Shown here piece after piece: positions 1-64,000 of a DNA stretch of 64,000 bases (position 1 is its first letter; every line of letters starts with the position of its first letter). Under the pieces are notes generated by a model. It ran no database searches. It was not told the origin of the DNA and was given only the letters and a program-made list of their open reading frames with translations. Source of the stretch: Leuctra nigra (Eukaryota > Arthropoda > Insecta > Plecoptera > Leuctridae); the NCBI GenBank assembly GCA_934045905.1, contig OW203771.1:4588001-4652000 (forward strand). The letters run 5' to 3'. Both the position numbers and the translations under genes were made by a program.

Positions 1-180
1 ACTTTGCGTGGTTATTGGGACCAATATTTTAGGAATTGTTGGAGATTTTCATACAAGTCTGTGACGAAATTCAAGAATTATTGGCTTTTAAGGACATTTT
101 CGATCAACAGAATTTCGGTTCGAGGTGTTGCTCGTATCCGTGCTCGCTCATCAACGCGTTACTCAGAGCGTTTTCCTAGT
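1..180 (-). repeat. Family B repeat, fragment cut by the window edge
   Basis: This shares sequence with 1890-2597, 36323-37650 and 46364-46976. It ends in the family's diagnostic terminus: AACGC and GCGTT arms of a short hairpin, three to four bases, then CTAG followed by T. No coding capacity is visible. The terminus (hairpin, then CTAG, then T) resembles a Helitron 3' end, but I cannot see a TC 5' end, so the class is an inference. Confidence 0.6.
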
Positions 181-796
181 AATAAGGTATTTCCTATTTG
201 ATATTCCTAATTTGACTCATTTTCTCAAATGATACTTCATCTCTCCTGTTCCATAATAGTAAGTGGCAAGGACTCAAGGTAGGGAGTCAGGTATTATTAC
301 ATTTTTATCTCTCAGTTCAAAAATCAGCAGAAAATCAAAGAGCTATTCTTCGTTTCTTTTGGAAATGTGGTGTTATTGAATTTACTTTTACTTCGTGTTT
401 ACAAAAAAATATTGGCGCAAACTGCATTATTTATAAAATAACATAGGATACACCAATTTGTTCACAAATATTACCATTGAACAATTCATGAACAAACACA
501 TGGATAATATTTCTGGGCTGGATTCACAAAGAAGTATAACTTTATGACCAAAAAAACTATAATCAATATTAGCTTGTACTGTTTAACCGTCATATTATCT
601 TTAAGAATTTAATTGTACAAATCGCCATTTATAACGATAAAATACTAAGTTTTAACATTGTAATATTATGGTAATAGAGATATTAGTAATTATAATGCTA
701 TACCGGCATCCGGTATAGGGCTTAAAACCTATGTTTATGCTATTATTCCAGTCACGCCTGATAAAATATTTTATAGAAAAACGCAATGAAAATGGG
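181..796. other. AT-rich stretch with no recognised feature
   Basis: This AT-rich stretch lies downstream (in the sense of transcription) of the serine protease gene. I see no coding region, RNA gene or clear repeat here. Confidence 0.4.
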
Positions 797-1249
797 TTAA
801 GACGGCTGAGTAGTGAACGTGGTCTTGAAGAGTTTTTTAATCGGTTTTTATCAATATCTTTTACCAATGTATTTGTTAGCAAAATAGGGCTTTGTACGAG
901 TATTCAGAACAGTTCAATGAAAATAATTTCATAGTTTCGAATAAGTTATTAGTTTTATTTTGTCCAACAGATGTTTAGTCCCATAATTTTACTAATTTTC
1001 GGGCACTAAACGTCTGTAAGACAAAGTAAATCTAATAAACCATTACAAGCTATGGAATTATTTTCATTGAACTGTTCTGAATACTCGTACACAGCCTTAT
1101 TTTGTTAACAATTAAATTGGTAAAAGATATATGTTGAGTGACTGTGAGTCTACGGTACGACTTGGCTGAGTGGAGCGACCGCTCCACTAGATTGATAAAA
1201 ATCGATTAAAAAACTATTCAAGGTCAAACTCACTACTCAGCCGTCTTAA
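797..1249. mobile_element. Palindromic MITE (family D), copy 1, TTAA-flanked
   Basis: The element is an almost complete palindrome. It begins TTAAGACGGCTGAGTAGTGA and ends with the reverse complement of that sequence, with the foldback centre near 990-1000. TTAA sits at both borders, so a TTAA or TA target duplication is possible. There is no coding capacity. Copy 2 lies at 3005-5750. Comparing the copies shows that this one carries a foreign 61-bp insertion at about 1131-1191. Confidence 0.75.
1131..1191 (+). mobile_element. 61-bp family C 3' terminus inserted in the MITE
   Basis: The stretch is absent from the matching place in MITE copy 2. It matches the last 60 or so bases of the large family C elements ending at 5599 and 40164, including the hairpin GTGGAGCGACCGCTCCAC and the terminal CTAG. 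It is a severely 5'-truncated insertion without an obvious target-site duplication. Confidence 0.7.
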
Positions 1250-1356
1250 TATAACAGAAAAACATTTCTATATGGATACTTGCACTTGTATAACAGAGTT
1301 TTTTTTACGTTTCGCTCATTGTTTTTACCCCTCAGTGCTTCACTTGAAATGATACA

Positions 1357-1737
1357 TTAATGTGGCGTCGTCTGGAATGCGATGCTCTCGATCCATCTTC
1401 TGTACTCGGACACTCTGGTAAACGCCGCCACATGATCCGACTGACATTTACTGCCGGAGTTGGCTCTTGGTCGATGTGCCACACTGGCTATGCCTCGGAC
1501 GTAGTACCTCTTCCCTCTGGCCGTCTCCTGAGGGAACACGTAGGCTCCTCCCGAATCCCCGGGACAGATGCTGGTGCTCTGGTTCCTGAACCCGGCGCAG
1601 ATCTTGTCGTGTGTCAAGTACTTCTGGAACTTCGCCTCGACGACGTCCATGCAATCCTCCACGGGGATGTAGGGAAGCTGGACGGACTTCAGCACATTGC
1701 TTCGCTCGTTGTGTTCGGTGACGCCCCAGCCAGAAAT
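1357..1737 (-). CDS. Protease gene exon 10: C-terminal S1 half with catalytic Ser
   Basis: The acceptor is TTTAG before ATTTCTGGCTGG (phase 0). The exon encodes the ISGWG strand, a disulphide-bonded core and the catalytic serine in CPGDSGGA, and ends near FTRVSEYRRWIES, a normal S1 C-terminus. The residue at the chymotrypsin-189 position (six before the catalytic serine) is Ser, so trypsin-like Asp189 specificity is not expected; a chymotrypsin-like pocket is more likely. Confidence 0.88.
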   Translation of the reverse strand: MSGWGVTEHNERSNVLKSVQLPYIPVEDCMDVVEAKFQKYLTHDKICAGFRNQSTSICPGDSGGAYVFPQETARGKRYYVRGIASVAHRPRANSGSKCQSDHVAAFTRVSEYRRWIESIAFQTTPH

Positions 1738-4700
1738 CTAAACGGAGAATATTGTGGATGTGTATTTTATTTGTAGGTTATGAATGTAATCACATGTGCA
1801 ACTGTTTTCTTGCAAGAGATAGGTATATATTTTCTTGCGTGTTAGAAGGCAAAATCAATTTTTAGGCTGCAATTGATTTTGAAAAATAATTGAGCGAGCG
1901 AAGCGAGCGTCTCCTTTTGGCTCTTTTGGCACGGACCTCTGTTTTTTCTGTGGCTGAGGCTATAAAGGTTAGAGTTTTTTTTCGATCGAGCTGAAATTTT
2001 GCACACATGTACAGAACATTTCTGGGCGTTGCTGACTCCATTTTTTTTTTTAAATCCATTGATTGGTTCAAATTTTAAAAATATTATCTTTCGATTGGTT
2101 CGTTCGATCAATTTGAAATGTTGACAAGTCATTACCACCAACATTGTCCCCAATCTTACAAAGTTTCAGCCAAATCCACCCATTGGTTAAAATTTAAAAA
2201 ATCTTTCATGTGATTTTTGAAATTTAAACTAGAACGGTTTGACCGATCAACTTAAAACTTTGCATGGTCATTGGGACCACCATTATCTGTATTTTTCATA
2301 ATTTTCAGACTACTCTGTGTTTAAATTTAAAAGTTATTGCCAGTTTACGGACATTTTGCGTGTTGGCTGTAAAATTTCTCTATTGTCATATCATAAAGGT
2401 TCTATCGATCAACTTAAAACTTTGCATGGTTATAGGGACCAATATTTTAGGAATTGTTGGAGATTTCCATATAAATCTGTGTCGAAATTCAAGAATTATT
2501 GACTTTTAATGACATTTCGATAGACAGCATTTCGGTTCGAGGTGTTCCGCGTATCCCTGCTCGCTCATCAACGCGTTACTCAGAGCGTTTTCCTAGTGTA
2601 ATACAATCAATCTTATTTTTTATTGTTGCAATTTCACTGTACGTCTAAACGATGAATCTCACCGAACCGTTCTTCCCATTGCGTAGATGCAGGTCCTCGA
2701 GACTGTTGTCGAAGTCGATGCAGACAACATTGACGAGCCACGACAGCGTGATGTCCTGGCTCAGTCTCACCACGGCGATGTCGTACGCCAAGAAGAGTGT
2801 GTTGCCGGCAAATCGTCTGGCCAAGTGGATCTCGGACAAGTTGCGACGCTGCACGCCGCTGTCTTCGAAGTACCAGTCGGTCTTGTACTTTCCCGCTGTG
2901 ATGCGGAACAGGGATTTGTCCTTCACGTTGTTGACGGCGACGCGCAGATCCCAAAAGCAGTGCGCCGCTGTTGAGAAAGAGTGGTAGATGCAGATTGTTA
3001 AACATTAAGAGGGCTGAGTAGTGAGCGTGGCCTTAAAGAGTTTTTTAATCGATTTTTATCAATATCTTTTACCAATGTAATTTTTAACAAAATAAGGCTT
3101 TGTACGCGTATTCAGAACAGTTCAATGAAAATAATTTCATAGTTTGGAATAAGTTATTAGTTTTATTTTGTCCAACAGATGTTTAGTACCATAATTTTAC
3201 TAATTTTCGGGCACTAAACATCTGTAGGACAAAGTAAATAAAATCCCAGAAAAAACACTCCGTGTAAAAATACCAGCCAAGTCTCTTTAACTATAAAAAA
3301 AAATAGAAGAAATCTAAAAATTCAGCACTGAAAAGGAGTGACATCAAAAAAGGAGCCAAGTCAACGAATTTTCCAAATTTTAATCGTACCATTGAAATAA
3401 AAATATCAACCCCCGAGAAATACTTAAAAAAAGGACTTGGCGCATCGTTTTTTTAAAGACACTTTTCTATCCTAAAAGTATAGGAAGAACTCTACAAGTA
3501 TATTTTCCTGAGTATATCACATTCATTATCGACGAATCATACTACGTTTTAATATAACTAGTACTCTTACCTACTGGCAGTTTTGGTATTTTGTCAATAT
3601 TCAGAGGAAATAAACGGATAAACGAATAACGAATAAACGGAAGCGGCCTAGTCTATTCGTTATTGCCACTATTTCTAGGGTCATATTAATCAATCATACT
3701 TCTCAATATCGTGACTGAGGGAAATAGCGAAAGCGCTCATTACAAGAAGGCCGTCAATGAGATTTGTATAAGTCACTAGTGCACTGAGCCATGCTGCTCA
3801 AATAATTACTGACTAGATTTTTATCTAAAGTAATACGTTATGTAATTTATGAATTTTTTTGGTATAAAATGTTAATTAATAGCAATTAATTACACGGCGA
3901 GAAGGTTCCAAGTATAATGCTGTAGTAGGTATGTTGATGTACCCACAAAACTATAGGTACCTACCAATCACAAACACAACTGTTCTGTATTTATTGCTTG
4001 TAAGACAATGCTATGTTTCTTTGCGTACTTATATTTAAATTTAAAATATTTTACAGAATGTTCAATATTTAATTTGAAAGTTTTGTCCCAATTTTTCTAG
4101 GCATTTCTGAACTACGTAGTATGTGAGTGGCATAAGCTTAAGAATAGAAAAATGTCTTTAAAAAAACGATGCGCCAAGTCCTTTTTTTAAGTATTTCTCG
4201 GGGGTTGATATTTTTATTTCAATGGTACGATTAAAATTTGGAAAATTCGTTGACTTGGCTCCTTTTTTGATATCACTCCTTTTCAGTGCTGAATTTTTAG
4301 ATTTCTTCTATTTTTTTTTATAGTTAAAGAGACTTGGCTGGTATTTTTACACGGAGTGTTTTTTCTGGGATATCACTTCTTTTGTTAGTTTATTCATACA
4401 GCTTGTAGCACATGTCCGAGCAGGGACTAATTTCTTTAAAAAAATACGCCTCAACCGATTTGGTTACTATGAAAAGTTGCGTTTGGTATAAGATGAAAAT
4501 GATTATCCAAGAAGAATAGCTTAAGTTTCGTTATAATCGATCCAGCCGTTTTCGATACATGACGTCACTTCCGGTTTTGAAATAGCGGCCGAATTCCGGT
4601 ATAGGTAATAAGAAAACAATCTAGTTTTATCTAGTTGATACCTTCATGAACGACCATCTGAATTCCTAATCCCTATATTTCCGTAAAATCGGTCATGCCG

Positions 4701-7700
4701 TTTGTAATATATGACGTCACTTCCGGTTTCATTTAGTGGTTCCTGCCGCCATTTCCGGTACCATTAATTTATTTATTCATTTTTCACAATTGATTTTTCA
4801 AATAAATAGCAGAATGAATACGCAGGAGCTAGTTCAGTTGCAATCGGTACAGGCGTTTTAGATATATGACGTCACTTCCGGTTTCAGGAATGGCGGCCGA
4901 GAACACTGCTACCTTGAATATATAAATTGTATTGTCTATGTTACAATGTAAGTTAATTATGTACGTATTTTAAGTATAATTTGTTGAAATAAGTTAAATA
5001 TTGCGTATTTATGACGTCACTTCCGGTTTAGAAAATAAGAAAATAATATTTTTTTTATTGATACTTCATAAAGATGACCATCTAAATCGAATGGCGCTAA
5101 TTTCGTTCTAATCGGTCCAGACGTTTTTGAGTTATGACGTCACTTCCGGTTTCAAAATGGCGGCTTCCGGTTGGTTTTATAAAAAGGCACCTCAGACGCC
5201 AAAAGTGCACATGTGGTAAAAATTTAAGGTCGATCGGTTCAGCCGTTTAGGCTGTGGCGGTGATAGCGACGTTTCGTGATATCATCAGAATCATCATCAT
5301 CTTCAGAATCAGAAAGTGGTGTAATTTCACTGTTTTCTCGGTCCTCTAGCGCGCAAATGGCATAACCTATTGTTCCCAAATTTGGTATATGTAGTGGGGT
5401 GGGCCATAGCTCGAAATTAAGATATTTCGCAACAATGTGAGATTTACCAATTTTGAGATCCAGTAGGCCGAAAATGCCATGTTGTTGCTTACAGTAAAAG
5501 TGTTTGGTCTGCTCCTCAGTTTATTAGGCATTTACGGTATGTTGAGTGACTGTGAGTGTATAGTACGACTTGGCTGGGTGGAGCGACCGCTCCACTAGAT
5601 AAACCATTGCAAGCTATGAAATTATTTTCATTGAACTGTTCTGAATACTCGTACAAAGTCTTATTTTGTTAACCATTACATTGGAAAAAGATATTGATAA
5701 AAATCGATCAAAATATCTTCAAGGTCAAACTCACTACCCAACCGTCTTAAGTGAAATTCTTATGAAGAATTGACAAGGCGTAAGAGATAACCTTGCAAGT
5801 CTCATTCCGGAATGTGCGTATTGTCGGGGGGCGTATTGCAAGACTTTACTATATTTGGATCATTATTCTTGGAGTATTTTAAAAGTTTACTATATATCTT
5901 ATAAATCTTCTAACAATAAAATAAGTGTAAATACAATGCTGTATTATTGCAACTAGCCACTACTAACCTGTCAGCACGAAGGACGGAGTTATCAGGGAGC
6001 CACCGCAGATCTGCTCGAAGTGTTGAGTAGAGTTGAGTTCGTAGACGCCGACGTGCCAACTGAACTCGCCGACTTGGACATCTTGACCACGTGACACTGT
6101 CGCTTGACCACCGCCGGCGTTGCTCCGCCCACAATCTGCAAGACATGTCGTGTTTTACAGCTGTCATCTTTTCGGACTCTTGAAGGCAATACACTCAGGT
6201 GTTTATTTTGTTTATAGCAGTAATCCGCAATTGCAATGGACAATGGGCATGCGGGCAATACAAACCAGTGGTTATTCCACAGACGCAGAGGAATCAACAG
6301 TAACTACGGTCGGTGACAGGCAAAGATGACCCCGCGCTTGCATGGGCCGGCCCATACCTGGTCATGCTAAACTGGGTTCATCTTTGCCTGTCACCGACCG
6401 TACAATCCGAATTCATCATTTGCTACCACTTGAAGAGGTTTCAACATTCTGATGCCATTCGTATCAGAAGATTACATACACATGTAATATAAAATCGTTT
6501 CTACTAACATTTTCTGATGGTTATTGAACGAACACTTGGTCAAAAACTGTATTCGGAAGAAACATATTGGATTGGCTGATGAAGATTTGAAGGCATTATC
6601 CGATGAAGCTAGCTTGTCATCTAGCTCTAGTAGGTGAACTCTGATTTAAATCGTTAATGAACCTGACTAGCAGCCAATCCGTTGGTTCAAATACTGTGTT
6701 TACTTTGGCCAAGTGTTTTGGTCACACAGTTTCTGATGGTCTACCTGGAATACACTTGATGAGGCTTCTGCTCCAGGTGCGGTTTTTCCTACACTTGACG
6801 CTGTTGTAGCCGTGACGATGAGTCGGCAAATAGCCGACTGCGCATGTCATTTGCGCCTGTGTGCCGACGCGCATGCGCCGTGAGCAGTCCACTGTCTCGC
6901 CCGCTAGATGGCAGTCCAGGTTGAGGGAGGAGTCTTGGAGAGCAGCGCATGTAGCGACATCTGTGGCGCAGGGGAGAAACCAATGTGTGTTAACAAGATG
7001 GATCAGATCAAGTCTGTTTCTTGGAAGCAGAAAGCTGGGAGTCAATTCAAATGTTCTTCAGGTAAGCTTTCAAAACAAATAGGTCTTACGGAACAGGAAC
7101 TTGTATTCCGGAGGCCCGGGTTCGATTCCCGTGGCCGTCCTTCCTGACTGCGTTTTTTTCATGGTATTCCCTCAGTCGACAGGCAAATGCTGGGAAGGCA
7201 CCTTACTAATAGGTCACGACCGCCTCCTTCCCACCTTCCATCCTTACCTACTCTTCACTATCATCTCCCAATCATCATCATAATCATTTCATCCGTCGCC
7301 ACTAGCCTCGCTGCAGAACAGTGCAACGTTAAGCCCCAGACAAAAAAAACAAATAGGTCTGCCTTCATCCATTCTTATTTGTAAATTTAATAACGCCACC
7401 AGTCATTTTTACATGATTCCAATTACGTGGTACAAAAAATCGAAATTATGTGCACATTTTCCTAAGAAATTGTTGGAAATGCCAAATTCCAACAAAACTT
7501 CAACAAATTTTCAACAAGTCGAGCGAATTTCACCAAATAAATAACTTGTGTTTTAATTTTGCGATATAGCCTCGCCTTGATTGCCATTTGCCAGTAAATA
7601 TATTCTGGTAGAAGGTACTTAAGTAACAGTATTGCTTATAACTACTGCTCACTTCGATTGCTCTACGACTTACCACCTCCTGGTACCGGAGCCTTGGTTG

Positions 7701-10700
7701 AAGGAGTCTTGGTTCTCCCTCCATGGCTCGCAGGTGACGTGTTACTTTCTACGTCTGTTGTTGGTTGAGTGAGTTGGGTCGTGGATACTGGGAGTTCAAT
7801 TGTAGTCATCATTCCAGATGTAGTTGAAGTCATTTGGGATGAACCATCCCTGTCTGGAATCATGAATCACAATGGAAATGCATTCGCAATCTATTGTTGA
7901 ACAGTGAACCCAGTTTTAAATGTTAATCATAATTAATAGAACGGAGTCAATAGGGGAAAAGGACTGTTTTCGATTTGTTGCGCTTGCCTCGAAGTAAAAC
8001 ATGTACGTGCATAATATCTCAAATGAAAGTTACACAATCTAGCTGCAGGTTTGTTGAGGGGTAAATGGTCTGAACCTTTACTCCGGTGGTCCGGGTCCGG
8101 GTTTGATTCCTGTGACCGTTTTCCCTGACTAGAGATTTCCATCGGTCGATTTGAAGTGCTGGGAAGATACCCTAGAATATGCTAAGACCGTATCGAACCA
8201 ACCAACGTACATAATATCAAGTTACACAGATTCAAATGTGGAGCACTTTTCGAGATCGTTCGATACGTTTTGACATTCACGGCATCCTGACGTTAAACTG
8301 AACATAAACTTAATTTACAGCTTAAACGATATTTCGTTGGGATTGACGTCACTTGGACGGGCCTTATGCCTCTAGGTGCGATACTAAAATAAATGCGAAT
8401 TATAAATAGTAGTGGATTGGGAAAGATGTTTGCTGATCTAAAAATGTATCATACAGTTTGTGTTTCCTCTGTTTGAACTCTCACCACCAAATGGAGACAT
8501 CGCCACTTGCTCTGTTAGGCCGAGAAAGGCGTCATTGCAAGGTGAGCGCGCAATGAAGTCTTTCTCGGCCTAACAGAGAAACTGCATATCAGCGCATTCT
8601 GGCGGGAGTTCAAACACAGGAAAAACGAACTGTAGGTAAAAGTAAGAAATTCGAACATAAAAGAGAAGTTTGACAAAACTACAACGGTGGACAGATATCA
8701 GTAAACAGACCTCATCCGAAACGATTTGCTATGCTACATTTCTAATATAAAGGCAACAAACGACAGGCATCAAATTAATATTTCCGGTAAGGTAATATTT
8801 TGTGTATAGTTATTGGTTACAACAATGCATTACCTCCTCTGGGTATCACGACGTTCCTTGCACTCGAGCTCTTGGTCACATTGCTGTTCATCGACGCGCA
8901 TCTGACAGCAACTCTCATACCCGAGTCCTGATTGGTCCACTTCTTGTACATGAACTGCTTCCGTCCTTCAGCCATCCAGCTCCACCTCCACGCGTCGTCC
9001 TTGTCTTCCTGCAGCACGTATCCAGGCAAGACGTCGCCGTTGAACTCGGAGTCGGAGGTTCCCACGAGGACGTCGTTTACGTACCAGAGGATAGTGGCCG
9101 GTGGAAGACTCTCCGGTACAGTGCAGATCACAAGCAGAGAAAGTCCTTGGGAGACGTCAAGTGGTTCGATCACTCGAATCGTTGGCTCTTCTCGAGGCAT
9201 CTCTGACGGAAAATAAGAAGAATAAGGAATAATATTCTTTTCTGGACACTAGGTTTCACTAGGTTTCTAGACTACATTGATTGGTTCATGGAAAAATCTT
9301 AGAACGCATAACGGAAAGCTGCTCGAATGCATCAACTAACCTCCGTTCCAAGTCTAGCGTCCTAGATATCAAGGGCAGATATAGGCAGAGTGTTTAGACT
9401 ACAGATAGCGCTGCAAAAAGTACAGACAGAGCCACCTAAGCTGGTAAGCATTCCAACGAAATTAAGTATAGTCCTATCCCAAAATAAACAAAAACGCTCT
9501 GCCGAGCAACAATTGGAGGGTAGTTTGCTTCAGTTCATGCATTATAGAGCCCCAGAATTGATTTTATTGCTAAATTCTAAAAAAACGCCCTGCGGGGTTA
9601 AACTGAAAGGGCGTCACCCCTAGACCCTCCTTCCGAGAATAGCAATACCCCCATGAAAAAAGTAGTTCCTACGCGCCTGGAATGAACCTCCATGAGCATT
9701 ATTGTACTTCAAAAAAAAATGCGGCCCGCAAACAAAAGCAAGTTCGTATTATTGGCCCGCAAGTCAAAAAGGTTGAGTACCACTGCTTTAAAACAATTTA
9801 AAGTGCGTGAACACATATCTTCCCTTTCAAAACGTAGATTGAAAAGAGATTTCGCCGGTTATTTGTGTAGGAAATGCAACTTGTTTTCCTGTTTTTCTCC
9901 GTGAATCGGCGTCCTTCATCTCAAGAGAGAATCACTCACTGGTTGCTATGACAACCGTGGCTCTCTTGTTGACACTGTCCTCACACCAGACGGGGCCACT
10001 GTTGTTCTCCGTCACACTCCCTACAAACACTGGGCGGCCCGGGCTTCTGCCCATCTAGCGCCCAAGTGGGACGTCCCGGGCGGGAACTACTAGGGCATGC
10101 CCTGGGCCTGCCCAACGGAGCCCAACCGATCCGTTTTATCTGGCTGTAAAATTTCTAGGAATGTCCCGTCTTGGTCCCGCCCGGGAATGGCTAGGGACGG
10201 CCCTCTCGGGCGCTACGACTGTTTGAATTTGAGCTGCTCTAATGACTTATTTTTTTCATATTTATAACTTCATTTCTATAATAATTACATCTACATTTCA
10301 CATGGATATATTGATTTAAGAATAAATATGTTTACAATTCCAAAGCAAAGTATTCATACCATTTTAAACGTTATTAGTAAAGTTTCTTTTATGAACTCGG
10401 CAGTCGGCCATCTTCGTGAATCAACTTGTTTCCGTTCTCCCTTCTTCATTTCAAACGCGGCGTTTGACGTTTGTTGATATTTTACACAGTGTCATGAGTG
10501 TGTACTTTACGTCCTTTTGAGTGATTTTGAATGTGATTTTAATTATTATCTGTGTCCGTGAATGCAGTGTTCACTGCTGAATAGTTTGTCTCAGTTCAAA
10601 CCATTTAATGTGACACAAATCGTGAAATAATTACAGTTTTGTTGTGCCTCTTTTGTTTGGATTTTCATCACAGAGCCATACAACCCATTGAAGGTGAGTC

Positions 10701-12551
10701 TTCATCACAACTACATAAGTATCCAGGCATTAATCGTTGTTACTTTAGTTTTGTATGCTGGGGATACTAATAAACCAATAGGTAGTGTGACCAATGTTCA
10801 GTAACCATTAACCTCACATGTAAATTTTTGAAATGTAGCAATTTATGCAAAGTAAAATTTCCAACTAGGTAGTTTAGGTATTTATAAAATAAATAAAGTA
10901 GGTAAACAGTTTGCTTGGCGTGGTAGTCTATACATATCAGTGGTAGTAGTCAGTAGGAAACCCTACCTGTAGGTACCTAGTACGTACCTCCGCCTATTTT
11001 GGGAATATTTTCACCTCTACATTAACCAATAACCATCCCACATACCTACCAAGGTACCTACTGCAGTTTTAATAATGTTACTTGTTAAAGGTGAATCTAC
11101 TCTGGAAGAAAATAGGCTATTAAGATATTGAACTCCAGAAACAAAGCGCGTATTCGTCCTGCGAGCGAACCAAGCTGTATCGTCAAACCGAGCCGAAACA
11201 TTAAGAACCGAACCGAGCAGAGTGGTAAATATTTTCATTATTTTTAATTATTTAACTTTATCAAGGATTGTAGATATACATCAATTATTTTTGTTTATGT
11301 AGGTAGGTACCTTACAAGGCCAATAACAAACATTTTTGCTGTGATCCGAAAGTAAAAATTATGTTGCATGGAAATTACATTCTTGTCGGAGGTAGTAGAT
11401 AGCTACATACATTGAATGGTGGTCCCGCTTCATTCAAATACGTAGTAAAAATTTTGAGATTGAATGTTGTCATCCAAAAAAATAAACCGCACCTTTTGAA
11501 TTTCCTCTAACGCGCCGCGGCGGTGGTAAGAGAGCAGCCATTCCATGCGAATGCAGACATATGCCACATAATACATATGACTGCTGAATTATTAAATGTA
11601 AATAAATAAGCATGTTTTTATACTAGGAAAACGCTCAGTGTAACGCGTTGATGAGCGAGCACAGAACATGCAACATCCCCATAGTCACGATACACGACAC
11701 TGCACAAGACGATTTTCTCTGCAAATTTTCAATCTCCATAATACTCTGGATGAATAACAGATCCATTGTGTCGTGAAGTCTTACCTACATACTTTCTCCA
11801 GAAATCTCTTGTGACATCCCATACTAAATTCGTAAAATTACAATTAATACTTGACTGATTGGGCTTACAATATGTAAAATTTAATATTAGTTGGTCTTGA
11901 TCACCATGCATAATTTGAACTTTATGTGAACATTTTGATTGTCGACCAATCAGAAGATATTATTTAAACTTAAACCAATTAGAGGATTTTTCCTTCGTAC
12001 TGCATCCGATTTTATGCGCTAGCTCAAAAATGCTCTCATTTTACTGTACATTGTGGATAGCTTGGCTGCTCTACAGGCCTTGCCTTGGAGCAGAAGCTTA
12101 AAGAAGGCAGGGATGACCATTTAGTATACATTTTTCAAGATTACGGAATAAAATGACCTTAAAATGACAAAACTTTTGAAAATAACGACAGATTAGACTG
12201 AAAATTGGCAAAAATACCTAAAATGTTGGTACCAATGACCACGCGAAGTTTTAAGTTGATCGGTCAATCTGTTCTAGTTTAAATGTCAAAAATCACATGA
12301 AAAATGGGTTTAAATTTGAACCAATAGGAGGTTTTGGCTGAAACTTTTTATGATTGGGTACAATGTTGGTTGCAATGTTTTTGCTAAATTTCAAATTGAT
12401 CGAAGCAACCAATCAAAAGATAATTTTTTTAAAAATTGAACCAATCACGGGAGCCCGTTCAAAAACGATCCCAGGGACCGCATAGATTACGTTAGTATGT
12501 GTACAAAATTTCAGATCGATTGCTAGAGCGGTTTGACCTGGGCTGTGACCA

Positions 12552-12583
<32 letters not shown>

Positions 12584-15500
12584 ACACAGAGAAAGTGCCA
12601 TAAGAGTACCGTGGTGACGCTCGCTACGCTCGCTCAATTAAATTCATGGTATTTTCTTGCTGATTCCAAATATGTAATCAGTTTTTTTTTAAGTTTGAAT
12701 AGTTATTTTGTTATCAGTAAAATTGTGGGACCGCATTTAAATTTAAATTTCGTGTCGAACCATGTAAATTACATAAAAAATTTAGAAGGCTGCACAATGA
12801 TCCTAGAACTATTTTTATTTTGATGAATAAGATGCTGAACATAGCATCTTACACCCGTACACCCGTAACACGGAATGGCTGAGAGGAAATTAATTTGAGT
12901 TGCTAACTTTCACCTTACTTTTTGTAGGTTCTACAGATTCACCGTGAACTTGCCCTGCTCTTATTCTAGAGTCGATTTAATTGCCTACCTACTTCAATTA
13001 AAAAGTAAATTTACTTCTTGGCAAATTAGCGAGAATTCTGAAGATGCACAGGACTTGGGACTTCATCGAGTTAATGGATTAAATGTTACCTACCCTACAG
13101 ATGTAATGATTCAGAACTCTCTGATGGTAAGCCACATTTTAGTATTTTATATGTGTAGTATTTCCTCTAACCTTACCTATAAATCACATTTATGCAATAT
13201 AGAATGTGTAACATGTAAACTGAGGGAGGGCGGCCGCCCGAGGTCAACCGGTCATACAACCCCTCACGCGCTCGAGCAGGGGCTCGGGAGTGGTTGACCG
13301 GCGAGCGACGGAACTGGTTGTGTTGTGTGTTGTCAGAGAGAGAGACGTTTCTAGAAGCCGACGCAGGCAACTGATTTTTGTACAGAGAAAGAGTGTTGAT
13401 GATTATTATTTGTCGGACTGTCTTACGACGACTTGTGCTGTGGGATTAAGAGTTATTAAAAGTGTTGTTCAAGTGTGATTGTGTTCAAGGTGTTTGTTTT
13501 ACGAGCTTCGTGCTTCCTCGTACCCCAGAAGCACGTGGCGCCCATCCCCGTCCGCCAGCGTTCCCCCACCCACCCCATTCCACCGTTAAGAAGGGGCAAA
13601 CGTTATAACTGGCGCCCGACGTGGGACCGAAATTTTGAAAATGGATTACACACGACTGACGCGTGACGAGATCGAGTATGAGTTGAAGATACGCGGACTA
13701 GGCGAGGGACTGACCACCGTTGCCGAAATGAAAACCGTCCTCGCCCAGGCCCTCAAGACCGAGAAGGAGGGGAAGAGCACCTGCCCGCAAGAAACCACTC
13801 TGGATCCGGAAGAGGAGCTTGAAACGTGCAAGATGAAAATAGCGGACCTGAATACAGCGATTACCAACTACAGCGGTTCGTCCAAGGCGGATTCGGAGTA
13901 CAAACGAATAGAAACACGTTTGGGACACATCTTGCGCCGGCTCGGAAGGGTGAGTGCACTCATCGCGGACGTGTGTACAAGACGAACGGAGCTGATTCAG
14001 GAAGCAGCCAAGTGCGGGGACAAGCTTAAGGAAAAACTGCTTTCAGACCCGTTAGCTATATTGGCGGCCAATAAAACGTTGTCAGATGCCTTGGCTAAGT
14101 TAGCAACCGGCGAGACCAGTGCCAGGAAAAAGTATGTTCCAGCCAGAGACTGGGGAGTTACCTTTACGGGGGACGGCCGTGGGTTGAGTGTAAGCGCCTT
14201 CCTGGAACGCATAGAAGAATTATGTGAGTCCAGACTACGATCGAAGGAAGACTTACTAGTGGAAGCAATGGATTTATTCGACGGCTCAGCATTAGTATGG
14301 TACCGATCCATTAGGCGGCAGCTCGGCTCCTGGGAAGACCTCACGCAAAAACTACGAGAAGAGTTCCTATCACCCGACTATGACGAGGAGTTACTCGACG
14401 AAATTAAGAAGCGAACTCAAGGACCGGAGGAAACCATTGGAATCTACGTCGCCTTCATGAGGAACTACATGGCGCGGCTGCAGACACCTTTGGCCGAATC
14501 CGTCCAGCTAAGTATAATTCGGAAAAACTTAGACCCGTTTTATGTGGACAGGTTAAGTTTGCAGCAGATCGAGTCCGTGGCCGACCTTCTTAGCCTGGGA
14601 CGGAAGCTGGAGTACAGCCGGCAACGGGTACGCAAATTTCAGCATCCCGTGCAGCAGAAGGATTCTATCGAACCTGACCTGGCCTACCATGGACGCCGAA
14701 GACTGCCAGATCGTCCAGGCCCGAACGTCGGTGCGGTACAGGAAGAGAATCTAGCGGACGTCTCCACAGCGACCTCGAGAGGCAGCAGAGGGCCATGTTG
14801 GAACTGTCAAGGTACCGACCACACCTATCGCGATTGTTTGGCAAAAAGGTCAGTGTTCTGTTATGGTTGTGGTGCAGCAAACGTTTTGAAGCCAAATTGT
14901 ATCCCTTGCCGTGAACGTGCGGGAAAAGCAGCAGCGGGTCGAGTGTAGGGCGGACTCCTCCTGCAAAGCTGATATGTTCGCCTCCTAACGAAGAGTGGTG
15001 TGACTGGTTAGACGTGGTAGCCAATCATAGTCTTCGAGCCAAGCTGGACCATATCCTGGCATCGGCAGGGAATGATAGTCGGCCTAGCCTGAAGGTACAC
15101 GTGTTGGGGATAGCAATGCAGGGTCTTCTGGATTCCGGAGCATCAAGAACGATTCTTGGTCGGGGCGGCTGGGAGAAGATCAAAGCACTTCATCCTCCTC
15201 TTCGGAAAATGGAAGCAGGTATGGTGCGCGTTGCTGATGGACGTTCTTGTCAAGTGTTAGGAGAGGCTGATCTGCCGATTGAATTAGATGGGAGAGTAAA
15301 AGTTTTACCAATTTTGGTAGTCCCATTACTGGAGCGTGCCTTATACTTAGGGATCGACTTTTGGAAGACAATGAGGTTTGTCCCCGATGTAGCGCAGGGT
15401 ACCTGGACCTTTAGTGATAGTGGAGAAATACCCCGGGTAGCCGAGTGTACTCAAATCAAGGACAGACTCTCACCCAAGGAAAGAATTCAGTTGGAGAAGA

Positions 15501-18500
15501 TGGTGACAGATTTGATGGCTCTCCCACAGGATAAGCTAGGGGTAACAGGTTTAGTGCATCATAAGATCGATACAGGAGATGCGGCTCCCATCAAACAACG
15601 GTACTACCCTTATTCACCGGTCATACAGAAGCAGATTAATAAGGAACTCGACGAAATGTTAAGGGACGGAGTAGTCGAACCTTCAACCAGTGCATGGAGT
15701 TCACCTATTATGCTAGTAGAGAAACCAGATTCCAAGGCCTTTAGGGTATGCATAGACTTCAGAAGAGTGAATGCAGTGACCAAACGTGACGCATATCCTT
15801 TGCCGTACGTGTCAGCTATCTTGGACCGGTTAAGGAATGCAACGTACATGTCCTCCCTAGACCTGAAAACGGCGTATTGGCAAGTGCCCCTGGAAGAAGA
15901 GAGCAAGGAAAAGACGGCATTTGCAGTGGCGGGCCGGGGTCTTTTCCAATTCCGGCGGATGCCCTTCGGGTTGCATAATTCTCCAGCAACGTGGCAACGT
16001 TTAATAGACCGAGTATTAGGCCCAGAACTAGATCCCCACGTATTTGTGTATCTAGATGACGTGATAATTGTTACTCCTACTTTTGAAGCACACTTCGAGG
16101 TTCTACAGAAGGTGTTGCAGAAGTTGAAGGCGGCGGGCCTGACATTAAATAAGGACAAATGTCAATTTGGCCGTTCAGAGTTGAAGTACCTTGGGTACAT
16201 GGTTGATGAGGGGGGTTTACGCGTGAACACTGAAAAGGTTACGGCGATGATTAACTACCCGACGCCCAAGAATGTTACTGAAGTTAGACGTTTCATTGGA
16301 CTGGCAAGTTGGTACCGACGTTTCGTACCAGATTTCGCCACGAAAATGGTACCACTGAATGAGTTGACTAAAGGGGTGCGAAAGGGCCAAAGAAATCCGC
16401 CCTGGAAGTGGGAGGAAAAGCATGATCTCGCTTTTCGACAAATCAAGAGCCATTTAGTAGAAGCTCCCCTCCTCACCTGTCCCGACTTCAACCGGCCATT
16501 TCTGATACAAACTGACGCTTCAGAAGTGGGTCTGGGAGCAGTTATCTCACAAGAGTTTGAAGATGGAGAAAAGGTCATTGCGTATGCCAGCCGGTCATTG
16601 ACAAAGAGTGAACGGGTCTACACCACCACGGAATTGGAGTGCTTAGCGGTGGTCTGGGCAGTGGAGAAATTTAGACCGTATGTGGAAGGCTCTCCATTCA
16701 CAGTCATCACGGACCATCATTCCTTAATCTGGCTACATAACCTCAAAGACCCGAGAGGACGGCTCGCTCGTTGGGCGATTAGGCTGCAACAGTACTCGTT
16801 CGAAATTCTGCATAGACCCGGGAGGAACCATGCTGTACCGGATGCCTTGTCGAGATCCGTGGGACTTCTGGAGTCTATTGAAATCACCAAGGACGACCAT
16901 GATGACTGGTATACGGCCCAACTCAAGAAAGTAAGGGATTATCCTCAAAATTATCCGAACTGGAAGGCTGAAGATGATAAGTTGTGGAAGCGTTTACTAC
17001 GAAGAAAAAAACAGTTCCTACTAACTCCAGAAGACGAAGGCTGGAGGATGGTAGTTCCGAGATCACTGCGGAAAAGTCTTCTAGTAGAATACCATGATCA
17101 GCCGACAGCCGGGCATCTGGGAACCTTTAAGACTATCAAGAGGATATCCGAAACGTACTACTGGCCAGGCATGGCCGCCGACATCAGTCGTTATGTCCAG
17201 AAGTGCAAGGTCTGCCAATCCCTCAAGCCTGTGCAACAACTACCAGCGGGGTTGATGGGAAGCCAACGGGAAGTCACCAATCCTTGGCAAATGATCTCCA
17301 CAGATTTGATGGGCCCTTTCCCGGTTTCCTCTAAACAAAACCGGTTCCTGTTAGTGATTGCCGACTGTTTCACCAAATATACCTTACTCTTCCCGTTACG
17401 AACTGCAACTGCAGAGAAGATAGCCCAAATCATGGAGCATGAAGTGTTTCTCGTGTATGGAGCTCCCCAATATGTGATCTGCGACAACGGAACTCAGTAC
17501 ACCAGTAAACAGTTTGTGGATAAAGTTACCGGCTATGGGGGGAAAATCCTTTACAACCCAAATTACCACCCGCAAGCGAACCCGACAGAGAGAATCAATC
17601 GCGTCCTGAAGACGATGATAGCGTCGTACGTGAAGGATAACCATCGGAGTTGGGACAAGAATTTACCACAGTTGAGGCACGCCATCTGTACGGCGACACA
17701 CGAAGCGACGGGTTTCACACCCGCTTTTCTCAACTTTGGCCGAGAACTCTTCTTGTCCGGGACGTCGTACCGCAAGTTGGAAGAAGATGGTTACGCTCCG
17801 AGGATGGGTCCACGTGAACCTCGGGCCAAGCTATTAAAGGAACTTCCCGCACTCTACGCCGAGGTTACTGATAGACTCCAAAGAGCCCACGAGAAGAACA
17901 GCCGGATCTACAACCTCCGTCGCCGTCCACTGCAATTTCAACCAGGAGATGTTGTTTGGAGAAAGACTTTTCCCCAATCAGATGCCGCGCGCTACTTCAC
18001 GGCGAAGTTAGCACCGAAGTATACGCGGTGCTTCATCCACAAGCGGGTGTCCAACCTAGTCTACGAGCTGCGGGAGGAAGATGGGCGAGTACTTCCAACC
18101 AGGTGGCACGTACAAGATCTCAAGCCGGATGCGACGCCCGAAGCAGAAGATAATTTATAAAATAAATTCTTAAAAGAGGAAAAGGTGGAGTTTGTAACAT
18201 GTAAACTGAGGGAGGGCGGCCGCCCGAGGTCAACCGGTCATACAACCCCTCACGCGCTCGAGCAGGGGCTCGGGAGTGGTTGACCGGCGAGCGACGGAAC
18301 TGGTTGTGTTGTGTGTTGTCAGAGAGAGAGACGTTTCTAGAAGCCGACGCAGGCAACTGATTTTTGTACAGAGAAAGAGTGTTGATGATTATTATTTGTC
18401 GGACTGTCTTACGACGACTTGTGCTGTGGGATTAAGAGTTATTAAAAGTGTTGTTCAAGTGTGATTGTGTTCAAGGTGTTTGTTTTACGAGCTTCGTGCT

Positions 18501-21500
18501 TCCTCGTACCCCAGAAGCACGTGGCGCCCATCCCCGTCCGCCAGCGTTCCCCCACCCACCCCATTCCACCGTTAAGAAGGGGCAAACGTTATAAATGTTT
18601 CAAATTTTTATTGGGGTTTTAAATAAATAGTGTACCTAATGGTAATAATTGTACCTCAAGTGATTATTGTGGCAGGTCACACAACACAAAAGTGATTTTT
18701 GTATTATTCATTGCCAAGAAGTTTATCCTATCAATTTACAAATTCTTCATTGAATCTATCTTTCTTTTTTTTAGGGATCACTCTGTGCCAAAAATTCAAT
18801 TTTTAAAATTTTTGTAAAGACTGTTATTTGCAGCTATCTGCTATTGCAGTTATTTACATAAATAGTTCTTGTGTAGTAGGTAGAAACTATTTGCTAGGCA
18901 GCCTCATGCTCAAAAGAAGTTGCATCCACGTAGATTGCGGATGTCAGTCCTCGACACCACAAGACCGTGTGCTAATAATTTATGGATGGAATCCAGTATC
19001 TGGCCATTAAATCGGAAAATTCTTTTGAGCATAGCATAATAATAGTGTTAAATATTGACAAATTTAACAAGATCTTGTAAATGTTGGACTTTCATTGGTC
19101 TAACCGAATAAAAATTTACACAAAAAATAAAAAACACTTCTAACAATACGCTGCATGATCTTGCTAAACTTTTCAAGATCTTGTATAAATCTTGTTTAGG
19201 TTAGAATCTGTACCTACAATAATAAATAATTGCAAATATCTTGCGAACATTATTAGTACAAGGTACATTACCTAAATACTTTGCAATTTTATTTTTTCAG
19301 ATGAAAGAAATACGTATTCAATAGCATTCATTTTCTTGAAAAACTGAAGATGAAAAATTGTGCCAACATATCCGTGAGTGAAGTAAAATCCGAATTGTGT
19401 CTTGTCGATAAAGAGACAGCGTGCCAGACTCACTGCCAGGTAGTACCTACCTCAGAATGTTTTGATACTATGTGACGTGTGAAGGTTGAAGGACATTTAA
19501 AAATTTTAAGTGATGTGGTAGTATAATCTTTTACAATAATATACGTTTATATTATATGAAACTGTTTTTTTTTTAATTTTCGTGTGTTTTCCTGCTCTTT
19601 ATTATTCCTAAAATTCAATTGCAGTGAATCTCCTATGTGTAGCATTTTATTTTTTGTAATTTATCAAAACAATATAGTACCTAAGTAAGTAGGGAAGAGT
19701 ACGTGAAAAAATTATTATTGAAACGATTCAATCGTCCTGTAAGAGATTATCAAAAAATAATTGCTAATTTCAAAATCCAACAACTGATTCATAAACAAAA
19801 ATTATGGATCTTTTTATCCTTCTTCATTTTTTTATGAATAAGGTAGGTAATACTTAAGTCTCTAGAAATTTTGTTCCAGTAAGTTTTTAAATATCAACGC
19901 AAATAATTACTGACATTTGTCACCCGCGAAATGTTAAAAATTAATTCATGCAAATGAAATTCAATTATAATGGGACTTTTGGCGGGAAAAACGACGTATT
20001 ACAAGAATCCACTTACACTAATGTGTTACCATTGTGGATCATCTGTCAATTTTCTGTAAATTTTCCTGTTAAAAGTAATCAAACTTTGTAAATTCATTCC
20101 TTGAAAACTATTCATCCCACAGCAAAAATAAAATCACATCTGTGTTCAGCAACATAATCAACTTTCATAAAATAAGGGTCTATTATTCTGAAATCTGAAT
20201 TTCACGAGACTTCCCCATTATGTGACAGTCAAGTTGAGGATTTCAAATGATCCCAAAATATTTCCTCCAAATAAAAATGCGTTAAAAATAAAAACAGTAG
20301 GAGGTACCTTAGGTAATGTGTCAGGTCAGTGGAACAGCTTTCAAACAATAGGGAAACATGGCGAGATAAAATGACTTCCAATAACCACTGATTAACTTTA
20401 TAATATAGGTACCGGCTATTTTTTTTTTATTAATATTTGACCATTTAAATGCATTTCTAATGTGTGAGTAGGTACCTACTGTTCTTCTAGTTGACATAAC
20501 AAATTACAACTGTTGTGAAATATTCCGTGAACTGTGAACTAATACATTGACCCTGGAAGAAAATACCTGGATTATTTTTTTCGTATGGCAACGCCCACTC
20601 TCCGAAATTGTGAAAAAATCCCGTTTCTCGTGTCACTCACGTTTGCAATTAATTATGTCTTAATGAAACGTATTTTTTCCAGGTACATTCGCATTCAAAA
20701 TTAGTGCCTATATGCACGTGTCTGGATCAGAGGCACGTTTTGTAGGTACTGCATTTTGAATGAGAGTGTACCTAGCAAGCTAGCACGTGACCGTTATGGA
20801 ATGTGCGTAGGGGGAGGGGGCTACAAAGCGAGCAGCTGCTCCCGCGCGGGCCGCCCGGGCGGGGGCCAGGGCCGGCCTATGCCTCCCGCGCGGGCCGCCC
20901 GGGAGGGTCCAGGGACGGCCCATACCTCCCGCGCGGGCGTCATGGGACGGCCCAGGCCGCCGCCCGGGCTTATTCCCAGTGGCAGGCCCCGGGAGTCTCA
21001 CTCCATGCTAATCACCCATAAGACGGGAGGTCCCTGGGCAGGCCCGTACGCCCATCTGGGACGGCCTAGGACGCGTCCAGGGACCTCCCAGTGTTTGTAG
21101 GGCTGTAGAGTGCGTTGCAGCTGGTTGTTCCGTGCCTGATGCTCGGTGAACCCCGTGTCAGGCCATGGATCTGGACGAAGTCGCATCCTTCGCTGTCGAT
21201 TGTATCGCACGTGAGTTGAACCGATGTGCCGGGTGACGCAAGCACATAGCCCGACTGCACGTTCTGGAGATACGAAGACTTCGCTGGAAGTTCATGAGAA
21301 AACTTCATGTTGGGATAGTGAAGCAACAGTGTTTCTTTATTTGGCCACATTGATTATGCTTGTGGAGTTTGTGTCCATGATCAGTATTATCAGTTATCAG
21401 GTGATATTACTCACATAGCTAGGGGGAGGGAGGGAGGCGTGGGACTGAAAAGAGCCTCTCAAAACAAAATTGGAGTAGAAATATGTGTTGATGTTAATAT

Positions 21501-24500
21501 TAAGGACTGATTGATGTGCATATTGTTTCATTCTGCCTTTCCCAGAGTGGCGTAAGTTACTGAAAATTATACCAGACCGTTTGGCAATCAATTAATCCAA
21601 TCAATCCAATCAATTAATCTAATATTGAATGAATTGTGGTTACAATTGGTCGTATTTAAGGATGACAATGATTTCAAAAATGTTGATTTATTAGCTGAAA
21701 TTTCGTGTCGTTGGCTGTGCCAATGTTCAAATGACAAATTTAGCTTTGTTTTTCTTTTAAATAACCCTTCATTTTCTGGATGACTTTTAAAGACAAGTAG
21801 GTACACAAATCGACGATGTTGAGACAGTACGGATCCACTGTGACATTAAATAGCCAGTCCACAGAAGGAACAGCCATAGACTTTAAGTAGGCATGGTGAA
21901 CTTAATTGTTTTTAAGAGTGTTTCACTGCTGCAATCAGGTCTTGCATTGTTGTAAAAGATAGAGAAAGTGGAACTTTTGGTTGTAAAGATATGTGTTTGA
22001 TTTTTAGTAATTATGAAGTGTAATCATTAAATTTAACCTTATTAAATTATAACAGTTTGTAATAATTAAAAGCAATATTCGTTTTAATGAACAGTATGAA
22101 TATGAAGTGATGTGCACTCTAAATATGATTGAGCGGAAATCACTCAAAAAGAGTGGAAAGTGCACCACTCAATGAGTGGTTTCTTGGATTCTATCCAAGA
22201 ATATATCGAGAAGCAATCGAAATAATGAAAAGACCGGACAATATAAACAAGAGAGATGATGCTAAACGGCTACCAGCTACGTGGATACCAGCTTTATCTA
22301 AATATATGATAGAAAACACTTCTGTTCAAGCTTCCAGCCTAGATCCAAGTAGAGATAGTGAAAATGAAAACTGCTCAGAAGATGTTCAAGACACTGATCA
22401 TCAGGTTGGACCGCTAAATAGTACAGTTAGCAACGCAGAAACGAACCGGATGACATCATCGACAGATCGTAGAATCACACGTCAGCAGGTCAGATCGCAG
22501 AGCGGAACTGACGTGAACCCGCAGAACTTACCAACAGAAAGAAGAGTGACACGTAGTCAGACAAGCTCTACCACTGGAGCTACAAGAAAATCTAAGAAGT
22601 CTGCACCATAGAAGAACCTTAGCTTACAGAATATTATAACTAAACAGTTTTCTAACTTTGCTTTACTTCGATACAATTCATATGTGATTTATTCCACGGT
22701 CAATTAGTTTTCTTACATTTATAGCTTTTTTATTACTTTGATTTAATCTCTTTGCATAATATTTGACCGTGTAATTTTGACATATGATAGTCTTGAGAAG
22801 GCTTTGTCTTGTGTGACATTTGCATTTTTTCCTAGCTCTGTTAGCACTGTTTTATTAATTTTGAATTTATTTTGTCCCTGAAGATGATCACTGCTATGTG
22901 ATTGAAACGTTGGAGTATTAAACAATTATACACGGATATTACCCTAAAGTAGTACTTACTAATTATGAATTACGTCCGTGAAAGCAACAGAATCAATATA
23001 TATATATATTATATTATATATATTATATTATATAATATAATATATTATTATATAATAGTTATTATAGTTATTTTATATATAACTATATAGTTATAGTTAT
23101 ATATATTAAATAGTTAAATAGATACATTTAACTTGCAAACTGGTAATTTTTTAGACATTTTTCATCATTCGGCTGAAATTATTAGAACCATTTACAACAA
23201 AACAGATCATGTTCAGGCCCAGATAGTAGATTAAGTTTATTTGAATAGTTGTACCTACTTTTACGCTTTAATGTCTTGTCTTGCTTATTAATATTTATTG
23301 TGTCTTGTAACTTCTTTAATCATAGTTTAAATATATATATATTTTTTTTTTGTTATTTTAAATCCCACTTGTGGAATATTTTGTATTCTGTTGGTGATTT
23401 CAAATAAAATGAAAATGAAAATAACAACAGAAAAGAAAAGGATAACCAGGTTACCTAAATCAGATCTGACAATGAGAGTCGAGTATCTGTAGATCCATCC
23501 CTGTCCCTCCACATTGACCCTACACCCAACCATGTAGTATCCGAACTCCAACCCTTCCACGGACATCCCGCAGCGCCCTTCACTCAGGGATGTTCTGTAG
23601 TCCTTGTACTTCAGCTTCCCAGCGACCGCGGTCCAATGGCTGTACACTGCACGGATGTGGTCGGATTCCAGCTGGGTGTTGCCACGACCCTCCCAGATAT
23701 TGAACTCGCATTTGGCGATGGCCACGTCGGCGTTGCAGTAGAAGTTGGAGTTGGCGTTGAGGATCATTCGCTGATGCGGAGCTGATGACGTAATGTTCAC
23801 CGCATACACGCCTGAGGGCAGGGGCAGATTACCCTAAGGGGCGCCAACTTCCAGGGCCCTCATTCACGAAGCGGTGTTAGCTTGGGTTAGCTCGTAGTGC
23901 CATAAGAAATAACATTATAACCCTAGCTACCCTAGCTTACCCCATGTACGTGAATGAGGGCCCAGGGGGTGCCGCGGCCTGGCGTCAAATTATATTACAT
24001 GTGTTAAGACAATAATGACTGTAGTCTTTTTAATAGAATGGGGGGAGAGGTTATGAAAATTTTCCCCCACGCAAGTTGTAGGAATCCTAACTTCATACAA
24101 TGGTTTATATAGAATTTGAGCTATTTCCTCGCCCCAGGTTCAATCAAAAAGTGTATAAATTATAAGCCATGCGGGGCGCCTATGACGCCTTCATTCTCGC
24201 GGGTTAGACAGCGTCGTTCAGTGATTTTAAGAGAAAATAGCACCATTTTAACTTCCAAGATGCATTATAAAAGTGTTAAAAGTAAAAAAAAAAAAGTAAA
24301 AAAAGGCCCTTCGGGGCAAGATGAGGGCTGTTAAAATAGACAGGGTGAAAGTGCTGCCCTTCCGTTTGGGGGGGGGGGGGGCATCATGTGAATTTTGCTA
24401 GTAATTAGCCTACACATTAACTAGCCACTAAATCCGATACTGCATCCATTACTAATTACTGCAGACATTACTAATAGTCTGAAAATTACTAATATTCTGA

Positions 24501-25056
24501 AAAGTCACATTGGCAAACAGGGGGTTCGGGGGCTTAGCCCCCCTTTATTTTTTTTTGATCAAGGTCATTCGTTTAGGTGCAATTTTGAATCACAGTGTAT
24601 AGCTATTTTGGGGAATTATAAATTGCAAAATATCCCAAACTTGGTCTAAGAGATTTAAGAATAGGCAAATCATTGAACTTATCAGGATATGCATATCCGG
24701 GGCGCAAAGTCCCGGAAATTTTTTAGAATTTTCACTCAATTCTAACCATTTTGGAAGGTTTTTGACATGATCCGTCTATTTTTACGTGTTTTTTTTCACA
24801 TTTTATTTTAAATGTGACTATTTTTTTTAGATGAAACCCTGATTTCGGGGGGGGGGGGGGGGGCGCATGGCCACCTCGCCCCCCCCCTGAATACGCCCTT
24901 GTTGACGCGTTGATATAAGACAAGGCAAGGCAGTAAATGAAGAGACTAACCTGACAGTGCAAGATGACCCGAGCTCGAGCCCCGAGCTGCTTGCGCATGT
25001 GTGGGAGAGAGAAGGAGAGAAGAGAGGGCACAGAACAGAACGAGACGAGTTCCCAT
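1357..25056 (-). CDS. Secreted modular serine protease (Ig-like x3, CCP/sushi, S1 protease), ten exons
   Basis: I assembled ten exons on the minus strand: 25056-24951, 23811-23455, 21334-21085, 10016-9940, 9202-8834, 7853-7674, 6960-6745, 6135-5968, 2967-2663 and 1737-1357. All introns are GT-AG, and every exon length fits the reading phase (2409 bp, about 802 residues, stop at 1357-1359). The order is signal peptide, Ig-like region, a second Ig-like region split over exons 3 and 4, a third Ig-like region, Ser/Thr/Pro linker, sushi/CCP, then an S1 domain with the full His-Asp-Ser triad. Such modular proteases act extracellularly in haemolymph cascades (clotting, melanisation, Toll activation) or in dorsoventral patterning; which one applies here is unknown. 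The short first exons and the weak acceptor of exon 3 are the least certain parts. Transcript data would settle the model. Confidence 0.8.
1890..2597 (-). repeat. Family B repeat, copy in the region between protease exons 10 and 9
   Basis: One end is TGAGCGAGCGAAGCGAGCG and the other is the AACGC/GCGTT hairpin plus CTAG. Internally it holds several related AT-rich segments with the phrase 'aaactttgcatggtcattggg'. There is no intact coding region. Confidence 0.65.
2663..2967 (-). CDS. Protease gene exon 9: AAHC and catalytic Asp
   Basis: The first codons complete the AAHC box containing the catalytic histidine, and YDIAVVRL carries the catalytic aspartate. The donor is TTCG followed by GTGAGA (phase 0). 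The exon fits between exon 8 (phase 1) and exon 10 (phase 0). Confidence 0.88.
3005..5750. mobile_element. Family D MITE, copy 2, split by a family C insertion
   Basis: The two MITE halves (3005-3243 and 5600-5750) match copy 1 at 797-1249. The intervening 2.36 kb is an inserted family C element. TTAA is again present at both outer borders. The whole lies in the 3-kb intron between protease exons 9 and 8. Confidence 0.75.
3244..5599 (+). mobile_element. Family C element, copy 1 (foldback plus CRE/ETS repeats)
   Basis: The element begins TCCCAGAAAAAACACTCC. It has a long inverted pair (3244-3478 against 4141-4370), then a region with five TGACGTCACTTCCGG modules (starting at 4560, 4712, 4867, 5012 and 5134), and ends with the hairpin GTGGAGCGACCGCTCCAC and CTAG. 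It encodes no recognisable protein, so it is non-autonomous. The hairpin plus CTAG terminus hints at a rolling-circle (Helitron-like) element. The borders were fixed by comparison with the empty site in the other MITE copy. Confidence 0.72.
5968..6135 (-). CDS. Protease gene exon 8: start of the S1 domain
   Basis: The exon begins with the DCG of the linker cysteine and continues through GEFSWHVGVY and ICGGSLI to FVLT, the segment just before AAHC. The usual R-IVGG activation site is absent; the candidate is Ser-Arg before GQDV. Unusual activation sites are known in insect modular (ModSP/HP14-like) and gastrulation-defective-like proteases, so this agrees with a cascade initiator but does not prove it. 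Confidence 0.85.
6304..6402. repeat. Small foldback element
   Basis: Arms of about 25 bp (TACGGTCGGTGACAGGCAAA... and its reverse complement) surround a GC-rich loop. It is noncoding, about 100 bp, in the intron between protease exons 8 and 7, and is probably a MITE. Confidence 0.65.
6745..6960 (-). CDS. Protease gene exon 7: sushi/CCP module
   Basis: The exon encodes about 70 residues with the four-cysteine sushi pattern: Cys near the start, a second Cys before the VGTQ strand, MTCAVGY, and a terminal VKC-x-Trp-x-KC. Its borders are phase 1 at both ends, typical of a shuffled extracellular module. Confidence 0.82.
7072..7360 (+). mobile_element. tRNA-derived SINE (family E), copy 1, with target-site duplication
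   Basis: It carries a pol III B box (GGTTCGATTCC) and a body shared with 31070-31345 and 49150-49392, and it ends AAGCCCCAGACA plus A-rich tail. The 15-bp sequence AAAACAAATAGGTCT occurs at both borders as a target-site duplication. It is truncated at its 5' end (A box missing) compared with the copy at 31070. Confidence 0.8.
7674..7853 (-). CDS. Protease gene exon 6: Ser/Thr/Pro-rich linker
   Basis: About 60 residues dominated by Ser, Thr and Pro, with no folded-domain signature. This is probably an O-glycosylated spacer between the Ig-like and CCP modules. The splice sites (ATTCCAG acceptor, GTAAGT donor) and phases match the neighbours. Confidence 0.75.
8050..8200 (+). mobile_element. Diverged SINE fragment (family E-like)
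   Basis: The phrase 'ccgggtttgattcctgtgac' and the following 'ggtcgatttgaagtgctggg' are diverged versions of the SINE B box and body at 7072-7360. It is an older copy with no clear target duplication. Confidence 0.5.
8453..8637. repeat. Foldback/MITE of about 185 bp
   Basis: There are two nested inverted pairs: an outer one (TGTTTCCTCTGTTTGAACTC and its counterpart near 8610-8630) and an inner one (CTCTGTTAGGCCGAGAAAG and its reverse complement). It is noncoding and lies in the intron between protease exons 6 and 5. Confidence 0.65.
8834..9202 (-). CDS. Protease gene exon 5: third Ig-like region
   Basis: About 122 residues with the Ig pattern: Cys in LLVICTV, Trp in ILWYVN shortly after, and Cys in VAVRCAS near the end, preceded by NQDSGMR (the D-x-G-x-x-x-C type motif). 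Acceptor CGTCAG, donor GAG followed by GTAATG. Confidence 0.8.
9700..9790 (-). mobile_element. hAT-like terminal fragment
   Basis: On the minus strand this reads CAGTGGTACTCAACC followed by 'tttttgacttgcgggcc', the typical terminal inverted repeat and subterminal sequence of hAT (Charlie-type) nonautonomous elements. The opposite end was not found. Confidence 0.45.
9940..10016 (-). CDS. Protease gene exon 4: short end of the second Ig-like region
   Basis: A 77-bp exon encoding about 25 residues with NNSGPVWCED, the last Ig strand with its cysteine. The acceptor is TAGGGAG and the donor is A followed by GTGAGT. The exon starts two bases from a 16-bp sequence (10019-10034) that is the reverse complement of the end of exon 3. 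Confidence 0.72.
10019..10215. repeat. GC-rich terminal repeat, left member of an inverted pair
   Basis: It starts CCCTACAAACACTGGG and continues as unusually GC-rich sequence with GGGACG(T/G)CCC-type motifs (for example 'gggacgtcccgggc' and 'tagggacggccc'). The same 16 bases occur inverted at 21087-21102, next to a similar GC-rich block. Together they bracket the intron between protease exons 3 and 4. Confidence 0.65.
10216..11627. other. Intronic stretch, no recognised gene
   Basis: AT-rich intron of the protease gene. A donor-like 'gaaggtgagtc' near 10690 could close a plus-strand exon, but nothing upstream is recognisable. No other feature seen. Confidence 0.35.
11628..12645 (+). repeat. 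Family B repeat, copy in protease intron 3
   Basis: It opens with CTAGGAAAACGCTCAGTGTA, including the hairpin arms, and closes with 'gacgctcgctacgctcgctcaatt'. It contains a 31-base A tract at about 12552-12583 just before the 'gtgccataagagtacc' end segment. No protein is encoded. Confidence 0.65.
12929..13123 (+). other. Possible plus-strand exon of unknown origin
   Basis: An open stretch is bounded by TTTTTGTAG upstream and GTAAGCC downstream, so it has the shape of an internal exon opposite to the protease gene. Its roughly 65-residue translation resembles nothing I recognise. It may belong to the repeat bounded by the 16-bp inverted pair, or be chance. Confidence 0.25.
13207..13607 (+). 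repeat. 5' LTR of the Gypsy element
   Basis: Begins TGTAAC and ends GTTATA, an imperfect terminal inverted repeat. It contains a GC-rich hairpin-prone segment near the start and a pyrimidine/C-rich tail. It is the direct counterpart of 18193-18593. Confidence 0.9.
13610..13627 (+). promoter_or_regulatory. Primer-binding site
   Basis: TGGCGCCCGACGTGGGAC begins two bases after the LTR, the standard location for tRNA priming of minus-strand synthesis. The TGGCGCCC start resembles PBSs using tRNA-Lys-type 3' ends; the exact tRNA is not determined. Confidence 0.75.
13635..14948 (+). CDS. gag: Gag polyprotein of the Gypsy element
   Basis: 437 residues. The N-terminal third is charged and helical. 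The middle has the retrotransposon capsid-like segment (around residues 160-330, with ALVWYRS and a 'Tx2LREEF'-type motif). The C-terminal end has a CCHC knuckle (CWNCQGTDHTYRDC) and a second cysteine cluster (CYGCGAANVLKPNC) that lacks the histidine. It forms the cytoplasmic particle and binds RNA. The ATG follows the primer-binding site by about 10 bases. The end overlaps the pol frame, with a slippery heptamer at 14921-14927. Confidence 0.9.
   Translation: MKMDYTRLTRDEIEYELKIRGLGEGLTTVAEMKTVLAQALKTEKEGKSTCPQETTLDPEEELETCKMKIADLNTAITNYSGSSKADSEYKRIETRLGHILRRLGRVSALIADVCTRRTELIQEAAKCGDKLKEKLLSDPLAILAANKTLSDALAKLATGETSARKKYVPARDWGVTFTGDGRGLSVSAFLERIEELCESRLRSKEDLLVEAMDLFDGSALVWYRSIRRQLGSWEDLTQKLREEFLSPDYDEELLDEIKKRTQGPEETIGIYVAFMRNYMARLQTPLAESVQLSIIRKNLDPFYVDRLSLQQIESVADLLSLGRKLEYSRQRVRKFQHPVQQKDSIEPDLAYHGRRRLPDRPGPNVGAVQEENLADVSTATSRGSRGPCWNCQGTDHTYRDCLAKRSVFCYGCGAANVLKPNCIPCRERAGKAAAGRV
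14915..18160 (+). CDS. pol: Pol polyprotein of the Gypsy element (PR-RT-RH-IN)
   Basis: Open from 14915 to the stop at 18158-18160, expected to be made as a Gag-Pol frameshift product. Domains in order: aspartic protease (LLDSGASRTILG), reverse transcriptase (FRVCIDFRRVN, FGLHNSPATW, catalytic VYLDDVI), RNase H (LIQTDASEVGLG and TDHHSLIWL), an integrase zinc finger (His-His followed by CKVCQ), and an integrase core with Asp in STDLMGPFP, Asp in CDNGTQYTS and Glu in NPTERINR. The C-terminal tail is basic with no clear chromodomain. No internal stop codons, so it appears intact. Confidence 0.93.
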   Translation, partial: TCGKSSSGSSVGRTPPAKLICSPPNEEWCDWLDVVANHSLRAKLDHILASAGNDSRPSLKVHVLGIAMQGLLDSGASRTILGRGGWEKIKALHPPLRKMEAGMVRVADGRSCQVLGEADLPIELDGRVKVLPILVVPLLERALYLGIDFWKTMRFVPDVAQGTWTFSDSGEIPRVAECTQIKDRLSPKERIQLEKMVTDLMALPQDKLGVTGLVHHKIDTGDAAPIKQRYYPYSPVIQKQINKELDEMLRDGVVEPSTSAWSSPIMLVEKPDSKAFRVCIDFRRVNAVTKRDAYPLPYVSAILDRLRNATYMSSLDLKTAYWQVPLEEESKEKTAFAVAGRGLFQFRRMPFGLHNSPATWQRLIDRVLGPELDPHVFVYLDDVIIVTPTFEAHFEVLQKVLQKLKAAGLTLNKDKCQFGRSELKYLGYMVDEGGLRVNTEKVTAMINYPTPKNVTEVRRFIGLASWYRRFVPDFATKMVPLNELTKGVRKGQRNPPWKWEEKHDLAFRQIKSHLVEAPLLTCPDFNRPFLIQTDASEVGLGAVISQEFEDGEKVIAYASRSLTKSERVYTTTELECLAVVWAVEKFRPYVEGSPFTVITDHHSLIWLHNLKDPRGRLARWAIRLQQYSFEILHRPGRNHAVPDALSRSVGLLESIEITKDDHDDWYTAQLKKVRDYPQNYPNWKAEDDKLWKRLLRRKKQFLLTPEDEGWRMVVPRSLRKSLLVEYHDQPTAGHLGTFKTIKRISETYYWPGMAADISRYVQKCKVCQSLKPVQQLPAGLMGSQREVTNPWQMISTDLMGPFPVSSKQNRFLLVIADCFTKYTLLFPLRTATAEKIAQIMEHEVFLVYGAPQYVICDNGTQYTSKQFVDKVTGYGGKILYNPNYHPQANPTERINRVLKTMIASYVKDNHRSWDKNLPQLRHAICTATHEATGFTPAFLNFGRELFLSGTSYRKLEEDGYAPRMGPREPRAKLLKELPALYAEVTDRLQRAHEKNSRIYNLRRRPLQFQPGDVVWRKTFPQSDAARYFTAKLAPKYTRCFIHKRVSNLVYELREEDGRVLPTRWHVQDLKPDATPEAEDNL
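14921..14927 (+). promoter_or_regulatory. Candidate -1 frameshift site GGGAAAA
   Basis: In the gag frame the codons read G GGA AAA, a perfect X XXY YYZ slippery heptamer. The pol frame is -1 relative to gag and is open from 14915, so a slip here produces Gag-Pol. The gag stop lies at 14946-14948. Confidence 0.7.
18172..18190 (+). promoter_or_regulatory. Polypurine tract
   Basis: A nearly pure run of A and G (AAAAGAGGAAAAGGTGGAG) directly upstream of the 3' LTR, where plus-strand priming is expected. Confidence 0.65.
18193..18593 (+). repeat. 3' LTR of the Gypsy element
   Basis: 401 bp, same sequence as 13207-13607 as far as I can see by eye, followed by the AATG target duplication. Confidence 0.9.
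18598..20817. other. Intronic AT-rich stretch
   Basis: Protease intron sequence with no coding region. Two weak foldbacks are visible: 'tgctcaaaagaa' near 18909 against 'ttcttttgagca' near 19020, and 'cctggaagaaaatac' near 20552 against 'gtattttttccagg' near 20670. Nothing else seen. Confidence 0.35.
20818..21102. repeat. GC-rich terminal repeat, right member of the inverted pair
   Basis: Very GC-rich, with repeated 'ggccgcccggg' and 'gggacggccc' motifs. It ends in CCCAGTGTTTGTAGGG (21087-21102), the exact inverse of 10019-10034. The terminal 16 bases are coding (end of protease exon 3, minus strand). Confidence 0.65.
21085..21334 (-). CDS. Protease gene exon 3: first part of the second Ig-like region
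   Basis: The exon encodes GTSVQLTCD (B-strand cysteine) and a cysteine-rich stretch, and its last codons spell Pro-Thr-Asn-Thr-Gly. Those final codons come from the 16-bp motif CCCTACAAACACTGGG that recurs inverted at the other end of the intron. The acceptor (AAATAAAG) has a weak pyrimidine tract. The donor GAG-GTCCCT is non-optimal but gives the right phase. Confidence 0.7.
22129..22930 (+). mobile_element. 5'-truncated Penelope-like element with downstream ribozyme-like motif
   Basis: An open segment (22129-22611, 160 residues) contains YREAIEIMKRPDNINKRDDA and RLPATWIPAL, which I recognise as the C-terminal signature of Penelope-like retroelement proteins (after the GIY-YIG endonuclease). 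It then becomes a basic Ser/Thr-rich tail. About 270 bases downstream lies a hammerhead-like core (22878-22907). The reverse transcriptase part is missing, so this is a dead 3' fragment. It lies between protease exons 3 and 2. Confidence 0.6.
22877..22912 (+). ncRNA. Hammerhead-ribozyme-like core 1
   Basis: CTGAAGA, then a stem ATCAC/GTGAT with a short loop, then GAAAC. This matches the hammerhead core pattern CUGANGA - stem II - GAAA, with one or two extra unpaired bases beside the stem. Stems I and III were not resolved, so activity is uncertain. Confidence 0.5.
22996..23110. repeat. AT dinucleotide-rich low-complexity tract
   Basis: Interrupted TA/ATAT and 'tagttata' repeats over about 115 bp. 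Confidence 0.8.
23455..23811 (-). CDS. Protease gene exon 2: first Ig-like region
   Basis: About 118 residues with cysteines in NFYCNADV, AKCEF, GRCGMS and MVGCRV; the last follows the EFGYYMVGC segment, which resembles an Ig F strand. Acceptor CCCTCAG, donor TTAG followed by GTAACC, both phase-consistent. Confidence 0.78.
23854..23963. repeat. Foldback element of about 110 bp
   Basis: GGGCCCTCATTCACG at the left is matched by its reverse complement at the right. It lies in the first intron of the protease gene, 43 bp upstream of exon 2. It is probably a MITE. Confidence 0.65.
24951..25056 (-). CDS. Protease gene exon 1: start codon and signal peptide
   Basis: The ATG lies at 25056-25054 in a favourable context (tgccATGGGA). 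It opens about 23 residues with a hydrophobic core (LVLFCALSSLLL) and a likely signal-peptidase site after THAQA. The donor is TCAG followed by GTTAGT, phase 1. A competing frame exists through the same bases; this one was chosen because it gives a signal peptide and the correct phase into exon 2. Confidence 0.75.
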
Positions 25057-25060
25057 GGCA

Positions 25061-27110
25061 ACTACAGATCCACGACTACCAGTGAAATGTTATACAAATA
25101 ATATGAGAGAGATTCTGGGGATTTTCAAGAATCTGTAAAAACAATCTTGTAATGACCTTTAAGGTCAGATGATCAAGTGAAATCAAGTGCGGTCGCTCCA
25201 CACAGCCAAGTCATTGCGTACAAACTATATATTTGATGATTTACCACATGTGCACTTTTGGCATCTCGTGTGCTTTTCATGAAATGTACCGGATTCTACC
25301 AATGTGAAAACTTGAAGTGAAAAACTTAAACTTTAACAATTTGAACCTTACTCAACCGATGGATTTAGATGGTAATCAATAAGAAATATTAATGGTAGAA
25401 CTACAAAATTACATCATAATCATAGGAATAAAGTATACACAAAATCAAAAGTAGTCAAATAATTTTTTCAACTGCTTTTTTATAAAACCTGATGTGAAGG
25501 CAAATCTTTAAAATAGCTGAACCATTGAATTATCGTATTCAATTATATCAAACCCATATTTTCTATGTAACCAAATTGGTGATAGTATAGTTTGTTAAAG
25601 TGATTGTTGACAGTCTAATATGTCTTAAGAACCATTAAAGAAATTACTAAGAAGATGGGTGATGTCCCCAATAAAAAAAGTAAACATACGGCTTAACTGA
25701 AAAAGAAATCAGGCTGAAAAATAAAATATTCAGCTCTGACGATGAGACGGATAGAAATTTAACGCCGTATTTCAAAACATAATTTTTAAAAACACATTTT
25801 GCATACTTATTTTCAGCAATAGGTACTTAATTTTTGTCTTTGGAAGGGACTTGGCTGCTGTTTTTCATCGATTCTATTTCTTGTCCATATTTTTTTTATA
25901 GTCTACTGTTTGACCTCTTTCTGATGTCAATGTTTGAAAGATTGCATCGATTCAGTTGGATGAATGTTGTAGATACAGAGAATGGAAGGTCAATAAAGAA
26001 ATATTATGTGAGAGGAAAAACCAAAAGTAGGGGGATTCCAATGGATATGTATCTATCCAGCATGTGAAATCAATAGATAGAGTAAATCACAATTTCATGA
26101 AAGGAGATTCGCTCACTTTCAATAATAGTAAATTTTTCAAAAAAAATCCGTTAATTTCCTAGCAACAGGCTAAATAAGCCTGTTGGAATGTTTTCAATTA
26201 TTTTAATCATTGTTTAGCTACCTGTCAAAAACTGTAATGTCAAACTCCTGATGAAGCCTGCAGAAGACAGGCGAAATATTGAGATATTCAATAATAATAA
26301 AGTTTGTAAAATGTTCAATACATAATTTATTGTTTATTTATGTAAAGCCAAACTTAAGAACGGAAAACGAATTATTAATAGTTTGTAGAACTGTTTTACC
26401 ACTTGTTAATTTCAGATAATAAAACACTGTTTAATGGTCGGAAATCATCTTTCTTGGAAACTGTTGTATGCATTTAGTCTATCAATGTATTTTTTCTGCT
26501 ACTTCTTCTTAGACTTGAGAAGAGTAGAATGTTGGTACACGTACCTAGAGCGGATAAGCATGGTATTGTACCTAGATAAGCATAATCCGCTCTCTCAAGA
26601 ATTCTGATATTAATTTTATGGTCTCTATTATCAATCTATTTATGATTCTGTCTACACATATACACATGCGCGTCATAGTTTAAATCTATCCAACGCCTCT
26701 TCAGTCGTTGATAAGACGTCTCACTAAATGACAGTCCTTCAAGTGTCCATGATGTAATACTTCAGCATACCTACACTCCGAGGGTTCAAGGAATTGCAGG
26801 TAATTTCTGAATAAATACTGTTTGTACTTTTAATTGTGAAGGATCAATACGCAATACAAAAATATGGCATTGGATGTATCAAATCAAGCTCTCGTTCGAA
26901 AAATTGACATTGGAACAATAACATTCTTGGTATAAACATCGTATTTGAAATTTGCCACATCCAAGAGGACTGCTAAAAAACATACCCGTGTTTTGTATAA
27001 ATCTCTGAAAATGCGAGAAAGTGCAAAGGAGGCGTCATTTACAGAAACAACCATATTCCTAATAAGTGATTTCGAGATTAGTAATAAAAACTTTCTGAAA
27101 AAAAAAAATA
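25061..27110. other. Intergenic stretch upstream of the protease gene
   Basis: This holds the presumptive promoter side of the minus-strand protease gene (5' of 25056) and otherwise AT-rich DNA. Apart from the ribozyme-like core at 26248-26276 and short AT-rich open frames with no recognisable similarity, I see nothing. Confidence 0.35.
26246..26280 (+). ncRNA. Hammerhead-ribozyme-like core 2
   Basis: CTGATGA, one A, stem GCCTG/CAGGC with a 7-base loop, then GAAA. This is the copy closest to the canonical hammerhead core (CUGAUGA). It is followed by an A/T-rich segment with AATAATAATAAAG, as in the other copies. Confidence 0.5.
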
Positions 27111-27114
27111 TGGT

Positions 27115-27330
27115 TATATGATTATATGGTTACATATAATATATATTATACATATATTATATATATATATATATTACATATATTATACATATATACATAT
27201 ACATATATGTATATATATGTATATATATATATGTATATATACATATACATATACATATATATTATATGATTACATGATTATATGGTTATATGGTTATATG
27301 AAAATATGAATATGAAAAAAAATATGGTGA
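27115..27330. repeat. TA/ATAC microsatellite tract
   Basis: About 200 bp of interrupted TA and ATACAT repeats, bounded on the right by the R2-clade tail fragment. Confidence 0.85.
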
Positions 27331-27344
27331 TGGTTTTAAAAACC

Positions 27345-27600
27345 ATCACCAGTTTTTTTAAGGATTTTTGCAAGGCATTTAAATTTAGTAAATCATTTAT
27401 ATCACACATTAGCATTTTATCATTGAAGGGCTCCATTTCCATTTTACGTAATCATCTTTATAATCAATATTAGTTATAATATTAGCCATTAGTCATTTAT
27501 TATTCTCAATTTCAATTTATTATTTTACTATACTGTGTCCTAGTGGCAGTCATGTCTGATGACAGTGTTTTGTTTATTAAATAAAAGTTTTCTCTGTATA
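27345..27600 (+). mobile_element. R2-clade LINE 3' tail (5'-truncated copy)
   Basis: This is colinear with 53320-53705, the end of the larger R2-like element. Shared blocks include 'tttttttaaggatttttg', 'gggctccatttccattttac', 'gtaatcatctttat', 'ctgtgtcc', 'atgacagtgttt' and 'aataaaagttttctct'. Only the 3' end is present, as expected from incomplete target-primed reverse transcription. Confidence 0.75.
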
Positions 27601-27784
27601 TGAAGAAATAAAATGTAATCAATTGAAATATAATTAGTATGGAACTCCGAGGGCGCGCCAAAGATAGGACGATTATTTTGTCCGCCGTAAGCGCCACGAT
27701 CGTTTTGAGGGCAAGTGTTTCATCTTTACTGAAATTCTTTGGTTTCAGTATCTTTGGAATTTCACAACAGCTGATTTTGTTGAC

Positions 27785-27906
27785 AGCTTGACAGCTGACA
27801 ATTCAGACCTGTGTAGTTAAAAATAGTCGTTCAAAAGTAATTCCACACCTAGTAAATAATCATTTAAAGTTCCATTGTTACCCTAAAGTCATTGGAAATC
27901 ATCAGT
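27785..27906 (+). other. Possible 5' untranslated exon of the LRR-like gene
   Basis: A stretch ending CAGT followed by GTAAGTAG, a strong donor, 425 bp before a good acceptor (TTACAG at 28326-28331) that precedes the start codon. The position of the 5' end is a guess. Confidence 0.35.
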
Positions 27907-28338
27907 GTAAGTAGAAAACTATTATTAACAAGGAATGTGTGGTTATTAGACTGAAGCCGCCATTTTTCAAATGAAAGTCACCGCCGCCGATAGTTGACTG
28001 ACAAACAGCCCGCTAATCTTACGAACTTGCTTTTGCCCTCAAAATGCATGTGCTGCCATCTGCTGGTTGTTTCGCTTTGCACATGCCCTCGTATTGAATT
28101 TGTGTAACTGATTTGTATAATATTCTAATATTATTATAAATTATACTAAAATATAATGTATTATAGAAATTCAATAATACAATTTTTCTTTGATCTGTCT
28201 CTATGAATCTATATTATGTTATGGACATGATATTGATATTCAAATGTGTGCTAAATTGTTGGCTTGCTTAGAGCTTCTAGACATTCTAACATTGAATGGA
28301 TGTTATAATACTTGTCCGTATTGCATTACAGTGTTGCC

Positions 28339-31300
28339 ATGCCGCCTCACAAGCAGCCTCTGAGTCTATCAGCCCTCTCCACAACAGCCGTGGAGCAACT
28401 AGTCATTACGTCACTACTGAACATGGAGGACATGACGTCACCATCTCTCCAGGAAGCCCTGAACAAAGTACAAGATGTCCTCGTCGACGGAGTTCTTCCA
28501 GCCATGTGGGACTCTCTGTACCAAGCTGTTCTAAAACATTCAAGAACTGAACAGAACAATGTCCACTCGATATTCATCCATGAGAATCTACGGAAATTCG
28601 CTCCAACGCGTCCCATCACTGTTGATATGATGTGTAAACTGAAGAATATCATGGAGTTGGATGTGTCTCGTGTGGAGAGTGATCCTAACCCGTGTGTCTT
28701 GATCGGTCAGGTGTTTCTTAAACTACAGACTGTGAAGCTGGGTGAGATATCAGTGCCTGAGAGTTACATGGAGTTGGCAGCATGCACTGGACTCCAGCAT
28801 GTCTCCTACACGGGGATCAGAAATAACATCGAGGGCTGTGGAGAGTTCACGGTGACCTCGGGGTACTTAGCGGTGAGTAGTAGGTGTTTCAGGTGAGACT
28901 GTGAAGCTGGGTGAGATATCAGTGCCTGAGAGTTACATGGAGTTGGCAGCATGCACTGGACTCCAGCATGTCTCCTACACGGGGATCAGAAATAACATCG
29001 AGGGCTGTGGAGAGTTCACGGTGACCTCGGGGTACTTAGCGGTGAGTAGTAGGTGTTTCAGGTGAGACTGTGAAGCTGGGTGAGATATCAGTGCCGGAGA
29101 GTTACATGGAGTTGGCAGCATGCACTGGACTCCAGCATGTCTCCTACACGGGGATCAGAAATAACATCGAGGGCTGTGGAGAGTTCACGGTGACCTCGGG
29201 GTACTTAGCGGTGAGTAGTAGGTGTTTCAGGTGAGACTTTGAGGCTGGGTGAGATATCAGTGCCTGAGAGTTACATGGAGTTGGCAGCATGCACTGGACT
29301 CCAGCATGTCTCCTACACGGGGATCAGAAATAACATCGAGGGCTGTGGAGAGTTCACGGTGACCTCGGGGTACTTAGCGGTGAGTAGTAGGTGTTTCAGG
29401 TGAGACTGTGAGGCTGGGTGAGATATCAGTGCCTGAGAGTTACATGGAGTTGGCAGCTTGCACTGGACTCCAGCATGTCTCCTACACGGGGATCAGAAAT
29501 AACATCGAGGGCTGTGGAGAGTTCACGGTGACCTCAGGGTACTTAGCGGTGAGTAGCAGGTGTTTCTTAATCTGCAGACTGTGAAGCTGGGTGAGATATC
29601 AGTGCCTGAGAGTTACATGGAGTTGACAGTATGCACTGGACTCCAGCATGTCTCCTACATGGGGATCAGAAGTAACATCGAGGGCTGTGGCGAGTTCACG
29701 GTGACCTCGGGGTACTTAGCGGTGAGTATTAGGTGTGTCAGGTGAGAGTGTGAGGCTGGGTGAGATATCAGTGTCTGAGAGTTACATGGAGTTGGCAGCA
29801 TGCACTGGACTCCAGCATGTCTCCTACACGGGGATCAGAAATAACATCGAGGGCTGTGGAGAGTTCACGGTGACCTCGGGGTACTTAGCGGTGAGTAGTA
29901 GGTGTTTCAGGTGAGACTGTGAGGCTGGGTGAGATATCAGTGCCGGAGAGTTACATGGAGTTGCATGCACTGGACTCCAGCATGTCTCCTACACGGGAAT
30001 CAGAAATAACATCGAGGGCTGTGGAGAGTTCACGGTGACCTCGGGGTACTTAGCGGTGAGTATTAGGTGTGTCAGGTGAGAGTGTGAGGCTGGGTGAGAT
30101 ATCAGTGTCTGAGAGTTACATGGAGTTGGCAGCATGCACTGGACTCCAGCATGTCTCCTACACGGGGATCAGAAATAACATCGAGGGCTGTGGAGAGTTC
30201 ACGGTGACCTCGGGGTACTTAGCGGTGAGTAGTAGGTGTTTCAGGTGAGACTGTGAGGCTGGGTGAGATATCAGTGCCTGAGAGTTACATGGAGTTGGCA
30301 GCTTGCACTGGACTCCAGCATGTCTCCTACACGGGGATCAGAAGTAACATCGAGGGCTGTGGCGAGTTCACGGTGACCTCGGGGTACTTAGCGGTGAGTA
30401 GTAGGTGTTTCAGGTGAGACTGTGAGGCTGGGTGAGATATCAGTGCCTGAGAGTTACATGGAGTTGGCAGCATGCACTGGACTCCAGCATGTCTCCTACA
30501 CGGGGATCAGAAATAACATCGAGAGCTGTGGAGAGTTCACGGTGACCTCGGGGTACTTAGCGGTGAGTAGTAGATGTTTCAGGTGAGAGAGGCTGGGTGA
30601 GATATCAGTGCCTGAGAGTTACATGGAGTTGGCAGCATGCACTGGACTCCAGCATGTCTCCTACACGGGGATCAGAAATAACATCGAGAGCTGTGGAGAG
30701 TTCACGGTGACCTCGGGGTACTTAGCGGTGAGCAAACACTCACATGTTCCGTCCACCATTTCGGTACAGTTGAACAGTATACTTTTATAGGTGACATATA
30801 GCATCTGGGAAAAATATGGTTCAAAACGTATAGAAATGGCCTTATTTGCTTCTAAATTTAAACATTTACTAGGGCGTCCGCTATCACACTCCCCTTTTCA
30901 TACGAAAATGTGCTGTCTCTTAAATATCGTACTAAACTATTATGGACAATTCGAAAATTCCAAGGTTTTTTGGATTGCAACAATTCAATTAGAATTAGAC
31001 AATCTTGGGGAGGGGTAGGGGGGCATATGATATAATAAAGAATGAAGTAAAAAAGGACTGTCTTGACGGAACAATTTGGCTAAGTGGTAACGCTCTGAAC
31101 TTGTATTCCGGAGGCCCGGGTTCGATTCCCGCGGCCGTCCTTCCTGACTGTTTTTTTTTCGTGGTATTCCCTCAGTCGACAGGCAAATGCTGGGAAGGTA
31201 CCCTACTAATAGGCCACGACCGCCTCCTTCCCACCTGCCATCCTTACCTACTCTTCACCATCATCTCCCAATCATCATCATAATCATTCCTCCGTCGCCA

Positions 31301-32258
31301 TTAGCCTCGCTGCAGAACAGTGCGACGTTAAGCCCCAGACACAAAATAATATGAGCACTCTTACACTGGTTTCTGTTGCCAGGCTGAACTGGCTCTGGAG
31401 CTATTTCCTCGCCTGGAGCACTACAGCTTCTACAGCATGGGCGAAGTCCTGCTTCATCTCAACACGACCAAGCCTCTTACCCTGCGCCACGTCCAAGAGG
31501 AGAACTACTCGATCGAGATGATGGACCGCATCATCGCGTTGTGTCCTCATCTACAACGCCTCGACATCGACAACTACTTCACGCGCACTGCAGACGACTG
31601 CGCATGTGCGTTGGGCGCTTTAGCCACAAGTCCGTTGCAGATACGTCACCTTGACATCACTCTCACGCACTTCGACGAAAACTTCAGACATTTCATCGAG
31701 AAAAAGGGAAAACATTTGGTGAAATTCACGTTAAAATGTCCACCGCTACCCGAACAGGCGGCACAGATTATTTCGAAATATAGTTTAAATTTGACACATT
31801 TGTCGGTTAGTTATTGGTTCAGTACACCGGATCGGGATAATACATTGACATTTCCTGAGGGATGTCAGTCATATTTGACATATCTAGAGAAGTTCTCATA
31901 CTCATCCAGCATTCCTAATATATCAGATCTTAAGTTGATCAAAATAATTTTACCCCGATATTCAAAACTCTCTGTATTAGACATGAATGTCCTTGAAGCC
32001 GACATCAACGTGTTCTTGATGGAGTTGATGACGTCAGTGGACATGAACGACCTTGAGGACTTAAAGGTCCGGGTTCGGGACTCGGCGATGTTCACTGACA
32101 AAGTGCTCCGGGAGATTTACACGCGTCTTCCCAGACTTCAGCGTCTTCTTGTTCATTGTCCGTTTGAGCAGAGTGTGGTGAGTTGTTTGAGTGAGATCAG
32201 AAGACAAGTTCGAGACAGGAATCTAAACTGGAGCGCGTCGGTCATTAATGAGGGATAA
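28339..32258 (+). CDS. Leucine-rich-repeat-like protein, two coding exons
   Basis: Exon A is 28339-28872 and exon B is 31383-32258. Donor GCG-GTGAGT and acceptor TTGCCAG are both phase 0. The product is about 469 residues. The ATG at 28339 follows a splice acceptor and has context gttgccATG. The N-terminal 150 residues are helical without a domain I can name (an F-box is not convincing). The rest has irregular leucine-rich repeats, clearest in exon B (LQRLDIDNYF, IRHLDITLTH, LEDLKVRV, LPRLQRLLVHC). No signal peptide or membrane segment, so a cytoplasmic adaptor role is plausible but inferred. The intron contains eleven further copies of the end of exon A with its donor. The stop codon is immediately followed by a family B repeat, so the 3' UTR is transposon-derived. 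Confidence 0.72.
28710..30733 (+). repeat. Tandem array: exon 3' edge plus splice donor, 12 copies
   Basis: Units of mostly 169 bp (some shorter by 3-8) begin in the coding phrase 'ctgtgaagctgggtgagatatc' and end TTAGCG-GTGAGTAGTAGGTGTTTCAG. The first copy is the genuine exon end; the other eleven are intronic. Every copy keeps an intact donor. Copies are nearly identical, with scattered changes (for example 'gaagc' versus 'gaggc', 'aaataac' versus 'agtaac'). The 9-base word AGGTGTTTC occurs both in the exon (28710) and just after the donor (28882), marking the probable duplication breakpoints. Confidence 0.9.
31070..31345 (+). mobile_element. tRNA-derived SINE (family E), fullest copy
   Basis: A-box-like TGGCTAAGTGGTAACGC, then the B box GGTTCGATTCC about 35 bases on, followed by the family body and AAGCCCCAGACA end. 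It is the only copy here with a good A box. It lies in the LRR-like gene's intron, just upstream of exon B. Confidence 0.78.
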
Positions 32259-32835
32259 CTAGGAGAACGCTCTGTGGAACGCGTTGATAAGTGAGCATTT
32301 GTACTGCATGCGAGTTCATATGCATTTGCAAGGTTCTGTTCTACATACTTTGGGAAGAGCCGAAACGAATGCGTCGAATTAGCGGTGATAAAATATCTGA
32401 AATTACATTCAAGAAAAAATTTAAAAAAATATTACACACATAAGTTGTACACTCGGCCAAACAAAAGTTGAACGTTGACCAAATTTGAATGACTGCTGGT
32501 CATGTCCCATAACCAATCGAAGCTTGTTATTATCATTGAAATGTGAGGTCACCTACTAGAGTGAGACAATGAGATCGCTTAGACTGACTTCTGATGGTGC
32601 GATCTTACATTTATCAGCCTATCAGATTTATTGAACGTTCAATTTTTGTTTGGCCAAATGTACGTAAAATGTGAATAACTTTTAGATTTAAAGACAGATT
32701 GGTTTGAAAAGTTTCAAAAATACGTTGATTGTTGGTGCCAATGACCCAAGATAGGTAGAATATATGGGGTGGGCCAATGACCATGCTAAATTGTAAGTTG
32801 ATCGGCCCCGAGACACTTGTATTCATAGTTTGCAC
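32259..32835 (+). repeat. Family B repeat abutting the LRR-like gene's stop codon
   Basis: CTAGGAGAACGCTCTG starts on the base after the TAA stop of the upstream gene and matches the family B terminus (hairpin arms slightly decayed). Family B-like sequence recurs to about 32830 ('ttgtaagttgatcgg'), interrupted by unrelated DNA. Confidence 0.6.
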
Positions 32836-33698
32836 GTGATGTCATCTCATTGTTGCCTGCCACCATCTTGATGGCACGCATCTTGATGCTTGTTTGACGA
32901 TATTTTATAGTTAATGGGTACCTGGGAAATTGTTTCAACGAAGTGGAATCACTCTCATTACAAAAATACATCGATTTAAACCTCAATAAATTTATAAATT
33001 TGACCCGTCAACGTGTCAACAAAATGTCCGTTCTCAGGTGGAAAATTCAAGGGTGGTTCTATGGAAGTACCATGTGTAGCAAACTCTTCGCTTTAAATAC
33101 GCCCATTTAAATACTTTCGATCTAATTTTAGCGACGAAATTCAACTCCTTAGGGAACTTTCAATAACTTCGTTAATTATTAAAATCATATTGATTGGGAT
33201 ATTTCATCCTGTAGTAGTTTATCCCAGAAAAAAACACTCCGTGTAAAAAAGGCAGCCAAGTCTCTTTACTTTAAAAAAATTCAACACCGAAAAGGAGTGA
33301 TATCAAAAAAGGAGCCAAGTCAATGACATTTCCAAATATTTAATCGTATCTTTGAAATAAAAGTATAAACACCGAGAAATATTTTACAAAAGGACTTGGC
33401 GCATCGTTTTTTTAAAGACATCATTCTATCCTAAAAGTGGAAAGAAATTTACAAGTAGGTACATTTTCCTCTTTCTATCAGAGCCAGAATCTATGAATCA
33501 AGCTACTTTTAGTAATGACTATTTTATAGTTTTGTCAATGGCGATAGAAGCATGATTTTATGCTGTAATATATAAGTAATATAAGGGTGAAAGAATTACA
33601 TAACAATTGGAAGTGGTGAGAATGTAGGTTTCTTTGGAAAACTTCCATGGAGTCAGGAGTCAGGATCCTCATCAGTGTGTTGTGTCTAATGTCCGCCC

Positions 33699-33777
33699 GT
33701 CCGATCGGGTAGCTCAGTTGGTAGAGCTCTCGCCCGGCAAGTGAGAGGTCCCAAGTTCGTGCCCCGGTTCGGTCGGA
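33699..33777 (+). tRNA. tRNA-Ala-like sequence, probably a pseudogene or tRNA-derived element
   Basis: The A box (GGGTAGCTCAGTTGG), D arm, an anticodon stem CTCGC/GTGAG with 7-base loop CCGGCAA (anticodon GGC, Ala) and an acceptor pair TCCGATC/GGTCGGA can be drawn. However, the acceptor-to-D spacing is three bases too long, the T arm pairs poorly, and position 33 is C rather than U. It is flanked by 'tgtgttgtgt' and 'acaacacaca'. A functional tRNA is unlikely. Confidence 0.4.
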
Positions 33778-34667
33778 TATTTTTCACAACACACATCCCT
33801 TCATATCAATTGGAAGTGGGCTCATACATATTCTTGCAGTACTGTTAATATGGCGATATTAGACTGGTATCTTTTCATAATTTGATCTTGACTGAAGGAA
33901 ATCATGAAACGTTGTCAAATAATTACTAACTAATGGAACACAATTATATATTTTTGAAGTGTCAAGTGTATAAAGTTAAATTTTTTAATAGAAATTCAAT
34001 ATGACTGTCTTCTTTGTGAAATGTATTTTTATAAAATGTGTATTAATAGAAATTGTTACATGATGAGAAGGTATAACGCATGATGAGACTTAATTATATT
34101 CACCACGAAACAATATTACGAAGATAACTATTGTGTATATTTATAGAAAGCATAGACAACAAGTTTCATAGCGTATATATTCATATAGAAAATATTTTAA
34201 AGAAGGTATGTATAATATGTACCTAATTGAAAGATGTTTCCCTATTATTCTAAACATTCAAAATGACGGTTGTATATAAATGGCACATGCTTATGAATAG
34301 AAAAATGTCTTTAAAAAAACGATGCGCCAAGTCCTTTTGTAAAGTATTTCTCGGTGTTTATACTTTTATTTCAAAGATACGATTAAATATTTGGAAATGT
34401 CATTGACTTGGCTCCTTTTTTGATATCACTCCTTTTCGGTGTTGAATTTTTTTAAAGTAAAGAGACTTGGCTGCCTTTTTTACACGGAGTGTTTTTTTCT
34501 GGAATATCACTTCTTTTGTTAGTTTATTCATACAGCTTGTAGCACAGCTTGTGTCCGTGCAAGAACTTATTTCTTTAAAAAAATACGCCTATGCCGATTT
34601 GGATACTTAGAAAAGTTGCGTTTGGTATATAAGATTAAAATAATTATCCAAGAAGAATAGCTTTAAG

Positions 34668-35215
34668 TTTCGTTACAATCGGTCCAGCCGTTTTCGATAT
34701 ATGACGTCACTTCCGGTTTTAGCAATGGCGGCCGAAAATAATGTCGTCTTGAATTCATAATTATTACTCCTACACATTTCCAAAATTTGGTTGCAATCGG
34801 TACAGCCGTTTTTGATATATGACGTCACTTCCGGTTTTAACAATGGCGGCCGAAAATAATGTCGTCTTGAATTCATAATTATTAGTACAACACATTTCCA
34901 AAATTTGGTTGCAATCGGTACAGCCATTTTCGATATATGACGTCACTTCCGGTTTTAACAATGGCGGCCGAAAATAATGTCGTCTTGAATTCATAATTAT
35001 TAGTACAACACATTTCCAAAATTTGATTGCAATCGGTACAGCCATTTTCGATATTTGACGTCACTTCCGGTTTTAACAATGGCGGCCGAAAATAATGTCG
35101 TCTTGAATTCATAATTATTAGTCCAACACATTTCCAAACTTAGGTTGCAATCGGTACAACCGTTTACGATATATGACGTCACTTCCGGTTTTAAAAATGG
35201 CCGCCGAGAACACTG
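34668..35215 (+). repeat. 118-bp tandem repeat with CRE, ETS and YY1-like sites
   Basis: Five units each carry TGACGTCACTTCCGG followed by AA(C/A)AATGGC(G/C)GC and an AT-rich spacer. TGACGTCA is the CRE palindrome, ACTTCCGG an ETS core, and AAnATGGCGGC the YY1 consensus. Function is inferred from motif match only. Confidence 0.75.
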
Positions 35216-36189
35216 CAACCTTGAATTTATAATTATTTACAAAGTACGTTTACTTATATCTATTTTAAAGTATAATGTGGTGAATTTAGCGTCATTTAGC
35301 ATATTTATGACGTCATTTCCGGTATAGGTCATAAAATGTGTGACGTCATTTCCGGTTTCGATATTTGAATCATCAAATATTACTGATTACATAAAGTTGA
35401 CCGTCTAAATCGTTTAGCGCTGGTTTTGTTCTAATCTGTTTAGCCGTTTTTGAGACATGATGTCACTTCCGGTTTCAAAATGGCGGCTTCCGGTTGGTTT
35501 TATAACAAGTCAAATGAAATATCAAAAGTACAAACGTTACATAAATATCAAGACAATCGGATTAACAGTTGTTGCTGAAATGCAAATCGATGTATATTAA
35601 ATTTCATGACGTCATTTCCGGTTTATTTAAAATAATGTTCGGTCTTTTGATATTGATAATCCATATAGATGACCGTCTGAAACGATTGGCGCAAATTTCG
35701 TTCCGATCGGTCCAACCGTTGACGAAATATGACGTCACTTCCGGTTTCAAAATGGCGGCACAAAAAATTCATGGGGACAAGGTTAAATCAGACGCCAAAA
35801 GTGCACACGTGGTAAAAATGTGAGATCAATCGGTTCAGCCGTTTAGGCTGTGGCCTGTTTACCGGATTTTAGCTCCAGCCTACTACTACTAAGATTATTA
35901 TTATGAAAACCGCCCTAAAACACAGTTTTCACGGCCCTCTAGCGCGCAAAGGGCGTAACCTATTGTTCTTAAATTTAGTATATGTTGTAGGGTGGGCCAT
36001 AGCTCGAAATTAAGATATTTCGCAACAATGTGAGATTTCTCAATTTTAAGATCCAGTAGGCCGAAAATGCCACTTTGATGCTTACAGTAAAAGTGGGTTT
36101 GCTCCAGCCTTTATATGAGAGTGTGCGCGCGCCGTACGACTTGGCTGGCGTGGAGCGACCGCTCCACTAGATTTGTACGTATAATGTCA

Positions 36190-36224
36190 ACAGTTTCGGT
36201 CCATATGTTTGGACCTTCTTCAGG
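36190..36224 (-). ncRNA. Hammerhead-ribozyme-like core 3 (in a palindrome)
   Basis: On the minus strand: CTGAAGA, one A, stem GGTCC/GGACC with an 8-base loop, then GAAAC. A partial inverted copy follows on the plus strand at about 36256-36280, so the sequence forms a foldback. Confidence 0.5.
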
Positions 36225-36322
36225 ACAAAACTTAACTTTTTTAAGTTAGAATTTGTCCTGAAGAAGGTTCAAACATATGACTCTTCTTTCCTCCTAACAC
36301 ATTGGTGCTAAAATATTATAAC

Positions 36323-37650
36323 TAGGAAAACGCTCAGTGTAACGCGTTGATGAGCGAGCACGGGTACGTGCAAATTCTCGAACCGGAAATGCGTACACAA
36401 CGCACAGAAAACATATACATCCATATGGAATTGATTATGATATCAACTTAAAAGTGTATGCTTTTCATCGAAACTTTAAAATAGCATCTAAGCACCTGGT
36501 TCATAAAGCAAATCAGAATCAATTTTCAATTGGCACTGGAAAACATTCATTTCGATACTTCATTACTGACAGATATTAAAAATGTAAATAACTTCATACG
36601 TTCTTAACTGATTGGGATGAAATTTTGTAAAATAAGAGACAATATTGGTCTTAATGATCATGCAAAATATGAGTTTGATCAGAATTATCGAAGACCGTTT
36701 TCATTTTTCAGCCTATCAGGAGATATTTATTTAAATTTTAACCAATGAATCTGAGTAACGCGTTGATGAGCGAGCACGGATACGCGCAACACCTCGAACC
36801 GAAATTCTGTCTATCGAAAATGTCATTAAAAGCCAATAATTCTAAAATTTCGCCACAGATTTGTATAGAAATCTCAAAACATTCCTAAAATATTGGTCCA
36901 AATAACCATGCAAAGCTTTAAGTTGATCAATTGAACCTTTAAGATTGAACTGTTCCGTGTTAATTTTCAAAAATCACAGGATCTCCTTCAAAAAATATAC
37001 CTGAGACCACTCATATGATATAAGTGTGTCTACACAATATCAGATCGACTGTTGAACGGTCATTATCAGTTTCATTTGCGTTTGAAAGTTTCTGCTCTAA
37101 CTACCTTGCCTTGAACTGAAGAGTCGAAGTCGCCGTGAATTTGACAGCCAACACGCTAATAGTCCGTAAAATGTCAATAACGTTTGGATTTAAACACAGA
37201 TTAGTATGAAAATTGTCAAAAATGCAGATAATGTTGGACCCAACCATCATGCGAAGTTATAAGTTGATCGTTCAATCGGTTATAGTTTAAATTTCTAAAA
37301 ACACAGGAAAGATGGTTTTAAATTTTAACCAATGGGAGGATTTGGCTGAAACTTTGTTTGATTGGGTACAATGTTGGGGGTAATGACTTGTCAAAATTTC
37401 AATTTGATCAAAACAACCAATCGAAAGTTAATTTTTTTTAAATTTGAACCAATCAATGGATTTCAAAAAAATTAGGGTCTGCAACAATCAGAAATGTTAC
37501 GTACATGTGTGCAAAATTTCAGCTCGATCGAAGAAAAACTCTGACCTGTATATCGTCAGTAACAGAAAAAAAAAAAAACAAACAAAAAAAAAAACAGAGG
37601 TCCGTGCCAAAAGAGCCAAATGGAGACGCTCGCTTCGCTCGCTCAACAAT
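36323..37650 (+). repeat. Family B repeat, longest copy, with a nested fragment
   Basis: From CTAGGAAAACGCTCAGTGTA to 'agacgctcgcttcgctcgctcaac'. A second family B terminus ('gagtaacgcgttgatgagcgagcacgg') at about 36755 suggests a nested or tandem copy. No coding capacity. Confidence 0.65.
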
Positions 37651-37779
37651 ATTTCAATGAAAGGATCATGAAAATAGGTACTTTAGACAGGCATGTTATT
37701 ATAAATAAGAAATAGATGTCCTTGTCGATTAATCAACAAAGTCAAATTTAAGTTGAAAATTCAATTGTAGGAAAACATT

Positions 37780-38130
37780 GAAATCGAGCGGAAAATTGTC
37801 GACAGATTTTGGCTATAGAACACATGGTCTTTCTTAAACCAATTGGATGATTTGGCTGAAATCTTGTACGATATGGAGACAATGTAGATCGCAATGACTT
37901 GGCAAAATAATTGATCGGACCAAACCAATCGGAAGATATTTTCTTCAAATTTGAACCAATCAACGGATTTCCAAAAAAATAGGGGCTGCAACGCCCAGTC
38001 ATGGTCCGTACATGTGTGCAAGATTTTAGCTCGGTCAAAGATAAAATGTGACCTGTGTATTGGTACGGACAATAAAAAATAAAAATACTTATGTCCGTGC
38101 CAACAGAGTGCTCTCTTCGCCCAATCAATA
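37780..38130 (+). repeat. Diverged family B fragment
   Basis: Shares 'ccaattggatgatttggctgaaa', 'aaccaatcaacggatttc' and 'gtccgtgccaacagagtgctctcttcgcccaatcaat' with the ends of other family B copies. An old, eroded copy. Confidence 0.5.
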
Positions 38131-38890
38131 AATTTCTTGTCCCTGCATTATTCAAAAATCAATTCATCGATATCCAATAGTCAACAATAGAAGAGAATTT
38201 CCGCCGCAAACATTCTCTGTCCTTTTCACGTTGTCACGAAATGCAGCTTATTTTTATTCATTCTTAGAAGCAAAATTGAATTCAATGAGTCACAATGTCT
38301 CAGTACAAAAGCACCCAAAAACTTCAGTCGCTCGAACATCATGGCAGGGCAGGCAGTGAATCGAGTGAAGATTATTGTATTATGACGATAAAACAACATG
38401 AATTCGTCACAAATTCGAGAAGAATTCAAGAAGAGACGTATCTTTCCTCTCAGCAACCAGCTGCTGTACTTTGCCGGTAAATATTTCATAAGTTTGTAGG
38501 AGCAATATTGACCTCAATACACGTCAATACTAAAATATGAGAAGTGATTAGTTCAAATGTTGAAATTTGCGTAGTTTTGGGGATATAATTAATGTTGAAA
38601 TAATTTTAGTTAAATTCTTCATGTAAAATAACTTAATTTAACCAGTCAATGTTTTATATTTGAACAATATTTGTATTGCTCTTATGGGAATGTCATAAAA
38701 GTAGTACTAATATATAATGCATATCTTTTAAATTAGTTCAGCTTGGTTAAATTTCCTTGACGAAATTGTGTTCCTATTCTACATTCCTTTTAGTTTTTAG
38801 TACAATTCTCAACGTAGGAACATAGTTTAAATTGAGAGAAAATATTAAACTGACGTTTTTATACCACTTCCAAGGTTAAAGTATAGGAAA
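38131..38890. other. Intergenic stretch, no convincing feature
   Basis: It contains one short open frame (38295-38480) followed by a GTAAAT donor-like sequence. Its phase does not fit the odorant receptor exon and the product is unrecognised. Otherwise AT-rich with nothing seen. Confidence 0.3.
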
Positions 38891-40164
38891 CCCCATAAAA
38901 AACACTCCGTGTAAAAATACCAGCCAAGTCTCTTCAACTAAAAAAAATAGAAGAAATCTAAAAATTCAGCACTGAAAAGTAGTGATATCAAAAAATTGGC
39001 CAAGTCAAAACTTTTCAAAAAATACTTGGCGCATCATGCATATAAATAGTATAGAAGTAAATGAAATGTACTCATCTATACATGTCCTAAAAAAACGATG
39101 CGCCAAGTATTTTTTGAAAAGTTTTGACTTGGCCAATTTTTTGATATCACTACTTTTCAGTGCTGAATTTTTAGATTTCTTCTATTTTTTTTAGTTGAAG
39201 AGACTTGGCTGGTATTTTTACACGGAGTTTTTTTTATGGAGATATCACTCCTTTTTTCAGTTTATTCTTACAGCTTGTAACATTATATTGTGGCACCAAA
39301 GACTATTATTCCTTTAAAAAAATACGCCTTTGTGATTTGGTTGCTAAGAAAATTTTTGCTTGTTGCTATGTAATGCTATAAATAATATGCTATGAAGTAT
39401 AGCGAAAGTTTGGTTCCAATCGGTCCAGCCGTTCTCGAGTTATGGCATCACTTCCGGTTTTCAAAATGGCGGCTTGCGTCAGTGCCACCTAAAATATGTA
39501 TTTATAAATGTTATATAACATAAAAAATCTTCTGAATATATTGTTATAAAATATGATTTTAGTCTGATTTTTAATTTTTATGACATCATTTCCGGTTTCG
39601 GTAATAGTACATTTCTATTTAGACTATTGATATTTTATAAAGATGACAGTCCGAATCGTTTGGCGCTAGTTTCGTCCCGATCGGTCTATCCGTTTTTGAG
39701 ATATGACGTCACTTCCGGTTTCAAAATGGCGGCACAAAAAATTTGTAATGGCAAGGTATCATCAGACGCCAAAAGTGCACATGCGGTAAAAATTTCAGAT
39801 CGATCGGTTTAGCCGTTTAGGCTGTGGCCCTGTCAACAGTGTTTCCTGATATCTGAATGTGAATCATAATCAGATACCTTTTAATAGGGGTGTAATTTCA
39901 CTGTTTTCACGGCCTTCTAGCTCGCAAATGGCATAATCTGTTGTTACCCTATTTGGTATATGGGGTGGGGTGGGCCATAGCTCGAAATTAAGATATTTTG
40001 CAACAATGTGATATTTTCAGATTTTAAGATCCAGTAGGCCAAAAATGCTATGTTGTTGCTTACAGTAAATGGTCTGCTCCTTAGTTTATTAGGCAGTAAC
40101 GGTATTTTGAGTGAGTGTGAGTGTACTGTACGACTTGGCTGGGTGGAGCGACCGCTCCACTAGA
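38891..40164 (+). mobile_element. Family C element, copy 3 (shortest full copy)
   Basis: The inverted pair is 38891-39031 against 39088-39237 with a loop of about 55 bp. One perfect TGACGTCACTTCCGG (39704) and degenerate copies follow, and it ends in the hairpin GTGGAGCGACCGCTCCAC and CTAG. It ends about 270 bp upstream of the odorant receptor array. Confidence 0.7.
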
Positions 40165-40359
40165 TATTTGAAACTTCAACTGTGAATAATATCTCAGAAT
40201 TTAGTTCAGGTAGGTACCCCATCTAATGTTTCTATATTATTAACGAAGATACAAATAACGAACTTAACGTGGCTCAACCAATCAAACATAACAAAATATT
40301 AAATTTTTGAAATTACCATCATGATTTTTTTTTTCAACATTCCAAATATATTTAAGTAC

Positions 40360-40390
40360 CATGAAAACGCTCAGTGTAACGCGTTGATTA
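40360..40390 (+). repeat. Family B terminal fragment beside the receptor array
   Basis: GAAAACGCTCAGTGTAACGC followed by GTTGATTA matches the family B terminus. It lies about 50 bp before the first receptor exon copy. Confidence 0.5.
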
Positions 40391-40438
40391 GCTATTCTAT
40401 CAAATTGTTTTATTTAATAAATCCTCCTCTTCCGTCAG

Positions 40439-43400
40439 GTTTGTGGCGAGTCTCGGACGAGCAGCGGACATGGAGCTACTACATGCGTGCTTGGTTACCG
40501 CGCATTCAACTGCTGCGAGCCTGTTACTCTCTCTATCAATGTTACAATCCTCCTCTTCTGTCAGGTTTGTGGCGAGTCTCGGACGAGCAGCGGACATGGA
40601 GCTACTACCTACGTCACTACATCCCCCACATTCAAGTTCTGCGAGGCTGTTACTCTCTCAATCAATGTTACAATCCTCCTCTTCAATCAGGTTTGTGGCG
40701 AGTCTCGGACGAGCAGCGGACATGGAGCTACTACCTACGTCACTACATCCCCCACATTCAAGTTCTGCGAGGCTGTTACTCTCTCTATCAATGTTACAAT
40801 CCTCCTCTTCAATCAGGTTTGTGGCGAGTCTCGGACGAGCAGCGGACATGGAGCTACTACCTACGTCACTACATCCCCCACATTCAAGTTCTGCGAGGCT
40901 GTTACTCTCTCAATCAATGTTACAATCCTCCTCTTCAATCAGGTTTGTGGCGAGTCTCGGACGAGCAGCGGACATGGAGCTACTACCTACGTCACTACAT
41001 CCCCCACATTCAAGTTCTGCGAGGCTGTTACTCTCTCTATCAATGTTACAATCCTCCTCTTCTGTCAGGTTTGTGGCGAGTCTCGGACGAGCAGCGGACA
41101 TGGAGCTACTACCTTCGTCACTACATCCCCCACATTCAAGTTCTGCGAGGCTGTTACTCTCTCAATCAATGTTACAATCCTTCTCTTCTGTCAGGTTTGT
41201 GGCGAGTCTCGGACGAGCAGCGGACATGGAGCTACTACCTACGTCACTACATCCCCCACATTCAAGTTCTGCGAGGCTGTAACTCTCTCAATCAATGTTA
41301 CAATCCTTCTCTTCTGTCAGGTTTGTGGCGAGTCTCGGACGAGCAGCGGACATGGAGCTACTACCTACGTCACTACATCCCCCACATTCAAGTTCTGCGA
41401 GGCTGTTACTCTCTCAATCAAAGTTACAATCCTCCTCTTCAATCAGGTTTGTGGCGAGTCTCGGACGAGCAGCGGACATGGAGCTACTACCTACGTCACT
41501 ACATCCCCCACATTCAAGTTCTGCGAGGCTGTTACTCTCTCAATCAATGTTACAATCCTCCTCTTCAATCAGGTTTGTGGCGAGTCTCGGACGAGCAGCG
41601 GACATGGAGCTACTACCTACGTCACTACATCCCCCACATTCAAGTTCTGCGAGGCTGTTACTATCTCAATCAATGTGACAATCCTCCTCTTCTGTCAGGT
41701 TTGTGGCGAGTCTCGGACGAGCAGCGGACATGGAGCTACTACCTACGTCACTACATCCCCCACATTAAAGTTCTGCGAGGCTGTTACTCTCTCAATCAAT
41801 GTTACAATCCTTCTCTTCTGTCAGGTTTGTGGCGAGTCTCGGACGAGCAGCGGACATGGAGCTACTACCTACGTCACTACATCCCCCACATTCAAGTTCT
41901 GCGAGGCTGTTACTCTCTCAATCAATGTTACAATCCTCCTCTTCAATCAGGTTTGTGGCGAGTCTCGGACGAGCAGCGGACATGGAGCTACTACCTACAT
42001 CACTACATCCCCCACATTCAAGTTCTGCGAGGCTGTTACTCTCTCAATCAATGTTACAATCCTTCTCTTCTGTCAGGTTTGTGGCGAGTCTCGGACGAGC
42101 AGCGGACATGGAGCTACTACCTACGTCACTACATCCCCCACATTCAAGTTCTGCGAGGCTGTTACTCTCTCAATCAATGTTACAATCCTTCTCTTCTGTC
42201 AGGTTTGTGGCGAGTCTCGGACGAGCAGCGGACATGGAGCTACTACCTACGTCACTACATCCCCCACATTCAAGTTCTGCGAGGCTGTTACTCTCTCAAT
42301 CAATGTTACAATCCTTCTCTTCTGTCAGGTTTGTGGCGAGTCTCGGACGAGCAGCGGACATGGAGCTACTACCTACGTCACTACATCCCCCACATTCAAG
42401 TTCTGCGAGGCTGTTACTCTCTCAATCAATGTTACAATCCTCCTCTTCAATCAGGTTTGTGGCGAGTCTCGGACGAGCAGCGGACATGGAGCTACTACCT
42501 ACATCACTACATCCCCCACATTCAAGTTCTGCGAGGCTGTTACTCTCTCAATCAATGTTACAATCCTTCTCTTCTGTCAGGTTTGTGGCGAGTCTCGGAC
42601 GAGCAGCGGACATGGAGCTACTACCTACGTCACTACATCCCCCACATTCAAGTTCTGCGAGGCTGTTACTCTCTCAATCAATGTTACAATCCTTCTCTTC
42701 TGTCAGGTTTGTGGCGAGTCTCGGACGAGCAGCGGACATGAAGCTACTACCTACGTCACTACATCCCCCACATTCAAGTTCTGCGAGGCTGTTACTCTCT
42801 CAATCAATGTTACAATCCTTCTCTTCTGTCAGGTTTGTGGCGAGTCTCGGACGAGCAGCGGACATGGAGCTACTACCTACGTCACTACATCCCCCACATT
42901 CAAGTTCTGCGAGGCTGTTACTCTCTCAATCAACGTTACAATCCTCCTCTTCAATCAGGTTTGTGGCGAGTCTCGGACGAGCAGCGGACATGGAGCTACT
43001 ACCTACGTCACTACATCCCCCACATTCAAGTTCTGCGAGGCTGTTACTCTCTCTATCAATGTTACAATCCTCCTCTTCTGTCAGGTTTGTGGCGAGTCTC
43101 GGACGAGCAGCGGACATGGAGCTACTACCTACGTCACTACATCCCCCACATTCAAGTTCTGCGAGGCTGTTACTCTCTCAATCAATGTTACAATCCTTCT
43201 CTTCTGTCAGGTTTGTGGCGAGTCTCGGACGAGCAGCGGACATGGAGCTACTACCTACGTCACTACATCCCCCACATTCAAGTTCTGCGAGGCTGTAACT
43301 CTCTCAATCAATGTTACAATCCTTCTCTTCTGTCAGGTTTGTGGCGAGTCTCGGACGAGCAGCGGACATGGAGCTACTACCTACGTCACTACATCCCCCA

Positions 43401-45570
43401 CATTCAAGTTCTGCGAGGCTGTTACTCTCTCAATCAAAGTTACAATCCTCCTCTTCAATCAGGTTTGTGGCGAGTCTCGGACGAGCAGCGGACATGGAGC
43501 TACTACCTACGTCACTACATCCCCCACATTCAAGTTCTGCGAGGCTGTTACTCTCTCAATCAATGTTACAATCCTCCTCTTCTGTCAGGTTTGTGGCGAG
43601 TCTCGGACGAGCAGCGGACATGGAGCTACTACCTACGTCACTACATCCCCCACATTCAAGTTCTGCGAGGCTGTTACTCTCTCAATCAATGTTACAATCC
43701 TCCTCTTCAATCAGGTTTGTGGCGAGTCTCGGACGAGCAGCGGACATGGAGCTACTACGTACGTCACTACATCCCCCACATTCAAGTTCTGCGAGGCTGT
43801 TACTATCTCAATCAATGTGACAATCCTCCTCTTCTGTCAGGTTTGTGGCGAGTCTCGGACGAGCAGCGGACATGGAGCTACTACCTACGTCACTACATCC
43901 CCCACATTAAAGTTCTGCGAGGCTGTTACTCTCTCAATCAATGTTACAATCCTTCTCTTCTGTCAGGTTTGTGGCGAGTCTCGGACGAGCAGCGGACATG
44001 GAGCTACTACCTACGTCACTACATCCCCCACATTCAAGTTCTGCGAGGCTGTTACTCTCTCAATCAATGTTACAATCCTCCTCTTCAATCAGGTTTGTGG
44101 CGAGTCTCGGACGAGCAGCGGACATGGAGCTACTACCTACATCACTACATCCCCCACATTCAAGTTCTGCGAGGCTGTTACTCTCTCAATCAATGTTACA
44201 ATCCTTCTCTTCTGTCAGGTTTGTGGCGAGTCTCGGACGAGCAGCGGACATGGAGCTACTACCTACGTCACTACATCCCCCACATTCAAGTTCTGCGAGG
44301 TTGTTACTCTCTCAATCAATGTTACAATCCCTCTCTTCTGTCAGGTTTGTGGCGAGTCTCGGACGAGCAGCGGACATGGAGCTACTACCTACGTCACTAC
44401 ATCCCCCACATTCAAGTTCTGCGAGGCTGTTACTCTCTCAATCAATGTTACAATCCTCCTCTTCAATCAGGTTTGTGGCGAGTCTCGGACGAGCAGCGGA
44501 CATGGAGCTACTACCTACATCACTACATCCCCCACATTCAAGTTCTGCGAGGCTGTTACTCTCTCAATCAATGTTACAATCCTTCTCTTCTGTCAGGTTT
44601 GTGGCGAGTCTCGGACGAGCAGCGGACATGGAGCTACTACCTACGTCACTACATCCCCCACATTCAAGTTCTGCGAGGCTGTTACTCTCTCAATCAATGT
44701 TACAATCCTTCTCTTCTGTCAGGTTTGTGGCGAGTCTCGGACGAGCAGCGGACATGGAGCTACTACCTACGTCACTACATCCCCCACATTCAAGTTCTGC
44801 GAGGCTGTTACTCTCTCAATCAATGTTACAATCCTTCTCTTCTGTCAGGTTTGTGGCGAGTCTCGGACGAGCAGCGGACATGGAGCTACTACCTACGTCA
44901 CTACATCCCCCACATTCAAGTTCTGCGAGGCTGTTACTCTCTCAATCAATGTTACAATCCTCCTCTTTAATCAGGTTTGTGGCGAGTCTCGGACGAGCAG
45001 CGGACATGGAGCTACTCCCTACGTCACTACATCCCCCACATTCAAGTTCTGCGAGGCTGTTACTCTCTCAATCAATGTTACAATCCTTCTCTTCTGTCAG
45101 GTTTGTGGCGAGTCTCGGACGAGCAGCGGACATGGAGCTACTACCTACGTCACTACATCCCCCACATTCAAGTTCTGCGAGGCTGTTACTCTCTCAATCA
45201 ATGTTACAATCCTTCTCTTCTGTCAGGTTTGTGGCGAGTCTCGGACGAGCAGCGGACATGGAGCTACTACCTACGTCACTACATCCCCCACATTCAAGTT
45301 CTGCGAGGCTGTTACTCTCTCAATCAATGTTACAATCCTCCTCTTTAATCAGGTTTGTGGCGAGTCTCGGACGAGCAGCGGACATGGAGCTACTCCCTAC
45401 GTCACTACATCCCCCACATTCAAGTTCTGCGAGGCTGTTACTCTCTCAATCAATGTTACAATCCTTCTCTTCTGTCAGGTTTGTGGCGAGTCTCGGACGA
45501 GCAGCGGACATGGAGCTACTACCTACGTCACTACATCCCCCACATTCAAGTTCTGCGAGGCTCTTACTCT
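40439..45570 (+). repeat. Tandem array: splice acceptor plus exon 5' edge of an odorant receptor, 41 copies
   Basis: A strict 126-bp period runs from the copy starting at 40439 to the genuine exon at 45479 (40 intervals of 126 = 5040). Each unit holds 34 bp of intron end (pyrimidine tract, then CTGTCAG or CAATCAG) and 92 bp of exon. The first copy is the most diverged. Because 126 is divisible by three, all frames stay in register. The receptor frame has three stops (42739-42741, 44968-44970, 45346-45348), so only acceptors of the last two copies can give an uninterrupted product. Confidence 0.95.
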
Positions 45571-48500
45571 ATGGCTTTAGCTCTGATGGCCGCCTACACG
45601 GTCTATAACGACACCGAGGTCTTCACCGAAGTGCTCATGTATGCATTGGTCTACTCCATGCTGCTGTTCAAAGCGTGTAACTCGTTCGTTAACCGACAAA
45701 GGATTCAAGAGATCTTTCAGCTCATCGAAGACATAAGCTATTCGGTAACTGAAGACGAACTGCATTTAATCGAAGAGAAGAATGTTTTCATGGTGTTTCT
45801 GTTAACATACATTCCTGGAATTGTTTGTGGAGCTCTGCTCATTTGCTTCGCGTGTATGGCGCCCTCTGCATTTAGCACCCGCGTACTACCGTTCTGGTAA
45901 GTCGACATAATTTCAACAGTCAAAGATAAATGTAAAGAGTTGAATTAATCTAGTTGGTAAGGATTACAATTTTTACTTTTAAACGTAACATCTGGGTTTA
46001 TCAGAGCATTAAAAATCAATATTAGTGTAATACTAGAAAAATGCTAAGCGAGCACCGGTACGTGCAAATTCTCCCACCCAAATTCCACACCAAACGCACA
46101 GAAACATATTCATCTATATTTAATTGAAATAAGGTCCACTCAATCAGGGTATTCAAAATATCTTACCGGACAGCTAAATGAGAAACGCAGTGTAGGACAA
46201 ATGCATCGTTGAGTAGTTCTTTCGGCATTTACTTAGCCTACCTGAAATCGGGCACAGTGGGTTAGGCCAAAGATGAAAATATTTGTACATAATTTCTAAG
46301 TTAAAGTTGCAGTCAACCCTTTTTGATCTAATAAGTCAGTCCACAGAATGATAATTTTTTATTGAGCGAGCGAAGCGAGCGTCTCCTTTTGGCTCTTTTG
46401 GCACGGACCTCTGTTTTTTTTTTATTTTTTTTTCTGCTATTAACCGATACAAAGGTCGCACCGTTTCACCGACCGATCTGAAATTTTGCACACATGTTAA
46501 ACCAACCTTCTCTGTTTGCAGACTTTAATTTTTTTGAAATCTATTTATTGGTTAAAGTTTAAATAAATATCTCCTGATAGGCAGAAAAATTAAAACGGTC
46601 TTCCATAATTCTGATCAAACTAATTTTTTGCATTATCATTAAGACCAACATTGTCTCTTATTTTACAATATTTCATCCCAATCAGTTAAGAACGTATGAA
46701 CTTATTGACATTTTTAATATCTGTCAGTAATGAAGAATCGAAATGTTGTTTTCCAGTGCCAATTGAATTGAATATTATTTGCTATATTTACCAGGGTGCT
46801 TAGTTGCTATTTTCAAGTTTCGATGAAAAGCATATACTTTTATATTGATTGAGTGATCATATTTCAATTCAATATGGATGTATATGTTTTCTGTGCGTTG
46901 TGTACGCATTTCCGGTTCGAGAATTTGCACGTACCCGTGCTCGCTCATCAACGCGTTACACTGAGCGTTTTCCTATTTTAGTCAAACATACATAAGTTCA
47001 TATAAGGATAAAATGTGCCTGACTTTTCCTCCACTAGTACCTTGACAACACGCTCTGATTCCAGGCGCTGGCTGCCGTACGACTTGACAAACGCACCAGT
47101 GTTCGCGTTCACCTACGTCATGCTGGCAGCCTCGTCTGTGCTCGACACGTACCTCAATGCGATCTGGGACGGCTCGTGCTACGTGCCCATCGTCTACACG
47201 GCGCGCTTCTTCAGAATACTCGGGTTCGTATAATGTGGTGTATCCAGGGACGCACAATCCTGAACAGGCACGCACCCCTACCCTTTAGAAAGCCTATATA
47301 CTGGGGAAGAGAGTGGCAAAATGGGTGACTGTTTTCTATTGGTTGAAGAATTAACCAATGGTGTGGCCGCTTTAATGGGAGCCGCCATCTTGTGCTCAAA
47401 CAGTGGGCAAGTTAGAGAGCCTAGGGCAAGTAGCTGGCTGAGGCAGGATCTAGTTGACGACCTTGACAAGCGTCCATAACTTGAGTACAAGATGGCGCCT
47501 ACGAGTTGGCCACTCTCTTCCCCAGTATATAGGCTCTCTACTACCCTCTGATTCAATTCCCCTCCATATGTTCTTATACATTTATATGCCAGAATAAAAA
47601 GTATTAAAATCGCGTTGAAATGCACCAAATTGATGACTGAAGTTCAACAAATGACCCGCATTTCGCTGAGGGCCCTGCCCCAGACCCCCTTTCTCGTTGT
47701 AGACACTAGGTTCTCCAGCTCAAATTCTTTTACAATATTACTTCCTCCCCCTTTTGCAAATTTAGTTTCTACGGTCTTCTGAAGAATATGTAATTACTCA
47801 AGAAGGATTGATTTCCCTGCTCATTTTCAATCATCCATTGTGACCATGACGTATAGATCTATTTAAAACATGATTTTTTAGGTTGACTGGTAAATATGCA
47901 ATGTATACTTGATGAAAGAAATAAAATCGTTGAAAATATTAAATGACTGCTGTACTAGTTCATTATTAGTAATCAATCACCCTAGAGTGAGACAAGGAGA
48001 TTGCTTGGTCTGACTACTGATGATGCGATCTAACATATTTTCAGTAAATCCGATTATTCAAGCGATAATATTTTTTTATCGAGTTTACCCATATTCATTT
48101 TAAAGAATTTGAATCTTCAAAAGGAGATTACATTCGCTGTAATTAGTTTACAATGCAACTACAGCAGGTGATATGTTTAACAGATGAATAGTGGCAATTC
48201 TAGGTATCTTTATCATTAGTTCTTTCTAGGTAATGTTCTCCCAATCAACTGTTTTCATTTAACGGAGTATTGGCAACCGTACGCAAAGTTGATGTTTTTG
48301 ACTTATTTTCCAAATAGTGAGCGTTTGGAAAATCTACGGGCAACGGTGAAGAATAACGCCATTGAAGAAAGACGTGATTCTGAGCTCGAAGTGATGCAGA
48401 ATGAGGAAACCTCAGCGATGGATCGACGCTTCGGCGACGTCGTTGTTCAACCAGCTGGAGGGAATCCTCGGGGAGCGCGCGGGAACATTGCGAGGGAGAA

Positions 48501-48584
48501 GGAACTGGCAGGACTCGAGCAAGTCAACCGGGCCATGGAAGAGTATCTTAAGCAATGTGTCCAGCACCACGAGACTCTGTTACA
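45479..48584 (+). CDS. Odorant receptor (7tm_6 family), partial, three exons recognised
   Basis: Exons are 45479-45896, 47065-47223 and 48318-48584, joined in phases 2 and 2. The product begins just before TM1 (GLWRVSDEQRTW, then LRHYIPHIQVLRG). It runs through TM1 and TM2 (VFTEVLMYALVYSMLLFKACN), the NRQRIQEIF loop, TM3 (FMVFLLTYIPGIVCGALL), then PFWRWLPYDLTNAPVFAFTYVM and TM4. It ends in the intracellular loop with RILGERLENL and YLKQCVQHHETLL. These are hallmarks of insect odorant receptors, which form ligand-gated channels with Orco in sensory neuron membranes. The first exon with the start codon and the C-terminal exons (TM5-TM7) were not found. Upstream lies the 41-copy array of this exon's 5' edge. 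A long Gly/Arg/Glu-rich insert in the third exon is unusual. The gene may be incomplete or have very long introns. Confidence 0.85.
45897..47064 (+). other. Receptor intron containing family B repeats
   Basis: The intron starts GTAAGTCG and ends GATTCCAG. It contains a family B fragment (about 46031-46130) and a minus-oriented copy (46364-46976). Confidence 0.7.
46364..46976 (-). repeat. Family B repeat in the receptor intron
   Basis: TGAGCGAGCGAAGCGAGCG at one end, the CAACGCGTTACACTGAGCGTT hairpin region and TCCTAT at the other. The terminal CTAG has mutated to CTAT. Confidence 0.65.
47291..47535. repeat. TIR element of about 245 bp in the receptor intron
   Basis: AGCCTATATACTGGGGAAGA and about 7 further bases are repeated inverted at 47510-47535. 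The inner part is also partly complementary ('gccatcttgtgctcaa' against 'ttgagtacaagatggc'). A MITE. Confidence 0.7.
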
Positions 48585-49147
48585 GTAAAGCTGCGTTCCC
48601 ATACTTTGCTTTCGCTTCGCATTCGGTTCGCTTTCGCAAAATGGCTACCTTTTAACACAGAAAATCGTCAATGTTTAATTTCGTCTCCGAAATGCAAAAA
48701 TGTTGGACCCAACTTCAACTTCGACGAAACCGAAACGCGCGAAATCCGGAAGTGATTTCTATTGTAGCGGTGACAATTTCCCTTTCCGATTGAAAATATC
48801 GTACATTATTCTAGTTTTCGTTGATGTTTTCGCACACACGACAACGCAGTGTGATTCATATTCTTAAAAGTATATTTAAAATTGCTTCATTCGTGACAGC
48901 CGGCCTTTAAAATTATTAGCGTGCATTATCTCCTAACATAGAGGTGCTAAATAGTTTCCATTTATAGAAGCCAATGTTGTGTGATGAACATATTAAATGT
49001 GTACAGTTTAAATTGTTATTATAAATAAGAAATCACTTTCCTTGTCACTCATAATTGGTAGGAAAGCCTTGAAATCTATGCAGGTACTACCAAATATTTA
49101 TTCAATCACACAAGTAATATTCAATAGGTATTCAATACCTATTTTAC
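48585..49147. other. Stretch downstream of the last recognised receptor exon
   Basis: Begins with the donor GTAAAGCT of the third recognised exon. I searched by eye for a receptor C-terminal exon (TM5-TM7 signature) here and up to 55 kb and found none. Confidence 0.35.
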
Positions 49148-49149
49148 GG

Positions 49150-49392
49150 AACAGAGGGCTGAGTGGTAACGCTCTACTAACTTGTACTAACTTGTATTCC
49201 GGAGGCACTGGACGTTCTTCCTGACTGGGTTTTTTCGTAGTATTCCCTCAGTCGAGAGGCACCCTACTAATAGGCCACGACCGCCTCCTTCCCACCTTTC
49301 ATCCTTGCCTCCTTTTCACCATAATTTCCCAATAATCGTCAAAATCATTCATCCGTCGCCATTAGCCTCGCTTCAGAACAGTGCGACGTTAA
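49150..49392 (+). mobile_element. tRNA-derived SINE (family E), truncated copy
   Basis: It has the A-box region (GCTGAGTGGTAACGC) and the body, but the segment around the B box is partly deleted. It also has a small internal duplication ('aacttgtactaacttgtattcc'). Ends near 'gcgacgttaa'. Confidence 0.65.
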
Positions 49393-49552
49393 ATATACTA
49401 TATTACAAAATCACATATCTCATAATACAGGCTGGCCCAAAAAATGTCCAATGGGCCAGACACAGCTGTGATCAAACGCATCCATGATCAAACTACTTAA
49501 ATGATCATACTGAAAATTTCACATATTATAAAACACATAGTTATGGTTTGAT

Positions 49553-50010
49553 GTGGGAAACTTTCTAAAACATTACTTTAGTATTGGAAAGAAGTTGGAG
49601 CTGTTCGAATTTGGTTGCCGAAAAATCTATTGTACGGAGCTTAAAATGCTTTTAAATGGCTGTAACACCGTTTTATCAAAACTATTGACGATAAGAAGCC
49701 GAATATTTTTATTTTTATTCAAAAGAAGTGACTATCGATTGTGTTCAAATTTCAATAAATTTGAATAAATGGTATCTTGAAGTTAAGCTAAAAATTGTTC
49801 CAATCGGTCCAGCCTTTTTCGAGATAATGACATCTCTTCCGGTTTTAAAAATGGCGGCAGAAACCACTGCCATTTAGAACTCATATAAATGCTTAGTTTC
49901 AACATAAGCTTTCTGAGTGTTTTTATTGTAGTAAGATGTGATGTTGGTCAGATTTGGCATTACTATGCTGTCAATTCCGGTTTCGGTAGTAGTTAATTTC
50001 GATATCGACT
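49553..50010 (+). repeat. Family C-related fragment
   Basis: Contains 'caatcggtccagcc', a degenerate CRE/ETS module ('atgacatctcttccggttt') and 'aaaatggcggc' as in the family C repeats. The hairpin end is absent. Confidence 0.55.
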
Positions 50011-50650
50011 ATTGATATGACCGCCCGAATATGTAATTTTATGACTAAAATTATTTTATATTCCGTATGTTGTTATGGCCCAGCCTATCTTCAGCTTAAC
50101 AATTGCAACAAGAGTTACTGACGAAGTTTAATTAGCTGTAACATCGGGAGTATAAAACAGCATGGCGCTCGATCTAATGCATAGAGGTGAATATCACAGA
50201 GTCAAGTTGTTAAACTGCATATTGCAACACATAAATGCAATTGCAATTGCAGTTAGAACTAGAGATATCATGTTCACTGCTCTGATTAGAAAAAAATATA
50301 ACCCTGTAGAAGGTGATTCAATAATAGAATAATAAATGAATAGCTTTCTCTCTATAGTGTTCAAATAGTTGACGTTTTCACCGTCTGAGTCGCGCTAGTG
50401 TGGAATGTGGAGTAAGGCCGTGAATTACTATATTCCGTTTTACACTTTACACACTTAACACTATACACTCAACAAAAGGCAAAAGTTAGTCGAAGTAATC
50501 GGATTGCCTTCAAATTTTACGTACTTGTTACATTCAAACTGAACTCATTAAAGTCTTTAAATTAAGTCAATTAATGAGTTGAAATGTATCATTTATGTAA
50601 TAGTATTTGATAGTCTGTTGTAATCCTGATTACATCCTGATACATCCTGA
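50011..50650. other. Intergenic AT-rich stretch
   Basis: No coding region recognised. A short direct repeat ('catcctga' four times near 50620-50660) lies at the 5' border of the R2-like element. Confidence 0.3.
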
Positions 50651-53445
50651 GCTCATCCTGATAAATACAGGGAAACTGTATCGCTCCGACATAACAAGCA
50701 AGTCACCGAACAAGAGAGTATAGATGCAGAATCAACAGAGAAATCAGAAACATCAAGTGACACAGATAAACTTCACTCTGAACTTGACAAATGGATACAA
50801 ATCTTCATAGAACCTTGCACTGCAGATCAATTCTCGACTCAAGTGAAGGAGTTTGCTGAGTATCTCGTCACAGCCATTGTACTTCTTCCAGGACCAAAAA
50901 ATCCAGCTACACGGTATTACAACGCCAGGAAAAAAGGTACATTTAAAAGTAATGACAGACAATATAAGGACTCGACTAATCCTGAACGTAAGTCAAAGCG
51001 TGAAAGAGAGAAACGTAAGGAGGATTACCTGTATCAAACAGCGCAGTATCTTTTCTATAACCAAAGGAGAAAAGCTGTGAATCTGATTATTAACAGCAAG
51101 AAGCCCCAATGTCGGATTGAAAGCGCTATCTTGGAAGAGGAATTTCGAGGAAAATTTTCGACACCAAATGAACACAAGAGAGAACATTACGCGAGTAAAT
51201 TGACGGACGTCGAGAGGGACGACATAAATAACTCGTTCTCACTAACAATGTCAACATCCATCATCGAACAAGCTGTTAAGTCTATCCGAATGGATACAGC
51301 TCCAGGACCAGATCAAGTTATCATGAGAATAGTCAAGTCGGAAAGAGTGGTCAAAATTCTCTCTTTGATTGGATCCACGATGTTGAGAACAGGCTGGGTT
51401 TCTGCAAGCTTTCAAGAGGCAAGGACAGTATTGATTCATAAATCAGGTGATCCCAGTATTCCATCTAACTGGCGACCCATCTCAATATGTTCAGTACTAC
51501 GCCGTGTCATTGAAAGGGCGCTGGACAAGATCGTGCGCAGTTACACGTCTTTCAACGAACATCAACGAGGTTTTACCACTTCTCCGGGATCCTATATAAA
51601 TGTGTCAATCGTCAATGCTCTATTACAAAGGGCTCGATCGAAGAAAGATAACTTAACTCTGGTTTTCTTAGACATTACAAAAGCCTTTGACAATATTGGG
51701 CATGATCATCTAGCCGCCACAATACGTTCATCGCCTCTACCCATCAAGATACAAGACATAATCATCAATCTACAAGAAGGAAACTCTTCTCAAGTCGAAG
51801 CAAACAACCAGAAAACTAAACGCATCCCATTGCATCGAGGGGTTATGCAAGGTGCACCTTTGTCGCCCACGCTTTATAATCTGGCGACGGATCACATCTT
51901 GGACGAATTGTCTGAACCGGAGGTATCATCGCAGTATGGTTACAGGTTAGTGGACGAGCTCGACTGCAAATCCATCATGGGCTTTGCAGATGATCTGGTT
52001 GTGGTTGCAAAAGACGAAGAATCAGCTCGAGTACTCACAAACACTATTCGTCAGCGATTAGCAGAGCTTGGCCTGGAACTGAACAACAAGAAATCAATTG
52101 CAATTAATATCAAAAAAGGAGCCTTAAATGAATCAATAATTTCTCTGGATGATCATAATTCAGTTAGAGCAATTGGTCACCATGAAACCATAAGATATTT
52201 AGGAATCACCTTCAATTAAGCAATAATTTTTGACAGGTTCAAACTAATAAATGACTTAAGATCCAAATTAGAAGAACTCACTACATCACCATTGTTGAAG
52301 CCTCACCAAAAGTTACAGATTCTCACGCAATACATATTTCCGACTCTTGTATATCCACTTCAAAACGCCCCAGTCTGCAACTTACCAATATCATTCCTAG
52401 ACGATTTAGATAAAATAATAAAAAGCACTATCAAGGAAATCGTTTCATTGCCATTTGACACTCCTGACTCCATGCTCTACACGTCACATAAGTATAAAGG
52501 GTTAAATGTGTTCAGGGCGCGATGGGAGGCATTTATCCAGAAAATAAACATATGTAACGTCCTCGAGAAGAGCAGAAACGCTTACGTCCTGGAAACAAGA
52601 AACTTCACGCAGGAGAGAGAGAGCTCTGTCTCGAAAAGCTCGGACTAATCACTCAATCAGACAACGCTATTGACGCTACGCCAAGTCCAGTCAAGCCCTC
52701 GATCATTCGTGACCGCCTTCGAGAAGAGGAGTACACCATATGGTGTGCTCTGTCACAGAAAGGTCGAGGAGCTGTGCTCTATAGCGAATATACACCGGCT
52801 AATTCATGGGTCTCAAGAATGAATGGACTGTCAAGCTCGGAATGGCGTGATGGTATCAAGATGACCGCCAATGTTGCGCCGGTGAGAGTCCTCCATGGAA
52901 GAAGTCAGAACGGGAACCGGTGTCGCCGTTTCGGCACCGAGATCGAAACCCTCCCTCACGTTCTTGGCTTCTGTAAACATGGAGAACTGCTGCGCAACAC
53001 ACGCCACCACTCCGTCCGAGCAGCCATCGCCGGCGAGCTCAGGAAGAAAGGTTGGGAGGTCGCAGAAGAGGTCCATGGTGTGGCTGTCGACGAGAGCAAT
53101 CGGCGCATCGACATCATTGCCATTGATCCAGTCTCTCGTCGCGGCTACATCATGGACCCGACCATCCGCTTCGAATCCCATGCCGGCCAAAGTGAAGAGG
53201 TCGACATGGAGAAGAAGGCTATCTACAATCCAACGATCTCTTACTTCCTGGACAAGTACAACGCCACTTCGTTAGAAGTAATAGGACTGCTCGTCGGCTC
53301 AAGAGGCACTATTACTCGTTTTTTTAAGGATTTTTGTAGTAAATTTAAGTTTAGTAAATCATTCATTTCTCACATTAGTATATTTATATTATATCTCAAG
53401 GGCTCCATTTCCATTTTACGTAATCATCTTTATAGTCCATATTAG
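50651..53445 (+). pseudogene. R2-clade non-LTR retrotransposon ORF, decayed
   Basis: The frame is open from 50651, but the true 5' end is missing. It encodes an N-terminal basic region, a reverse transcriptase (APGPDQV, WRPIS, LVFLDITKAFD, MQGAPLSPTLYN, catalytic FADDLV) and a C-terminal restriction-like endonuclease region with a zinc-finger-like motif (ETLPHVLGFC) and RRIDIIAIDPVSRRGYIMDP. Together these place it in the R2 group, which inserts by target-primed reverse transcription. It is broken by a TAA at 52217-52219 and by a frame change in a GA-repeat near 52611-52622. In the zinc motif the second cysteine of the usual CRxCG is Phe. The frames are 50651-52648 (frame 2) and about 52620-53445 (frame 1). 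It is not a functional element. Confidence 0.82.
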
Positions 53446-53710
53446 CTTTTTACTTCTAATAAATTATCATCATCATCATACTCATCATTTTCATCAACGT
53501 CATTGGCTTCATAATCTTTAGTAATTTCAAAGTTATTTGTATATTTACCAATTGTTTTATTGTATAGGGTTGTTTCATGTTATTTTCACTTCATGTTCAT
53601 AATTTTAAATGGTTATTCTTATTTGATATTATTGCTATACTGTGTCCAAGTGACAATCATTTTATAATGACAGTGTTTTATTATTATTAATAAAAGTTTT
53701 CTCTCTCTTT
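53446..53710 (+). mobile_element. 3' UTR and tail of the R2-clade element
   Basis: AT-rich UTR ending 'aataaaagttttctctctc'. Its blocks match the independent tail copy at 27345-27600, which supports the 3' boundary near 53710. Confidence 0.7.
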
Positions 53711-53766
53711 ACGGTATCATAGTCACATAAGTAGTATGTGAGACACCATAGTACACTATAAATAGA

Positions 53767-53930
53767 TTGACCTACTTAGTTTTTTACCGATTTTTTACCG
53801 ATTTTTTTATCGAATTTTTTTATCGATTTTTTTATCGATTTTTTTTTTTTTTTTATCATTTTTTTTTTATCGGTTTTTTATCAATTTTTTTTTTATCGTT
53901 TTTTTTATCGTTTTTTTTTATCATTGGTTT
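53767..53930. repeat. T-rich low-complexity tract (TTTTTTATCGAT-type units)
   Basis: Irregular tandem units of 'ttttttatcgatt' over about 160 bp, followed by a C-rich segment. Any open frame through it is Phe-rich and artefactual. Confidence 0.85.
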
Positions 53931-54319
53931 TGTTTTGGACCGCCTCCACCGGAAGCCGCCCCACCACCGCCGCTGGAAACCGTCATCACTCAAGGCTCCG
54001 CCCCTTTTTTATTTTCTGGCCGTGTCTCGAAGCCATGTCACTTGCGAATCTCATAATTAGAATCCAGCGACGCTAACCACTGCCCTAACGAGGCAATAGA
54101 GTAGAAGCGCTGTAATTAGTGTACAAGTCCTCTTGTTGACCTCAAAAGTGAAAGTAAGTTCGACTGTTCGACCGACCGAGTCTGTTTGATCGACCTCATC
54201 TGTCATTGTCGCTGCTTAGTACCAATGTACCGTTACACAAATGAGTTTATAAGTACCTTTGTGGTGGCTAATTATAGTGTACTATAAAATTTTGCTTACT
54301 GAAACTATGTTTCATTGTG

Positions 54320-55150
54320 TTAATGTACCTGCAAACACCATCTAGCGGCTAAATTGTGAACCTTCAACTCACTACTTCTGTCGCCACCTAGTTGCAAAAT
54401 GAGAAACTGTAGTGACAATGCCGACCATCTTGGAATGTATTTCTATTTTCGTGAAACATAACGGATAGCTTGATCTACTGTCTCAATTCATATTGACCAA
54501 TGCCAGCATGAAACAAATTCTAATGAGAATCAATGAAACTTGATGAAAACTTACTGAATTTTATTTTTTACATACTTTGGATTAATGAACTATTGATTGA
54601 ATAATTATTGATAGATTGATTAGTTAATGATTTTAAAACATGATTTTACATGAATGGAAAATCATTTGGTACGTCATTGGGTAACAAATAACCACGCGTG
54701 TTTCATTCCTGGTGTCTAAAATGTGAAACTATTATTTTTACGACAATAAAAGTGCCAAAGTACCTACAAACTCCACACTAAAGTGTAAAGCTACTCTACG
54801 TCCTTGTGACCAAAGTATCTGCAAACGCCATCTAGCGGCTGAAATGTGATCCTATAATCTAGTTCCTTTATGTGTTGTACCTTGTTGCAAATTGTGAAAC
54901 TAAAGTCATTGGCCGACTTGGATTCTATTATCAGAATAGAATGTGTTCTACTTTCTATTTTCAAAGTCATAGCATTCTTCTACATTCTATTTCTATTTTC
55001 AGGAAAGATAGCGGTAACTTGATCTACATTCTAATTTCATTCTGGTAGAAACAAATTCTATTTAGAATGAATCTTGTTGAGGAATGCAATGACTTATAGA
55101 ATTTATAAAATATCAGTCAAGCTCTTAAATAATCACAAGATTTAAAATCA
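54320..55150 (+). repeat. Diverged direct duplication, about 490-bp spacing
   Basis: Blocks at about 54330-54700 recur in the same order at about 54818-55190: '(c/g)ccatctagcggct', 'gttgcaaa.tgagaaact', 'ttctattttc', 'tagcttgatcta', 'gaaacaaattcta' and 'aacaaataaccac'. It adjoins the Polinton block. Whether it is part of the element's terminus is unknown. Confidence 0.55.
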
Positions 55151-55260
55151 TGGTTTTACACGGGAGATGATAGGGAAACAAATAACCACACGGAATTCAT
55201 TTAAAAACCATCATGGTGTATATAATTGTGGAATAAGACACATCCTGAATCCATACATGT

Positions 55261-55944
55261 TTAGTATTTCTGTTCATAGTTATTGTTAAACTCTTCAATT
55301 AAATAATCAGTACCCAGCTCTCTCAGGACTCTGATTTCGTATTCAGTACGCTTATGTACAAAATCACTTTGTAAACCGTTTACGTAACTGTTAACAAATA
55401 AATATTTATCTACATGTTTACTTTGTTTAACAAGAGTCTTTGCGATGGCAATTTGAACATGTTCGACCCAATTTGCAATGTTCTCATAAATGGATTCCCA
55501 ATGATCCATCATGAATGTTAGGAACGCTCGTTTCTTGAGTATTTCTTCACACGTCACTTTTCCACAATACACACCCATGCCAGGAATGCACTTTGATTCG
55601 ATGCACAAGATATTAGATCCATCGAACCTCCGCACACTGATGGTATAACCTGGTATTTGTTGGACGCCAGCCTCTTCAGGATTCATCGTGAAGACTCCAG
55701 GTGTCAAGTCAGCGATGGCCGAGACGAGATACTTCCACTGCAAAGTATCCAGGACAATTCCTGTTCCCGACGATGACATTAGCTTCATGTAGGGCTTGAA
55801 CTCGTTATTTGCATCGAGACCAGTCACAACCAACTTTGATTTAGATGAGTTGACGTAATTAAACGAACACAGTACACCCGAAACTTCTGTTGCAGTCGCC
55901 TTTTCGTTCGTATCCATAGGAATGCTCTTTTCTTCGCTACACAT
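55261..55944 (-). CDS. Polinton-associated protein of unknown function (227 aa)
   Basis: I do not recognise a domain. Mixed composition without signal peptide or membrane segment. A central part is rich in beta-type hydrophobics (SIADLTPG region, ISVRRFDGSNILCIESKC) and the C-terminal half looks helical (around residues 140-220). It is separated from the protease gene upstream by about 360 bp of AT-rich DNA, larger than other gaps in the block, so it may have its own promoter. It was assigned to the element because it shares strand, codon character and adjacency; a DNA-binding or accessory role is only a guess. Confidence 0.6.
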   Translation of the reverse strand: MCSEEKSIPMDTNEKATATEVSGVLCSFNYVNSSKSKLVVTGLDANNEFKPYMKLMSSSGTGIVLDTLQWKYLVSAIADLTPGVFTMNPEEAGVQQIPGYTISVRRFDGSNILCIESKCIPGMGVYCGKVTCEEILKKRAFLTFMMDHWESIYENIANWVEHVQIAIAKTLVKQSKHVDKYLFVNSYVNGLQSDFVHKRTEYEIRVLRELGTDYLIEEFNNNYEQKY

Positions 55945-56303
55945 GATGATGCAGTACTTGATGGCTCAAGATCTGTGTCACGACTGACCACTCTGTGCTC
56001 GTAGTGCTTGTGTTAACCGTAAATTTACTTTCTCTTTACGTCACAGTTCCTCTGTTTCATCAGGTTCAAAACATGTTTCAGCAGGTCCAAACTGTTTCAA
56101 GCTGGTCTGAATGTTTTCAAGTAACGGTTGTTTAAAAAATAGGATGGGTGTAGGTCAGGAACGTGTTGGTTGAAGAAATGAATTTCAAATGCGAAATTGA
56201 AGTAACAAACTATTTATTGTAATTATGAAAATACATCTTAATACCTGTAAAACAATAATTTTATATTGAACATAAATATAAAGTGATTTAACATACATTT
56301 ATC

Positions 56304-56843
56304 TTATGCTAGTACATAAGTGCGCAATGCACAGCAACACTGATTAACAGTACCGTCATTTACAGGATGTTTAATACAGTGACCAAATTTCTTAAAATAT
56401 TTATTTCTGGTTAGTCTATCATTTCTAAGTGGCGATCGTTCCACATACTTGGAAATAAAAAACGACATTGGAAACCCTCTTGCTCTTGTGGCTAAAAACA
56501 ATACACAATATTCTCCACACACTTCTGATTGAATACTTTGAAGAGTCACATCATTATAAGTCCATGAGGTACACTGTCGGTCAAGAAAATCAATGTGATG
56601 TTGAACAACTGGCTTCATTCCGTAGCTGCAGAAAAATTCACCGCGACCTCTTGAATCAATGTAAATGGCAATCCAATGTGATCCAGCAAGCCTCTGGACA
56701 TCTGTGTTTGAAACTAGGAGAGCTGGGAGTCCAACAGTTGATACAGGCAGGTTGTCGGCAGCAAATACACCCTTATAGTATGGTCTGCAGTGGATGTCGC
56801 TGATGAGTGCATGCTCGATGTCAGAGGTAAACATGATGTTCAA
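56304..56843 (-). CDS. PRO: Adenain-like cysteine protease (Polinton PRO)
   Basis: 179 residues. The C48/adenain pattern is visible: a catalytic His in GSHWIAIYID, the substrate-pocket Gln in TLQSIQSE and the nucleophile Cys in VCGEYC. The fold's third residue is normally an acid in a (F/Y)DSYG motif; here the motif reads FFCSYG, so the acid position is Cys. The family processes capsid precursors. The start codon overlaps the end of the upstream BIR-protein gene by 4 bp. If the acid is truly missing the enzyme may be weak or inactive; a sequencing difference cannot be excluded. Confidence 0.82.
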   Translation of the reverse strand: MNIMFTSDIEHALISDIHCRPYYKGVFAADNLPVSTVGLPALLVSNTDVQRLAGSHWIAIYIDSRGRGEFFCSYGMKPVVQHHIDFLDRQCTSWTYNDVTLQSIQSEVCGEYCVLFLATRARGFPMSFFISKYVERSPLRNDRLTRNKYFKKFGHCIKHPVNDGTVNQCCCALRTYVLA

Positions 56844-57607
56844 TCGACTTCGTCAAAGCCTTCGTTTTTGAATCCACAAAGACCGAATCCGCACACGTCA
56901 ATACCTCGCCGTTCTCTTGCTACGAATGAACACCTCGGACTCCACCTCACATGTTCGTCGCGTGGAATGTCACCTGCTACCCATTGATGCACGTCTATAT
57001 TGCAGAATGGACAATTGACCAAATCACTCTTCTGTGTGTAGTAATATCCCGCAGCTGCCAGGTCTTCGGGGGTCACGTGGATACTTTTAAAATTTTTGAA
57101 TGTTTTCAATCGTGCGGACGTCTTAGTGAGGTCGGTGATGTCAGAGTTCCCCTTCACCCAGCGTGCAAGTACAAAAACGTTTCGAATAGCACAGTGTCTG
57201 TTTGTACCTCCATGATTCATACATGTTGGAAGTGATGAAGGCGTTGCACAATGTGCAAGACTTTGAAGCTTACTACAACCCATAGACTCCAAGTCAATGA
57301 CATGTCGATGTATGATGCGCCTGATGAATTCGGCCTTTTCCTGACCTTTCACGAATAAAATCTTGTACCGACGAGTATGATCCATAATGATTGCGTTAAG
57401 AGCTTCGTACGGAACATCGCCGGACTTTGGGTTTAACCCATGATAATTTTCGGTAAGCCACACGTTTGTTTTATCCGCTTTGAAATTTACAGGAGATGTA
57501 AATAACCAATCATTGTACTTGAGTGATTTGTTATCGATAATGGCCAACTCCTTCACATACAAACAACCGTCAACCATGAACGCTTGAAAATCAATCGTGG
57601 CACTCAT
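56840..57607 (-). CDS. Polinton protein with a C-terminal BIR domain
   Basis: 255 residues. Residues about 165-230 form a canonical baculoviral IAP repeat: RLKTFKNF, AAAGYYYT, the zinc ligands in CPFC, then 16 residues to His in DEHVRW, then six residues to Cys in SPRC. The N-terminal 160 residues (IDFQAFMVD, VKELAIID, FVKGQEKAEFI, VIDLESMGC) are a region I have seen as a stand-alone protein in transposon contexts but cannot name; an RNase H-like or nuclease fold is possible. BIR proteins bind caspases and block apoptosis; some dsDNA insect viruses carry IAPs. Here the inference is a host-survival function. Ends overlapping PRO by 4 bp. Confidence 0.8.
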   Translation of the reverse strand: MSATIDFQAFMVDGCLYVKELAIIDNKSLKYNDWLFTSPVNFKADKTNVWLTENYHGLNPKSGDVPYEALNAIIMDHTRRYKILFVKGQEKAEFIRRIIHRHVIDLESMGCSKLQSLAHCATPSSLPTCMNHGGTNRHCAIRNVFVLARWVKGNSDITDLTKTSARLKTFKNFKSIHVTPEDLAAAGYYYTQKSDLVNCPFCNIDVHQWVAGDIPRDEHVRWSPRCSFVARERRGIDVCGFGLCGFKNEGFDEVD

Positions 57608-57638
57608 GACGACTGTCAGATCGGAACTGACTTGAAAC

Positions 57639-58952
57639 TCAGTTGTTGTAGTCTATAATAACGTTTCTATTACTATCAATCTCCATCAGGCTGTCGTATT
57701 CAGCGTAAACAATACAGTCAACGGCCTCTGCGAGCGCTGCACTGAACCTCACATCCACTCTTATACTACCGCTGCGCTTAAGGCACCAATGGTCAGAATC
57801 GGCAGACAAATCTGGAGTCAAGTCAAAACACAGGAGACAAAATCCATTTGGGTACTCTTCCATAGTAATATCGTTTCCTTCGTTGTGATAGTGAATACCC
57901 GTTCCTGAAAAGAGGGAATGGTACTCTCTAACGTAACGTTTGCTTCCGAAATCGGGTGTAAATGGTTTTGAAGGAATTTGATGGCCGTCAATGTAGAGAC
58001 AGAAAAAGTTCATTCCAAAGTGTTGAAAGTTGAACGGATTACGAGTAAAGGAGCCATTGAACGCTGCATTAGTGACAAATCCAATTACAATACGTGTAGG
58101 AATTTGGCCCATAAACAAATTATCCAAAGTTTTGCTATGCAATCCAGCAGGTATGGTGACAACTCGAGTATCCACTCTCGTAAGTGGATATTTTGCATTT
58201 TTATTGGAACGCAGAACTTGATTTTGGGCAATTAGAACATCAGGATCAATTTTAACTTTACGAACGTACAGAGTTGCATCAGTAATATGCACTTTTAGGT
58301 TAGTATTGGCGCTCATCAACTGAAAAGCATCTTTACTACGAATGAATTTAACTTTCATATCAACTCCGTTTATTAGAAAACGTTCTTGATTGAACAAGTC
58401 GCAGTGTATGTTCCCAATCATATCAACAGTCCTACTACTAGCAGTAAGAGAAGCTCTTTTGGTAAAACCAGTGTTCAGAGCCAAGTCATCCATCTTTCCT
58501 GCGAGATCCTTGTACCAGAATCTGGTACCGACATGTGAACCCTTTGCATCAGCTGAATAATGTAAAAGAGTCTCAATGTATGCCCTGTAGGGATACATCT
58601 GTGTAGGAGGAGACAGCTGTTTGTCGTTTAGAGTAACGTCAACTTGACTCCAAGCTGAATGAAGCCAATTATTAACAGGACCTACAACAGTGTCAGCAGG
58701 GACATTAGTTCCATCAGCCATAGTGATTTGAGCCTCAATATGATAAAGCGTTTGGGCAGGATCAATGTATTCGTCTCCTCTACCAGGTACAACAAACTCA
58801 ACAGGTGCATTGTCGTTAAGGGCTGCCATGGGTTTGAATGGGATATAATCTCCACGTTCAATCATTGTCTGTGTAACTGGCAATCCAAAAATGTCCATTT
58901 CAGCTTTGATCGATTTACCTGATTTTTCATGAAGAAGAGACATTTTAGGCAA
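57639..58952 (-). CDS. MCP: Major capsid protein, double jelly-roll type
   Basis: 437 residues, similar to the widespread invertebrate proteins annotated as F54H12.2-like, which are Polinton major capsid proteins. Evidence includes the length, the beta-rich pattern and the conserved stretch near residues 100-135 (NNWLHSAWSQVDVTLND, then QMYPYRAYIETLL). It should form hexon-like capsomers. The stop lies 31 bp before the BIR gene start. The start overlaps the stop of the core-like gene by 8 bp. Confidence 0.82.
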   Translation of the reverse strand: MPKMSLLHEKSGKSIKAEMDIFGLPVTQTMIERGDYIPFKPMAALNDNAPVEFVVPGRGDEYIDPAQTLYHIEAQITMADGTNVPADTVVGPVNNWLHSAWSQVDVTLNDKQLSPPTQMYPYRAYIETLLHYSADAKGSHVGTRFWYKDLAGKMDDLALNTGFTKRASLTASSRTVDMIGNIHCDLFNQERFLINGVDMKVKFIRSKDAFQLMSANTNLKVHITDATLYVRKVKIDPDVLIAQNQVLRSNKNAKYPLTRVDTRVVTIPAGLHSKTLDNLFMGQIPTRIVIGFVTNAAFNGSFTRNPFNFQHFGMNFFCLYIDGHQIPSKPFTPDFGSKRYVREYHSLFSGTGIHYHNEGNDITMEEYPNGFCLLCFDLTPDLSADSDHWCLKRSGSIRVDVRFSAALAEAVDCIVYAEYDSLMEIDSNRNVIIDYNN

Positions 58953-59439
58953 ATATATCTTGGACTTTCAACTTCTTAATAGACACTTTCCTCTTTGTAA
59001 CCTTTCTCTTCTTCTGCCTCGGAGGTAATCTCCTCTTTATTGTTTCCCTAGATGTCTTGCCTCGTTTAGGTATGAAAGACGAATGAGTAATACGACGTAG
59101 CTTTCGTCCTTTTAACCCATTGCCTGTCATGGCACTTAATTTTATTGCGGCTTTACGCTTGAGGTTTCGTTCAGACTCACCAGCGCGTTCTCTTAAAGAC
59201 TGTCTAATAGATTTATTGTCTGAAATGTCGTTTAAAACATTAGCCCCTGATCTCAAAACCTCGTGACCAACAGCTCTTGCACCACTCTTGAACAAAGGCA
59301 ATGCTGCTCTGAATAGACCCTTGAAGAAACTTGATATTCCGTGTCCTCTCTGATAACGTGCTCCTCTAAATACATTAATTCCGCTTCCAGCCTGTTCCAG
59401 ATAATAACTGGTGTAGAAATTAGTGTCGTGTCCGTGCAT
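58945..59439 (-). CDS. Basic core-like/minor virion protein
   Basis: 164 residues, strongly basic, especially the C-terminal third (RRLPPRQKKRKVTKRKVS). The N-terminal part has the recurrent Polinton motif YQRGHGI-x-FFKGLFR followed by ALPLFKSGARAVGHEVL, an amphipathic helix. It resembles adenovirus core or pVI-like small proteins in character only; DNA condensation or membrane interaction is inferred. It starts where the minor capsid gene stops (shared base 59439). Confidence 0.7.
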   Translation of the reverse strand: MHGHDTNFYTSYYLEQAGSGINVFRGARYQRGHGISSFFKGLFRAALPLFKSGARAVGHEVLRSGANVLNDISDNKSIRQSLRERAGESERNLKRKAAIKLSAMTGNGLKGRKLRRITHSSFIPKRGKTSRETIKRRLPPRQKKRKVTKRKVSIKKLKVQDIFA

Positions 59440-60200
59440 TATGAACGCCGCTTAAAATGAAGCATCACTGAAGACGTACCTGTTTGGAATGGTATCGGAT
59501 CGCCTGTGCTGCCCCTTAAATCTATTTCCACTGTACTAAATTCACGTCTTAGTACTGGAACGTATTGCAGTGTTTGAAACGAAACAGTAACCTCGTCTCC
59601 AAAATCATTCTTTGAAATATTTGTATTAACCATCCTCAAAAGAGGGGACACAGTATCACCAACAATTTGAGGATCAATGATGTCGCAATAGACGAAAATA
59701 TGATGTGGGGACCCCCAACTCAAATTCATAGCAGAGCCTGCCATTGTATAAGAGGATGCATTGATCACAGGATCATAACCCATTTGTCTGGCCAGTTCAG
59801 GTGAAAACTTAACTGCCGATTGTTTCATATAAGCTTCACCTAGAGATAGATGAGCTCTTTTAGTGTTTGGATCAATTTTTATCTTGCCATACCCTACAGG
59901 GGATAAAGTCTCATTGACGGCCTTCAACAAATTGCTGTTGGTAGCATAAAAGCCCGGCTTTACATAGAGTAAATCAATTACGGCTACATTATCCGACATG
60001 TAGGAAATTTTAATTTCATTCTGACCCTCAACAACGTTAAAGAATGTTTGAGGGAAATGAAACTCTACGAGTGCAACAGACCACTGGCCGTGTAACTTGA
60101 CAGGTTCTCTATGCTGTGTTGTATAACGAGCAGTTGTATTGCCTGAATAAGTAGACATTGAAACGTTGCTGGGTAGCGTCATGTAAAACGAGTCATCCAT
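59439..60200 (-). CDS. mCP: Minor capsid (penton-like) protein
   Basis: 253 residues, beta-rich, with the conserved Polinton features near the N-terminus (QHREPVKLHGQWSVALVEF, then FPQTFFNV). The C-terminus contains FQTLQYVPV and EVEIDLR-type strands (here TVEIDLRGSTGDPIPF). Polinton minor capsid proteins are single jelly-rolls at capsid vertices. It overlaps the integrase C-terminus by 8 bp. Confidence 0.72.
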   Translation of the reverse strand: MDDSFYMTLPSNVSMSTYSGNTTARYTTQHREPVKLHGQWSVALVEFHFPQTFFNVVEGQNEIKISYMSDNVAVIDLLYVKPGFYATNSNLLKAVNETLSPVGYGKIKIDPNTKRAHLSLGEAYMKQSAVKFSPELARQMGYDPVINASSYTMAGSAMNLSWGSPHHIFVYCDIIDPQIVGDTVSPLLRMVNTNISKNDFGDEVTVSFQTLQYVPVLRREFSTVEIDLRGSTGDPIPFQTGTSSVMLHFKRRS

Positions 60201-61299
60201 GTTGTTTCAATTCTGATGCAGGGATCCAATCATTAAACTTGCTGCTATAACCTTTCCACTTGACGAGTAGTTTCTTTCTAGCACCCGAACCCTTTGTGTC
60301 CACAATATAATCTATTCTATACTCGGTCTTGTCATCAATAATAACTTTTTGTAACTCTTTCTCATAAAATGTTCCTTCAATCTCCTCATCTTCCAAATCT
60401 TTGATTCTATACACAACTTGTCTGTGTCTTAGAACATGTGTAACCACGAACACTTCTTCAGACCAGTTCTGAACATACCCTTTTTCAAACTGAAACTTCT
60501 CATTACTTATGCGTACACGATCACCAATTATCAGCCTAGGTTTAGATTTCTTTAGCGACAAATGTTTATCATATAGGTTGTGCCACACCTGGAGTACATT
60601 TTCATCCTTCACATCTACTGGAGCCATTCGAATTGATCTATGCACCGTATGATTGTATGATTTCAACAGTTGCGGTAGTACATCGACATAACGCTGAGTA
60701 CTTTTAGCTGTGAAGTAACGGTACATACGAGTCTTGAGTGTACGGTTAAACCTTTCTATTATGGAACTTTTGATGTCAGGGTTATTTGTGTGATAATATT
60801 TGACATTGTTATCTTTGAGAAACTTTTGAAATACTTTATTTATAAATTCACGGCCTTTATCTGTATTTAGGCTTACAGGTTTCCTTTTGCTTTTCTTAAA
60901 TATAAACTTGAATGCTTCAGTCACTGCATCACCCGTTTTACGTTTCAGTGGGACAGCCCACGCTACTTTACTAAACACATCAATCACTGTTAACAGATAA
61001 ATAAAACCGTCATTGTGTTGTTTCAGTGAATCCATGACATTTAAATCGGCCTGCCATAAATCGTCAATGTTGTCCACCAAATAGACATTGCGTTTAAACC
61101 GTTTCCTTAAATTTCTATGTAGGGTAAAGGCATTCTGTGTTTGCAAATACGTTTCAACTTCTGCTTTTGGAACAGTCTTGTTGGTTGCTTTCCATAAAGC
61201 ATCAACAGTTCTATAACCAGCTGGATGTTCAGGATCATGGTAGATGTTTGCAAGTAGTCTCTTGTTTCTTTGATTCATTCGAATGTGAATGCCTCCCAC
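60193..61299 (-). CDS. INT: Retroviral-type integrase with chromodomain (Polinton INT)
   Basis: 368 residues. The DDE core is visible: Asp in WQADLNVM (about residue 84), Asp in NTDKGREF (about 145) and Glu in SSIIERFNRTLK (about 181). A C-terminal chromodomain follows (YRIDYIVD, LLVKWKGYSSKFNDWIP; about residues 318-363), which may direct insertion to marked chromatin. The enzyme joins the linear element DNA to the host genome. It overlaps the end of the 250-residue gene by about 25 bp in another frame. Confidence 0.9.
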   Translation of the reverse strand: MGGIHIRMNQRNKRLLANIYHDPEHPAGYRTVDALWKATNKTVPKAEVETYLQTQNAFTLHRNLRKRFKRNVYLVDNIDDLWQADLNVMDSLKQHNDGFIYLLTVIDVFSKVAWAVPLKRKTGDAVTEAFKFIFKKSKRKPVSLNTDKGREFINKVFQKFLKDNNVKYYHTNNPDIKSSIIERFNRTLKTRMYRYFTAKSTQRYVDVLPQLLKSYNHTVHRSIRMAPVDVKDENVLQVWHNLYDKHLSLKKSKPRLIIGDRVRISNEKFQFEKGYVQNWSEEVFVVTHVLRHRQVVYRIKDLEDEEIEGTFYEKELQKVIIDDKTEYRIDYIVDTKGSGARKKLLVKWKGYSSKFNDWIPASELKQHG

Positions 61300-62027
61300 T
61301 TGGCTACCTTGCGTTTACGTGACGGTGTGTCTGTCAAAGCTGGTATTTCGAAACTTTCCAGAGACCGTGCTTCAACGCCTCGTGTGTTCGGTTGACGATG
61401 CTGTACACGAATGAATTCTTTCCGACGGGAATTGCCTATAAGTTCCAATGGTACGTTGATGTCTGTTAGAATGTTGGCAAACTCCATCCAGCCCTCTGGA
61501 TTTGTAGCTTTACGGTCCCTAATTGAATCGGCAATTAGATCGGTGATGGAGGAACCAACAATTTTCTTTCCGTTTATACTGACGGTACCCAAACGATCCC
61601 ATGATATAGAATCAGAAAATTTGAGTTTGTCATACAGTAGGGATGCAGTGTTGCGATACTTGTTGGGAATAGTTGAGAGTGTTTGTTCTCGCATGAGCTC
61701 AAAAGCCTGAGCATCTTTTGAGTCTAGATCCCTATTTGTTGCATCGACAGCAGCAACAGTATTTGAACGTTGTACATCCTCGTCTGATATTGTCATAGCC
61801 AAAGGTTTTCGCGAATCATTTACAAAATATAGATATCTCTGAAGAACTTGGTTATACTGTTTCCATTTTTCCCGACCAGACATGGTTTTAGAATTGAGAA
61901 TTTGATCCATATCCTGGTCTATGTTTGACAGAGTTGACGTGTTGCTAGCGAGAGGTCTCGTAAACGTTTGCTGCAGTCGATTGATACTCTCTGGATCAAT
62001 GAGTAACATCTTCCTTGTCTTTTCCAT
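61275..62027 (-). CDS. Polinton protein of unknown function (250 aa)
   Basis: No domain recognised. Mainly helical and charged, with a basic C-terminus (SRKRKVAKWEAF). It ends with the segment SLESFEIPALTDTP, which could be a processing or interaction tail. It is located between the 110-residue protein and the integrase, with overlaps of one or two bases and about 25 bp respectively. Proteins of this size and place recur in insect Polintons; the role is unknown. Confidence 0.6.
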   Translation of the reverse strand: MEKTRKMLLIDPESINRLQQTFTRPLASNTSTLSNIDQDMDQILNSKTMSGREKWKQYNQVLQRYLYFVNDSRKPLAMTISDEDVQRSNTVAAVDATNRDLDSKDAQAFELMREQTLSTIPNKYRNTASLLYDKLKFSDSISWDRLGTVSINGKKIVGSSITDLIADSIRDRKATNPEGWMEFANILTDINVPLELIGNSRRKEFIRVQHRQPNTRGVEARSLESFEIPALTDTPSRKRKVAKWEAFTFE

Positions 62028-62359
62028 TATTGCATAAGACTACCAACAATGCTTGACAGAATGGGCGCAAGTAAGAGAGGAAGGATGGCTCCACCTTTTT
62101 GCATTAAGAGTTTCTTCTTCTTCTTCTTCCAATTCTCGCCTCGCTTTATAATCTTACGAAGGACGTTCTTGTGTCGACGTAATTTTGACTTCTGACTTGG
62201 ATTCAGACGAACATTGCCTTTTAATGTATTGTGTGCGCATTCACACAACGACTTGATGAGACCAGAATCGGCTGCTTTTAAAATGGACTTTCGCATGGAC
62301 GGCGAACACTTTTGAAGCATTCGAAGAAGATCCTTATGCTTCAACATCGTATCAGACAT
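62027..62359 (-). CDS. Small basic Polinton protein with hydrophobic C-terminus
   Basis: 110 residues: helical N-terminal half, a lysine run (KKKKKKLL) around residue 80, then a glycine and a hydrophobic segment (ILPLLLAPILSSIVGSLM) at the C-terminus. The layout resembles small adenovirus-type virion proteins with a membrane-active or core role, but this is inference. Its start overlaps the ATPase gene by 8 bp and its stop overlaps the next start. Confidence 0.65.
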   Translation of the reverse strand: MSDTMLKHKDLLRMLQKCSPSMRKSILKAADSGLIKSLCECAHNTLKGNVRLNPSQKSKLRRHKNVLRKIIKRGENWKKKKKKLLMQKGGAILPLLLAPILSSIVGSLMQ

Positions 62360-63038
62360 TTTGATTGAATGATTGTAAATCCACCATGTATTTCGATTTT
62401 ATACTCGAATTCTTTGGAATATAGACAAATGATTCTTTATCATCAGGAAAAATTGATGTGCGCAGGCGCATGATTTCATCAGTACTTTGTTTAAAGTCAA
62501 AAAGTAAATATCCATGTGCTTCCCTTGTTGCATCTTCAAACGCTTCCTGTACAAATTTAGAGTTTTGCGGTGCTACCTGTCTAGATAAATGCATGATTTG
62601 TGCTCTGTCTCGGGGATTCTTAAAACAGACAACATAGTGTGCGTTCAAAGAAATATCTCTTCGACCTTTTCCTTGAGTAAATATATTTTGAACGAGGAAA
62701 AGAACACATAGATTGCGATGATGACCACCTTTGGTAAACAAATCAGTGACCCGTTCATCGGCTTCACGTTGAAGATCATCGATGATTACTATACGTGCTT
62801 TAGAACTAGTAGGTAATTCGTCAGAGTCAATAATACCTCTATGGAAACGAATAGAATGTTCTTTTTGAAGGTTATCATACAGACTTTGCCATTCTGCATA
62901 ACACCAAATAACTTCAGCTATTGGTTTGTCCACCATAGCATCAAGGTGTTTGAGAAACCGGGCAATGAAATGACTTTTCCCACACTCACTGGGCCCCGAG
63001 ATCACAGCACTAAATGGAACTTTCCAAGAGGGATCCAT
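62352..63038 (-). CDS. ATP: Genome-packaging ATPase (FtsK/HerA, A32-like)
   Basis: 228 residues. Walker A is SGPSECGKS (residues about 14-22) and Walker B is ARIVIIDD (about 81-88), followed by a QN sensor-like motif in LFLVQNIFTQG (about 115). This is the A32-type ATPase that pumps DNA into capsids in Polintons and related viruses. It is the first gene of the block in transcription order. Upstream lies a TA microsatellite, so the promoter should be in 63039-63170. Confidence 0.9.
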   Translation of the reverse strand: MDPSWKVPFSAVISGPSECGKSHFIARFLKHLDAMVDKPIAEVIWCYAEWQSLYDNLQKEHSIRFHRGIIDSDELPTSSKARIVIIDDLQREADERVTDLFTKGGHHRNLCVLFLVQNIFTQGKGRRDISLNAHYVVCFKNPRDRAQIMHLSRQVAPQNSKFVQEAFEDATREAHGYLLFDFKQSTDEIMRLRTSIFPDDKESFVYIPKNSSIKSKYMVDLQSFNQNV

Positions 63039-63070
63039 TTCATCAACTAATTGTCAACACTTGAACAGTG

Positions 63071-63071
<1 letters not shown>

Positions 63072-63131
<60 letters not shown>
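63072..63131. repeat. TA microsatellite
   Basis: About 60 bp of nearly pure TA repeats, 34 bp upstream of the packaging ATPase start. Confidence 0.95.
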
Positions 63132-63133
<2 letters not shown>

Positions 63134-63172
63134 TGATTTTTCTAGTAATTTTATTTTCTCTTTGTATGTGTC

Positions 63173-63207
63173 CCTGAAGATGGTGGATGTAATTCTACCG
63201 AAACGTT
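63173..63207 (+). ncRNA. Hammerhead-ribozyme-like core 4
   Basis: CTGAAGA, TG, stem GTGGA/TCTAC (one G-U pair), one C, then GAAAC, followed by 'ttggataaataaag' as in the other copies. Probably the 3' end of a Penelope-type element. Confidence 0.5.
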
Positions 63208-63289
63208 GGATAAATAAAGATTGTCCAAGAGAGAAAAGAGCACGAACTGATTCCCGAAAGAATAATATAACATATATATATATATATAT

Positions 63290-63451
63290 ATTTCATTTTA
63301 AAATTACTTTTGGGTAGACAAACGTGAATAGAAATACTTTATTTGCAACGTTTCAGCTAGATTCACTAGCCATCTTCAGGCACACACATAGAAAGGAAAT
63401 ATTTATATAAATAAAGTATTTTGTCTACCCAAAAGTAATTTTAAAATGAAT
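63290..63451. repeat. Palindrome enclosing a ribozyme-like core
   Basis: Arms TTCATTTTAAAATTACTTTT plus GGGTAGACAAA at the left and their reverse complement at the right (63408-63451). Between them is a minus-strand hammerhead-like core (63347-63380: CTGAAGA, TG, stem GCTAG/CTAGC, GAAAC). Confidence 0.7.
63347..63380 (-). ncRNA. Hammerhead-ribozyme-like core 5
   Basis: CTGAAGA - TG - GCTAG/CTAGC - T - GAAAC on the minus strand, inside the palindrome. Followed by GCAAATAAAGTATT, the same type of tail as the other copies. Confidence 0.5.
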
Positions 63452-64000
63452 TATGTACGTGAAAACATACTGATAACCTCAGATAGGTAGATGTAAATAA
63501 ATACCAACTGCAATGAATATATACTTTAACCTTTGAGGTCGACAAGCGGACCTAGCTTTTCTCCTGAATCTCCACGTTTCGCTTGTTGGCTGTGATGTAG
63601 TGGGTAAAGCTAAAAACCCCTGACGTCATGCCTATGAAACTAGCAATAACTTGAACATTTAAGAAAAAGAAAATGATATTGATGTATTGTTGAGTTAAAT
63701 ATAATAATAATAATATTATAAATACTAATAACATTACTTTAATATATTGTCAATTATTTATGTATGAATGTGACATTTTTATTCTTGTTTTGAGAATAAA
63801 TTGCTGTTATTTGTGAAATAACATTCTACAATTTTTTTTTTTTTTTTTTTTTTTTACATTGTTGCGATTAAGTAATACACAAGAATATTATTTAGAATTA
63901 TAGTCATTTGTAGCATTTTTTATTATTTTTAATATTAAATTATCAATTGATTAATTTATTGAGTACGTACACTGCGTCATGCTGCAGTGTTTAACGTTGC
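63452..64000. other. AT-rich end of the window
   Basis: No coding region recognised. Includes a 28-base T tract at about 63831-63856. The right terminus of the Polinton, if it lies here, was not identified. Confidence 0.35.

Follow-up and report, generated by a model that had tools for sequence, protein, structure and literature searches.

Tandem copies of a splice acceptor and exon edge in an odorant receptor gene of Leuctra nigra, and their recurrence at related loci

The receptor gene and its array

The window analysed here (i.e., the whole stretch of 64,000 nucleotides) carries a gene whose exons 2–4, when joined, match the Pfam family 7tm_6 (PF02949; E = 2.3e-13, 50.3 bits against a curated cut-off of 25.8), and judging by this match the gene is an insect odorant receptor (Table 1). 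A homology search of a large protein collection gave no match at E <= 1, and a sequence search of solved structures gave chance-level matches only. Exons 5–7 were found neither in the rest of the window nor in the next 8 kb, and none of the exon 6 places listed for the genome (at least 40) lies near this gene; its 3′ exons may be absent, i.e., the gene may be truncated at that side. The array sits inside the predicted intron 1, given that the predicted exon 1 lies upstream of it. The same exon 1 of 79 bases was recovered ahead of the array in 15 of 39 examined loci, the window locus included; for many of the remaining loci too little upstream sequence was covered.

Table 1. Features of the receptor gene and of the two edge arrays in the window
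Feature	Position	Strand	Description and evidence
Second window edge array	28727..30732	+	169-bp unit, 12 donor copies; TRF, sequence
Predicted exon 1	38398..38476	+	MNSSQIREEFKKRRIFPLSNQLLYFAG; ends one base into a Gly codon, then gtaaat
Predicted intron 1, containing the array	38477..45478	+	bounded by the donor of predicted exon 1 and by the last acceptor
Tandem array	40420..45478	+	tail of the intron followed by 40 complete 126-bp units (GTTTGT start, CAG end); TRF, junction words
Copy 1	40439..40564	+	near the family-wide type MRAWLPRIQLLRA; unit alignment against paralog edges
Exon 2	45479..45896	+	first 91-92 bases = 41st unit copy; donor gtaagt next; 7tm_6, paralogs
Predicted exon 3	47065..47223	+	weak donor GG|gttcgt; paralogs with similar exon 3
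Predicted exon 4	48318..48584	+	52% identity to the closest paralog over 100 aligned positions

TRF reports one array at 40420-45570, with a period of 126, 40.9 copies and 97% matches, and the word CAGGTTTGTGGCGAG occurs exactly 41 times from 40436 to 45476, always 126 bp apart, its last copy being the edge of the open exon. A sequence-only reading had described here a 41-fold array of a splice acceptor plus exon edge, in perfect register, in an odorant receptor gene. TRF, the 41 junction words and the 7tm_6 match all bear this out, and the constant spacing does the same for the exact 126-bp unit. That this unit divides into 34 bp from the intron and 92 bp from the exon is independently backed by the identity across 35 loci, which is high through exon base 91 and then falls. 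The copy number is better expressed as 40 head-to-tail array copies plus the true exon edge, each after CAG|GT.

An AG precedes all 41 copies, as that reading had it, and AGGT stands at 41/41 junctions of the array in the window; the companion claim, of a pyrimidine tract in every copy, needs qualifying, since TTCAATCAG or TTTAATCAG replaces TTCTGTCAG in some copies and the tract is therefore interrupted there. The three receptor-frame stops it reported are indeed present, in copies 19, 36 and 39, so that only the last two acceptors lead to an open receptor frame. A private type, LRHYIPHIQVLRG, is found in copies 2-40 and in the exon edge (unit alignment against paralog edges).

Assemblies easily go wrong in long tandem arrays, and this one might be an artefact of that sort. 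Its 40 whole units, however, fall into 18 distinct sequences, and an exact 636-bp repeat recurs within it about 2.5 kb apart, so the array is no trivial stutter of one read. Together with this block structure, the contiguity of the assembly (144 contigs for 536 Mb) and the recurrence of the family at about 40 loci, where array lengths differ and private variants occur, make an artefact hardly credible.

Recurrence in the genome and arrays at other exon edges

No fewer than about 40 receptor loci of the window's own genome, which among the matches listed lie on seven large and two small contigs, carry this unit at the same exon edge and in register with it. The sequence-only reading makes no mention of this recurrence. 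The paralogs carry between one (sometimes partial) and 40 extra copies, and 37 of the 39 arrays examined end in a receptor exon, the two others being a truncated one (L047) and one seen in part (L049). Among the unit matches listed, these 39 arrays do not constitute a family independent of its host exons. In being tandem, head to tail, present at many loci and subject to concerted evolution, they resemble a dispersed satellite or minisatellite. The loci examined contain other tandem arrays too, at a distance from any known exon edge. One locus (L059), rather than being a remnant, has a second, decayed copy.

Further exon edges carry arrays of differing sequence, namely one with a 144-bp unit in a divergent receptor and one in a trypsin-like gene, and one receptor has arrays at three further exon edges. 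Exon 5 and exon 7 units are among those seen, in C141. In the window itself, the second array repeats the 3′ edge and donor of an unknown gene's exon, on the intron side, and outside it the 169-bp unit is matched in the genome just twice, each time singly and weakly. The gene is labelled unknown because Pfam assigns it no family; F-box and leucine-rich-repeat identities were candidates that Pfam did not uphold. Across seven edge arrays, AG|GT is missing at the exon junction in four.

Splice sites, reading frames and the likely fate of the units

The junctions between units combine a putative acceptor with a putative donor. AG|GT is found at 283 of 294 array junctions and at 36 of 38 exon junctions, and 248 of the 265 units of exactly 126 bp begin with GT and end with AG. 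The unit is thus, on its sequence, the length of a removable intron (GT to AG), as in arrays of the polyubiquitin (UBC) type, and for this reason the removal of any number of units would give the same message. Sites resembling CAG|GTTTGT match seven of the nine U1 consensus positions at 267/294 junctions; GTTTGT, with donor strength scored at the unit junction only, falls short of a strong donor, and no more than 13/265 units have a YTNAY branch motif 15–45 nt before the AG. In recursive splicing an acceptor and a donor are juxtaposed inside an intron, and the units share this juxtaposition, with a GTTTGT donor of seven U1 matches in nine. Unlike recursive splicing sites, however, there are here up to 40 near-identical sites 126 nt apart, their donor is weaker and their use is predicted. 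Neither do the units form an array of mutually exclusive exons, being near-identical partial exons.

The sequence-only reading took the array for a decoy or dial, in which competing acceptors cut productive splicing and so set receptor expression. With regard to the acceptor dinucleotide alone this finds some favour, as the AG is intact in 231 of the 233 units of the larger arrays (P = 0.027 against base-matched sites), and the next-to-last acceptor would break the frame at 11 of the 31 loci having a full upstream copy. Yet the whole AG|GT is not significantly more conserved than base-matched sites of the unit (P = 0.30 on distinct variants, 0.10 on all differences), so that a selective constraint on the splice signals of the arrays, at which the AG alone and the rank of AGGT (fifth of 126 four-mers) hinted, is not supported by the base-matched test. 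As the pyrimidine tract in the arrays is, besides, more variable than expected, nothing indicates that units have to remain removable. The wide range of copy number among the paralogs and the almost even spread of variants over codon positions (see below) argue against a dial as well. Use of an acceptor upstream of the last two would break the receptor, as had been claimed, if the units stayed in the message; it need not be fatal, because the unit is itself a GT...AG stretch, and removal of such stretches would blunt any decoy effect. On balance, a decoy or dial is quite unlikely.

The distinct variants within arrays (218 in total) are distributed 62:77:79 over the three codon positions and comprise 65 synonymous, 139 non-synonymous and 14 stop changes (ratio 0.78), as opposed to a ratio of 0.44 at the real exon edges, where 128 of 257 differences are at third positions. 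This contrast between real edges and array copies reaches P = 0.003 on all differences, in which shared descent is counted repeatedly, but falls short of significance when distinct variants are counted (P = 0.10 for third positions and 0.24 for synonymous changes). The lack of significance in the latter case would suit receptors with a translated array, i.e., a repeated 42-residue N-terminal module, as would the length of 126, a multiple of three, and the 11 of 31 arrays that are open throughout in the receptor frame when whole copies are counted. The other 20 arrays, though, are interrupted or out of frame; the stops and the nearly even variation at the three positions speak against translation too, and so do the unit lengths, since only 11 of 31 locus-and-length variants are multiples of three, which is the chance level, and 20 shift the frame. 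With frameshifting lengths, stops and a near-neutral codon pattern, the array copies look untranslated, and a retained protein module of the UBC type is not what the sequence evidence points to. We consider translation of the array very improbable.

The nearest precedent is human UBC, in which dual-specific AGGT splice sites form a tandem array whose expansion has been argued to be less deleterious because extra units can be spliced out (PMC10809524). The sequence-only reading had known of no described mechanism for such an array; with UBC on record, the mechanism is not wholly without precedent. Among the matches listed in the open-licence literature none deals with exon-edge arrays in odorant receptors. 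As in the UBC account, which also mentions recursive splicing at AG|GT sites (PMC10809524), units are joined at AG|GT and have the length of a removable intron. Unlike the UBC units described there, which are coding and retained in variable number, ours consist of an intron end and an exon edge, are apparently untranslated and recur at some 40 dispersed loci. Human duplicated genes are reported to have internal tandem repeats where exons meet introns, with 27 intron modifications (PMC2812944), and these repeats resemble the present ones in their position, in belonging to recently duplicated families and in unit size (62-126 bp in the longer intron class); however, the available text describes neither a dispersed family of long arrays nor homogenised exon edges. 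In the accounts of intron gain by AG/GY duplication that were consulted, similarly, the intervening sequence could become an intron of the size of the duplication, but those are single duplications, whereas here there are arrays and a predicted pre-existing intron has been lengthened.

Exon edges alike between loci and a proposed model for their evolution

Between loci, 5385 of 6870 four-fold sites are identical in the edge (0.78) and 2065 of 6049 in the exon body (0.34), against a chance level of 0.25; the 32 loci found via the receptor body give much the same values (0.77 and 0.34). Exon 1 gives a value similar to that of the body (124/411, i.e., 0.30, in 15 loci), and both are at or near silent saturation between loci. 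At the amino acid level, identity in the edge exceeds that in the body in 666/666 pairs (37 loci). Codons 31–42, just beyond the unit, have a four-fold identity of 0.50 (15 loci), which is above the body mean. The identity is common to intron tails, array copies and exon edges, the edges and arrays being near-identical, and as silent-site identity is high in the edge and falls at the unit's end, the two appear to undergo homogenisation jointly. Within the arrays, a search for similarity declining with distance from the exon found no such gradient, and the copy closest to the exon is if anything slightly less edge-like than the others (0.911 as against about 0.94).

Selection on the DNA or RNA itself (e.g., on splicing enhancers), rather than exchange between loci, could also keep the silent sites of the edge alike. 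Exon 6 behaves as selection on an exon would predict: it is homogenised as a whole exon (2085 of 2158 four-fold sites identical; 15 rows, 14 distinct loci), the limits of its near-identity lie close to the exon ends, and in most of the loci seen it has a small donor-side array or none. In the same vein, L056 has a family-type edge in spite of having no array. What such selection would not readily account for is that the identity extends into intron tails and array copies, that in the window the private edge type occupies both the exon and 39 array copies, and that family-type identity is missing in the receptor with a private 144-bp array and in five array-less receptors, the edges of which are only slightly more alike than the bodies (mean about 0.45 vs 0.38, 10 pairs). 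We therefore regard this explanation as unlikely.

Concerted evolution also characterises the Drosophila 1.688 and Tribolium TCAST satellites. Like the receptor-edge arrays, each of these is one tandem family dispersed in euchromatin, so far as the available accounts go (PMC7642928, PMC3411249); unlike them, 37 of our 39 arrays run into a coding exon of the host gene, in splice-site register.

Our preferred interpretation, which we hold to be probable, is that the array lies in a predicted intron 1, that each AG|GT junction between units would serve as acceptor and donor at once, and that any number of units is likely spliced out, with the same receptor message as the result. Exon 1 would be joined to the last acceptor either in a single step or unit by unit, and copy number would thereby be nearly invisible to selection on the receptor. 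Since the copies are likely spliced out unnoticed, the repeat could grow and spread: unequal exchange within arrays and gene conversion between loci would expand the array, and the same exchange and conversion would overwrite the first 30 codons of exon 2. Points that weigh against this interpretation are the modest donor and the scarce branch motifs, the absence of significant constraint on the splice signals, the codon contrast that fades on distinct variants, the family-type edge of the array-less L056, the raised identity of codons 31–42, the behaviour of exon 6, the four edge arrays with no AG|GT at the exon junction and the possible 3' truncation of the window gene. More tentatively, and as a possibility on which we would not insist, a recurrent process may turn splice junctions into self-erasing repeats, with arrays of mini-introns acting as exchange hubs that synchronise dozens of scattered receptor edges, i.e., a selfish exon-edge repeat.

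The arrays of differing sequence in this one genome hint that exon edges may give rise to tandem arrays repeatedly within it, and the loci of the receptor family, about 40 in number, are natural replicates of the choice of the spliceosome among identical sites, in which one to 40 extra acceptors stand ahead of the same kind of exon. If the above interpretation is right, genes can harbour growing repeats at no visible cost, and this growth would be tied to coding sequence being homogenised among scattered members of a chemosensory family, the repeat keeping a part of each receptor alike while the remainder diverges.

The window array and its receptor gene

The sequence-only reading had described a splice acceptor and exon edge amplified 41-fold; this array is real, and the finding goes beyond that description. 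CAGGTTTGTGGCGAG occurs 41 times at intervals of exactly 126 bp, the last copy being the exon edge and continuing into the open exon, and TRF gives 40.9 copies. Its 40 whole units comprise 18 distinct sequences, with copy 1 differing in type from copies 2–40 and the exon edge. Recurring blocks of up to four units each, and a longest internal exact repeat of 636 bp whose occurrences lie ~2.5 kb apart, form the pattern expected from unequal exchange.

Exons 2–4 of the window receptor, when joined, match 7tm_6 (PF02949, E = 2.3e-13). Since a predicted exon 1 lies upstream of the array, its splice phase is compatible with that of exon 2 (G|GT TTG TGG) and exons 1–4 are open throughout when joined, the array is placed in predicted intron 1. 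At 15 of 39 loci the array is preceded by an exon 1 of this type (M[ND]...I...(R/K)...L(Y/F)..G); at many of the others only a short upstream stretch was examined. Paralogs have exons 5–7, which, joined from different receptors, match 7tm_6 at E = 7.8e-20. Exons 5–7 of the window receptor were not found in the remaining window and the next 8 kb, nor does any of the at least 40 genomic places of exon 6 lie near it, and the gene may be truncated at its 3′ end. Downstream of it lie ORFs resembling reverse transcriptase and a Polinton-like ORF set.

Coordinates and units of edge arrays and neighbouring features (L, receptor or array locus; C, contig; positions without a prefix refer to the window)
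Feature	Location	Unit and copies	Remarks
Presumed Ty3/Gypsy-like retrotransposon	13590-18160		long ORFs
ORFs of gene with 169-bp array	28309-28896 and 31350-32258		no Pfam family
Donor array, unknown gene	28727-30732	169 bp, 12 copies	repeats exon 3′ edge and donor
118-bp repeat	34668-35237	118 bp, 4.8 copies	amid recurring TGACGTCACTTCCGG motifs
Predicted receptor exon 1	38398-38476	79 bases	upstream of array
Receptor exon 2 array	40420-45570	126 bp, 40.9 copies	97% matches (TRF)
Presumed non-LTR element	50651-53445		reverse-transcriptase-like ORFs, downstream of receptor exon 4
Presumed Polinton or Maverick-like element	55261-63053		minus-strand ORFs: ATPase, integrase, capsid-like, protease-like, one BIR-like stretch
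Private exon 2 array	L036	144 bp, six copies with edge	no other place in genome search
Exon 5 acceptor array	C141 receptor	119-120 bp, 14 copies
Exon 6 donor array	C141 receptor	38 bp, 3 copies
Acceptor array, exon 7 type	C141 receptor	52 bp, at least 52 copies
Exon 5/6/7-type arrays, C141 receptor	L079 1-733 and 2772-3164, L083, L084 (C141:30070-36439)
Acceptor-edge array, trypsin-like gene	L023 2772-3153	116 bp, 3.3 copies	beside receptor L023
Repeat within receptor exon 3	L023 580-819	48 bp

Genomic spread and similarity of exon edges

A search of the genome (536 Mb, 144 contigs) with the exon 2 body returned 41 paralogous exons at E <= 1e-3, 35 of which have at least one extra whole or partial upstream copy (counting a decayed one at L059 and the private unit of L036). 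The other six (L020, L027, L029, L056, L057 and L058) have no such copy, and only fragments below threshold. At least six further array loci came from matching the unit at the DNA level. The main, 126-bp unit is found on the large contigs C1, C5, C6, C7, C8, C9 and C10 and the small contigs C91 and C141, and the private unit on C4. Among 39 tabulated arrays, 37 end in register at an open receptor exon; the remaining two are L049, seen in part, and the truncated L047. The latter, an orphan, breaks off within the exon edge, and no receptor exon follows it within the sequence examined. Two repeat-bearing loci, L059 and C6:18070945 (27 copies, edge included), were omitted from the statistics.

When loci are compared, the first 30 residues of exon 2 (the edge) have a median amino acid identity of 0.80 and the next 108 (the body) one of 0.27, and in all 666 pairs of 37 loci the edge is more similar than the body. 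At four-fold sites of 36 loci, edges are identical in 5385/6870 comparisons (0.78) and bodies in 2065/6049 (0.34), where 0.25 is expected by chance; for the 32 loci found via the body rather than the repeat, the counts are 4088/5343 and 1670/4871. Across the same 15 loci, identity at these sites is 124/411 (0.30) in exon 1, 810/1090 (0.74) at the edge and 120/240 (0.50) in codons 31–42, and identity per base falls off at exon base 91, where the repeat unit ends. Silent sites in the body and in exon 1 are saturated or nearly so, and the likeness of the edges is therefore not accounted for by common ancestry alone. Five array-less controls (L020, L027, L029, L057 and L058; 10 pairs) show edge identity of ~0.45 against ~0.38 for the body; L056, outside this control, is array-less and yet has an edge of the family type. 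The edge of L036, with its private array, has diverged from the others like any body (92/264, 0.35). Edge identity within contigs (0.903, 155 pairs) is slightly above that between contigs (0.866, 440 pairs). The edges thus appear to be homogenised together with the arrays, and exchange between loci would explain their identity.

Exon 6, a C-terminal exon of the receptor, complicates this. Its DNA is 91–100% identical at at least 40 genomic places (L069–L080, L043, L064, L067 and L068 included), many downstream of listed receptors and some at sites without a hit in the exon 2 search, and the identity reaches its limits near the exon ends, other exons compared being diverged. Its four-fold sites agree in 2085/2158 comparisons (15 rows, 14 distinct loci), and in one receptor pair in 24/24, against 1/7 in exon 3 and 2/6 in exon 5. 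Only 4 of the 14 loci have a donor-edge array with two or more full copies, and three more a partial second copy, so that homogenisation in the family extends beyond the exon 2 arrays. The exon 6 identity could also stem from sequence-level selection or from cDNA-mediated conversion.

Coding status and splicing of array copies

Once units with more than 12 differences from their own array consensus are dropped, the 218 distinct within-array variants fall on the three codon positions as 62:77:79, and comprise 65 synonymous, 139 non-synonymous and 14 stop changes (expected fractions 0.25, 0.67 and 0.08; ratio 0.78). In real exon edges, third positions hold 128 of 257 differences, 111 being synonymous (ratio 0.44; 0.56 on 97 distinct variants). 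This contrast between array copies and real edges is significant for all differences (P = 0.003) and not for distinct variants (P = 0.10 and 0.24), and hence it is supporting evidence for untranslated copies rather than proof. Multiples of three make up 11 of 31 distinct unit-length variants, i.e., chance level, and an interruption or loss of frame occurs somewhere in 20 of 31 arrays. Taken by their sequence, the array copies look untranslated.

Units join at CAG|GTTTGT. AGGT is present at 283 of 294 array junctions, and 267 of the 294 have 7 of 9 U1 matches. Of the 265 units that are exactly 126 bp long, 248 start with GT and end with AG. Regardless of the acceptor chosen first, taking out the leftover units would give the identical exon junction. 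AG alone is more conserved than base-matched sites (P = 0.027); for AG|GT as a whole, the arrays show no significant excess of conservation over such sites (P = 0.30, 0.10), which leaves the earlier proposal of a decoy unsupported by sequence. Nor does the presumed branch region show significant excess conservation over base-matched sites, and the pyrimidine tract varies more than expected. On these grounds the arrays are read as tolerated rather than required.

Other edge arrays and precedent

Arrays of this build also occur with other unit sequences. Seven edge arrays were compared (main exon 2, L036, exons 5, 6 and 7, trypsin-like and unknown gene), of which main exon 2, L036 and exon 7 carry AG|GT at the exon junction. 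The C141 receptor, whose exon 2 lies at 21 kb and whose exon 6 lies at 32 kb, is assumed to be one gene; it carries the three further arrays in addition to that of exon 2. Its array of exon 7 type continues almost to the end of the sequence examined, which stops short of the actual exon 7. The trypsin-like assignment is a weak Pfam match below its cut-off, and in the genome search its 116-bp unit occurs at the L023 locus only. The 169-bp unit has only two weak single matches elsewhere; since most of its copies are 169 bp long, a length not divisible by three, the useful donor would have to be the first, which adjoins the exon body, in mirror image of the receptor acceptor case.

Among the open-licence papers listed in literature searches, none showed exon-edge arrays in odorant receptors. 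In human UBC, as described in PMC10809524, tandem dual-specific splice sites delimit the ubiquitin units, and expansion is argued there to be less deleterious because the extra can be spliced out; this is the same logic of GT...AG units joined at AG|GT as in the receptor arrays. Boundary repeats in human duplicated genes (PMC2812944) offer a partial precedent for an exon-edge repeat. The best reading of the arrays is one that is partly precedented by these two cases: a dispersed exon-edge repeat of the receptor family, predicted to be transparent to splicing.
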